From Muribaculaceae bacterium (GTDB taxonomy: Bacteria; Bacteroidota; Bacteroidia; Bacteroidales; Muribaculaceae): 43,234 nt of DNA. Numbering within the stretch: position 1 is the first letter of the stretch; each line of letters starts with the position of its first letter. Position numbers and translations under genes: made by a program. The notes under the pieces are model-generated. The model made no database searches and was not told the DNA's origin. It was given only the letters and a program-made list of their open reading frames with translations. Positions 1 to 43,234 of the stretch are shown piece after piece. The stretch spans positions 1 through 43,234 of the forward strand of contig JAIDYR010000036.1 in NCBI GenBank assembly GCA_029057985.1, given 5' to 3'.

Positions 1-17
1 GAGTTAGAAAAAATCCA

Positions 18-626
18 ATGAGAATCCTCCATTTGTCTGACACACATGGTTGTCACCATCAGCTCAGGAATCTTCCTGAAGCCGATGTCGCAGTACATTC
101 TGGAGATTTCACGATGAATGGGAGCCAAGAGGAGGCTATCGACTTTATGAATTGGTTCTGCGACCTTCCTTACGACCATAAGATTTTTATCTGCGGCAAT
201 CATGATGAATGTCTTTATGGGGCAAATGTTGAGGGATTGGATTCCAATGTACATTACCTATGTAATTCCGGAGTAGAAATTGACGGCGTAACCTTCTATG
301 GAGTACCGATGTTTATGAGAGATTGTATCAGTGAGAAACAATCGTTTAATTACCGCCAAATACCATCAAATACTAACGTACTCGTTACTCATACACCCCC
401 TTTCGGCATATTGGATTTCGATGATGGAATTAATTATGGCTCAGAAGAGTTATTAAGCATTGTATCATCGAAAAGCCCTCGCTTACATCTTTTCGGACAT
501 ATACATAGACAACACGGAATAATAACGAGAGCGCAAACGACATTTTCTAATGGAGCTATACTGAGTGCTAACTATTCCCACCCCAACCCTCCTAATGTAT
601 TAGACATCTCCTCGTCTAAGATCTAA
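18..626 (+). CDS. Calcineurin-like metallophosphoesterase
   Basis: 202 residues with the full set of metallophosphoesterase metal-binding motifs in order: SDTHG (Asp8, His10), SGDF (Asp30), GNHDE (Asn61, His62), THTPP and GHIH near the C-terminus. The family uses two metal ions to hydrolyse phosphomono- or phosphodiesters; the substrate cannot be told from the sequence. There is no signal peptide, so it should be cytosolic. It is short for the family but carries every motif and looks intact. The start lies only 17 bases into the window, so its promoter is not visible. About 110 bp separate it from the next gene, which has its own promoter-like box. Confidence 0.9.
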   Translation: MRILHLSDTHGCHHQLRNLPEADVAVHSGDFTMNGSQEEAIDFMNWFCDLPYDHKIFICGNHDECLYGANVEGLDSNVHYLCNSGVEIDGVTFYGVPMFMRDCISEKQSFNYRQIPSNTNVLVTHTPPFGILDFDDGINYGSEELLSIVSSKSPRLHLFGHIHRQHGIITRAQTTFSNGAILSANYSHPNPPNVLDISSSKI

Positions 627-679
627 AAATCCTTATCACATAAATGTTTTAACCACCAAGATTTGTCGCGTTATTTGCT

Positions 680-687
680 TAACTTTG
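680..687 (+). promoter_or_regulatory. Bacteroidota -7 promoter box upstream of the YciI gene
   Basis: TAACTTTG fits the Bacteroidota -7 consensus TAnnTTTG and would start transcription about 45 nt before the ATG at 740. No TTTG lies at the ideal distance upstream, so the -33 element is poor. It would serve the YciI-GNAT-tautomerase gene run. Confidence 0.4.
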
Positions 688-739
688 TGTCGGCTCGGAT
701 TTTTTCAGGAGCAAAAAAGTTGAAAATATAGTATCACTT

Positions 740-1030
740 ATGTTCATAGCTATTCTTACTTACAAAAAGCCATTGGAGGAAGTTGACCGATACCTTCAGG
801 CGCATCGTGAATATCTTGCGGAGCATTATGCCGCAGGTGATTTCATTGCTTCAGGTCCGCAGACACCGCGCATCGGTGGCGTGATTATGATGAAAGGTGA
901 AAACCGAACTGCTGTAGATGCTATCATTGCCCAAGACCCGTTTAAGATTAATGGTATAGCCGACTATCAGATTGTAGAGTTTACACCGACGATGTTTATT
1001 ACAGATAATTTGAAAATGATTCTCGGATGA
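740..1030 (+). CDS. YciI family protein
   Basis: 96 residues, the usual length for YciI-related proteins (ferredoxin-like fold, dimeric). The family pattern is visible: an N-terminal beta strand, then the helix with HREYL, then the ASGPQTP segment, which matches the (A/S)GP loop of the family. Some relatives are dehydrochlorinase-like or muconolactone isomerase-like enzymes, but most have no known reaction and I assign none. The stop codon overlaps the start of the GNAT gene by 4 bp (ATGA), so the two are translationally coupled. Confidence 0.85.
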   Translation: MFIAILTYKKPLEEVDRYLQAHREYLAEHYAAGDFIASGPQTPRIGGVIMMKGENRTAVDAIIAQDPFKINGIADYQIVEFTPTMFITDNLKMILG

Positions 1031-1572
1031 TAGAAACCTCTCGTTTGATACTCAGACCTTGGCGAGAAGATGATGCTGAATATCTTTTCAAATACGCGCA
1101 AGATCCCGACGTGGGTCCGATTGCAGGGTGGCCATCGCATACTTCGGTGGAAAATAGTCTGGAAATAATCCGGACAGTATTTGCTGCGCCTGAGACTTAT
1201 GCTGTTGTTCTTAAAGAGACAAATGAGCCCATTGGCAGTTGCGGAATCATGTTCTCCAATAGTCTTCATTCCGCTGAAATGAAAAGCGGCGAAGCTGAAA
1301 TTGGCTACTGGATTGGTAAACCATATTGGGGACAAGGACTGATTCCCGAAGCGGTAAAAGCGTTGCTCTCACGGTGTTTTAATGAGTTGAGCATTGATAC
1401 AGTATGGTGTGGCTATTACGATGGTAACCTCAAATCAAAACGTGTCTGCGAGAAAAGCGGATTCAGATACCATCACACCAACAAAGACATTACATCTCCA
1501 TTGGGAGATAAACGGACAGAACATTTCTACATAATGACTAAAGAAGATTTCCATGCCCTATATATCGATTGA
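1027..1572 (+). CDS. GNAT family N-acetyltransferase, RimJ/RimL type
   Basis: 181 residues. The N-terminus (ETSRLILRPW) is the classic opening of the RimJ/RimL-like Acetyltransf_3 group. The segment GYWIGKPYWGQGLIPEA is the acetyl-CoA pyrophosphate-binding motif A, and CEKSGFRY near the C-terminus is motif B. It transfers an acetyl group from acetyl-CoA to an amine, but the acceptor (protein N-terminus, antibiotic or small molecule) cannot be read. It is coupled to the YciI gene by a 4-bp overlap, and its last 20 bases overlap the tautomerase gene downstream. Confidence 0.9.
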   Translation: MIETSRLILRPWREDDAEYLFKYAQDPDVGPIAGWPSHTSVENSLEIIRTVFAAPETYAVVLKETNEPIGSCGIMFSNSLHSAEMKSGEAEIGYWIGKPYWGQGLIPEAVKALLSRCFNELSIDTVWCGYYDGNLKSKRVCEKSGFRYHHTNKDITSPLGDKRTEHFYIMTKEDFHALYID

Positions 1573-1774
1573 GAGCGGCAAGCTGACCGCTGAACAGAAA
1601 AAGCAATTGATTGAGCGGCTGACTGCTACAGCTTCCGAAATAACCCATATACCGGAGCAATTCTTTACAGTAACGATCAAGGAACTTCCGGACGAGAACT
1701 TTGGTATCGGAGGAAAATGTATGGAGAATCAGACTTTGATATATCAATTCGAGATCTTATTAAATATTCTCTGA
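1553..1774 (+). CDS. 4-oxalocrotonate tautomerase family protein with an abnormal C-terminus
   Basis: The first ~54 residues are a normal 4-OT-type tautomerase: MPY start, so Pro is the N-terminal catalytic residue after Met removal, then TAEQKKQLIE and a closing FGIGGK. The normal protein would end within a few residues of that motif. Here the frame runs on for about 18 more residues into DNA that, in another frame, codes for a beta-lactamase. The tail therefore looks like read-through over a deletion junction near 1715. The enzyme could still fold and act. It overlaps the end of the GNAT gene by 20 bp. Confidence 0.7.
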   Translation: MPYISIESGKLTAEQKKQLIERLTATASEITHIPEQFFTVTIKELPDENFGIGGKCMENQTLIYQFEILLNIL

Positions 1775-2295
1775 CGGTCAGTGACAACAATGCAAGTAAC
1801 CTGCTTTTCAAACATATAGTCTCCCCATCTACAACGGATTCTTTAATTCGTTCAATTTCTGACGATCCGACATTCAGTATTGTATATTCGGAAGATGAGA
1901 TGAAAAAAAAGCATACGTTGGCTTATATCAACTATTCCACCCCTCTCTCCGCAGCCTCACTTATAAGACAGGTTTTTGATTCTACCTTCGTAACTAACTC
2001 TGCCGTTGACTCTATCAGAAAAGATCTTGCGACAGTAACCACCGGACCAGACCGATTAGGTGCAATCATCCCTCAACACCATGAGTTGTTTTTCGCACAT
2101 AAAACCGGCAGCGGTTATCGAAATGATGCAAATGAATTGATTGCGCATAATGATGTTGGCTATTTCCGACTGCCCGATGGCAGAGCATACGCACTTGCAG
2201 TATTTATACGAGATTTCTCCGGCACAGAAGCAGAAGCTTCAGAAATAATTGCCAGAATCTCGCAGGAAGTATATGAGTTCTTTGTGAACAAATAG
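1717..2295 (+). pseudogene. Class A beta-lactamase fragment (subclass A2, PER/CblA/CfxA-like), N-terminus lost
   Basis: 192 codons match the C-terminal two thirds of a class A beta-lactamase. The SDN motif is in SLTVSDNNA, a Glu166 candidate lies in SEDEM, and KTG is in AHKTGSG followed by DVGYFRLPDG. The signal peptide and the whole region with the catalytic SxxK serine are absent. The family is normally ~290-300 residues, so roughly 100 are missing. The fragment joins the end of the tautomerase gene in a different frame, which indicates a deletion. Without SxxK it cannot hydrolyse beta-lactams; any ATG at 1717 is fortuitous. Confidence 0.85.
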
Positions 2296-2883
2296 TTTTT
2301 GCTAAAGGAATCTATTCATGACATTCAATCCGGTAATATTGAAGTATTATAACGCAAAACACCACCCAAAGAACCACAAGGAACTTTTGGGGGTATAGTA
2401 ATTATTAAAGTTATGGGCCTTTGCGACGTTGCTTAGCTTTTTGTTCGTCTCGGTATCGTCCGGATGTCTGCGTCCGGATGCGCTCACACTCTGTCTTATC
2501 CTCGTGATTCTTTTTGGTCAGGCATTCAAGGTTTCCACCGAGTGCAGCGTCACTCTTACTATCAGGGGAAATCCCTTACCGGGTATCGATATCGGGTACT
2601 GGAATGATGCTAATATAAGTGAGGGATGGAATCTTAATGCCATCCGCCTGGAGGTGGTGAACTATGATAGATATCGTAATTTTAAATTGTGAAGATCGGG
2701 ATAATTATCAAAAATATAGTCAGGCTTGCCAAAACCGAACGATAGAATCTGCCTTCCGAAACATTAGTCTCCGAAAAAGGAAATTCAAAATCATGAAAAC
2801 TTTTTTCGTATGGCAGTGTTATATAATCAGAAAGATGAAAATTTCATGATGTTAGGTTAGTTTGAAAAAGTATTATGGAAAAC
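2296..2883. other. Gene-poor stretch, probable remnant DNA
   Basis: About 590 bp follow the beta-lactamase fragment. Short open frames exist on both strands (for example 2429-2692 plus), but none has a recognisable domain, a credible start context or coding-like neighbours. It lies beside a deletion scar and may be debris from the same event. I could not identify an insertion sequence or RNA gene in it. Confidence 0.4.
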
Positions 2884-2923
2884 ACAAGAATGCGGCCCGT
2901 TGCGAAGCGGGCCGCATTCTTGT
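2884..2923 (-). terminator. Rho-independent terminator of bcp (possibly bidirectional)
   Basis: A perfect 16-bp inverted repeat (arms 2884-2899 and 2908-2923, core GCGGCCCG/CGGGCCGC) with an 8-nt loop. It lies 18 bp past the bcp stop codon on the minus strand and is followed there by GTTTTCC. On the plus strand the tail is AT-rich, so it may also stop transcription from the left. Confidence 0.85.
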
Positions 2924-2941
2924 TATCATTATTGTTATGAA

Positions 2942-3397
2942 TCAGTCTTCCAGAATCTGGGAGGCATGGATTTTGGTCTTGACCTGTTTGGGAGTGATGA
3001 TGCGCTCCACTACTCCATCCGGGGAGATTATAAAGGTTGTGCGCATTGTCCCCATGTATTCACGTCCTGCGAGTTTCTTCTTCCCCCAGACGCCCCAGTC
3101 CTCTACTACCTTATGATCAGGATCTGATATCAGAGGGAACGGCAACTGATGCTTCTCTATAAATTTCTTATGGGATGAAGCTGAATCCACGCTCACGCCT
3201 ACTACCTGATACCCTGCGTCAAGCAAAGCATCATAGTTATCACGCAGATTGCAGGCCTGAGCCGTGCAACCCGGAGTATTGTCCTTGGGATAAAAATAGA
3301 GAGCTATTTTCTTTCCCGGGAAATCGCTCCGCCGGATTTCCTTGCCGTCAGCGTCAAATCCCAACAGATCATCCACTTTATCTCCTACATTCTTCAT
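2942..3397 (-). CDS. bcp: Thioredoxin-dependent thiol peroxidase (Bcp/PrxQ)
   Basis: 151 residues, full length for the Bcp/PrxQ class of peroxiredoxins. The motif TPGCTAQACNLRD gives the peroxidatic Cys44 and the resolving Cys49, five residues apart as in E. coli Bcp. The GVSVDS segment and the conserved late Arg (MRTTFIISPDG) are also present. It reduces hydrogen peroxide and organic or lipid hydroperoxides using thioredoxin, in the cytosol. It is a single-gene unit: a strong terminator follows it, and the next gene upstream is divergent and ~450 bp away. Confidence 0.95.
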   Translation of the reverse strand: MKNVGDKVDDLLGFDADGKEIRRSDFPGKKIALYFYPKDNTPGCTAQACNLRDNYDALLDAGYQVVGVSVDSASSHKKFIEKHQLPFPLISDPDHKVVEDWGVWGKKKLAGREYMGTMRTTFIISPDGVVERIITPKQVKTKIHASQILED

Positions 3398-3530
3398 AGC
3401 GGTTTACAATAATTATAATTTATATTCATCAAGTCAAGTATGCTTACATCTATATCCCGAAAGCATCGACAACTTCCATGCAAAAATACTTAAAAAACTG
3501 GATTCCACAAAATCAGCCTAAGCTTTTCTA

Positions 3531-3721
3531 CTAAGAGCCAGTTTACTAAAGAATGTTAACGAGAAAATGTACAGATTTTGAGGCAGTTTCGATTTTTGAA
3601 GAAGGAGCGATGCGGGCATCGTGACTGATGAAAAGATCGAAACTGGCTAAAATATGGGCGTTTTATCGTTGATATTCAATCAAAATGAAATTTTAACAGT
3701 TCTTAGTAAACGGGCTCTAAG
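3531..3721. repeat. 190-bp element with nested inverted repeats (MITE-like or structured RNA)
   Basis: Outer 29-bp arms at 3531-3559 and 3693-3721 match at 24 of 29 positions (CTAAGAGCC...GTTTACTAA...TGTTAA and its complement). Inside, a second pair (3582-3598 and about 3629-3645, core CAGTTTCGAT/ATCGAAACTG) surrounds a small GATGC-GGG-GCATC-type hairpin near 3608-3621. The whole could fold as one long stem with a branched head. It has no coding potential. Such a compact palindromic unit suits a non-autonomous mobile element or a dispersed intergenic repeat. No second copy is visible in this window. Confidence 0.55.
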
Positions 3722-3785
3722 ACCTCTTACGAATCTTTCATATATGCCGCGTAGCGACAACCGATCGATTGGGTGACTTTCTCTC

Positions 3786-3817
3786 TTTGTCGACATGCAA
3801 ATTTTTATTTAACTTTG
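3786..3817 (+). promoter_or_regulatory. Bacteroidota sigma-ABfr promoter of the SMR exporter
   Basis: TTTG at 3786-3789, a 20-nt spacer and TAACTTTG at 3810-3817 match the Bacteroidota consensus exactly. Transcription would start about 3824, leaving a leader of roughly 28 nt before the ATG at 3852. Confidence 0.75.
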
Positions 3818-3851
3818 CATTTTAAACGATTATCATAGATAATTCTTTCTT

Positions 3852-4175
3852 ATGAACTGGATTATACTTATTTTAGCCGGACTGATGGAGGTCGGCTTCA
3901 CATTCTGTCTTGGAAAGACCAAGACAGCCACCGGCCACGAACTGACATTATGGTGGATTGGATTTCTCGCGGCTATAAGCTTGAGCATGTATCTGATGGC
4001 CAAGGCCTCCGAGAGCCTTCCTATTGGCACGGTTTATCCCGTCTGGACCGGTATTGGTGCGGTAGGCGCCGTTTTGATCGGAATCATTTTCTTTCATGAG
4101 CCGGCTACGTTCTGGCGGATTCTTTTCCTGACCACACTGATTCTTTCCATTGTCGGGCTGAAAATACTGGGCTGA
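3852..4175 (+). CDS. SMR family efflux transporter, SugE/Gdx-like
   Basis: 107 residues with four hydrophobic helices, the standard SMR size. The conserved membrane Glu in helix 1 (AGLMEVGF) is the proton- and substrate-binding residue of the family. The helix 3 segment GTVYPVWTGIGAVGA matches the SugE/Gdx branch better than EmrE. Gdx members export guanidinium, while EmrE-type members export quaternary cations; the assignment to Gdx is inference from this motif. It acts in the inner membrane as an antiparallel dimer. It has its own promoter and is convergent with the fimbrillin operon. Confidence 0.85.
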   Translation: MNWIILILAGLMEVGFTFCLGKTKTATGHELTLWWIGFLAAISLSMYLMAKASESLPIGTVYPVWTGIGAVGAVLIGIIFFHEPATFWRILFLTTLILSIVGLKILG

Positions 4176-4178
4176 CGC

Positions 4179-4207
4179 GGATAAGGAAGTCTGATATTCC
4201 TCTATCC
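4179..4207 (+). terminator. Possible terminator hairpin after the SMR gene
   Basis: GGATAAGGAA pairs with TTCCTCTATCC with one bulge, starting three bases after the stop codon. The tail (TTATCATAAA) is only weakly T-rich, so this is a tentative call. Confidence 0.35.
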
Positions 4208-4257
4208 TTATCATAAATCAAGGAATTAGATCCAACGACGAGTTGGAGTCTAATAAA

Positions 4258-4287
4258 AACTGCGCCGCCCGGAAGAGCGACGCAGTT
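4258..4287 (-). terminator. Rho-independent terminator of the fimbrillin operon
   Basis: An 11-bp stem with one G-T-type mismatch (4258-4268 against 4277-4287) and an 8-nt loop. On the minus strand it is followed directly by TTTTTATTA. It sits ~50 bp after the fimbrillin stop codon, between convergent genes. Confidence 0.8.
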
Positions 4288-4334
4288 TGCATTTTAGTCT
4301 TTATATCCCTGAGGGATTTATGGAGTCAGCCGAA

Positions 4335-5411
4335 TTACTTGTCGATTGTAAGATCAGTCGAACCGGGAGTAGTCGGATCCCACTCCTTGATAGTGTCAAG
4401 AGTGAAGGTAATTTCCTTCATGTTGATATTTACCGGAGTGATGCTGATATTGTAGACATAGGAATATCCGGGATTCCATTGAGGCTGGAATGTAGCGGTC
4501 AGAGCTTTGTTCTTGATGACATAGTCGTTGCCATACTTCACGTCAACTTCGAAGTAGATATTGACATCAGCCGATTGATAAGAGCAGGGGAGTACGTAAG
4601 CTGTGTTGGTCTCTACAACCATCTGGGAAGTACCGACGATTTTATTGACTACCGTAAGGGGAGTTTCTGCAGGTACGCCTCCGTCACCCTTGGTATTGAG
4701 AAGATATACAAGGGGTGAGAATGTGCTGCGATCCTGATTTGCCCAACCTGTCTTGAAGTTATAGTCACCTCGGTTGCGGATGTTGCGGACGGATACGTTC
4801 TTGATTACGACGTCATATTCTTCACCGAAGCCGCTGGTGAAAGTCGCCTTGAGTTTCGAAAGAAGGTGATCGAATGAGAAGCCTACGCTGGCGTTGACTT
4901 CCTGCGCTTCGAAGCCTGTATTGGACGCGAAGATGAGGTCATGCTGATGAGTATTGTCGCAGATGTAATTGTCGATCTCCATTACGCGTTCAGAAGCAGG
5001 CTTGCCGATTCCGTCCTTGTCATCCATATCCAGAGAGAAAGTGCCATACTGCGTGCTGAGTTCTTCTGCGCTGCCGCAGCTGTAGGCATAGAAGTAGTAG
5101 GTAGATCCCGGCACCCAGTATTTCACATATTGGGGATCATAGCTCCACTTTCCTGTACCGTCATTCGTAACTGTGACGTTATCAAACAACTTATGCGCTA
5201 CATTTGCATTCTCAGGCATCGTATAGAAGCCGAATACATTGAAGTGCTGAAGAGTGCCGGTGGTGAGATCCTCGGCACGTGTCAGTTTGTTGACCACATT
5301 CTCGAACTGGATGACATTGCGGGTTGAAGCAACATCATCGATCACATCCTCAGATGTGCAGGCAGTGAGTGCGAGAGCGCCTGCTGCAAGTAAGAAAAAG
5401 TGTTTTCTCAT
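4335..5411 (-). CDS. Fimbrillin family lipoprotein
   Basis: 358 residues. A lipoprotein signal peptide ends in the lipobox LTAC (Cys ~18), followed by an acidic stretch as in exported Bacteroidales lipoproteins. The body has the Mfa-like/fimbrillin pattern: FNVFGFYT near residue 60, then Y-rich strands (YYFYAYSCG) and a C-terminal beta-rich region ending in WDP-type repeats. Fimbrillins are two-domain beta-sandwich subunits that polymerise at the cell surface or act as adhesins. It lies 50 bp downstream of the DUF5119 and DUF3575 genes, the usual partners of such minor fimbrial or surface loci, and is the last gene before the terminator. Confidence 0.8.
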   Translation of the reverse strand: MRKHFFLLAAGALALTACTSEDVIDDVASTRNVIQFENVVNKLTRAEDLTTGTLQHFNVFGFYTMPENANVAHKLFDNVTVTNDGTGKWSYDPQYVKYWVPGSTYYFYAYSCGSAEELSTQYGTFSLDMDDKDGIGKPASERVMEIDNYICDNTHQHDLIFASNTGFEAQEVNASVGFSFDHLLSKLKATFTSGFGEEYDVVIKNVSVRNIRNRGDYNFKTGWANQDRSTFSPLVYLLNTKGDGGVPAETPLTVVNKIVGTSQMVVETNTAYVLPCSYQSADVNIYFEVDVKYGNDYVIKNKALTATFQPQWNPGYSYVYNISITPVNINMKEITFTLDTIKEWDPTTPGSTDLTIDK

Positions 5412-5461
5412 GTTGATAAGAATTAGTTAATATTATGAATTAATTTTATATTGAATTTGAA

Positions 5462-6517
5462 TTATTTGGTTTCAAAAGTAGTGATCGGAAGGTCGATTTC
5501 TTCCGTATGGTCTCCCCAATCGGAGACATCGACCTGAAAACCGGAGGAACCTACGGGAGGCTTCGACACTTCATCTTCAATCCTGAGACCTTTGATTCTG
5601 ATGATTCCTCCTCGGGGCTGTTTTTTCATCTGATCAGTGATATCGAAGTTGAAATCCACGTTCCTGCCATTTGAAAGTTTCACCTCGAGGTTGAGGGTGA
5701 ACGGACCGCCGGACACACCCGATGCTCTTCCGAAATATGAATCCGGGAATCCCGGGATTCCGAAGGATCGCACCTGACTTCTGCAACCGTCGGGAAGGAT
5801 ATCGCAATCGAAAAGAATGATTGAGGTCTCATCGGTGGTGACGCCGGTGCGCAGATAGACACCCTCAGCCATTCCGCCGAGCGCCCCTCTTGCAAGAACG
5901 ACATTCTCGAAACCATGTTCGAACTCAAACATCACGATATACGTATATACGAGCGGCTGCATCTTTACGGGCAGATAATGCACTTCATGACTCATCACTC
6001 CCGGCACATCCTCCACGTATGCCGAATAGATCACGTCGGGAGGATTCGTGGTGCGGGAATGTTGATACATCTCCTGCAGAGCCTGCAACGCCGGCCCTGA
6101 GCGAGTGCGCGTAGTGGCCGATGCGCGGACATCATTAAGCGAAGCGATATCGGAAAGAATGATATATTCCGTATCTCCGTTATAGAAAAGGATAGAGCAT
6201 CCTTGCCCCTGCTCCACTTCGAATCTGGCGCCTTCCTGATTGAAGAAGCGCTCCGTGCGGCGCCCATCGTCGAAATATCTTATCATTTTCACCCATTCGG
6301 GCGTCGACGGGCGGAGTTCGTCATAGGCATAACTATTCGCCGCCGGATTCCAATTGGCTATGTGGTTCATGCCATAATCGCGCTCCCATTCCAATTCCCA
6401 CGAAAATCTGATGTCCATCGCAGGATAATGGTCATAGCAGATCTCCTGTCGGCAAGACGCGAACGTTGCCGCCAGAATACCCAACATAATTAATATGTAG
6501 ATTCTGCCGATTTTCAT
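5462..6517 (-). CDS. DUF5119 domain lipoprotein
   Basis: 351 residues. A signal peptide with the lipobox FASC (Cys ~22) is followed by EICYDHYP, a typical start for DUF5119 proteins. The family has no known enzymatic role and is commonly found beside DUF3575 and fimbrillin genes, which suggests surface assembly or anchoring. The ATG overlaps the upstream DUF3575 gene's stop by 4 bp, so the two are coupled. It is intact by length and has no internal stop. Confidence 0.8.
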   Translation of the reverse strand: MKIGRIYILIMLGILAATFASCRQEICYDHYPAMDIRFSWELEWERDYGMNHIANWNPAANSYAYDELRPSTPEWVKMIRYFDDGRRTERFFNQEGARFEVEQGQGCSILFYNGDTEYIILSDIASLNDVRASATTRTRSGPALQALQEMYQHSRTTNPPDVIYSAYVEDVPGVMSHEVHYLPVKMQPLVYTYIVMFEFEHGFENVVLARGALGGMAEGVYLRTGVTTDETSIILFDCDILPDGCRSQVRSFGIPGFPDSYFGRASGVSGGPFTLNLEVKLSNGRNVDFNFDITDQMKKQPRGGIIRIKGLRIEDEVSKPPVGSSGFQVDVSDWGDHTEEIDLPITTFETK

Positions 6518-7782
6518 ATTTTGCGATAAACTCTATTCTTGGAATTCTTCCGTAAGGTCCTGTTCAGATCCCACAAACGCCATACAAATGAAAATTTCAC
6601 CTTAAGGGGGCCGAAGTAGTTGAGATCTTTTGTGCGCTGATAGACATGATGGCCATCCAAAGGCTTATATTCCTTATATCTGGTAAAGAGATAGCCGGCT
6701 CCTACGGCCGCTTCCAGAGAAAGACATCGACTTATGGGCCACATGTAGCCGACGGAGAGTCCTGCCATGCCCCCTTCACCGCTATATCCATTTCCCCCAT
6801 TTGCGAAATCATAGAATCCTCCTCCGGCAAAAAGGCCGACATAAAATCCTCGCCAGGGAGCACGCGGACGAATCCAGCGTTTGATCTCCGGTGAGAACAT
6901 CACAAGTCGGTAGCTTTTATTATCTGAGTATTTACCCCACCAGGCAACTCCGCCCTCAAGTGAGAGCGACCAGTTATAACCGGCCCGCCATTCCACCTCC
7001 AGGTTAGGCAGAAGGGCCGCATCATAAAGAAGATTAGTCTTTATAGCCAGTCGATGAAGAGGCGGGAAGGATTGAGCGACGCCTGCTTCTAAATAAGAGC
7101 AAATGGAAAGGCTTATATCTTCATTAACCCCAATCATGGGGGGGGGTACATCCCTACCTGTAAAAACCTTGCTATCACTATCTAAATAAACTGAATCGAT
7201 ATCCGAAAGCGCATAAGCGTAGATTGCTAATGAGAACCTTAATTCAGGGAAGAGATTTTCAAGCATCCATTTATATGCGTTTCCGTTGTCGATTGACTGC
7301 AGACCCTTCAGGCATTGATCAGAAAGAGCTGCATCAGTGCAGGCAGCAGGGATATATTTATCGAGAATCCGGAGCACCTCCTCGCGCGCCGGAGTAGCAT
7401 TATTCCGGATCACGAGTCTACGCAGACCATCCCACGCTATTCGCTCGGGTATAGTCCGGATATTTTTTCTGGGGATGCCTGCGTGGCGACTGATATAATC
7501 CGCTATAACTTCGCAGCGTTGATTCGAAAGATTATCGTTGACAAGGAAAGGGCCCTCCGGGGAGGCATATCCATATACGGCGATATGGTCGAGATTGCCG
7601 GATTGTTCAGACACAATGAGGCCATCGATGAACTTTTCCATCGATGCAGCGTTATTGCTTAGAGAAGGATTATAGGTCGCGCTGTTTAAGGGGAAAACCA
7701 CCTTAACAGAATCGTTCTTTACCTCTCCATATACAACCAATACGCTTAAGAATAATATGAAGAACGTAATTATTCGTCTCAT
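6514..7782 (-). CDS. DUF3575 outer-membrane protein with N-terminal OmpA-like domain
   Basis: 422 residues. A signal peptide covers residues 1-19. Residues ~25-115 resemble an OmpA-type domain (VYGYASPEG, then the LSNQRCEVIADYI helix) that would bind peptidoglycan. From about residue 245 (KTNLLYDAALLPNLEVE) to the end is a DUF3575 beta-barrel rich in alternating aromatic residues. It should sit in the outer membrane and tether it to the wall. It is the first gene of the DUF3575-DUF5119-fimbrillin operon. Confidence 0.85.
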   Translation of the reverse strand: MRRIITFFILFLSVLVVYGEVKNDSVKVVFPLNSATYNPSLSNNAASMEKFIDGLIVSEQSGNLDHIAVYGYASPEGPFLVNDNLSNQRCEVIADYISRHAGIPRKNIRTIPERIAWDGLRRLVIRNNATPAREEVLRILDKYIPAACTDAALSDQCLKGLQSIDNGNAYKWMLENLFPELRFSLAIYAYALSDIDSVYLDSDSKVFTGRDVPPPMIGVNEDISLSICSYLEAGVAQSFPPLHRLAIKTNLLYDAALLPNLEVEWRAGYNWSLSLEGGVAWWGKYSDNKSYRLVMFSPEIKRWIRPRAPWRGFYVGLFAGGGFYDFANGGNGYSGEGGMAGLSVGYMWPISRCLSLEAAVGAGYLFTRYKEYKPLDGHHVYQRTKDLNYFGPLKVKFSFVWRLWDLNRTLRKNSKNRVYRKI

Positions 7783-7824
7783 GAGTGTACCGACATCTGA
7801 ATCATAGGTGTCCGATTATGATTG

Positions 7825-7855
7825 CGAAGTTAGTAAAATTTTTCGTTAATAGAAA
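7825..7855 (-). promoter_or_regulatory. Candidate promoter of the DUF3575 operon
   Basis: On the minus strand TTTC (7852-7855), a 19-nt spacer and TAACTTCG (7825-7832) each differ by one base from the Bacteroidota consensus TTTG/TAnnTTTG. The position, ~43 bp before the start codon, is right. It is weak but is the best candidate in the gap. Confidence 0.3.
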
Positions 7856-7933
7856 AATTTTTTAACTTAATTTTAGATCATATTATAATATTTCACACAA
7901 TTCTTCTCCCTGCGCAAGCATATTGAAAGAGAT

Positions 7934-8335
7934 TCATATCCCGAGCAGATTGCGTACTATGAACCATACAACGTAGACCGCAATATAAGTCAATCCTCCG
8001 CGCAATCCCCAAAACCATCTTCTCCATTTGGATTCCTCACTGCAGAAGCAGCGCGTCAGCAAAAGTCCGAGCAGATACAGCAATGAGAACGGAATGAAGA
8101 AGTTGAATCGTAAGGCCGCGCCGAAATCTCCGTTAAGCATGGCATGAACCGCCCTCTGGATCCCACACGACGGACAATCCAATCCTGTCAGCAGTTTTAC
8201 AGGGCACTTCGGGAAGAAGCGCCCCCACGCGCTGCTTCCGGGATCCGCGACACTATAGACAATAACAAGAATGACCGTCGCCGCCAGGATGGCGACGACG
8301 GCAACCGTCTTTTTATTTATCGGGATGCGATTCAA
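7934..8335 (-). CDS. DUF2752 membrane protein
   Basis: 133 residues with three hydrophobic segments (about 9-28, 75-95 and 112-130). The hallmark KCPVKLLTGLDCPSCGIQRA is the DUF2752 signature: a Cys-rich P-S-C-G-x-x-R loop after the first helix. The function is unknown; the paired Cys residues suggest metal or redox chemistry, but that is inference. The start is a TTG at 8335, because a stop codon lies immediately upstream in frame and there is no ATG before the first helix. It is followed by nothing on the same strand within 150 bp. Confidence 0.8.
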   Translation of the reverse strand: MNRIPINKKTVAVVAILAATVILVIVYSVADPGSSAWGRFFPKCPVKLLTGLDCPSCGIQRAVHAMLNGDFGAALRFNFFIPFSLLYLLGLLLTRCFCSEESKWRRWFWGLRGGLTYIAVYVVWFIVRNLLGI

Positions 8336-8385
8336 TTAAAATGCAGATAAGATTATTACTGATATTCCCTCTCGGAAAGCAGGAA

Positions 8386-8778
8386 TTATATATTCATAAT
8401 CTCGGCGAACGCGCCGCAAATAATCAGTATTGCATAAATAACACCTCCGACCAGACCGCAGGCCGCACTGACAATCGACCATGTCTTAGCCTTCTGAGCC
8501 GACTGATAGGCTTCATTATAGCGGCCGCTCTGCCAGAGATTATCTACCTTCGATGCATATATGATGGCAACGATACCGAAAGGCAGGCAGCATAGCAGAG
8601 TCGTCAGGATTGCCCATACCATATTGCTGTTCGGAGGCTGCGGTCCGCCGGGTTGCGGTCCGTAAGGCTGTTGCGGACCATAGGGTTGCTGAGGACCATA
8701 AGGTTGTTGAGGGCCATAGCCTTGCTGCTGACCATATTGCTGCCGAGGATCGTATTGATGATTGTATTGATTTTCCAT
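8386..8778 (-). CDS. CD225/dispanin-like membrane protein
   Basis: 130 residues. Residues 1-50 are a Gln/Pro/Gly/Tyr-rich tail with four tandem YGPQQP-type hexamers. Then come a first hydrophobic helix (~53-76, with CCLPFGIVAIIYASK) and a second (~98-123). The CCxPxG-(x)n-YASKV pattern matches the CD225/dispanin (IFITM-like) family. Bacterial members are unstudied; eukaryotic ones alter membrane curvature and fusion. The tail is disordered and could vary in repeat number. The gene is 50 bp upstream of DUF2752 on the same strand. Confidence 0.8.
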   Translation of the reverse strand: MENQYNHQYDPRQQYGQQQGYGPQQPYGPQQPYGPQQPYGPQPGGPQPPNSNMVWAILTTLLCCLPFGIVAIIYASKVDNLWQSGRYNEAYQSAQKAKTWSIVSAACGLVGGVIYAILIICGAFAEIMNI

Positions 8779-8886
8779 GTCGTCGCTGTTTTATAAGAGG
8801 TGATCGATTAATCAAAATGTAAAATTACTAAATTTCCATCAAGCCTCCAAATTTTCAATCACATTACTCTGATTTTCTGCATTTCT

Positions 8887-9555
8887 CTAATCTACGCTGA
8901 CGATATTCTCCTTGAAGTTGCAGGCCTTCGCGTGGCGACCCATCAAAGTTTTGGCCAATGAGATGATTCCATCTGCATCAGCGGCCGGATCGAAAAGATG
9001 GATGGTCATGACGAGTTGCCGGGTCGATGAAGAGATCTTCGTGCGCTCGTTATCACTTGTCGGAGTGCCGATTCCGCCCCTGCTATCCCTGACGATAGGC
9101 AAGCCCTCGACGTTGAGCGGGCCACGTCCGATCCCTTCGTAGGGTTCTTCATGGCGCCCGATGCCTACGCTCAGACAGTCGCCCTCCACTTTGTCGCGAT
9201 CGAAGCATCCCACTGAGCAACCCGTCATCAGCGATAGCTGATTGCCCGCATCTACGAGCGAATCGACGTTGTAAAGACCCAGGCCGCGGACTATGCGTCG
9301 CATAAGCTGCTCCTGCGAGGGTCGATACCGGTTGGGATCCTTCCCACATATCTTATAAGCCCTCCGGGTCGCTACGATAGGAGCCTGCTTATTGATATCC
9401 TCCACCTTAAGGCGCGAGGCAATGCCGGCGGCAAGTTCATCCATCTCCTTCTTCTGCGCGTCGGATGTAGGTTCAACCTTCACATCCGCCTCAATCAGAA
9501 TTACCCGATATTCAGGCAATCTTGATGCAAAATCTTCCTCAATTATCAGATTCAT
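8887..9555 (-). CDS. B3/B4 tRNA-binding-domain protein
   Basis: 222 residues that form a free-standing B3/B4 domain, the editing-like domain of phenylalanyl-tRNA synthetase beta. The diagnostic segment is ATRRAYKICGKDPNRYRPS, followed by GLYNVDSLVDAGN, and later GIGRHEEPYEGIG. Stand-alone B3/B4 proteins may clear mischarged tRNA or bind amino acids, but their activity is not settled. There is no signal peptide, so it is cytosolic. It lies 41 bp downstream of the DUF3298 gene on the same strand. Confidence 0.85.
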   Translation of the reverse strand: MNLIIEEDFASRLPEYRVILIEADVKVEPTSDAQKKEMDELAAGIASRLKVEDINKQAPIVATRRAYKICGKDPNRYRPSQEQLMRRIVRGLGLYNVDSLVDAGNQLSLMTGCSVGCFDRDKVEGDCLSVGIGRHEEPYEGIGRGPLNVEGLPIVRDSRGGIGTPTSDNERTKISSSTRQLVMTIHLFDPAADADGIISLAKTLMGRHAKACNFKENIVSVD

Positions 9556-9596
9556 AATCCGGATTTGAATTTTAAGTATCGACAGAGAATCTTATA

Positions 9597-10460
9597 TTAA
9601 TTGAAGAATTGAAGAGCCTTGCCCGAACAAAGTTTACGAGCATTTGCTACGGGAATTATAGATTTGGGCATTCCCGAGGCGTAGGGTACTATTTCGTAAA
9701 CACTGTACTGTATATTCAACCCATTGGCATCCACATACGGAGTAGCTCCTTCAGATCCGGGATAGTCAACATTTAGATCATACAGGATATCTTTCAGATC
9801 ATCGACACTTACCTCCATAGTTCGCGCCAGACCGGCTAAGATATACGGTCTCATTACGCTGATCGACGGCAACATGGAATATGTCAGATATGATCCGTCG
9901 GATGTCAGGAAAGATCTACCTTCTTCCCAAGGCATCTCATGGGTCCCACCAGAATAGATGTAACCGCTGTCCTGGAAAGTGATGACGTCATTATCACTAT
10001 ATAAGACGTTAACTTTTTGTTCTATTATCTCGCCATTCATTCCGAAACTTCCCTTACTCTTATACGGACGGATAGCTTTCTGAAGAAAAGTCTCCGGGGT
10101 CTCATTCGTAGCAAAACTATATGTGGCTTTATTACCCTTTCCGTCGGAAATATATACCGCATCGACGATATATTTCTTAAGAGCATTTACGATTCCCTCA
10201 TTCCCGGCGATAGGGAACTCTATCGCGATGACTGATTCACCCTTCTTTACAGTAAAATCCTGAGTCGAAAGTCCGTTGCTGTAGTTATGCACGTTGCCGG
10301 CTACAACTTTTGCAGCGGAAGCCTGCGATGATTTCTTAGTAGCGGTGGTACGAGTCTTGCTGCGCGAAGCAGATTTCTTAGTGACAGCCTCAGCCGATAC
10401 TGCTGCGCCCCCGACAAGCACAGCCGCAAGCGCAAATCCAAGTAATGATCTTAATTTCAT
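9597..10460 (-). CDS. Secreted DUF3298/RsiV-like protein
   Basis: 287 residues. The signal peptide spans about 1-24 and is followed by a Lys/Ser/Thr-rich linker. The C-terminal half has the DUF3298 hallmarks: SGGTHEMPWEEGRSFLTSDG and the closing YEIVPYASGMPKS. In RsiV this domain binds lysozyme, but most family members have no known ligand. It is expected in the periplasm. It lies 9 bp downstream of the GH53 gene, so the two are probably cotranscribed. Confidence 0.75.
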   Translation of the reverse strand: MKLRSLLGFALAAVLVGGAAVSAEAVTKKSASRSKTRTTATKKSSQASAAKVVAGNVHNYSNGLSTQDFTVKKGESVIAIEFPIAGNEGIVNALKKYIVDAVYISDGKGNKATYSFATNETPETFLQKAIRPYKSKGSFGMNGEIIEQKVNVLYSDNDVITFQDSGYIYSGGTHEMPWEEGRSFLTSDGSYLTYSMLPSISVMRPYILAGLARTMEVSVDDLKDILYDLNVDYPGSEGATPYVDANGLNIQYSVYEIVPYASGMPKSIIPVANARKLCSGKALQFFN

Positions 10461-10469
10461 ATTTGCAAT

Positions 10470-11735
10470 TTAATATACTTTTTTAATATAAATTTTCTTG
10501 CCTGAAGATAGGACATTGATGCCGTGAGCAGGATACATAAGCCGGCGCCCCGAAAGATCATAGCGGATAGCCTCATCTTCAGATTCCCCCTCAACCGAAA
10601 TTTCTTCAACCGCATCAGCCGCCGATGCAAAGCGGCATATCGCCTTCAATGCAGGCAAAGCACGCCCGGTGGTAGAATCAAACAACGGCGCATTATACCA
10701 TCCCGAAAGCGACGTGCCATATGCATTATATTCCAGCCACCACCAGAACAGCCCATCGACAGCCTTATGACGAAGCAACATCCCGACCAGGTCCTCGGCA
10801 AAACGCTCCTGACCCTCCTCGGAATAAGGATAATCCACAGGACAACTTGTGCCCGGGACTTCCCATTTATAGGAATATCCGGTCTCCACGACCATAATCC
10901 GCTTATCGGAAAAATTCTTCTCCAGCGACTCTATAGCCTTCTCCAGCGACGACAACGGCCCATGAAAATATGGATAATAACTCAGGCCGATTATATCATA
11001 ATCTATATCCATATCATTCATTCGCCTATAAAAATTATCCTGTACAGGGATATCGGCCGTGCGCTCCGTATGCAACACTATCATAGCGTCAGGGGCGACT
11101 TCCCGACATGCCAGAATCGCATTCTTAAGAAGATTTCCGAGTCTGAGCCAATTGGCCTCACTCCCGAGAAAAGTTTTCTTCTGCTCCGATGCCGGAGTCC
11201 CTTCCGGACCCCAAAGCATCCCATAGCTGATCTCATTGCCGGGCTGAATGAAATCCGGAGTGATTCCGGCCTCTGAAAGAGTAATGAGCGATTGGCGGGT
11301 ATACCGATAGATCTCATCATTCAATTCTGCATCCGTCAGTCCGGCCCATTGGCGAGGAGTATATTGCTGAGCCGGATCGGCCCACGTGTCGGAATAATGG
11401 AAATCAATCATCAGAGCCATTCCCGCCTGCTTGATTCTCCGGCATAGAGGGATGACACTCTCAATCGTCTGGCATGCATTAGGATCCTTATCCTTCCCTT
11501 TATAATCCTCAGGATTTACGAAGACCCGCACCCTCATAGCGTTCATTCCCTCATCGCCAAGGAAAGGGATCAGATCCGCGACAGGACGCCCCTCGGGATC
11601 AAGATAGCGACTTCCGGCTTCCTCGTATTCAGGCAGCAACGATATGTCGCCTCCGACATATCTCTTCTCCTGACCAAAGACTGAGAATCCAAACTCCGCC
11701 AATATCATCAATAGCAATAGCAATCCATTATTCAT
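10470..11735 (-). CDS. Glycoside hydrolase family 53, endo-beta-1,4-galactanase
   Basis: 421 residues with a signal peptide (1-21). The GH53 (beta/alpha)8 barrel is seen from GGDISLLPEYEE and RVRVFVNPEDY through DFHYSDTWADP. The acid/base Glu is in QPGNEIS (residue ~168) and the nucleophile Glu in VVETGYSYKW (~283). The enzyme cleaves beta-1,4-galactan side chains of type I rhamnogalacturonan. The last ~50 residues (YDLSGRRL...GKKIYIKKVY) form a short C-terminal tail of the secretion-sorting kind often seen on Bacteroidota secreted proteins. It is the only obvious glycan-degrading gene here; no SusC/SusD pair is nearby. Confidence 0.9.
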   Translation of the reverse strand: MNNGLLLLLMILAEFGFSVFGQEKRYVGGDISLLPEYEEAGSRYLDPEGRPVADLIPFLGDEGMNAMRVRVFVNPEDYKGKDKDPNACQTIESVIPLCRRIKQAGMALMIDFHYSDTWADPAQQYTPRQWAGLTDAELNDEIYRYTRQSLITLSEAGITPDFIQPGNEISYGMLWGPEGTPASEQKKTFLGSEANWLRLGNLLKNAILACREVAPDAMIVLHTERTADIPVQDNFYRRMNDMDIDYDIIGLSYYPYFHGPLSSLEKAIESLEKNFSDKRIMVVETGYSYKWEVPGTSCPVDYPYSEEGQERFAEDLVGMLLRHKAVDGLFWWWLEYNAYGTSLSGWYNAPLFDSTTGRALPALKAICRFASAADAVEEISVEGESEDEAIRYDLSGRRLMYPAHGINVLSSGKKIYIKKVY

Positions 11736-11742
11736 AATTGAC

Positions 11743-12126
11743 TCAATTTACTCCGAGCAACTCAATATCAAAAACGAGGGTTGAATCCCCCGGTATGCCG
11801 GGTTGGCTACGCTTACCATAACCCATTGATGCAGGAATATAAACTTCCCAACGGTCGCCAATCTGCATCTGCTGGAGAGCTATCGTCCATCCCGGAATAA
11901 GATCACGCAGACGGAATGCCGGCGCTACCCCGCCCCGGCTGCTGTCAAAACGCTTGCCATTGATCAATCTTCCGTCATAATGCACCGTCACCACACTATT
12001 ACGATTCGGCTTTACGCCTCCCTTACCTGACTTAATCACCCGATAACAGATCCCGTTAGCCAATTCCTTCACCCCCTCCTCAGCCGCCTTATCACGCAGC
12101 CAATCCAAATTTTTCTGCTTATACAT
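11743..12126 (-). CDS. FKBP-type peptidyl-prolyl cis-trans isomerase
   Basis: 127 residues. The FKBP core is clear: VTVHYDGRLINGKRFDSS, then LIPGWTIALQQMQIGDRWEVYIPASMGYG and the closing STLVFDIELLGV. Aromatic pocket residues are kept. It lacks a signal peptide and has only a short N-terminal extension, so it is probably cytosolic. It catalyses prolyl-bond isomerisation during folding. It lies 7 bp upstream of the GH53 gene on the same strand and is probably cotranscribed with it. Confidence 0.92.
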   Translation of the reverse strand: MYKQKNLDWLRDKAAEEGVKELANGICYRVIKSGKGGVKPNRNSVVTVHYDGRLINGKRFDSSRGGVAPAFRLRDLIPGWTIALQQMQIGDRWEVYIPASMGYGKRSQPGIPGDSTLVFDIELLGVN

Positions 12127-12250
12127 TACTTCGAATACATTACTTCAACTTAGCAGTCATTCAATTTTTCCCAATCCCCTATTCCCTTAAGCCCCCTTCC
12201 TGTCTTCTCCCCGATCTTGATTGTGGTCCGACCGAAGGGAGGACAAAATC

Positions 12251-13120
12251 CTATCCCCCTGTCTTCAGGATCTCAAGCGGGACTCCTCCAATAATCGCCG
12301 CAGCTTCCGAATAAGAACTCCAGTAAGACCCGAAGATACCCTTCGAGCGCGAAAGAATCAGCATCTCAGCCGCGGCATCAAGCATCCCTTCCGGAGTAGA
12401 GCGCTCAGCCGGACGCCGATTATACCGGATTGCATCGCCGAATTTAATCCCGAACCGCGTCTTCACCTCCTGGCTATCAGTAGCTAAGAAGATTCTTACT
12501 TTAGGATTCTCCGTCAGCAAATCCTCAATCTTACGTTCGAAGACCTCTATCGGACTATTGGCAATCGAGAGATGATTATCAGTCTGCCGGATATGCATAC
12601 CATAATCAAAATGCTGCATATCTCCCTGCAACTCGCGGGCCCGCCGCTCAACCTTTGCCGAAAACCGGAAAAGATTCCGATACAGCTCCTCCGGGAAAGG
12701 ATAAAACGACTGTCCCGAGAAAATCAGCACATTCCGTCCCATCCCCTCTCCTGCATCCTTAACCTTTCGGAGCAACTCCTTCGGATGCTCCCCATACCAT
12801 TCTGAATTCACATTATCATATACCCTGACTCCATACTTCGGAGCCTGCAGCAAAGCCGGCAGAAAGAGATTCCTCTTCCCCGGCGGCAAGACACTGAATC
12901 TCCCCCACGCGCCTCGCAGAGACCTGACCTCAAACGGCAACGACCTTACCGGCGGAGCCTCAAAGAGATCCCCGAATTCCCCCATCAATTCATCGCATAC
13001 ACTCCAAAGCACACGAAGTTCAGCTCCCGCATCCTCCGCGAGAGCCACTCCCGCTGCGACAGCCCTCATCCTGTTAGCCAATCCGCCGGCCGCCGCCACA
13101 TCAATCCGCTGCTTCCTCAT
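12251..13120 (-). CDS. Probable glycosyltransferase, fucosyltransferase-like
   Basis: 289 residues, cytosolic by sequence. The N-terminal AAGGLANRMRAVAAGVALA resembles the G-G-x-x-N-x-(L/M) loop of fucosyltransferase-type enzymes. The later motifs are HIRQTDN (an HxR-type loop), IFLATDSQEVK and SKGIFGSYWSSYSEAAA, which parallel the three sugar-nucleotide motifs of the GT11/GT23/GT37 fold. A role in surface glycan synthesis is therefore likely, but donor and acceptor are unknown and the family match is by eye. No other glycosyltransferases lie nearby, so it is an orphan. Confidence 0.5.
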   Translation of the reverse strand: MRKQRIDVAAAGGLANRMRAVAAGVALAEDAGAELRVLWSVCDELMGEFGDLFEAPPVRSLPFEVRSLRGAWGRFSVLPPGKRNLFLPALLQAPKYGVRVYDNVNSEWYGEHPKELLRKVKDAGEGMGRNVLIFSGQSFYPFPEELYRNLFRFSAKVERRARELQGDMQHFDYGMHIRQTDNHLSIANSPIEVFERKIEDLLTENPKVRIFLATDSQEVKTRFGIKFGDAIRYNRRPAERSTPEGMLDAAAEMLILSRSKGIFGSYWSSYSEAAAIIGGVPLEILKTGG

Positions 13121-13256
13121 AAAATTACGTACTATCTGAGTCCATCCAATTCCGACCCGATCCCATCCGAACGTAAAGTTACTCCAAAACTACCGTTCCA
13201 CCAAATAATCCCCCAAAAAATCCTCTTATATTCGCCATTCTCAAAATACTTAAGTT

Positions 13257-14192
13257 ATGACAAATATCAAAAATCCCAACGCCAATACCATCACGCCCTC
13301 CAACACTACCGGACTTTTCCTCTACATGGCCTCCATCATCCGTCGGCTACGACAAAACGGTCAACTCCGTACGGCCGAGACATATCAATCCGCCCTCAAC
13401 AGTTTCCGCCGCTTCAGAAATTGCAAAGATCTCCGCCTTGCTGATATAGAATCCAACACGATGCAGGATTATCAGGCATGGCTGCGCAGTAACGATTTGA
13501 CACAAAACACTATATCTTTCTACCTCCGCATACTGCGAGCTACTTATAACCGCGCGGTCGACGAAGATTTAATATCTGACCGCCGACCCTTCCGCCGAGT
13601 ATATACCGGAATCGACAAAACATTTAAGAGAGCTCTCCCCCTTACCGTTATAAAGAAAATTTACCGTCTTGATCTTTCAGATAGTCCTGAACTTGACTTC
13701 GCACGCGATATGTTTATAATCAGTTTCATGTTGCGGGGAATGAGTTTTATCGACATGGCCTATCTTCTTAAATCCGATCTATGCGGAGGATATATCACAT
13801 ATCGCCGAAGCAAGACCGGACAGCAACTTAATATACAATGGACGTCAAAGATGGCCGCGATTCTTTCAAAGTATCCTGAAAACCGCAGCCCATACCTTCT
13901 ACCCATTATCAGGCGCGACGACATCAATCCTCGTTACGCCTACAAAAACATGGGCTACAACATCAACCATAATCTCAAACGCATAGCCAAACTTTTAAAT
14001 ATCCCAATTCCGCTCACCCTATACGTTGCCCGCCACAGTTGGGCTTCCGCCGCGCAATCTAAGGGGATCCCACTCCCCCTTATAAGCGAAGGGCTCGGCC
14101 ACGATAATCAAGTGACAACCCAGATATATCTTGCCAGCCTTGACACGTCCGCCATCGATCAAGCCAACTCCCTCATTCTTCGCGACCTCTGA
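13257..14192 (+). CDS. Tyrosine recombinase (site-specific integrase), probable invertase of the adjacent switch
   Basis: 311 residues. An N-terminal SAM-like DNA-binding domain covers ~20-105. The catalytic domain has Arg160 (LRGMSF), Lys186 (RRSKTGQ), Arg259-His260 (YVARHSWAS, with Tyr in the first box II position as is usual in Bacteroidota enzymes), His282 (GLGHDNQ) and the nucleophile Tyr291 (TTQIYLAS). All are present, so it should be active. It stands alone without phage, excisionase or transfer genes. A hairpin terminator follows and then, 88 bp after its stop, a 13-bp inverted-repeat segment carrying a promoter. Bacteroidota use such orphan recombinases to flip promoters, so I infer that it controls cluster A. 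Confidence 0.9.
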   Translation: MTNIKNPNANTITPSNTTGLFLYMASIIRRLRQNGQLRTAETYQSALNSFRRFRNCKDLRLADIESNTMQDYQAWLRSNDLTQNTISFYLRILRATYNRAVDEDLISDRRPFRRVYTGIDKTFKRALPLTVIKKIYRLDLSDSPELDFARDMFIISFMLRGMSFIDMAYLLKSDLCGGYITYRRSKTGQQLNIQWTSKMAAILSKYPENRSPYLLPIIRRDDINPRYAYKNMGYNINHNLKRIAKLLNIPIPLTLYVARHSWASAAQSKGIPLPLISEGLGHDNQVTTQIYLASLDTSAIDQANSLILRDL

Positions 14193-14229
14193 CATCACCG
14201 TCACTTTAGCCACTATCCACAAAACACGA

Positions 14230-14254
14230 ATCGGCCACTTCATCAGCGGCCGAT
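14230..14254 (+). terminator. Terminator hairpin after the recombinase gene
   Basis: ATCGGCC (14230-14236) pairs perfectly with GGCCGAT (14248-14254) around an 11-nt loop, 37 bp past the stop. The tail CAATCCTTCTTCTCTC is pyrimidine-rich. It would separate recombinase transcription from cluster A. Confidence 0.5.
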
Positions 14255-14280
14255 CAATCCTTCTTCTCTCATCCAAATCT

Positions 14281-14293
14281 CTTGATAAGAGAT
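14281..14293 (+). repeat. Left inverted repeat of the putative invertible segment
   Basis: CTTGATAAGAGAT, whose exact reverse complement lies at 14462-14474. It is centred on a small dyad (ATCTCTT-GAT-AAGAGAT, 14277-14293), the layout of a tyrosine-recombinase core site: two arms around a short crossover spacer. A 15-bp direct repeat (TCATCCAAATCTCTT) starts at 14269 here and at 14454 on the other side. Confidence 0.7.
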
Positions 14294-14306
14294 ACTTAAA
14301 TATGCG

Positions 14307-14338
14307 CAAAGATATTAAAAAGTTTTGGAAATAGCAAA
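14307..14338 (-). promoter_or_regulatory. Bacteroidota promoter inside the invertible segment, pointing left
   Basis: On the minus strand TTTG (14335-14338), a 20-nt spacer and TATCTTTG (14307-14314) match the Bacteroidota consensus exactly. As it stands it fires toward the 3' end of the recombinase gene and drives no sense gene. Confidence 0.75.
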
Positions 14339-14461
14339 AATATAGGGACTTAAAAATGTCTACAATTTGATGACTCCCGCATAATAAGATAAATATTTAC
14401 AATCCTTTTTATTGATCTAAACCATATAATATTGAACATAAACGCATTACATATCATCCAA

Positions 14462-14474
14462 ATCTCTTATCAAG
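14462..14474 (-). repeat. Right inverted repeat of the putative invertible segment
   Basis: ATCTCTTATCAAG, the exact reverse complement of 14281-14293. It ends 13 bp before the start codon of the first cluster A gene, so the ribosome-binding region lies outside the flipping DNA. Confidence 0.7.
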
Positions 14475-14487
14475 CGAATATTAACTT

Positions 14488-15831
14488 ATGACTAAAAAAA
14501 ACACTATAATAATATTAATAGCTCTAATATTTTGTCTATTTTTTCTTGCAATATTGTCATTGGGAGGATGTAATCCAGACTGCGATGGAGAAGCCTGCTG
14601 GAAAGAAATTGGATTCGCTACCAAAAAAGATTACCAACATAGAGATTCCATATTTTTAGCCAACAATCCATCTTTAGCGAATCGGGTAAATGTCTATATC
14701 GAAAATTCTGCGAGTATGGATGGATATGTAGATGGGCATACATCTTTTAAAACCACCATCCATCGATTTTGCGGTCATTTAAAAGCTGATGTACTGAGAG
14801 ATGGAAAAAATTTTAATTATTGCTTCATCAATTCAGACACAATTATTCCTATACCGCTAAAAAACGACAATTATACCAAAGATCTAACCTCAGAATCATT
14901 TAAGATTAAGGGAGGCGATCGGGCCAATTCGGATATTATTGGTTTGATTCGTAAAGTTGTCAATACCACAAACCCCGGAGAAATTTCAATGTTCGTAAGT
15001 GACTGCGTATATTCCCCCGAACCTTCAGAAGATATTTTCAAAGCCCTGAGCATACAACAGACGGACATGAATAATATACTGAAAGAGAAGTATAAAAGTA
15101 ATAGCAACTTCGGTGTATTATTATTCCGTATGGTATCGGATTTTAATGGCATTTATTATACAAAGACTAACGCGCATATTCCCATTAATAGAGGACAAAG
15201 ACCTTATTTTATATGGTTTTTTGGTGACCAAAGTATATTAAGCAGTGTATACCATTCCATCTTAAGTGTTGTGCAAGAAGAAAAGGCAGAATACTTAGTC
15301 GGCATACCGGGATATACATATCTACCTTACAAGACTATTGGTTCGCCTCATCCATATCATTACACCGGAACCAAAGCAGACACGGAACAAGATAGTGTAA
15401 GCTTCTATAATTGCAAGTTTGAAGCAGATCTTAGTTATCTACCTATAAGTAATAAATATATCCAAGACATATCCAACTATACTACGCCATCCAAGAGGAT
15501 TTGGGAATTAACAAAAATCGAAGTTCTTACGCAAGATATAGGGGGAAAACTTAAAAAAAATGAAATCCCTTACAACATGAAGTATTCACTAAGAATTTTT
15601 GGTAAATATAATAATTCTATTCCAAAACGTAAAATAGAGATATCTCTGAAATCCATGCTCGATGAATTACCAGATTGGGTTACAAAATATGATGATCCGA
15701 AAGGTGATGATTACAACAACGGATACATTCCAGACAAACAAAGAACTTTTGGGCTAAAAAGTTTAGTAGAAGGCATAAGGGATTTCTATGGAGAATCGAA
15801 CTACGTCACTTTTAATATTTTAGTAAACTAA
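14488..15831 (+). CDS. Cluster A vWA-like lipoprotein
   Basis: 447 residues. The N-terminus is a hydrophobic helix ending at LGGC (Cys ~28), a likely lipobox or membrane anchor. A Rossmann-like vWA domain follows: the strand VNVYIENSASMDGY (residues ~68-80) occupies the MIDAS position, where the usual DxSxS is ExSxS-like (Glu-Asn-Ser-Ala-Ser). Later strands include ISMFVSDCVYSPEPS. The counterpart in cluster B (39642-41144) has the same order of anchor, vWA and C-terminal beta region. vWA domains bind metal-dependent protein partners; the ligand is unknown. It is the first gene of the cluster A operon, right after the invertible promoter. Confidence 0.65.
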   Translation: MTKKNTIIILIALIFCLFFLAILSLGGCNPDCDGEACWKEIGFATKKDYQHRDSIFLANNPSLANRVNVYIENSASMDGYVDGHTSFKTTIHRFCGHLKADVLRDGKNFNYCFINSDTIIPIPLKNDNYTKDLTSESFKIKGGDRANSDIIGLIRKVVNTTNPGEISMFVSDCVYSPEPSEDIFKALSIQQTDMNNILKEKYKSNSNFGVLLFRMVSDFNGIYYTKTNAHIPINRGQRPYFIWFFGDQSILSSVYHSILSVVQEEKAEYLVGIPGYTYLPYKTIGSPHPYHYTGTKADTEQDSVSFYNCKFEADLSYLPISNKYIQDISNYTTPSKRIWELTKIEVLTQDIGGKLKKNEIPYNMKYSLRIFGKYNNSIPKRKIEISLKSMLDELPDWVTKYDDPKGDDYNNGYIPDKQRTFGLKSLVEGIRDFYGESNYVTFNILVN

Positions 15832-15845
15832 CCTTATTTATACTT

Positions 15846-16319
15846 ATGAATAGTTTCTTTATAACGATCTATCGCTGGTTTTGCGATTCGTCACTGGATG
15901 CTTTCAAATACATGAAACGCATAGACGTCGACGGTGAGATGCTAAGTAGCATGATGCCTACTATTGGATGGACTGCTTTGATTATATCAGTACTCATGGC
16001 AGTGGCATTCTACATTTGGCCAATAAATCATCCAAGATTTAAAGCTTGGTGGGCATGGATGATCATGATAGCTATAAATGCTGCAATAAATTTCGGGCTC
16101 ACATTTGCTTTCCTCAGCAATAGAATTGCTTCAATCAAAAATAACACTATTATTTTTGACGAATTTGCCGACACAAACGGCAACTTCTCAATAGCAATGA
16201 TTAATCAAATTAGTTTAGCCACAGCAAACGCATGTGTCAGCATACTCTTCTTTTGTGGAGCCAGTCTGATCCTCACATGGTTTAGCTCCAACTGTAAATA
16301 TTCACCTTTCAGAGCTTAA
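15846..16319 (+). CDS. Cluster A small three-helix membrane protein
   Basis: 157 residues with hydrophobic segments near 40-60, 72-95 and 125-150. The short loop after helix 1 (PINHPRFKAWW) and the basic, aromatic C-terminus recall the protein at 39212-39553, which occupies the same position in cluster B (KPRDPG...RRLWFW and a TWF ending). I recognise no named family. It probably acts as an inner-membrane adaptor for the tubulin-like and actin-like proteins that follow. The spacing is 14 bp from the vWA gene and 6 bp to the next gene. Confidence 0.6.
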   Translation: MNSFFITIYRWFCDSSLDAFKYMKRIDVDGEMLSSMMPTIGWTALIISVLMAVAFYIWPINHPRFKAWWAWMIMIAINAAINFGLTFAFLSNRIASIKNNTIIFDEFADTNGNFSIAMINQISLATANACVSILFFCGASLILTWFSSNCKYSPFRA

Positions 16320-16325
16320 AATTCT

Positions 16326-17750
16326 ATGCCTAAATTATATATATTTGCTATTGGCGGCACAGGATCTCGCGTACTTAGAGCCCTTACAATGCTTATGGCC
16401 TCAGGAGTCAAAATCAATACTTCTGAGATTGTGCCGATAATCATCGATCCGGATGTCGCATGCGGAGACAAGACTGATACTGTCAACTTGATGAATCAAT
16501 ATTCCAGACTCTATGATACTCAAGCACAAGATGGCAATCGTAAAGTAGAAGCTTTCAGCACTAAGATTACCAATCTGGGATTCCCTACAGATTACGTAAT
16601 GCCTATGGGAGGAAAGACAAATTCGTCATTTGGTGACTATATGCAATTCGGATCACTTTCAGACGAAAACAGAGCCTTAGTCAATATGCTGTTTTCAGAT
16701 GAAAATCAACAGACAGACATGACCATCGGTTTTACGGGCAATCCGAATATTGGAAGTGTCGTACTCAATCAGTTTTCAGAATCTGAAGAGTTTACACTAT
16801 TTGGCAACTCATTCGCTCCCGGAGATAAGATTTTCATAGTAAGTTCTATATTTGGAGGAACAGGAGCAAGTGGATTTCCACTCTTGCTAAAGAATTTGCG
16901 CCACATAAATCCGTCCCAACAGATTCCTAACGCTGCAGCAATTCAAAATGCGGAGATTGGTGCTATTACAGTCCTTCCGTATTTTAATGTCGAGAGCGAT
17001 AATAAATCTGTCATCAGCTCAGATACCTTTATTTCAAAAACAAAATCTGCTCTCTCTTATTATGAAAATAACTTAAATGGACTTAATGTCCTATATTATA
17101 TCGGAGATCGGGAGAGAGGGCAACAGGAAAATAATGAAGGAGGAGCTGAGCAGAGAAATGAAGCCCACTTCATTGAATTAGCAGCAGCCTTAGCTATAGT
17201 TGACTTCGCGAATCATAGCTATCCTACTTCTCAAACTACATGCTATAAAGAATTCGGAATACAAGACAATATCAACGATATCACTCTACGGAATCTCGGT
17301 AGTGTCACCTATACGCAGCTTGCCCGCCCACTTACAGAATTTACTCTATTCAGTAAATACTTTCATGAGAAACTTCCGGAATCCATGAGCCAGCAATGGA
17401 TTTCTGATTATTCCACTTTAATCGGCAGTCCGATTTATGACGATATCTCCCAACTTACATCCTCGTTCATAAGATGGGAAAGGGAGATGGAAAGTAATCA
17501 TCACGCAAGAAGATTTACCCCTTTCATACTGGATCGGCGGCCTTCTGATGTTTTTGGCCTCGCAAAAGGTATCCCCACTGCGTCTGCATTTGGAGTATCT
17601 GCAAGCAACTGGGATTTATTCAATCATTATCTTAATAAAGGTGAGCAATCAAGACTTGCAAATCAACATGGTAAAAATTCCGAAGGAAAGTTTTTAGCCC
17701 ATCTTCTCCTCGGCACACAAAAAGTAGTATCTAAAAAAATCAAATTCTAA
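16326..17750 (+). CDS. Cluster A tubulin-like protein (Tubulin_2 type)
   Basis: 474 residues. The N-terminal FAIGGTGSRVLRAL (Gly-rich loop, residues ~8-14) starts a Rossmann-like nucleotide-binding fold. IIIDPD lies at the second strand. SSIFGGTGASGFP (~175-187) corresponds to the tubulin/FtsZ signature GGGTGTG. It is similar at all three places to the protein at 37511-39175. Bacterial Tubulin_2 proteins are predicted to bind GTP and may polymerise, but their function is not established. There is no membrane segment. The stop overlaps the next ATG by one base (TAATG), implying coupled translation with the actin-like partner. Confidence 0.75.
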   Translation: MPKLYIFAIGGTGSRVLRALTMLMASGVKINTSEIVPIIIDPDVACGDKTDTVNLMNQYSRLYDTQAQDGNRKVEAFSTKITNLGFPTDYVMPMGGKTNSSFGDYMQFGSLSDENRALVNMLFSDENQQTDMTIGFTGNPNIGSVVLNQFSESEEFTLFGNSFAPGDKIFIVSSIFGGTGASGFPLLLKNLRHINPSQQIPNAAAIQNAEIGAITVLPYFNVESDNKSVISSDTFISKTKSALSYYENNLNGLNVLYYIGDRERGQQENNEGGAEQRNEAHFIELAAALAIVDFANHSYPTSQTTCYKEFGIQDNINDITLRNLGSVTYTQLARPLTEFTLFSKYFHEKLPESMSQQWISDYSTLIGSPIYDDISQLTSSFIRWEREMESNHHARRFTPFILDRRPSDVFGLAKGIPTASAFGVSASNWDLFNHYLNKGEQSRLANQHGKNSEGKFLAHLLLGTQKVVSKKIKF

Positions 17751-20700
17751 TGCCCAGCGTATTCAGACTCCATAAATCCGGTGTAGACTCCATTCTGGGT
17801 TGGGGGAATTCAAATCAATATAATTCCAATATTATCCATAGCATTATGGATCCGGCCGGAGCTACCTCCTCTAAAGAAATTACCTCCATACCAAGTCCTT
17901 TTGCCAGAATGGATCTTGTCAGGGAGGCGTTTGCCTTTGTCAACAGGACCGGAATAGACGGCGATACAATTCATCACAAGATGGTGTCGCATGCTATCGA
18001 TATCGCTCAGATATTCTTCAATTTCAACAACTTCAAAGAGTCAGGTCTCATTGATATTATCAAATGGGATAAGAGTGAAATCCAGAATCTGATCAATAGT
18101 AATAATCCTCGACATGCATTATTAGGTCAATCTTATGATCTATTCTTAAATGCTGATTCTCGTCAATTTAATTTTGACGATATGAATGGATTGTACATGC
18201 TTCGATATATCGGTCCAAATGCACCTAATCAATTTACCATTATAGGATCTACTTCGCCTGCAAGTCTTTTCTATACGTCGGCCAATTCCCACCCGTATCT
18301 GAGAGGTAAAATAATCTTTGGCAATCATCAGGCATTAGATGATTCTGACTTCCTTTCCCTCAAGGATAGACATGATGAAGACTTCATCGCATGGTTCTAC
18401 GCTCTAAAGAATGCTATCCCAAATTTCTCGGTAAGATTTCCTGATATCGATAAATATCTGAATCTTAATTTCGGATTGTTATCCCATACCCTGCAGAACC
18501 GTATCAATGCAATGGATGATAGGACTTTTCAGAGTGAGTTCTTACCATTGGAGGTACAAGCCGGAATTCCGGTTGAGATTCTGGGCACTCAATTGACTAT
18601 CAATGGGCCGATTGATATAAGTAAGAATAGTGACTTTGCTATTCAATCACTGAAAGTTGGGGAAAATCGTCCACTGGTATTACCCTCCGATACATTCGCA
18701 CGCCCCTGGATTTATACTACATCTCCATGGACTCATTCTACTGAAGTGCCTGTCAATCCCGGACCTATAGATAATCGTATTCTTCCTGCCGATGGGACAA
18801 AATATCCATATCTGACAATGACTGATTTTCTGGAAGATACTCTTATCATGACAGAAAGTTGCTATAATTCAGAGGATTTCTTTGATGGGAATCTAAACGA
18901 TCGCACAGGAGGAGAACATTCTTTTCTTTTACCAGTAAAACGCACATACTTCGAATATTTTGGAGTAGAAGACCTAAAAAGAGATCTTACAATCATCTGC
19001 GATGAGAGTCCCGGTGGGGGCCTTAGAGTAAAAGTTAGTCTTAAGATTCCGGTAAAAAAAGGATATATTGCTTTTGAGAGAATCTATTTGTCTGACAGTG
19101 CGATACTAAATCCAAAGAATGGCACCATAAAGACTGAGGATTTCGCAATAGTCTTCTATCCCAAAACCATTTTTCCGGCAAATTTAAATCCTGACTATGT
19201 AGTCGGAATTATATCGAAGAGTAATGATTGGAATCCCAGATTCCAATGCTTCTCTAACGAAGCCAAAACGATATTGCCGACTTTAGGCCCTATTGACCGT
19301 AATATGGATGCCGCCGGAAATCGTGTCAATAATGTGGTTCCAAGAATGCCTATGGCTACTTTTGACCAAAATTTTGAAGGCATCGACATATCATCTGATT
19401 CGCTTCATGGTATAGCCATACCTATATGGAGTGGCGTAGCCGGAGGGTCAGTCTTTGAATTTGCGGTAGATTTCGGCACGTCTAATACTCATGTTGAATA
19501 TCGCAAAGATGGCTCGAGTATCTCCAATCCGCTCGATATTCAAGTTGACCATCAACAACTGGCTCTTTATACCGAGGATGCGATTATGGATCCTACTTAT
19601 ATCCTTGCATGTCGTAATACTTGCATCCCCATTAATTTAGGAATAGAGGGAGGAATTCAATTCCCGATGAGAACGTTGCTTTCTTATAAGAAATCGACTA
19701 ATTGGTCTACTCCAACCGCACCATATCTAACCGGTAACCTCCACTTCTATTTCGGAGAAATCGGCCAAGCTGACTATAATGATGTAAAATCTAACTTGAA
19801 ATGGTCAAATGATGTGCATATTACTGCAATGATTGAATGCTATCTCAGTAGCCTGATGGTCATTATGCGTAATAAAGTCATCATGGAGGGAGGCGACCCG
19901 AGTCAGACAAAAATTAGATGGTTCTATCCGACCAGTATGCCCGCAGCTACAGTAGCAAACATTTCTAATATCTGGGCAAGACTATATCGAAAATATTTCG
20001 GAGATGATTTGACAAATCTGACTGAACTCCCCGAATCGATCGCTCCTTACCAATACTATCAGAACACGTATGGCGCCGGAATCGATGTATTGACAGTCGA
20101 TATCGGAGGAGGTACTTCCGACGCCTTTATAGTTGATTCCAACGGAGACCCGGCCTTTATCACATCTTTCCGCTTTGCCGCAAATTCTCTCCTCGGCGAC
20201 GGCTTAATCTCCAATGGCTTGGCCAACAATGGATTTGTCGCAAAGTATCGTCCGATTTTTGATCAGATACTTCAGGCAAATTCCAATCATGCATTGATTA
20301 CTCGATTAAATCAAGTAGCTTCCACGGGCAATTCTGCTGATTTCCTATCGATGTTATTTAGTCTGAAATCAAATTCCGATGTAATAGCAGGAAAATATCA
20401 GGATAAAGTAGATTTCCTTAATATGCTGCAAAATTCGGCAGGAGCAAAGACTTTGATCTTGATATTCTATACTGCTATAATCTACCATCTGGCCACATTT
20501 ATCAAGGCAAAACGTGAGGCCGGGGCAAATGTTCAAGAACCTGCCATTCTTGCATTTAGCGGGAATGGATCAAAACTTCTTCAGACGCTTGGTGTAAATA
20601 CCAACGTTGGGCGCCAGATGCTCGAGACTTATACAAAGGTTCTCTTCGAGAAAGTCAATGGCCGGGGATACCCTCATTCCAAATGTACTATTGTAATTGA

Positions 20701-21124
20701 CTCTGAGCATCCAAAAGAATCGACCTGCAAAGGAGGACTTCTCGCCTCGCGCATTCCTGATTTGCCTGAAATTCAAGAGATGACAGATTCTCTGTTAGGC
20801 ACCTCTCCCAATACGTTTATCAATGAGCGTAAATATAAAGACCTGACCTCCCAAGATTGGGATGGTCTGAAGAGCAATATAGAAGATTTCACACGCATCT
20901 TCTTTGAATTAGCCAAAGAACAAAAGATCACATCAAATTTCGGCACCGTAAGCATGCAAGAACTTGAAAAAAATCGTAAGATTTTTCTCCAGGATCCGAA
21001 ACTTCGGGCCAGTAATGCTCTAATCCTGCAAAAACTACTGAACTCATCTCAGCCGATAGAAGATACTCTCTTCTTCTATCCTGTCACAGAGATGCTAAAT
21101 ACACTTGCAAAGAATCTCTTATGA
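17750..21124 (+). CDS. Cluster A giant actin/Hsp70-fold ATPase
   Basis: 1124 residues. Residues 1 to ~560 form a family-specific region (SPFARMDLVREAF near residue 45, shared with cluster B as IPTAFARVDLFKTAL). The actin-fold ATPase begins at ~569 with the phosphate-1 loop VDFGTSNTHVEY. Phosphate-2 is TVDIGGGTSDAF (~783) and the adenosine loop is ILAFSGNGSKLL (~940). All three are intact, so ATP hydrolysis is likely. No substrate-binding Hsp70 C-terminal domain is seen; ~180 mostly helical residues follow. The closest known relatives are the SrfB-like/Hsp70-like proteins found with Tubulin_2. Translation is coupled to both neighbours (1-bp and 4-bp overlaps). Confidence 0.75.
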   Translation: MPSVFRLHKSGVDSILGWGNSNQYNSNIIHSIMDPAGATSSKEITSIPSPFARMDLVREAFAFVNRTGIDGDTIHHKMVSHAIDIAQIFFNFNNFKESGLIDIIKWDKSEIQNLINSNNPRHALLGQSYDLFLNADSRQFNFDDMNGLYMLRYIGPNAPNQFTIIGSTSPASLFYTSANSHPYLRGKIIFGNHQALDDSDFLSLKDRHDEDFIAWFYALKNAIPNFSVRFPDIDKYLNLNFGLLSHTLQNRINAMDDRTFQSEFLPLEVQAGIPVEILGTQLTINGPIDISKNSDFAIQSLKVGENRPLVLPSDTFARPWIYTTSPWTHSTEVPVNPGPIDNRILPADGTKYPYLTMTDFLEDTLIMTESCYNSEDFFDGNLNDRTGGEHSFLLPVKRTYFEYFGVEDLKRDLTIICDESPGGGLRVKVSLKIPVKKGYIAFERIYLSDSAILNPKNGTIKTEDFAIVFYPKTIFPANLNPDYVVGIISKSNDWNPRFQCFSNEAKTILPTLGPIDRNMDAAGNRVNNVVPRMPMATFDQNFEGIDISSDSLHGIAIPIWSGVAGGSVFEFAVDFGTSNTHVEYRKDGSSISNPLDIQVDHQQLALYTEDAIMDPTYILACRNTCIPINLGIEGGIQFPMRTLLSYKKSTNWSTPTAPYLTGNLHFYFGEIGQADYNDVKSNLKWSNDVHITAMIECYLSSLMVIMRNKVIMEGGDPSQTKIRWFYPTSMPAATVANISNIWARLYRKYFGDDLTNLTELPESIAPYQYYQNTYGAGIDVLTVDIGGGTSDAFIVDSNGDPAFITSFRFAANSLLGDGLISNGLANNGFVAKYRPIFDQILQANSNHALITRLNQVASTGNSADFLSMLFSLKSNSDVIAGKYQDKVDFLNMLQNSAGAKTLILIFYTAIIYHLATFIKAKREAGANVQEPAILAFSGNGSKLLQTLGVNTNVGRQMLETYTKVLFEKVNGRGYPHSKCTIVIDSEHPKESTCKGGLLASRIPDLPEIQEMTDSLLGTSPNTFINERKYKDLTSQDWDGLKSNIEDFTRIFFELAKEQKITSNFGTVSMQELEKNRKIFLQDPKLRASNALILQKLLNSSQPIEDTLFFYPVTEMLNTLAKNLL

Positions 21125-22215
21125 GCAAATCAGTCCAAACTATAGTACTTCTTCTGACAATCCTTCTTTCCGGAGGATTGTCAGAATCTTTCGCTGCTGA
21201 TTATAATGATTCCCTCAAACATAAACTGCAGTTTATTCGCGGACATCAATCCCAAATAAAGGAACTCTTGAATGTAACGGATCAAGATCTGGGTAAAAAA
21301 TTCGAATCGGCTTTTAATGAATATTTCACCGATGAGTATCAAGACGATGATGTAGAAATACCGGACTCCATTGAACATTTTATCGTTCAGACATACGAAG
21401 CTATCACAATAGAGAATGGCGATATTACCGCTGTAAATGATTCTATATTTGACATGGCAATACAGAACATTGATCAGCATACACCTCTTGATAATGAGAA
21501 ACATAAAGCCTATCCTAACTTATATAATGATCTGAAATATAAACTTGACAATTTAGAATCTGAATTTATGACATTACAATGGTGGGTCGACGTCCTATAT
21601 ATTATTTTTGTTGCCTTCTCCATATTCTTGATAATTTATCTTATATCCAGACTGCGTCGTCTTAAAAACTATTGTAAAAATCTGGAGCAATATATAGATC
21701 AACTCAGGGCATCTTCCGATCGAAGATTTTATGAACTTACTGAGTCTATTCAAACCAAGTCTCCATCTTATGCGAAAGCCCCTACAATAACGTTGACCCA
21801 AAGTCCTACGCCTGAATCGACGATGCCTGCCGAGTCAAAATCAGAACGATCCTCAAGAGTAAGAACAGATACTACGGGGCAATCTGATTATGTGACTGAA
21901 TTTGCAAGTTTAGGCAAAAATTCTCAATATGGAGAATTTGACAAAATTTCAGCTGAACCAAGTCAAGAGAAGATCTATGTCATTACATCAATCCGCGGAA
22001 GTAATATAGGAGACTTCTCAATTAATCCTCATATTAGTAGCGAATTCAGAAAAGAGATTGTGCAAAATCGAAATCTTTATCTTCCTTCCAATTTCGTCAG
22101 TATTCAAGCAATCAATCCGACTCCAACTTCTTTTAAGGAAGTTAAACGCGGAAAAGTAAAAAAGGAAGATGGGAAATGGAAAGTTACGGATCGCCTTGTT
22201 ATTGACTTAACTTAG
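21121..22215 (+). CDS. Cluster A membrane protein with periplasmic, coiled-coil and shared C-terminal domains
   Basis: 364 residues. A signal peptide (1-25) is followed by an acidic periplasmic domain (~27-150), one transmembrane helix (~155-177, VDVLYIIFVAFSIFLIIYLI), a coiled-coil (~180-215), a Ser/Thr/Pro-rich linker and a C-terminal domain (~285-364). That domain has an NRN-(x)2-LP core and ends KWKVTDRLVIDL. The same pattern closes the next protein (NRNIML ... QWIITSKAKIKL), so the two share a domain I cannot name. It may link a periplasmic sensor to the cytosolic tubulin/actin machine. It overlaps the upstream gene by 4 bp. Confidence 0.65.
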   Translation: MSKSVQTIVLLLTILLSGGLSESFAADYNDSLKHKLQFIRGHQSQIKELLNVTDQDLGKKFESAFNEYFTDEYQDDDVEIPDSIEHFIVQTYEAITIENGDITAVNDSIFDMAIQNIDQHTPLDNEKHKAYPNLYNDLKYKLDNLESEFMTLQWWVDVLYIIFVAFSIFLIIYLISRLRRLKNYCKNLEQYIDQLRASSDRRFYELTESIQTKSPSYAKAPTITLTQSPTPESTMPAESKSERSSRVRTDTTGQSDYVTEFASLGKNSQYGEFDKISAEPSQEKIYVITSIRGSNIGDFSINPHISSEFRKEIVQNRNLYLPSNFVSIQAINPTPTSFKEVKRGKVKKEDGKWKVTDRLVIDLT

Positions 22216-22221
22216 CAATCT

Positions 22222-23013
22222 ATGAACTGTCAAAATGATAAGAAATCTTCACGGATAACTCTCACTCTAAAGAAGTATATAGAATTATTCGTGAGGATTA
22301 TTAAATCCATCTCTCATTTCTTTGGAGTCGTTATAATTGACAAAGGGATGAGAAAAATAGTGGAACTTTACGACATCCATTCTGCGTCCGGCCAACATCC
22401 TGATCAAACTCATAAAAGATTTATACATAATACTTCTTCAGAGGGTATTTCTGAGGAAAAAGAACCGATGAATCTACAAGATTGCTTACAGAATAAGATT
22501 GCCGAAATTCAGCAAATCAAGAATGATTTCATGCAGCTTAAAATCGAAAAAGACTTAGTAGATTCCAAATGTGCGGAATTGGAAAGGCAATTGTTTTTAG
22601 ATAATAACCATATCAATAATCTCAACGATTCTATCAGTGAACTTACGCAAGAAAATGACAGTCTAAAGGCAAGATGTATGCCTGCTTCAAAGATTCCTGC
22701 AATGATATATTATGGGACAGGTGATTCTACGGGAAAAACTATAAGAAAAATTTCTACTGAAAAATCTTCTCAAATTCTATATAAACTAATTACTCATCCG
22801 GGAAATACCAGTAAGGCAAATTTCTATCCAATCAAGAATGACAACTTAGTCGAAGTCATCTCAAATCGCAATATAATGCTGGGGGCGTGCGAAATTATTT
22901 CTATCGATTCAAATGCCAACGACATAGAGACTATAGAATATGGCCGAGCTATATTTTCTGATAATCAATGGATAATCACATCTAAAGCTAAAATTAAACT
23001 TATAACAGTATGA
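22222..23013 (+). CDS. Cluster A coiled-coil protein with the same C-terminal domain
   Basis: 263 residues. The N-terminus (15-50) is amphipathic or weakly hydrophobic and may associate with membrane. A heptad-rich coiled coil spans ~85-152 (LQDCLQNKIAEIQQIKND onward). The last ~95 residues repeat the domain of the previous protein (FYPIKNDNLVEVISNRN, then EYGRAIF and WIITSKAKI). There is no known family. The pairing suggests a heteromer in which one subunit crosses the membrane and the other does not. Its stop overlaps the MotA-like gene's ATG by 4 bp. Confidence 0.6.
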   Translation: MNCQNDKKSSRITLTLKKYIELFVRIIKSISHFFGVVIIDKGMRKIVELYDIHSASGQHPDQTHKRFIHNTSSEGISEEKEPMNLQDCLQNKIAEIQQIKNDFMQLKIEKDLVDSKCAELERQLFLDNNHINNLNDSISELTQENDSLKARCMPASKIPAMIYYGTGDSTGKTIRKISTEKSSQILYKLITHPGNTSKANFYPIKNDNLVEVISNRNIMLGACEIISIDSNANDIETIEYGRAIFSDNQWIITSKAKIKLITV

Positions 23014-24632
23014 GCAGTTTCATCCTTTGTCTTTTTGTGGTGACAATCATCTGTCTCCAAATATACCTCTTTAACCGTACAGGACGCCTTGTATCTCAAC
23101 TGAAAACAGTACTTTCAATGAGATTCACGACTATTTTGCTACGGGATGACTCTGATGACAAAGAGGTCACTATGATTAAATCTGCGCTGTCAAAATCGGA
23201 CAAAATCACTGAAACTATTGAATATTCTATTAATACGTATCTTCAGAAAAATAAAGGAGCTGTAAGTGATTTTAATCTTATTAAGGATATCGTCGAACGC
23301 AATTGCGACACTCTTGAATCTGAAATATCATCTCAAACGCCACTACCGCTCTATTTAGGCTTGATGGGAACTGTGCTTGGGATTATAATAGGCTTGGTGA
23401 CTATCGCCATAAGCGGAGGTTTTTCCAATATTCAGAATGTAATAGAAACTTTAATGGCAGACGTTGCAATCGCGATGGCTGCCAGTTTTGCCGGAATATT
23501 GTTTACGACCTGGACTCTATGGAAATCCAAAGAGTGTAAGGTAGTTGTAGAGAATAATAAAAATATATTCTATACTTGGATTCAAACTAACCTTCTCCCT
23601 GTCTTATCTCAAAGTGCGGTAAGCGCTATTACCCTATTACAGCAAAATCTTACACACTTCAATGATTCATTTACCGGAACTATTGAACGCCTGGAGGCAC
23701 GACTAAGTAATGTAGGAGATGTCTACGAGTCTCAAATTGAGATTCTGGACAAGATTGAAGCTATTGATGTCAAAAAAATGGCCATTGCAAATGTCAAGGT
23801 ACTGGGAGCATTGGACAGGTCAATGGGAAGTCTGGAGAGATTCTCGCAATATATGAGTGATGTCACTGATTATATAACTGCCGTAAAAGATTTAAATGAT
23901 AAAATTGATGACCATCTGGAACGCACTCATGCGCTCGAGACTATCTCTGAATTCTATCAGACTCAGATGCACGAAATAGAATTACGACAGGAAGGAATCA
24001 GGGCTGCCGTAGTAGCGGTTGATGATGTCATGAAATCTGCCTTAGCTACAATGCAAGCCAATGGAGAAGAGAGCATGAAAGTGATGCAAGAATCCTTCTC
24101 TTCCCAGATTGAGTCCATACAGAGCATAGTAGCATTACTGACAGAAAGATTGACAGCTCAAATTAATCAGATGCCTGAAATAGTTAAAAAACTTAATACC
24201 ATTTCTGAAATTCCCACTAAACTGGATAAACTCATTCATCGCATTGAAAAATCTAATTCACAAATCACAAAAGAATTATCTCGAAATTCCAAACCTATTG
24301 AAGGAATTTCAAACTTTGAGAATTATCAGAATGTATCCGGGTACTCCTCATCCAAGTCTGAAAACACAGGGATAAAATGGGGAATCCTGATTTCGCTCAT
24401 AGTAATAGCACTTATAGGAATTACCAATCTTTCCTATGATATTACATCAAAAACTTACGAATCCCCAAGTAGAGTTGATGAATCTCAGAGTCTTAACGAG
24501 ATCACTAACTCAGAAGATAATTTAGTAGCTACGAAAACTGATACGATAGCTGTGGATTCTATTACTAATGAACACTCAATTAACTCTAACCCGAACTCTC
24601 CAACGAAAAAGAATTTGCCTCACAGACCCTAA
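23010..24632 (+). CDS. MotA/TolQ/ExbB-type stator protein (ZorA-like)
   Basis: 540 residues. A first helix (1-20) is followed by a cytosolic stretch, then the paired helices of the MotA/ExbB domain: LPLYLGLMGTVLGIIIGLV (112-130) and VAIAMAASFAGILFTTWTLW (152-171). A long coiled-coil tail (~200-430) resembles the cytosolic tail of ZorA. Unusually, another hydrophobic helix lies at ~455-475 (GILISLIVIALIGITNLSY), followed by a Ser/Asn-rich tail. The family forms pentamers around two copies of the partner and uses the proton or sodium gradient for rotation. The OmpA/MotB-type partner is encoded 11 bp downstream. Confidence 0.8.
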   Translation: MSSFILCLFVVTIICLQIYLFNRTGRLVSQLKTVLSMRFTTILLRDDSDDKEVTMIKSALSKSDKITETIEYSINTYLQKNKGAVSDFNLIKDIVERNCDTLESEISSQTPLPLYLGLMGTVLGIIIGLVTIAISGGFSNIQNVIETLMADVAIAMAASFAGILFTTWTLWKSKECKVVVENNKNIFYTWIQTNLLPVLSQSAVSAITLLQQNLTHFNDSFTGTIERLEARLSNVGDVYESQIEILDKIEAIDVKKMAIANVKVLGALDRSMGSLERFSQYMSDVTDYITAVKDLNDKIDDHLERTHALETISEFYQTQMHEIELRQEGIRAAVVAVDDVMKSALATMQANGEESMKVMQESFSSQIESIQSIVALLTERLTAQINQMPEIVKKLNTISEIPTKLDKLIHRIEKSNSQITKELSRNSKPIEGISNFENYQNVSGYSSSKSENTGIKWGILISLIVIALIGITNLSYDITSKTYESPSRVDESQSLNEITNSEDNLVATKTDTIAVDSITNEHSINSNPNSPTKKNLPHRP

Positions 24633-24643
24633 ACATTGAATAA

Positions 24644-25300
24644 ATGAGTAAAAAACAGGAATCATACTTCTGGACCAGTTACTCTGATCTAATGACAAGT
24701 CTTTTCTTCGTAATGCTGGTGCTTTTTGTTTTGGCATGCGCAATGCTCAAGAATAAAATTGACGAAGTGGAGAAGCAAAAAGAAGCAACTGAAAAGGAAC
24801 TTGCCAAGATTAGAGAAATTGAGGAGAGTATCCAAGCTATAGATCCAAAATTTTTTGAATATAACTCAACTTATAAAAAGCATATTCTTAAAATTAACGT
24901 TCAATTTCAAAAAAGAAGTGCCGATATTTCCGATATACCGGATAGCAAACAGAAGGAATTAATAGCAGCCGGAAGATCTATCTCCAGATTTCTACAAAGA
25001 TCTTCTGAAGATGTCAAATATCTCCTTGTCATTGAAGGGCAGGCTTCAAATGACAACTACCCGTTAAATGACGAACTAAGTTACAATAGAGCCAACTCAT
25101 TGAAGCATTTATGGTCTCAAAATAATATTGATTTTGGGAATAAATGCGAGATTATAGTCTGCGGTAGTGGTAAAGAAGGTGTAATGCGCTCCCAACCTGA
25201 TAATGCGTCAAACGAAAAAAATCAACGATTTTTAATTCATATCATTCCCAAACCCGGAATTATTGAAAGAATTGAGAAATCTATAGACTCGAATAATTAA
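24644..25300 (+). CDS. MotB/OmpA-type stator partner (ZorB-like)
   Basis: 218 residues. A short cytosolic N-terminus is followed by FWTSYSDLMTSLFFVMLVLF, with Asp15 at the mouth of the single transmembrane helix: the ion-carrying Asp of MotB/ZorB proteins. Then come a coiled-coil plug (~37-65) and an OmpA-like peptidoglycan-binding domain (VIEGQASNDNY ... LSYNRANSLKHLW, ending CGSGKEG). With the upstream protein it should form an ion-driven inner-membrane motor anchored to the wall. Canonical Zorya also needs ZorC/D or ZorE, and neither is here. Confidence 0.85.
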   Translation: MSKKQESYFWTSYSDLMTSLFFVMLVLFVLACAMLKNKIDEVEKQKEATEKELAKIREIEESIQAIDPKFFEYNSTYKKHILKINVQFQKRSADISDIPDSKQKELIAAGRSISRFLQRSSEDVKYLLVIEGQASNDNYPLNDELSYNRANSLKHLWSQNNIDFGNKCEIIVCGSGKEGVMRSQPDNASNEKNQRFLIHIIPKPGIIERIEKSIDSNN

Positions 25301-25328
25301 AATCTTTATAAAAACGCATATTGAAAAA

Positions 25329-26435
25329 ATGAATAAGCACCTACAGAAATTTGGGATAGGCTTGATTTTAATAATCTGCCTCATCCTTAATGCATGCTCA
25401 AATAGTGAGGATAGACCTGAACCCCTTACTCCTACTCAAGTTGAACAAAGATATTCTTCCGGTGTAGTGCTCATACAGACGTCCTACTGCTATTCCATTT
25501 CATTTAATAATGGACCGACCTTCTACTTCACAGGTATATCTTCCGATGGGAAATTGGAAAATCTAACCATGGACGAGGAGGAGATAAAACCCGTCACTGC
25601 ATATGGGACAGGGTTCTTCATTGGAAAAGACGGACTGATTGCTACTAATTCCCATGTCATATCTCCTACTGTGGATATCGCCACTGCACGCCAGCAGATT
25701 GTAGACGCTTTTCACTCTTTGGCGGCTCAATGGTCAAAGGAAATCAATGAGATTACAGAAAATCTGGGTGTAATAAAAATGGCAATTATTGAATGTGACT
25801 CCTATAGTGATCAATATGAATTGCAGGCAGCCTATAATGAGTTGGAAGAGGAGAGAAATGAGAGACAGGAAGCAGTCAATGCAATACATGCACTTGGAGG
25901 AATGAATTATGAAGCTACCTTACATTCTGAGATTGGTGTTGCATATAACGATTCTCATATCACTAATAACTCGGATTTTCATCCTTGCGTGACATTAAAA
26001 GAAGATGAAGAACATGATTTGGCAATCATTCAATTAAAAGACAAGACTACTCCTGAGAATAGACATATCTTTAGAATTCCAAAAGGCAGATCACGTGATT
26101 CCGAAGATTACGAATCAAATGAAGAGAATAATGGAACTGAAAATAGCATGAAACTCTATATGATTGGATTTAATCTCGGTCCAACTCTTGCGTTAACTAA
26201 TAATGGTCTTAAAGCCCAGATCACATCGGGTGAATTATCTCAAGATACGGATGACGCTCACCTCATGTATTCAATTCCAGCCTTGCATGGGTCAAGCGGA
26301 AGTCCTGTTATTAATCAATATGGCAAACTCATAGCAGTTAATTTTGCAGGATTAGACCAAGCCCAAAGTTTCAACTATGGTATTAAGATTTCATATCTTT
26401 CTAAATTATTGAGCAAAGTCAAGAATAAGGAATAA
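25329..26435 (+). CDS. Trypsin-like serine protease lipoprotein
   Basis: 368 residues. The signal peptide ends at LNAC (Cys ~22), so it is lipid-anchored. The S1C/Trypsin_2 triad is visible: His in LIATNSHVISP (~109), Asp in EHDLAIIQL (~231) and Ser in HGSSGSPVIN (~325). A helical acidic insert (~135-185) separates His and Asp. There is no PDZ domain, unlike DegP. It acts in the periplasm or at the outer membrane. It is the last gene of cluster A, 28 bp after the stator partner, and may be an effector or maturation protease of the system. Confidence 0.8.
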   Translation: MNKHLQKFGIGLILIICLILNACSNSEDRPEPLTPTQVEQRYSSGVVLIQTSYCYSISFNNGPTFYFTGISSDGKLENLTMDEEEIKPVTAYGTGFFIGKDGLIATNSHVISPTVDIATARQQIVDAFHSLAAQWSKEINEITENLGVIKMAIIECDSYSDQYELQAAYNELEEERNERQEAVNAIHALGGMNYEATLHSEIGVAYNDSHITNNSDFHPCVTLKEDEEHDLAIIQLKDKTTPENRHIFRIPKGRSRDSEDYESNEENNGTENSMKLYMIGFNLGPTLALTNNGLKAQITSGELSQDTDDAHLMYSIPALHGSSGSPVINQYGKLIAVNFAGLDQAQSFNYGIKISYLSKLLSKVKNKE

Positions 26436-26460
26436 AATATATAATCTATTATAAAAATAT

Positions 26461-26500
26461 AAATCCCCTAATGATTCCAATTAAGAATCTTAGGGAATTT
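26461..26500 (+). terminator. Terminator of cluster A
   Basis: AAATCCCCTA pairs with TAGGGAATTT with one mismatch around a 20-nt loop, 25 bp past the last stop codon of the operon. It is followed by ATTATTTATT. Confidence 0.6.
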
Positions 26501-26656
26501 ATTATTTATTGAATCTCTACGCTTTGTCATGTGTCTCAGGCATCAAAATCAGATATTTCCTGATAGATTTCCCGGGATTCTGACTCTATATTATAGTAGA
26601 TAATTTTCTCAGGAGAGGATTTATAACTAAAATAACTTTTCAAATAAAGATTGAAT

Positions 26657-27628
26657 ATGAGGAGATTAGCATTATTTATGGGGATTATCATGATGGCATT
26701 ACCGGGGATTGCCCGGGAGATGGTTACTCAATCGGAAGATCTGACTTGTGATTCAGTAGCTGCTGATTCAGTAGCTGTGCTTGCCGGGGCAGAGCGGGAA
26801 GAGATGATGAAGATGTCGCTGCCGGAGCTTTGGGAGCAGGCGCAGTGGAAGAAGCCGGAAGCACTTGTAGAATTGGCGGAGCGATATCGATATGGTCGCG
26901 GCGGCGTTGAGAAATCTATGGTCTCCGCTCTGGCCTATTATAGTGAATCTCCGCTGGAAGTTTTGGATTTATTAAATGAGGCTTCAGCGGTCTGTCCAAA
27001 GGATGAGTTCTACGCTTATAATGATATCGCACGGCAGCTCATGATGTGGGATAAATTGGGTCAGAATCATGATGCCGTCAAACGCAACATACTGACCGAG
27101 ATTGACAGTATGCCTGAACCTCGCCCGGAATGGACCCACAATATAATTGATTTCTTCAATACTCCGTCAGACCAACGGAAGGACAAGTATAAATTCTTTT
27201 TACTGGATCCTACTGATGGCGATTCCTGGATGATCTGCATGATTATGTTCGGAGAGGATGATGCCATCAAAGAGCTGCTGAAGGCTAATAGTCCGCAGTA
27301 TCTTACCATCCTCAAGCAGCTTTCTGATAAGATTCCGGTCCTTGCGAGTCTCGCGGGTCAGATCCTCCTAAGCAGATACGATGAAGGTGGTCGAACCCAT
27401 TTTCTCAATGAAGCTATGGAATTCTATCAGAAGCTCGACAATGCCGGATTGCTAAGCAGATTGGAAATGTTGACAATTCTTAATATTGCAGAAGACAATG
27501 GAGAAGCTGCGATAGCTCCTTTTTCTAAGGATGATATTGCTCGGTTTAATGCCCTTTGTCCTCCGGAATTCCGGGAAATCTACGATGACCCGACAATGCC
27601 CGTCGAAGAAGTAGAGGAGATAGAATAG
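26657..27628 (+). CDS. Secreted Sel1-like repeat protein
   Basis: 323 residues from the ATG at 26657; a TTG six bases upstream is less likely because the signal peptide MRRLALFMGIIMMALPGIA reads well from the ATG. Residues ~70-100 (ALVELAERYRYGRGGVEKSMVSALAYY) fit one Sel1/TPR-like repeat; the rest is helical and acidic with no motif I recognise. Sel1 proteins are scaffolds. It has its own unit: the cluster A terminator is upstream and a hairpin is downstream. Base composition returns to the GC-richer type of the flanks. Confidence 0.6.
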   Translation: MRRLALFMGIIMMALPGIAREMVTQSEDLTCDSVAADSVAVLAGAEREEMMKMSLPELWEQAQWKKPEALVELAERYRYGRGGVEKSMVSALAYYSESPLEVLDLLNEASAVCPKDEFYAYNDIARQLMMWDKLGQNHDAVKRNILTEIDSMPEPRPEWTHNIIDFFNTPSDQRKDKYKFFLLDPTDGDSWMICMIMFGEDDAIKELLKANSPQYLTILKQLSDKIPVLASLAGQILLSRYDEGGRTHFLNEAMEFYQKLDNAGLLSRLEMLTILNIAEDNGEAAIAPFSKDDIARFNALCPPEFREIYDDPTMPVEEVEEIE

Positions 27629-27665
27629 GATTGACAATAACCTGCGTCATGACCTGAAAAGACAT

Positions 27666-27709
27666 AAGCACAAAAGAACAAAAAGCTTTTTATCATGTTC
27701 TGTGTGCTT
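27666..27709. terminator. Bidirectional terminator hairpin between convergent genes
   Basis: AAGCACA (27666-27672) pairs with TGTGCTT (27703-27709), and inner GAACA pairs with TGTTC, with an AAAAAGCTTTTT core. It sits between the Sel1-like gene (plus) and the AAA_14 gene (minus). Confidence 0.6.
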
Positions 27710-27722
27710 CCGTCTCAAAAAA

Positions 27723-28991
27723 CTATTCGTAAGAGAGAAGCCATTTTGCGAGAGGGACTATCTTTATTATCAGTCCGTCGGATTGGATTTCTCCCTCCTC
27801 GGAATAGGTGACGATCTCTGCCTCTTTCAATCCGTAGCGCTGATGAAACATTTTTAAAGCTTTCACCTCTCGCTCGCGGGTATTTTCGTCAGATATACTA
27901 TAGGAAGCCTGCACTGCTTTGCGGGCTTCCGGCATATAGAAATCTATTTCCCACTCCTTATTATAATAATAGGGTTTTTCGCCGTTTTCGCTGAAAGATG
28001 CCTTATATAAAGTGATTGCACATAGATTTTCCAAGAGTGATGTTTCACTATCGGATAGAAAGATATTAAGTAAGCCATTGTCGACAAAATAATGTTTCTT
28101 TACCGTGGCCCTCTCCGCGAATTTTGAAGCGTAGTTCTCTATCTCGAAAAGCAGGCAACTTTCCTTGCAAGTCCTTAAATAATCGGCCACAGTCGACGGA
28201 GTAATCGTATATCCCGCAGATTTTACAATATTGGCCAGTCGATTGTAAGATATCGGAGTCTTGATATTTTCAGCAAGCCGACGTAGAGTCAGACGCATAG
28301 CGCTCTCATTGCGAATCCCATTACGTTGAATAATATCGGCCAGAATGATTTTCTCATATAGTTCATTAAGCCAATGGCGCTTATTGACGAATAAGGTTAG
28401 TTCCGGGAAGCCTCCCCACTGAAAATAGGAGGCGAGTTCGCGGTCGATTTCTCCTTTTCTATGGCCATATAGAGAAGTAGAGTCAACAACGATACCCTTG
28501 GAATTCAAAAACTCCTTGAATGTATAGGGAAAGACCATCTGCTCTACATATCTTCCGCCCAAAGTTGAAGCAATCTCCCGGCTCAGCATTTTGGCATTAC
28601 TTCCCGTAATATAGACCATATATCGCTGATTAGCCAGCCGGCGGGCAAAGTGTTCCCACCCCTCCACATTCTGAATCTCATCAAGAAATAGGATAGGCTT
28701 ATAGGAATAAAGAGAAGAATATGCCTGAAGGATATAATCAAGTTCAGATGCTTTAAGCCCCAACAGACGCTCATCATCAAAATTGATAAAGAGCATCTCC
28801 CGCAGATCATGCCCCTGCTCAATAAGTTGCAGAGCTCGCAAATACAATAGATAACTTTTGCCGGCTTGCCGCACACCGACAAAAACATATCGGGCAGCTT
28901 CCTCGAATTGAAATCTGCGTTTTACAGGATTCAATTCCTCCAGTAATTCCTGCCCTTCAATTATTATTGATTTTATAATCTCTAAGTTCAT
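27723..28991 (-). CDS. AAA_14/DUF4143 ATPase
   Basis: 422 residues. Walker A is GVRQAGKSYLL (~38-48) and Walker B is PILFLDEIQN (~94-103), followed by the sensor segment VYITGSNAKML. The C-terminal half is DUF4143, with the PD-(D/E)xK-like remnant EWEIDFYMPEARKAVQASYS (~350-370). These ATPases are abundant and mobile in Bacteroidales; their cellular role is unknown, and defence or toxin links have been proposed. It is a single gene between two convergent clusters and is likely an independent insertion. Confidence 0.9.
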   Translation of the reverse strand: MNLEIIKSIIIEGQELLEELNPVKRRFQFEEAARYVFVGVRQAGKSYLLYLRALQLIEQGHDLREMLFINFDDERLLGLKASELDYILQAYSSLYSYKPILFLDEIQNVEGWEHFARRLANQRYMVYITGSNAKMLSREIASTLGGRYVEQMVFPYTFKEFLNSKGIVVDSTSLYGHRKGEIDRELASYFQWGGFPELTLFVNKRHWLNELYEKIILADIIQRNGIRNESAMRLTLRRLAENIKTPISYNRLANIVKSAGYTITPSTVADYLRTCKESCLLFEIENYASKFAERATVKKHYFVDNGLLNIFLSDSETSLLENLCAITLYKASFSENGEKPYYYNKEWEIDFYMPEARKAVQASYSISDENTREREVKALKMFHQRYGLKEAEIVTYSEEGEIQSDGLIIKIVPLAKWLLSYE

Positions 28992-29005
28992 ACGTATATC
29001 TCTTT

Positions 29006-29108
29006 CCGCAAATTACTAATAATTAGCGAGTAGGCAAAGAGCGAAAGTCGGCCGTAGGCCGGTTCGCGGTGCCGAAGGCACTTTGACCTACCGCAAATTT
29101 ACTAATAA
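29006..29108. repeat. Small GC-rich double-hairpin element flanked by an 18-bp direct repeat
   Basis: CCGCAAATTACTAATAAT (29006-29023) recurs with one extra T at 29091-29109. Between the copies lie two short hairpins, CGGCC-GTA-GGCCG and GTGCC-GAA-GGCAC. The direct repeats could be a duplication caused by insertion of the ~67-bp core, as for a REP-like or MITE element. The second copy includes TAAATTTG on the minus strand (29093-29100), which could serve as a -7 box for the AAA_14 gene. Confidence 0.45.
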
Positions 29109-29137
29109 TATTGCAACTCACCAAGCATTTATCGCGA

Positions 29138-29231
29138 TTTTATATTCTGCCGGAAGATAAAATCGCCTATTTTTATATTCTGCCGGAAGATAAAATCGCT
29201 CATTTTTATATTCTGTCGGAAGATAAAAAGG
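29138..29231. repeat. Three tandem 33-bp hairpin repeats
   Basis: Units start at 29138, 29171 and 29204 (TTTTATATTCTGCCGGAAG...), the third shortened and with one base changed (TGTCGG). Each unit is an imperfect palindrome (GCGATTTTAT-n-TTC / GAA-n-ATAAAATCGC). They lie 100 bp downstream of cluster B, between its terminator and the ATPase gene. Confidence 0.8.
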
Positions 29232-29270
29232 ACCCGCACCGATACCTTTGATTCAGGCTTCGGTGCGGGT
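29232..29270 (-). terminator. Terminator of cluster B
   Basis: A perfect 11-bp stem, ACCCGCACCGA (29232-29242) with TCGGTGCGGGT (29260-29270). On the minus strand it is followed by CCTTTTTATC. It lies ~70 bp past the stop of the last cluster B gene. Confidence 0.85.
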
Positions 29271-29338
29271 TTGATCTTTTATCTCCTTCATTAACAGGAG
29301 GGGATTGTGAAATTTCTGCTTAGATAGATACAGGAGAA

Positions 29339-30166
29339 TCAGCGTCTGCTACGCATGCGCTGATTGACGCGGCGCTGAACTTCACGATAGCGGTCGCCAA
29401 GCACATTCTTACGCGCGCTGCCGTCGCCGTAGTCGCCGCGGATTGCACGCTTCGCATCTTCCTCCAGATCTCCGGTCGGAGTAGTGCTGACAGCCGAAGT
29501 TGAGGTTTTGGCCGACGGAGCCGGAGCCTGCGGAGCTACTTCGGGAGCGGAGGTTTTGGAAGCCGGAGCCGCCGCAGGAGATTCAGATGCTACGGGAGCT
29601 GCTGCTGCTTCATCTTTAGCCGCTGTAGCGTCAGCAGACGCTTCGGGAGCTGCGTCTTCAGAAGCAACGATGCCGGAAGCGCCCTCCTCTGATTGGGCAT
29701 CCTCGCTCTGCGCAGCGATCTCTGCATCCTGACCTTCTTCGGAATCGGGAGTGGCCTCAACGCTTTCTATAACCTCTGACTCAGGCGCCTCATTTTTGTC
29801 ATCTCCCTTACGGAGCAACAGCATTGCTATGAAGGCAAGGACTATCGCAACTCCGATAAGAGCCCATAGCCATGCCGTATTCTTGCGCTTGGGTTCTGCC
29901 GGACCTTCCTCAATAGCAATGTCCGTAGCAGTCTGACTGAGATCCGGCATTGCCGTAGAGGCAGGCACCTGCATTTCCGGAGCCTTTACCTCTGTAGCAG
30001 TCGGAGTGACAACAGTCTTTGGAGCCTCTGAAGCGGCCTCGACTGCATCAACTGCGTCATCTTCTATATCCTTTGAGAGATTGAATTTTCTTTTCGACCC
30101 TTTATCAATGTCGAATTTTCGTTCAGTACCTTTGTTAAGGTCGAACTTTCCGTTCTTCTTTGCCAT
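29339..30166 (-). CDS. Cluster B TerD-motif membrane protein with Cpl-7-like C-terminus
   Basis: 275 residues. The N-terminus carries three tandem copies of a K/R-F-(D/N)-(L/I)-x-K-G motif (GKFDLNKG, RKFDIDKG, RKFNLSKD), the same motif that opens both TerD proteins next door (FNLNKGERFSL, RFDLKK). A single transmembrane helix is at ~94-117. A long Ala/Glu/Ser-rich disordered linker follows. The last ~45 residues (AIRGDYGDGSARKNVLGDRY, then VQRRVN) resemble a CW_7 (Cpl-7) repeat, which binds muropeptides. I infer a tether between cytosolic TerD assemblies and the wall. It is the last gene of cluster B. Confidence 0.65.
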   Translation of the reverse strand: MAKKNGKFDLNKGTERKFDIDKGSKRKFNLSKDIEDDAVDAVEAASEAPKTVVTPTATEVKAPEMQVPASTAMPDLSQTATDIAIEEGPAEPKRKNTAWLWALIGVAIVLAFIAMLLLRKGDDKNEAPESEVIESVEATPDSEEGQDAEIAAQSEDAQSEEGASGIVASEDAAPEASADATAAKDEAAAAPVASESPAAAPASKTSAPEVAPQAPAPSAKTSTSAVSTTPTGDLEEDAKRAIRGDYGDGSARKNVLGDRYREVQRRVNQRMRSRR

Positions 30167-30189
30167 AAATGATAGTTTTAGTTCGTCAT

Positions 30190-30798
30190 TTATTCCGCAA
30201 ACATTCCTACGAGCGTCTCCAGACCTCCGTCATAGGCCTTGCCTTCTGCCTCGAATTCCCATTCGCCTTCATCATTGAGGATGAAGCGCCCTGCCACGCA
30301 TGCGTTTTCGTTGACATAATCAGTGCTGAGTTCATATTCGCAGAGAGCCTCATCGGAATCCTCGTCTATCACTGTGATCTTAGCCGCGCTCACATTTCCG
30401 AAAGTCATGCCGTCGTTATAGACGGTAGCGGAGATTGCTATTTCCGCTACTGAAGGATCTACCTTGGAAAGGTCGACGTTGATAATCTCAAGACCGCCCT
30501 GCTGCATATCCTTCGCTCCAAGCACCGCACCATCGGCACTCATGGGCCGCGTCTTTTCCAGATAGTTTCTCTTATTTCCGAACTTCGCCTTATCGAAAGG
30601 TTCGGAGCGATTTGCAGAATTATAGAATACGAAAGCTTCGTCATTGATGATCATGCCGTCTTCATTAAGCAGCCATGCCTGCACGTCGAGGTCCTCGCCT
30701 GCAAAAGTCAGTTCGACACGTATGTTGTTAAGGCCCAGATCCTTCTTCAGAGAGAAGCGATCGCCGGCGCCGAGTTTTTTAAGATCAAATCTGCCCAT
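30190..30798 (-). CDS. TerD family protein, degenerate calcium loop
   Basis: 202 residues. The TerD fold is recognised by EDLDVQAWLLNEDG, FYNSANRSEPFD and the closing NENACVAGRFILNDEGEWEF. Family members bind calcium through acidic loops and work as cytosolic surfaces in Ter stress systems. In the loop after MSADG the acidic run is weakened to GAKDMQQGGLE, whereas the neighbour keeps DDLGGEDSGE, so one calcium site may be lost. It lies 21 bp after the other TerD gene and 23 bp before the membrane partner. Confidence 0.88.
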   Translation of the reverse strand: MGRFDLKKLGAGDRFSLKKDLGLNNIRVELTFAGEDLDVQAWLLNEDGMIINDEAFVFYNSANRSEPFDKAKFGNKRNYLEKTRPMSADGAVLGAKDMQQGGLEIINVDLSKVDPSVAEIAISATVYNDGMTFGNVSAAKITVIDEDSDEALCEYELSTDYVNENACVAGRFILNDEGEWEFEAEGKAYDGGLETLVGMFAE

Positions 30799-30819
30799 TG
30801 TTGTTTATGAATTAGATGA

Positions 30820-31425
30820 TTAAGTGTACATATCTACCAGAGTCTGCAGGCCGCCGTCATAACCGTTGCCGATGGCAGCGAACTCCCATTCTCCATCTTC
30901 GTTAAGCACGAGCGAACCGGCGATCACCGCTGATTCCGTAGAGAAGTTCTCTTTCAGATTATAGTGGCAAAGTTCTTCGCCTGTCTCTTCGTTGATGATT
31001 ACTATCTGCGGATCTTTAACGTCGCGGAAAGACTCCGACCCGTGGATGGTCACACAGAACACGATTTCCGTCACTTCCGGACGAACTTTTGACAGCTCCA
31101 CATGCATTGTTTCTCCTGAATCCTCTCCGCCGAGATCGTCGGCCGACCCCAGAACTGATCCGTCAAAACTCATCGGAACTGTCTCATTCTGCCAGTTGCG
31201 CTTGCTACCGAATTTCTGACGATCATAAGGTTCAGAGCGATTTGCAGAGTTATAGAATACGAAGTCTGCGTCTTCGAGAATCACGCCATCTTCTCCCAGA
31301 AGGAAAGCCGTCGCATCCAGATCCGCTTCGGAATCCCACTTAAGATCTACCTGAATCTTCTCCAGTCCCTCTTCCTTAGCAAGCGAAAACCGCTCGCCCT
31401 TGTTGAGATTAAAATTTCTTGCCAT
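30820..31425 (-). CDS. TerD family protein
   Basis: 201 residues with the TerD pattern: an N-terminal NFNLNKGERFSLAKEEG, then ADLDATAFLLGEDG, FYNSANRSEPYD, the acidic loop GSADDLGGEDSGE and ESAVIAGSLVLNEDGEWEF at the end. Calcium-binding acidic residues look complete. It is clearly a paralogue of the next gene and probably forms a pair with it. The name tellurium resistance is historical; in this setting a role in a membrane-linked stress or conflict complex is more likely. It is cytosolic. Confidence 0.9.
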   Translation of the reverse strand: MARNFNLNKGERFSLAKEEGLEKIQVDLKWDSEADLDATAFLLGEDGVILEDADFVFYNSANRSEPYDRQKFGSKRNWQNETVPMSFDGSVLGSADDLGGEDSGETMHVELSKVRPEVTEIVFCVTIHGSESFRDVKDPQIVIINEETGEELCHYNLKENFSTESAVIAGSLVLNEDGEWEFAAIGNGYDGGLQTLVDMYT

Positions 31426-31493
31426 ATTAATTATGATTATTGATTATTTCTTAAATTCGATAACTCAATGTTTCATAGAGATAAATGCGTTCA

Positions 31494-33560
31494 TCACCGC
31501 ATCTTGCGGTATTGCAGCAAAGCTCGCTTATAATCGGATGTGTTGAGTCCTATTTTCTCCGCTTTGGCGATAAACTCCTCAAGTTCGTCGACTACTCGTT
31601 TGACTTTGGCTGCATCAGCACTCTTTCGAAAACTCTCAATCTGCGCCTCTCCCAGTCGGGTATCGGCACTTTTCTGCTTGCGGATGACGTCGCCGACGAG
31701 TGAGGCCATCTGCTTATCTCCCTGCTCGCGATACCATTCCCGGGCCTCCTTCAACTTCCCTTTTCCGGCCAACTTCCTCCCTTCATCCATCGCCTTTCCG
31801 GACTCTTTCGGCATTGCAGGCGGAGTGACTCTTCCTCCGGAAGCCGACCGCCGCGATCGCGCAGTTTCAACCGGATTGGATTCATTCTCAACGGATTCCG
31901 ATTGAGAGGTTTTATTCCGTGCCGGACGTGCATTGGCTTCTGCCTGTGGCTTGGCTTCCGGCATAGTTTCAAGCATTTCCGTAGCTTCATTAGCCAAATC
32001 CTCTGCTTTCAACTGGCGACATTTCTGAATGAACTCCTCCAGCATGCTCCTGGCCTCGCCATTCTTATCTGCCCTGACTTTCCCTTTTGCCAGAGCCTTG
32101 GTCTCGCGCCATTCACGCTGAAGTTTCTTCAAGTCTTCCGGATTGAGCGTCCCGATCATTTTGACCATAAACTCCGAGGCGCCTTCAGCCGCTTTCCCTA
32201 CAATTCCGATGCCCGAAGAGATCACTCCCTTCATCGTATCGCCGAATTCCTTTGCATTAGCAGTAAAACCTTCCCCTAAAGATGACACTAATCCCGACAT
32301 GAAGCCGCCTTGGGATTTTGGGTTATCATCCGAAGATTTAGCTTTCTTTTTATCATCTTTTATCGACTTTTCGGATCTGTCATCACCGGAGTCTGATGTG
32401 AGAGGTCTCACGGACTTTGGCTTTGCAGGTTCGGGATTCGCCGGAATGGCTTCCGTCCGGGTATAGGTCGGCTTTTCGACGATGACTACCGGATTAGGAT
32501 CCGCTATAAGAAGCTGCATCACATTCTCGCGCAATTTGCGGTCGCTGCGTATTACTTCACGGAAACCGGGGCAGAGGGTCTGCTCAAAGAAGAGATTGCC
32601 CGACGCCATTCCGCGCAGGATCAGGAGCGTGTCGGCTTTATCCGAAATACCGTTCTGACGTAGGAACTCATCCAGTTTAGCTTTTATTTCGGCTCCCTCA
32701 TCGCATTGAAGATTGTCGATGACAGCTCTGTTGAGATCGTAATGATAGGATATGCCGCCGGAGAGAGTGATCGTATCTTTAAGCAATGGGATATCGGAAG
32801 CCAGAAAATCTACGGCGGCGCGCTCAATGGCTTCATCCTCCATATCACGCACAAGCCAAGAATTCTGACCCTTTACTCGATCCCAGATAAGATCCTTCAC
32901 ATATTTCAGACGGGGATCCGCTCCCAGCCCGGGCAGAGTAATCTGTCGGCGCTCAGAGCTGCCGCGCATATCAAATAGTGTCAGACTCAGATCTGATCCT
33001 TCAGTCCAGGCAACCAGCACATTCCGGCATGGATAGCGCTGCGCCAGGCTCTCTTTGACATAGCGCTCTATGAAATCGTTATATTCCGTGACCTTAAATC
33101 TGTTATATCCGCTTTCACGGAAAAGAGTGGCTACGAGGGCTCTTTCATTCGGTCGTATGTCGGCCTCGCAAGCCAGCGTGACGGGCATCATCGCTCTATT
33201 ATCCTGCAATGATCCCTGACTGCCGTAAAGGTCATTCTTGAAGAAGTCGGCGAATACGGATTCTGCCGCATCGAGCAGCAGATAGCGCAAGGCCTGACGC
33301 CGGCCGCCGAGAATATAAGTCTCGTCAGAGGCCAGCTTCTCGAAATAATCGTCGAAGGCATTCGAAGTGCCGGTATTGGCCGCTCTTACCGCTACCTCCC
33401 CTATCTCTATCCCCATCGGCGAACAATAGAACGCCAAGGGCACAGGCCACGCGATATTGGATATGGGCATCAGGCGATTCTCACCATCGCGTTGCCAATA
33501 CTCGAAGGCAATGCGATGATGAGAGATCGATATTACTATTTTATAGTTGTCGCTGTTCAT
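31494..33560 (-). CDS. Cluster B second actin-fold protein, probable pseudo-ATPase
   Basis: 688 residues. The first ~375 have a divergent Hsp70/actin layout: a first strand KIVISISHHRIAFEY at the phosphate-1 position (the catalytic DxG is lost), IGEVAVRAA, the GYNRFKVTEYNDFI helix, VLVAWTEGSDLSLTLFD at phosphate-2 (weak) and LILRGMASGNLF at the adenosine position. ATPase activity is doubtful. A Lys/Ser-rich linker, an amphipathic Gly segment (~425-470) and helical TPR-like repeats (~600-688, GKGKLKEAREWYREQGD) follow. It overlaps the giant ATPase gene by 4 bp, implying a fixed stoichiometry or cotranslational pairing. Confidence 0.6.
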   Translation of the reverse strand: MNSDNYKIVISISHHRIAFEYWQRDGENRLMPISNIAWPVPLAFYCSPMGIEIGEVAVRAANTGTSNAFDDYFEKLASDETYILGGRRQALRYLLLDAAESVFADFFKNDLYGSQGSLQDNRAMMPVTLACEADIRPNERALVATLFRESGYNRFKVTEYNDFIERYVKESLAQRYPCRNVLVAWTEGSDLSLTLFDMRGSSERRQITLPGLGADPRLKYVKDLIWDRVKGQNSWLVRDMEDEAIERAAVDFLASDIPLLKDTITLSGGISYHYDLNRAVIDNLQCDEGAEIKAKLDEFLRQNGISDKADTLLILRGMASGNLFFEQTLCPGFREVIRSDRKLRENVMQLLIADPNPVVIVEKPTYTRTEAIPANPEPAKPKSVRPLTSDSGDDRSEKSIKDDKKKAKSSDDNPKSQGGFMSGLVSSLGEGFTANAKEFGDTMKGVISSGIGIVGKAAEGASEFMVKMIGTLNPEDLKKLQREWRETKALAKGKVRADKNGEARSMLEEFIQKCRQLKAEDLANEATEMLETMPEAKPQAEANARPARNKTSQSESVENESNPVETARSRRSASGGRVTPPAMPKESGKAMDEGRKLAGKGKLKEAREWYREQGDKQMASLVGDVIRKQKSADTRLGEAQIESFRKSADAAKVKRVVDELEEFIAKAEKIGLNTSDYKRALLQYRKMR

Positions 33561-36500
33561 TTCAAAAGTTTGAGAAGAGTATCCTCATAGAACTTCATTC
33601 CTTCCAGAATGATGATGGGCGCAACGAAGCTGAATGACTTTCCGCCTGCTTTCGCCTCCCGATCAGCCGCACGGAATTCCGGCATATTCTGCACATAGGC
33701 CGTAATATTCATATTGCGGCAGGCGTTTTCAAGAACCTGCGGACTGACATTCCATCCGAATAGTTGCCGCGCCGCGCTGTAGAAGAATCCGCAGAACTCA
33801 GTGAATTTATTACCCTGAGGTTCTGTGGTATCCACTGTCAGACGCACTCCGATCTGCTGCATCATTCCGGGAGTTATGGAATTGGTGAAGTCAATCTTGC
33901 GGTTGACATTGTCTTTACCGGTCAGTTCAAACCCTGTCTCGCCGATGATCTCCGATTTCTGGGGTTCGGAAGGACGCTGAAGTTCGGTATCACCCTTTGC
34001 CAGACCCTTGGATACCTCAAACTTAATATTGGGATCATGGAGTTTAGGCAACTCGATCTTAGGCCAGGTCGCCAGAGTCTGCTCCATGTGTTGCTGCCCA
34101 TATCCCATCACGAAGAGACCCAGATAATACTGATGTGAAGCTCCAGGATTGACGGTCGTCAGCCATTGGTAGAGGCGCGAACCTTTACCGGCGAAAGTCA
34201 CTCTGACATTCGGGCGCTTGCGCGCCTCCCATTCCGATTCAGTCGTGCGGTAGAGGTCATCTATGAGTTTATGGGCTACCTGTCCGGCATAATACATCAG
34301 CAACCCGGTCACATACATGTTGACGCACATCAGCATCGGGCAGTCGGCTGCTATGGCCCGGTAGAGATCTTCGAGTTGATCATCGTCAAGGCGATTTACT
34401 ATCTGATCGAAGAAATAGGGAGCCGTATGGGCATTATAAGTGTCATTGCCGAAGTTCAGACCTACCATCGTGATCTTATACTTGGCGCAGAGCCCCGTCA
34501 GTACATTCTTGAATTTCGGGAATGAGGAGACAGATTGCGACACTCTCTGGGCTGCAAACCGGATAGAATTCTGCTTTATCATGGTGATTCCCCCCTTCAG
34601 GTAGAAGAGGGCAGAGATATCGGTAGTGCTGCCTCCGACATCAAAACAGAGATTCAATACATTAGCCTCCTTTGAATAGCGGGCAGTGATATAGTTTGCC
34701 ACGGCCTCTGCCTCTGAAAGACTGGGATTATCGACGACATTCTCCATCTTGTAAAGAGGTTCGGGCTTATAGGCCACCTCCTTCTCCATATCATCGGGCA
34801 TAAAATCTTCAGTCGGAGCGGGCGCGGGAGCCGGCTCCGCTTTCGAATCGCCAAAGCCCTCGGCTCCGAATCCTCCGCTGAATCCTGATCCTCCGCCGAA
34901 TCCGCTGCCGAATCCGGAATTACCGCCAAATCCTGCTGCTCCTCCGAAGCCTGCATCAGCGGAATTGTTGTCTCCGAAACCACCCCCGAAGCCCCCCGAA
35001 TTTCCAAATCCGCCACCGAAGCCGGATCCTGAGCCGAATCCGCTGTCAGCGGCCGGCTCGGATTGCGAGCCGAAAGAGACTGAGCCGAGATTGCCTCCGA
35101 GTGATCTGGTATCGGTATATTTGCTTACATTAAGCTTATAGCGTTCGCCGCTTTCGGAAAGTACCGGAGAGACATGCTTGAGAGTCTCCCAGATACTCTG
35201 ATAGGAGAAGAGGAGCTGCCCCGCCATTGCGGAAGGATACGACCATTTAAGGCTTTCGGGGACATACCCTTCGACAAAGAGAGCGCCATAAATCTGAAGC
35301 ATGAGAGTGCGCAGGAATGCACTCTTATGAGCCTTATCGTCATCATTATCCTCCCATTTCATATTATGAATCTGAGTGACCTCGCCCACTCCGTTGGGAT
35401 AATTGAGCGTGATGCGCGACTGATCTGAATTTGAGAAAGGAAGATTATCGGCAAAGCTCGGGAATCCGCCTATTACTTCGCGCTCATTGCGCATCTTGAT
35501 AGTCTCCCCGGGCTTCAGATCGGGCAGCCGGCGGTTGTCGTGAAGAGTCAGAACACTCTTGACACCATTCGACCTCACTTTCGAGCCGGCTCCCTGGAAG
35601 AAGAATATCTGGTTCTCACGCGGGAAAATCGGCTGGCCGGGAAGTTCATTACCCATCAGCGACACTCTCTGATTTTCGAAGAAGAAATCGCACTCTCCGG
35701 TCGCATCGCTTGAATAGGCTACAGAAGTATTGGTGCTTCCGAAGTCAATGCCGAGTCTCACTTTCTGCAGGGATTTATGCGCTCCGGGCCGCATCCAGTC
35801 ATGAGGAAGCGTCGTGCCCTGGGCCGAGCTGTAGTTGATCAGCAGATATCCGCCCTCGCTACCCGTCGGCGATAGAAGTCGCACTCCCTTAAATGGCTTG
35901 TTGGAACGGTATATTTCGTATTTATAGGGGTTATCGGCCACCGCTTCATCAGATTTGACCATAAGTTCGGCCTCGACTCCCTTATCCTTGACTTCAATTC
36001 TTCCGTCATTACTGAGCAGAACGGGATTATTCTCCTTGTCGACGATGATACGGAAATAATTATCCTGCATCTCGCCTACGAAAGGGAATGCGCGATATGC
36101 CTGGCTGGTGCCGTTGTGCGGAAGTTCGTTGTACATGAAATAGGCGTCCCACTGCGGCGACACGAAGTTGGGCCATATCAGGATATCCTTATTGCTAATG
36201 GAGCCGTCGCAAGTATAGACTTTCTTAAATTGACGGCGCACGCCGGTGTCGGTGACGAGAGTCAGATTTACCTCAAGGTTGCCGGTCCGGGCGTAAGGAT
36301 CATAGGTAGCTTCCAATTTTGACTTGATAGCGCTTCCCGAGCCTGACATTCCGACCAGTGCAGCCACATTCTTACCGAAGACATTCAGTCCTTGCGCACT
36401 CAGCGGGAGCGCAAAGTAAGCTTTATCCTCCATCCCCTTCACGTCGGCCGACATCACTAAAATCGGGAGATCTTTCAGCTGATCGGATTTGATATTGAGA

Positions 36501-37507
36501 TTGAGGCGCGCGATTCGTGCGGTATCGTCCAGCAGCAGATTATTGGGATCGAAACTGACTCCACCCGTCATTTCGCTGTCTGAAATGACTCCTTCCACGC
36601 CGTAAAGTATATCCTTATGGCAGAAGAGCTTTTCGAAAGGACCTCCGAAAGAGGCGCTGACCGGAGGCGTGCTTGCTATCGACAGTTCGACGCCATCGGC
36701 GTGAGCCCGGCTCTCTATCTCGGTCTTCCAATTCTGGAGAACGGTGCGGATTGAGGTATAATCCACTCCTTCTCCTGCAGGCAGCCCTGCATAATACTGC
36801 TCTGCCTCATCGAGTCCTTTGAGGATATGGGCGACGTAGGCGTGAAGAGCGGCAAGCTGCATCGGCTTGAGCGAAGAGTTCAGAGGATCCGTGAATCTGC
36901 CTGAGACGACGTTGATCCATGGAGTCTCCTCGGAAGTCTCGCAGCGATAGCCTGAGGAAGTGAAAAGCAGCGACTCAGGAGCTGTCGCGCCCACTACCTT
37001 ATCACGATACTTGATGACGTTGATATAAGGGACTGCCGGCTGATTGGCGGGCAGATTCTGATCGGTCCAGCGTCTGGCCCTGCGCAGAAGCATATTGCCG
37101 AATGCTCCCTTTGGCTCATAGATATTCGACGTCTTGTCGACTCCGAGGCCGTCGCTATAGGTCAGATCGATACGCCGCACAGCGACATGAGCGTAATCCA
37201 ATGCCATGCATGCGATCAGACCCTTCCACTCGTCGACGAGCTGCGAGTAATATCCTACGAGATTATTTGTCTCATTGGAGTATCCGCTTGTAGCGACATG
37301 ATCGAGTGCTGTCTTGAAAAGATCAACGCGCGCGAACGCAGTCGGGATGCCCGAGACGAGTTGACCTACATTAGTATTCTTACTCAGCTGAGGAGTTATG
37401 ATGTTTTTGATGAAAACCGAAGTGTTGCCCAACTGCGACCAATTGTCGAGCGATCCGGTCGGACTCGCATTCCGGTTGACATCTATAGTCAAAGCTTTGT
37501 TAGCCAT
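33557..37507 (-). CDS. Cluster B giant actin/Hsp70-fold ATPase with Gly-Phe-rich insert
   Basis: 1316 residues, the homologue of the cluster A ATPase. The N-terminal region is ~1-575 (IPTAFARVDLFKTAL near 55). The ATPase starts at ~583 with GIDFGSTNTSVAYS (phosphate-1). Phosphate-2 is CFDVGGSTTDIS (~951) and the adenosine loop is VTFAGKGSRLYQW (~1110). All are intact. Residues ~820-886 are an inserted low-complexity stretch of GFG repeats absent from the cluster A protein. The tubulin-like gene ends 3 bp upstream and the second actin-fold gene overlaps by 4 bp. Confidence 0.78.
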   Translation of the reverse strand: MANKALTIDVNRNASPTGSLDNWSQLGNTSVFIKNIITPQLSKNTNVGQLVSGIPTAFARVDLFKTALDHVATSGYSNETNNLVGYYSQLVDEWKGLIACMALDYAHVAVRRIDLTYSDGLGVDKTSNIYEPKGAFGNMLLRRARRWTDQNLPANQPAVPYINVIKYRDKVVGATAPESLLFTSSGYRCETSEETPWINVVSGRFTDPLNSSLKPMQLAALHAYVAHILKGLDEAEQYYAGLPAGEGVDYTSIRTVLQNWKTEIESRAHADGVELSIASTPPVSASFGGPFEKLFCHKDILYGVEGVISDSEMTGGVSFDPNNLLLDDTARIARLNLNIKSDQLKDLPILVMSADVKGMEDKAYFALPLSAQGLNVFGKNVAALVGMSGSGSAIKSKLEATYDPYARTGNLEVNLTLVTDTGVRRQFKKVYTCDGSISNKDILIWPNFVSPQWDAYFMYNELPHNGTSQAYRAFPFVGEMQDNYFRIIVDKENNPVLLSNDGRIEVKDKGVEAELMVKSDEAVADNPYKYEIYRSNKPFKGVRLLSPTGSEGGYLLINYSSAQGTTLPHDWMRPGAHKSLQKVRLGIDFGSTNTSVAYSSDATGECDFFFENQRVSLMGNELPGQPIFPRENQIFFFQGAGSKVRSNGVKSVLTLHDNRRLPDLKPGETIKMRNEREVIGGFPSFADNLPFSNSDQSRITLNYPNGVGEVTQIHNMKWEDNDDDKAHKSAFLRTLMLQIYGALFVEGYVPESLKWSYPSAMAGQLLFSYQSIWETLKHVSPVLSESGERYKLNVSKYTDTRSLGGNLGSVSFGSQSEPAADSGFGSGSGFGGGFGNSGGFGGGFGDNNSADAGFGGAAGFGGNSGFGSGFGGGSGFSGGFGAEGFGDSKAEPAPAPAPTEDFMPDDMEKEVAYKPEPLYKMENVVDNPSLSEAEAVANYITARYSKEANVLNLCFDVGGSTTDISALFYLKGGITMIKQNSIRFAAQRVSQSVSSFPKFKNVLTGLCAKYKITMVGLNFGNDTYNAHTAPYFFDQIVNRLDDDQLEDLYRAIAADCPMLMCVNMYVTGLLMYYAGQVAHKLIDDLYRTTESEWEARKRPNVRVTFAGKGSRLYQWLTTVNPGASHQYYLGLFVMGYGQQHMEQTLATWPKIELPKLHDPNIKFEVSKGLAKGDTELQRPSEPQKSEIIGETGFELTGKDNVNRKIDFTNSITPGMMQQIGVRLTVDTTEPQGNKFTEFCGFFYSAARQLFGWNVSPQVLENACRNMNITAYVQNMPEFRAADREAKAGGKSFSFVAPIIILEGMKFYEDTLLKLLK

Positions 37508-37510
37508 GGA

Positions 37511-39175
37511 TTATTCGTTAAAGTGTTGGGCAATAGTAATCGTATTATAAAGTTGGGCTAAGAATTCCTCCTTCAGATTCTGGGCCTGGGCCTCATCGGG
37601 AAGACTATCCTCCTTCTTGATGATATTCACAAAAGTATTGAATCGACGGTCGGCGGAATTCATGGAGAAGCCTGACTTATCCCAGTGATGGATGCCATCG
37701 GCGAATATTGTGCCGGGATCTATATCATGGAGTCCCGCGATATCCGTGATGAATGCATCGGGCGAGAATATAAACTTGCCTGCTCCTACCGAACGAAACA
37801 CCTGATATATCCATCCGAAAATGACATCGCCCTTAAAGAACTTATAGCCGAATTCCTTCAGATATTCGTCGATTTCAGCGCATTGAGTATCGGTCAGGTC
37901 GTTATATTCGCGGAATCCTGCCTTATCAAGATAGTCGAGCAGAGCGACAGTCCCGCAGACTTCTTCATGTGCCCCTCCGAATTTGGAAAGTATGATATGG
38001 GCCAATGAAAGGAAGGCTCCGAGTTTATTCTCGAAAATCTCCCCTTTCTGAGTCCCTACGAAACTTGAGCCGGAGAGCTGCATGTTGCCGTTATCATCGA
38101 TGAGGACCGTGCGGAAATCATATTCAGCCTCGCCGATATCTTCGAGTTCCTTTCTGGGAGCGTTAAAGAAATCATAGGCTGCGGCGGCACACATCAACTC
38201 GGCGACATGACATGCATTGCGCTGGTCATAACCACCTGTCACGACATTTCCCGCCTGCCCTTCGGAATAGTTGAGTTTAAGACTGCCCGGCCATCCGATA
38301 TGGTACATCTTCTTATACGTCTTCCTGACAGTAGGGTCATCGTTATAGAAACTCAGGGCAGCCTGAGAGTTCAGCGCGAAGTTATTGGAGTCTGCTACTA
38401 CCTTATCTTCCGCCAATTGGGCCGAGGTCGGATTCTTGAAAGTGAAATAATCGGTAAGCAGAGTTGATCCGAAGAGCACTTTCTTAAGGTTCAAGACATT
38501 GTTGCCTCCGGTGAGAATCTTCAGGGCTTCACTGATTGCGATCGGGATGACGGGGATGGATGATGCTCCGGTCCCGCCGAAGACGCTGCCGAATACGAAT
38601 ACCCGGGCATTGCCGGAATGCTTGTTGATCAATTGGAGATATTCGGCGAGTTCTTTCTCCTGGGGCTTCACGAAATCGCCACCCTTCTTGGCATTCAGAG
38701 CAGCCTCGATGATACCGTGATACATCAGCATGGAGCCTAAATGCGTCTGGGCCCGATAGCCGTGGTCGAGTTTGAATTGCTGCACGGTCTCACGATCAAA
38801 CAGCAGATCGGATAGATCCTGATTGTCGCGGCGTTGTTCGTCGTTCAGGTTCCGGGTAGCGGCCAGAGCATTGAGGGTCTGACGGTTGGGAGTTGAGTAG
38901 TCGGTAAAGAAGCGATAGAGGTTGAGTTTGGCTGAAAAGAAAGTATTGGACCGCTGCTCTCCTCCTATTTTTGAATTATCATTTGTCTTTACCTTATTGT
39001 ATAATTCTATCAGGCGTTCTACCCGATCCTTGTTGCCGTTGTTCTGGTCAGTATCCAGCGTGAGGATTTCGATGGTATGGTTATCGAAAAGCCCGGCAGC
39101 ACAGAGATGCACAAACGCCTCGAGACACCTCATTCCGGTGCCTCCGATTGCTATGAGAAATAGTTTGTCGTTCAT
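37511..39175 (-). CDS. Cluster B tubulin-like protein (Tubulin_2 type)
   Basis: 554 residues. LIAIGGTGMRCLEAF (residues ~7-21) is the N-terminal Gly loop, followed by LTLDTDQNNGNKDR. The signature GSVFGGTGASSIPVIP lies at ~193-208, equivalent to the tubulin/FtsZ GGGTGTG loop. It is ~80 residues longer than the cluster A homologue, partly from extra segments near 65-160. It is predicted to bind GTP and to be cytosolic; polymerisation is unknown. It is followed after 3 bp by the giant ATPase gene. Confidence 0.78.
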   Translation of the reverse strand: MNDKLFLIAIGGTGMRCLEAFVHLCAAGLFDNHTIEILTLDTDQNNGNKDRVERLIELYNKVKTNDNSKIGGEQRSNTFFSAKLNLYRFFTDYSTPNRQTLNALAATRNLNDEQRRDNQDLSDLLFDRETVQQFKLDHGYRAQTHLGSMLMYHGIIEAALNAKKGGDFVKPQEKELAEYLQLINKHSGNARVFVFGSVFGGTGASSIPVIPIAISEALKILTGGNNVLNLKKVLFGSTLLTDYFTFKNPTSAQLAEDKVVADSNNFALNSQAALSFYNDDPTVRKTYKKMYHIGWPGSLKLNYSEGQAGNVVTGGYDQRNACHVAELMCAAAAYDFFNAPRKELEDIGEAEYDFRTVLIDDNGNMQLSGSSFVGTQKGEIFENKLGAFLSLAHIILSKFGGAHEEVCGTVALLDYLDKAGFREYNDLTDTQCAEIDEYLKEFGYKFFKGDVIFGWIYQVFRSVGAGKFIFSPDAFITDIAGLHDIDPGTIFADGIHHWDKSGFSMNSADRRFNTFVNIIKKEDSLPDEAQAQNLKEEFLAQLYNTITIAQHFNE

Positions 39176-39211
39176 CCGCTTACATATAGATTAAAGTCTC
39201 TGCGAGGCGGA

Positions 39212-39553
39212 TTAGAACCACGTCCCCACTTTGGATTTTGAGAAGATTTTGCTGACGCAGAATCCGGCCACGATATAGACTGCCAGTGCTACTCCGGCAG
39301 CGATCGCGGAATGGAGTTCGTAGCTGCTCTTTATAGTAGGGACTCCAACGCCGGATGCTATCCCCATATTTATGCCGAATCCGACAGCGGCTGAAGCGAT
39401 GCAAAGGATCCAGAACCATAGACGACGTGTCGTAGTTCCCGGGTCGCGAGGTTTATAGACTACCATATTTGCGATTACTACAGCAATCACAAAGAAAACG
39501 GCCATGATGATGAGCGCCCACATATAGGCGGAAGTTACGCTTACTTGATTCAT
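39212..39553 (-). CDS. Cluster B small three-helix membrane protein
   Basis: 113 residues with hydrophobic segments ~10-32, 47-68 and 83-102. The cytosolic loop KPRDPGTTTRR and the C-terminal KSKVGTWF are basic. Its size, helix pattern and place between the vWA and tubulin-like genes match the protein at 15846-16319 in cluster A. I know no family name. It is probably the membrane adaptor of the core module. It lies 36 bp upstream of the tubulin-like gene. Confidence 0.65.
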   Translation of the reverse strand: MNQVSVTSAYMWALIIMAVFFVIAVVIANMVVYKPRDPGTTTRRLWFWILCIASAAVGFGINMGIASGVGVPTIKSSYELHSAIAAGVALAVYIVAGFCVSKIFSKSKVGTWF

Positions 39554-39641
39554 ATCTTTTTAACTTCGTGGTTATTCGGTTATTCAGTAATTTTTCTTCG
39601 TTGGTATTCGGTTACCCGGTGATTACCCGGGGCGGAGTGCT

Positions 39642-41144
39642 TTATTCCGCGAAAGTCTTTAGGTAATATGTATAGAGGATTCGGCCTTCCGGGCTGCTGG
39701 AGCCGGCAGTAAGGGTCTCTTTTACAGAATCGGCGAGCGATGGATTACCCTCCCAGGAGAAGAAGTCGATAGCTTCGGCAATATTGGCCGAAACCTTGCC
39801 GATCACAATATTGGCGCGGATGAGCGTCGTAGGATCAACTCCATTGATGAAACTGCCGTTAAACTGGCTGTCGAAATCTATGAAAAGTTCTTTCCAGTCG
39901 CCCGACATTCCTTGCGCCGGCTCCATTGAAGCCTTCAGGAAAATATTGACTTCAGGTGCCTTCACATCATTGAAGGTCGAATCAGCCACAGCCTTCATCG
40001 TCTCCATCATATCAAACGTGCGCACCTCAACTTCGTCGATAGTATAGCCGTTCTGGGCGCCGAAATCAACATAGAGTTTTGAAAAGAGATGAGTGAAGCG
40101 GTCTTCTTCCGGCACTCCCTCTTCCTGATAGGCCTTTGAATTCTTGATCGCGTCGGTCCAGGTCACTCCGAGAGGATAATATTCCGCGTATTCACCGTAA
40201 TGGCTGTCGAGCGGCAGGAAAGCTCCGCCCTGACCATCAGCTGTGGCCAGAGGTTGGGAGTAACGGTAATAGTCTTCAGGTCCGCCGTTGGAAATGACGG
40301 CGGTCACTGCATCCTCACCCTTGGAATTATGGTAATTTCCTCCCTCTTTGATATTTAGATAAGAGGCCTGCATCGGGAAATTGAAGTCATGGCCCCCTAA
40401 TACGTAGCGCGGAAGATTCGGACTGGATAATGCCACTGCATTAGCCACAAGCCCGTCAAGACGATTCGCATTGTCGTCAAAGACTGCGACAAACATCAGT
40501 TTCTGCTTGCCGTTTTCTACGAAAGGCCATTTATAAAAAGTGATCTTATAACCCTTCTCAAGCCATTCGATAAAATATTTCTTGGCATAGGCGGCATGTT
40601 CGATGACTGATCCTTTGTATTCCTCGAAATCAGAAAGCAAGACGGCCGGCTTGTTCTCGCTGACAATCTTCTCAAGAGTCTTCTCGATAGGAGCCTTCTG
40701 CTTATCGTAGCTCGCGGGATTAAGGATATGGTTGTAAAGTTCGGTATGACTCATCTCCAGGGGGGAGATCTCCATATCGGCCAATCCGTAGAATTGTATG
40801 GCGTTGTTAGCGGCAAGCTTATTGATTATCGACTGCAGGACGCTCTTTGCTTCCTGAGAGGCATAAGCGGAGTTCATGCCGTCCGACATATCGACATATA
40901 CGGAAGCTCCGTCGCCCAGAACCTCCTCTTTTCCCGACATTTTGACATACTGATCGAGATCAGCTCGCTTGAACTGATATCCGGTATTGAAGGCAAACTT
41001 ATAAATTGCCCATCCGAGTCCCGCTACTACGGCGACTCCCAGAATTATCATGATGATTTTTAGCGTCGGTGAAGACCCGCCACCCTTTCGGGAGCGGCCC
41101 CTTTGACGAGAAGATGATGAATTGCGTGAAGGTTTACGAGCCAT
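39642..41144 (-). CDS. Cluster B vWA-like membrane-anchored protein
   Basis: 500 residues. A disordered, strongly basic N-terminus (Arg/Ser/Gly-rich, ~1-27) precedes one transmembrane helix (~28-52), so the bulk lies in the periplasm. The vWA strand ASVYVDMSDGMNSAY (~77-91) has a DxSxG-type MIDAS. The strand AVLLSDFEEY (~153) is also vWA-like. A C-terminal beta-rich domain follows (~380-485). It is the counterpart of the cluster A lipoprotein but is anchored by a helix rather than a lipid. It is the first gene of cluster B. Confidence 0.7.
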   Translation of the reverse strand: MARKPSRNSSSSRQRGRSRKGGGSSPTLKIIMIILGVAVVAGLGWAIYKFAFNTGYQFKRADLDQYVKMSGKEEVLGDGASVYVDMSDGMNSAYASQEAKSVLQSIINKLAANNAIQFYGLADMEISPLEMSHTELYNHILNPASYDKQKAPIEKTLEKIVSENKPAVLLSDFEEYKGSVIEHAAYAKKYFIEWLEKGYKITFYKWPFVENGKQKLMFVAVFDDNANRLDGLVANAVALSSPNLPRYVLGGHDFNFPMQASYLNIKEGGNYHNSKGEDAVTAVISNGGPEDYYRYSQPLATADGQGGAFLPLDSHYGEYAEYYPLGVTWTDAIKNSKAYQEEGVPEEDRFTHLFSKLYVDFGAQNGYTIDEVEVRTFDMMETMKAVADSTFNDVKAPEVNIFLKASMEPAQGMSGDWKELFIDFDSQFNGSFINGVDPTTLIRANIVIGKVSANIAEAIDFFSWEGNPSLADSVKETLTAGSSSPEGRILYTYYLKTFAE

Positions 41145-41574
41145 CTGCTATATGAATTTAAATATTGTAAAACGTAGGTTATATGAGCAAATTCCAATAA
41201 ACGATATATGTGAGAAAAATTACTTAATTTTTTCTCACTGACATATTGCCGGTCAGGGTGCTAATACCGATAATCCAAATTCTTATTTTTGCAATAATTT
41301 ATTAATCCATTAGCGCCTCTCCGGCTTCCGGCAATGAGCATCGGAGATATGAAAGAATATATCTTCTTACCACTGCAAATTTACCAAAAATTTGTTAATA
41401 ATCCTTATTTCCTGCTATAAAACATTTTTCGGAGCTGATAACTTGTATAGATTCACTTGGTTCATTTAGTTCATTTGGGAGATTCGGTTTAGACCCCGTT
41501 TTATTTTGTCATAAGCAAATGAGATTTTCATACTCTCTCCTGGATCAAAGGATATTCGGGCGGCCAGCATAAAA
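41145..41574 (-). promoter_or_regulatory. Upstream region of cluster B with a candidate -7 box
   Basis: About 430 bp without a gene. On the minus strand TAAATTTG (41376-41383) fits the Bacteroidota -7 box and would give a ~225-nt leader, but no -33 TTTG lies at the right distance. Three tandem 9-bp units (TTCACTTGG, TTCATTTAG, TTCATTTGG) occupy 41452-41478. No inverted repeats like those before cluster A are visible. Confidence 0.3.
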
Positions 41575-41620
41575 AATGCAGGCCGGGAAGCCGCTGTCGG
41601 CGACTTCTCCAACCTGCATT
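41575..41620 (-). terminator. Terminator of the C-terminal-tail secreted protein gene
   Basis: AATGCAGG (41575-41582) pairs with CCTGCATT (41613-41620), with an inner GAAGCCGC/GGCGACTTC stem. On the minus strand a run of six T follows. It begins ~20 bp past the stop codon. Confidence 0.85.
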
Positions 41621-41641
41621 ATACTTGAGTTACAGACTAAA

Positions 41642-43123
41642 TTATTTCAGAATTATCTTGGATACTTTCGTTCCCCGACGACATATATAAATTCCGGACG
41701 AAGGGCGCTCTACGCGAATACCCTCGAGAGTAAAGTATTCTGCCGGCGCATCAACATCCTCCTCAAGACTGCTCACAACAGTATTTGTAGGCTTGCCAAG
41801 GTCGAAGCGTGCAGCCAGAACACCCCATTTGACAGGTGCATCAGTCTTTTCTCCATTATTGAGAACAAATGCCTGATTGCCTCGGGCTGATATGTAGAGC
41901 GCACCGTTATTCGAATCAAGTGCGGCATATTGACACGACGGCACCCCTCCCCCGGTCACGATATTATACTGTCCGGCAGGAAGAATGGCTTCGAGTGTGT
42001 CGGCTTTATATTCACGAAGGAAAACTCCAACCTGCGCATTCATTACATAACCGAAAACGAATACTGATGATGTGGTCACCGGTGATGGAATCACCTGGAA
42101 GTAGCCTGTCAGACCGGTTTTGGCCACAGCCGACGGATTATTCCAATCGTCATCGCGGCTATTGCGCGAAGCAATCCATTTACCGGTGGAAGCTTCAAGT
42201 TTCAATATGAATCCCTCGCGGAGATTGCCCTGGGTAGCGGTCAGGAATTTCTCAGGATCATCGGGATCTGAAAATTTCAGATTATATTGGCCGCATAGAT
42301 AGATAGCGTCTCCGACAGGCGAGATTCCGACGTTCTGCAAAGCATTTTTACCTCCGACCTTTTCGGCAGGGTAGCATTTCGCCCATTCCGGCTTAAGATC
42401 CGAATTGAGCGCCATCACAAGCGGACTCATCACAGTGGTAGGAGTAAGGGTAAATTCACCTGCATTGACTCCGGATTCCCCGTCGCCTACAATATATCCC
42501 TGACAATAAAGTGTTTCTGAGACCCATGCAAGTTTCTGACAATAGGAGGCGGCGCAAGCGCCTTCGAGTTGAAATGCGTTACGATAATAGCCTTCGCTGT
42601 CAAGAGATAGAATCATAAAGTCTCCGCACACACCCTGGGAATCTCCGTTCCAGCTCTTATTATTTACCGGAGTGAACTCTACAGTGCTTCCATCATTGCG
42701 TGCCACTTTCATAGGATTACGATAATTGAGCGCTATGTATATATTCCCGTTGTCATCAACAGCACCCTCACCCACATTAAACACGTCGGGCCAGAATGTG
42801 GAATAATTGCCCCCTGCCGCCGGTCCGGGTTCTGTAGAGAAATCAACCATCCTGTTCCATTCAATTACTCCGTCTCCGGAAATTTTTGTCACGGCAAGCC
42901 GGTAATAACGACGCTCGCATTTCCAGTCAATTTCGAAGGGTGAGCCGTCGGAATTATGGAAGATGATATTCTTATCGAGCATCCCATCCGTATGACGCAC
43001 TTTCGCCACAGTTATTACTCCTCCATCAGGAGTCGCGGCACAGAACCCTGCATTGTTGGCGAAATCACCGCTGTCGGTATAGACCGACCAGAGACGATGA
43101 CCATTCATATCGGTCTTTATCAA
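41642..43123 (-). CDS. Secreted-type beta-propeller-like protein, 5' end unclear
   Basis: 493 codons from a TTG; an internal ATG lies at 43108. The protein is made of repeating strands of the kind seen in PQQ/SBBP-type propellers (IKTDMNGHRLWSV, VDDNGNIYIALNY, FILKLEASTGKWI). The tail EYFTLEGIRVERPSSGIY and IILK is a C-terminal sorting-type tail of Bacteroidota secreted proteins. Yet no signal peptide precedes it: the frame stays open upstream to an in-frame TGA near the window edge without an ATG. The reading frame just before the TTG still looks protein-like, so the true N-terminus may have been lost or frameshifted. Confidence 0.55.
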   Translation of the reverse strand: MIKTDMNGHRLWSVYTDSGDFANNAGFCAATPDGGVITVAKVRHTDGMLDKNIIFHNSDGSPFEIDWKCERRYYRLAVTKISGDGVIEWNRMVDFSTEPGPAAGGNYSTFWPDVFNVGEGAVDDNGNIYIALNYRNPMKVARNDGSTVEFTPVNNKSWNGDSQGVCGDFMILSLDSEGYYRNAFQLEGACAASYCQKLAWVSETLYCQGYIVGDGESGVNAGEFTLTPTTVMSPLVMALNSDLKPEWAKCYPAEKVGGKNALQNVGISPVGDAIYLCGQYNLKFSDPDDPEKFLTATQGNLREGFILKLEASTGKWIASRNSRDDDWNNPSAVAKTGLTGYFQVIPSPVTTSSVFVFGYVMNAQVGVFLREYKADTLEAILPAGQYNIVTGGGVPSCQYAALDSNNGALYISARGNQAFVLNNGEKTDAPVKWGVLAARFDLGKPTNTVVSSLEEDVDAPAEYFTLEGIRVERPSSGIYICRRGTKVSKIILK

Positions 43124-43234
43124 GGTATAGTTATTATTCTGGGTAGCACCGGCATTAAGACCCCGTTTTATAAAAAAAGCAAAAGTCCGGGTCGCAGATG
43201 TGCGTCAGTTTTGGCCTTGCAGCGCTCAGGAGTT

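What the first reader, a model, noticed from the sequence alone, without database searches (positions are those of the whole stretch)
14269..14490. Invertible promoter caught in the OFF state in front of a tubulin/actin/motor operon
Exact 13-bp inverted repeats (14281-14293, 14462-14474) bound a segment whose only consensus promoter (TTTG-20 nt-TATCTTTG, minus strand, 14307-14338) points away from cluster A. Inversion would move its -7 box to about 14441-14448, ~40 bp before the ATG at 14488. A complete tyrosine recombinase gene sits directly upstream and has its own terminator. In the sites, the arms ATCTCTT/AAGAGAT surround a 3-bp spacer, GAT on one side and ATC on the other, as expected for inverted crossover sites. 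Phase variation would explain how a cell tolerates a costly or toxic machine.
Basis: partly seen in the sequence, partly recalled or inferred. Interest (0 to 1): 0.92.

Follow-up and report, generated by a model that had tools for sequence, protein, structure and literature searches.

The report
Flippable promoter switch for cytoskeletal operon
A gut bacterium carries a short, probably flippable DNA segment whose promoter currently points away from a tubulin/actin/motor gene cluster; related genomes carry the same kind of switch in front of the same cluster, and in both positions, so single cells can probably turn this unusual machine on or off.

Summary
A 13-bp exact inverted repeat (14281-14293/14462-14474) follows a tyrosine-recombinase gene; it is the only one of its kind in the window. 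The only full Bacteroidales-type promoter near the operon lies inside and points away from it. The repeat belongs to a family of sites, ATCTCT-N5-AGAGAT: in 43 elements the two spacers are exact reverse complements, while spacers differ between elements. Opposite orientations, and the junctions that inversion predicts, exist in relatives. The same switch stands before homologous lipoprotein-tubulin-actin-MotA/MotB operons in other Bacteroidales, mostly OFF; one (G010) is ON.

Not shown: flipping at this locus, transcription, or what the operon does. Filed as a new variant of a known kind (Bacteroidales invertible promoters; closest precedent Tsr19).

The parts
13257..14192 (+). tyrosine recombinase, 311 aa, without the N-terminal arm-binding domain of its longer relatives
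14229..14255 (-). hairpin with terminator-like T tail for leftward transcripts
14271..14276 (+). ATCCAA-type flank (TCATCCAA 14269-14276) left of the left site; the same flank lies left of the right site (14454-14461)
14277..14293 (.). left recombination site ATCTCT-TGATA-AGAGAT
14307..14338 (-). promoter TTTG-20-TATCTTTG, OFF orientation (points away from the operon)
14277..14478 (.). invertible cassette, 202 bp (site centres 185 bp apart)
14394..14405 (+). approximate place where relatives carry the TTGTTTAGCAAA motif; degenerate here (6 of 12)
14462..14478 (.). right recombination site ATCTCT-TATCA-AGCGAA
14488..15831 (+). A1, first operon gene; lipoprotein-like (LSLGGC, read by eye)
15846..16319 (+). 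A2, 157 aa, conserved in the operon
16326..17750 (+). A3, tubulin/FtsZ-like
17750..21124 (+). A4, 1124 aa with an actin/MreB/Hsp70-like domain
21121..22215 (+). A5, 364 aa, unknown
22222..23013 (+). A6, 263 aa, coiled-coil-like matches only
23010..24632 (+). A7, MotA/ZorA-like with long tail (weak matches)
24644..25300 (+). A8, MotB/ZorB-like with OmpA-type C-terminus
25329..26435 (+). A9, trypsin-like peptidase

Best explanation
14277-14478 is a 202-bp invertible promoter cassette. The adjacent tyrosine recombinase, or a relative elsewhere in the genome, recombines the two ATCTCT-N5-AGAGAT sites and inverts the DNA between them; this is possible because the two 5-nt spacers are reverse complements. 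In the sequenced orientation (OFF) the only full promoter fires left, toward a hairpin behind the recombinase gene. After inversion (ON) its -7 box lies at 14441-14448 and the transcript would start roughly 30 nt before the ATG of the lipoprotein-tubulin-actin-ZorAB-like operon. Switches of this class beside their recombinase are found mostly OFF; I infer that asymmetric flanks and, in relatives, arm-type sites cause this, and that the window's copy has lost the arm sites together with the arm-binding domain. Shown by sequence: sites, spacers, promoter direction, the family-wide rule, opposite orientations in relatives. Inferred: that this copy still flips, that this recombinase does it, and that the operon is transcribed mainly when ON.
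For: Repeat unique in window, 3/5000 shuffles. Spacer complementarity in 43 elements against 2.4 by chance. Opposite orientations of homologous elements in the own genome. Predicted ON junction in 15 of 111 genus genomes and 9 of 11 callable cases with the -7 box at the predicted end. The same switch, usually with a recombinase, before homologous operons; recombinases near the operon are scattered on the recombinase tree. ON at G010. Precedent: Tsr19/BF2766 with an OFF-biased local promoter (PMC4747536, sections 3 and 5).
Against: No flipped copy of this locus in its own assembly or among 111 genus genomes. Right site with two mismatches, arm motif absent, short recombinase: the switch could be locked. 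52 of 90 recombinase relatives examined have no such site pair within 1000 nt downstream, only 8 of them because fewer than 250 nt were available. Of 80 operon loci only 9 show such a repeat upstream.
Confidence: 0.84

Rival explanations
1. A decayed, locked-OFF switch: the cassette descends from an invertible promoter but no longer flips here.
For: Window lacks the arm motif (6/12) and the arm domain, its right site has two mismatches, and its recombinase sits on a rather long branch (0.57).
Against: Recombinase reading frame and recalled catalytic residues intact; right outer half-sites are degenerate in OFF elements generally (21 mismatches over 31 elements against 7-8 in the other halves); L004/L005 lack the motif but show both orientations.
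Confidence: 0.3
2. The cassette flips, but a different recombinase (for example the 58%-identical one on contig C27) does the work.
For: A second close relative with an arm domain is in the genome and has no inverted repeat of 13 or more of its own downstream; several switches have no adjacent recombinase.
Against: Direct adjacency of recombinase and switch recurs at many loci (38 of 90 recombinases); Tsr19 acts on its local promoter (PMC4747536).
Confidence: 0.15
3. The sites are attachment sites of an integrated element, not an inversion cassette.
For: The 15-nt flank TCATCCAAATCTCTT is a direct repeat, and long relatives are built like integrases.
Against: Only about 200 bp lie between the sites, the spacers match in inverted and not in direct register, and opposite orientations and predicted inversion junctions exist.
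Confidence: 0.04
4. The inverted repeat is accidental or serves only as a hairpin.
For: Each site is itself a palindrome that could fold.
Against: 3/5000 shuffles and the family-wide spacer rule.
Confidence: 0.02

Closest known systems
Bacteroides fragilis Tsr19 / BF2766 local and distant invertible promoters (IVp-I, IVp-II)
   Same: Tyrosine recombinase gene with an invertible TAnnTTTG promoter immediately downstream; the local promoter is mostly OFF while the distant one is unbiased (PMC4747536, sections 3 and 5). Here too: recombinase-adjacent mostly OFF, others mixed.
   Different: Target is a tubulin/actin/motor operon. I had no Tsr19 protein or repeat sequence to compare, so homology is untested.
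Mpi-type capsule promoters of Bacteroides (serine recombinase)
   Same: Invertible capsule promoters of 183-186 bp in B. intestinalis (PMC8375218, passages); genes with NusG/UpxY-type matches also follow the present switch class.
   Different: Serine recombinase; repeat GTTCGTTTAA, overlapping the Mpi repeat ARACGTTCGTN.
Lambda / CTnDOT-type integrases with arm-binding domains
   Same: Long relatives of the window's recombinase have Arm-DNA-bind_5 and a fixed-position motif that may be the arm site.
   Different: They appear to run promoter inversion; PMC8138268 (passages) describes the domain as a predictor of mobile-element function. The window's own recombinase lacks it, as Rci does according to that paper.
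Zorya anti-phage systems
   Same: ZorB-like (1.3e-12) and weaker ZorA-like (2e-5) matches; PDB chains 8vvn and 8qyd, which I recall as Zorya motors.
   Different: No ZorC, ZorD or ZorE model matched the ten proteins scanned; tubulin-like, actin-like and trypsin-like proteins instead.
GTPase-centric conflict systems with tubulin and HSP70 (GAP1-N2 type)
   Same: Tubulin and HSP70-family proteins together, some neighbourhoods with vWA proteins (PMC7159879, passages).
   Different: No GAP1 GTPase was looked for or recognised here; a MotA/MotB-like pair is present.

Membership tests
Bacteroidales invertible promoter (inverton) | promoter between inverted repeats in front of an operon | tested here: met
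Bacteroidales invertible promoter (inverton) | recombination sites with spacers matching in inverted register | tested here: met
   TGATA/TATCA, exact reverse complements
Bacteroidales invertible promoter (inverton) | both orientations of the element in one strain or population | not testable with these tools
   no reads held; only relatives and paralogues show both orientations
Tyrosine recombinase DNA invertase | catalytic residues present | tested here: met
   R160, K186, R259, H282, Y291 invariant in 7 aligned sequences; which residues are catalytic is recalled
Tyrosine recombinase DNA invertase | inverts the cassette | not testable with these tools
   needs an assay
Tsr19 orthologue | protein orthology and shared repeat sequence | not tested
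   Tsr19 sequence not at hand
Arm-domain recombinase with arm sites | N-terminal arm-binding domain | tested here: not met
   no PF17293 match in the window protein; L007, L188, L196, L054 have it
Arm-domain recombinase with arm sites | arm-type motif at fixed position | tested here: not met
   6 of 12 letters in the window; 8 or more of 12 in 33 of 38 oriented elements
Zorya | ZorA and ZorB motor proteins | tested here: inconclusive
   ZorB 1.3e-12, ZorA 2e-5 in PADLOC; MotA_ExbB just under the Pfam cut-off
Zorya | ZorC/ZorD or ZorE components | tested here: not met
   no such match among the ten proteins scanned

The most novel reading that the evidence does not exclude
A family of promoter inverters in gut Bacteroidales descends from arm-binding (lambda/CTnDOT-like) integrases. 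They use an arm-type site (TTGTTTAGCAAA), asymmetric ATCCAA flanks and helically phased site spacing to hold the switch beside the recombinase OFF. The window carries a stripped variant in which arm domain and arm site were lost together. Through such switches a tubulin/actin/ZorAB-like machine, perhaps an immune or conflict system, is expressed by only a few cells.
Probability: 0.4. Interest if true: 0.78.

Novelty: new variant of a known kind. Interest (0 to 1): 0.62.

Why it matters
It ties an operon that combines a tubulin, an actin-like protein and a proton-channel-type motor to a switch that makes its expression heterogeneous. Recombinases from scattered branches stand in front of such operons, which suggests that being mostly silent is part of its biology. 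The switch family also offers a concrete, testable idea of how a tyrosine recombinase can be biased toward OFF: arm-type sites and flank asymmetry, with natural arm-less variants (the window among them) as built-in controls.

Tried and rejected
The site pattern alone, with up to 3 mismatches, is not significant in the window (7 found, 4.6 expected); the paired arrangement is what is rare. The own-genome site on C40 (L001) is single and looked by eye to lie inside a coding region, so I took it as chance. The second close recombinase (C27, 58%) has no inverted repeat of 13 or more downstream: a possible second actor, not shown.

Antisense silencing of the recombinase by the OFF promoter was considered and not favoured: a leftward terminator-like hairpin intervenes; hairpins in L041 and L124 look bidirectional by eye.

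A symmetric 50:50 switch was rejected for recombinase-adjacent elements: 31 OFF, 4 ON, 3 unclear. Because searched with an OFF-state query, I recounted elements that came from other searches: 22 OFF, 4 ON, 2 unclear of 28, p 5e-4; without L075 (same junctions as L072) 9e-4. Several of these 28 loci were also hit under another locus number, and relatedness is not removed. States were called from the position of a TAnnTTTG box only.

Arm domain and arm motif: the first count, taking the better of both reading directions, gave 30/32 with and 3/6 without the domain, Fisher p 0.02. Setting aside L027 and L178 (recombinase cut by Ns or contig end) and using the direction that fits the orientation gives 30/32 against 0/4, p 2.5e-4; that choice was made after seeing the data. 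The domain was scored by tblastn with four query domains and confirmed by Pfam for only six recombinases. L231 lacks the inner motif (7/12) but keeps a flank match (9/11). L232 has a 325-aa frame but an arm-domain match at 1e-6. W and L032 fall in one clade, so independent losses are fewer than rows. L030 and L259 have the domain but score below 8. L004 and L005 lack the motif yet show both orientations.

ON-junction check: one search lists 23 distinct places; the loci I looked at held 16 sites: 9 fit, 2 do not (L272, L273), 1 unclear, 4 without partner. I had seen the pattern in L040 and L022 before that search.

Helical period: 43 lengths, best period 10.85, 0 of 2000 jittered sets as periodic; 21 unique lengths, 9 of 2000; shared ancestry not removed.

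Full report
WHAT IS THERE. Directly after a tyrosine recombinase gene (13257-14192) and before an operon starting at 14488 lies an AT-rich intergenic stretch with one notable inverted repeat. It is the only exact inverted repeat of 13 or more with a 60-300 nt loop in the window, and 3 of 5000 dinucleotide shuffles of the stretch reach it. Each repeat is part of a palindromic site, ATCTCT-N5-AGAGAT, with spacers TGATA (left) and TATCA (right); the right outer half has two mismatches. The single full promoter of the TTTG/TAnnTTTG type lies inside and points left; the best right-pointing candidate within 260 bp of the ATG reaches 8 of 10 letters. Inversion places the -7 box at 14441-14448. Not confirmed is the recombinase's own terminator: the scan finds the hairpin 14229-14255 with its T tail on the minus strand.

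IT IS ONE OF A FAMILY. A DNA search of 111 genus genomes (own included) finds a stretch like the left repeat plus promoter (window about 14269-14339) in 33; 15 of them have more than one match, some of these being the two ends of one element. In the window and most of the loci fetched by then I looked for pairs of ATCTCT-N5-AGAGAT sites 130-320 nt apart without asking for any spacer match: 65 pairs after removing duplicates, of which 43 have spacers that are exact reverse complements and none has just one mismatch; shuffled spacers give 2.4 on average, at most 8. There are 18 spacer classes among the 43. The distance between sites peaks at about 174, 185 and 196 bp (best period 10.85); the window has 185.

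INVERSION HAS HAPPENED IN RELATIVES. In the window's own genome two homologous elements on contigs C66 and C107 (L004, L005), one of them beside a gene that I read by eye as UpxY/NusG-like, have the inner 245 bp in opposite orientation: 197 of 245 identities when flipped, 149 unflipped. In 25 recombinase-adjacent elements an ATCC or CATC flank sits outside the left site in 18 and inside the right site in 20, but on the other two sides in only 2 and 1. Inversion of such an element should create ATCCAAATCTCT-N5-AGAGATTTGGAT at one end. That junction, with up to two mismatches, is in 15 of 111 genus genomes (23 places), against none for the reversed pattern. Of 16 such sites examined, 12 had a partner: 9 have the -7 box at the far end as predicted, 2 near, 1 unclear; 4 had no partner.

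THE SAME OPERON IS SWITCHED ELSEWHERE. The core order lipoprotein - A2 - tubulin - 1124-aa actin-like - MotA/ZorA-like - MotB/ZorB-like recurs in Bacteroidales and other Bacteroidota, with A5, A6 and the trypsin-like gene less often recognised. Of 80 operon loci in named genomes (138 found, best 80 kept), 9 have an inverted repeat of this kind upstream, 7 with a recombinase beside it (L149, L153, L178, L186, L188, L196, L198) and 2 without (L183, L189); L197 has an unrelated repeat and is not counted, and some loci have little upstream sequence. In the genus set (20 hits in 19 of 111 genomes) switches stand before the operon in the window, L117, L120, L121, L122, L124 and L135; L117, L120, L121, L122 are the same loci as L149, L183, L188, L189. 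A further genome, G233 (L076), has two tandem switches before a first-gene homologue. The promoter points at the operon in G010 (L120/L183: 10/10, spacing 22) and probably in L186, where repeat and recombinase (40% identity) are of another type; there both strands score 8/10, but the only full TAnnTTTG box faces the operon. Ten recombinases near the operon (L150's has no switch beside it) are scattered over the recombinase tree: 9 label changes, shuffled mean 9.6, at least 3 forced by well-supported branches; the bootstrap had not settled. So the pairing probably arose more than once. The same switch class also stands before genes with matches to NusG/UpxY, fimbrial proteins, DUF3575, LRR, SrfB, type IIG restriction, radical SAM and TerD; 6 of 19 such genes had no Pfam match.

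MOSTLY OFF. Of 90 recombinases examined, 38 have such an element within 1000 nt downstream and 52 do not, 8 of these with under 250 nt available. Of the 38 elements 31 are OFF, 4 ON (L056, L259, L262, L266) and 3 unclear. Leaving out the window and the loci numbered from the OFF-state query: 22, 4 and 2 of 28. This matches the Tsr19/BF2766 case in B. fragilis, whose local promoter is mostly OFF and whose distant promoter is unbiased (PMC4747536, sections 3 and 5 read). A survey of gut invertons reports that 1011 of 1837 had a minor orientation frequency of 0 to 0.01 (PMC11892184, passages).

ARM SITE. In 33 of 38 elements whose promoter end could be assigned, a motif close to TTGTTTAGCAAA lies 83-87 nt from the promoter-distal edge (8 or more of 12 letters; shuffled mean 1.4, maximum 7). 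A similar motif starts about 19 nt outside the left site in 23 of 32 elements with an arm-domain recombinase. Four long relatives tested carry Arm-DNA-bind_5; the window's recombinase and that of L032 do not. With the domain 30 of 32 elements have the inner motif, without it 0 of 4 (W, L032, L231, L234), two truncated cases set aside; a first count that included them was weaker. I read the motif as the arm-type site of these recombinases. This is inference: L231 keeps a flank motif, W and L032 are one clade, and L004/L005 show both orientations without it.

THE OPERON. A3 has a tubulin/FtsZ-like fold (AlphaFold2 pLDDT 80; Foldseek FtsZ E 5.8e-4, low TM-scores 0.27/0.37). A4 contains an actin/MreB/Hsp70-like domain (pLDDT 85; Foldseek MreB3 E 2.0e-8, TM 0.18/0.50). 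A8 matches ZorB (PADLOC 1.3e-12; PDB 8vvn and 8qyd) and keeps an invariant Asp (D15) in its N-terminal helix, which I recall as the proton site of MotB-type proteins. A7 is a weaker MotA/ZorA match; its profile hits helical proteins in the PDB. An anti-phage or other conflict role is plausible by likeness to Zorya and to the tubulin/HSP70 conflict systems of PMC7159879 (passages), but nothing here tests it.

LITERATURE. Full-text searches for invertible promoters with tyrosine recombinases in Bacteroidales, tubulin/MotA/Zorya/actin-like, invertible promoters with anti-phage defence, invertons, Zorya with tubulin, arm-type sites or arm-binding domains with inversion, the letters ATCTCTT with invertible and Bacteroides and tubulin/ASKHA/TerD/MotA showed, in listings and the passages I read, no description of a switch at this operon or of arm sites in promoter inverters. 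The library is open-access only and most listed papers were not opened. A review lists surface proteins, EPS loci, restriction-modification systems and SusCD orthologues among known invertible targets (PMC12632263, passages). PMC8138268 (passages) calls an arm-binding domain a strong predictor of phage or ICE mobility and says that Rci recombinases lack it; the long relatives here would be an exception.

VERDICT. The invertible promoter is real in structure, very probably real in function, and currently OFF. It is a new variant of a known kind; the target operon and the OFF-holding architecture are the interesting parts.

Noticed in passing
window 29339-43123: A second, minus-strand cluster with two TerD proteins, a tubulin-like protein (27% identity to A3 over 343 columns) and a 1316-aa protein weakly similar to A4; no inverted repeat of 13 or more with a 60-300 nt loop there.
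   Followed up: partly
window 29138-29228: Tandem array of a 33-bp unit, 2.8 copies, between the AAA/DUF4143 gene and the TerD cluster.
   Followed up: no
L004 (G000 C66) and L005 (G000 C107): Two homologous, possibly capsule-linked switches in opposite orientation near contig ends; C66 ends in a long G-rich run that looks like an assembly artefact.
   Followed up: partly
L041:1551-1767 (G018 C8): Scattered single Ns within and around the switch; could reflect mixed sequence in the sample, not resolved.
   Followed up: no
L054:2352-3566; L023:1725-3050; L072:2735-3877: The same OFF switch stands before a type IIG restriction gene, an SrfB gene and a radical-SAM gene with a viperin match in PADLOC.
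   Followed up: partly
L022 (G101 C32), L076 (G233), L069 (G125): Two switches in tandem with different spacers; in L022 the distal one looks ON and the proximal one OFF.
   Followed up: partly
L186: Operon and a switch of another repeat type in a genome labelled Acetatifactor (a Firmicute); probably a mis-binned Bacteroidales contig.
   Followed up: no
52 of 90 recombinase loci: Relatives of the recombinase with no ATCTCT-N5-AGAGAT pair found within 1000 nt downstream; their targets are unknown.
   Followed up: no
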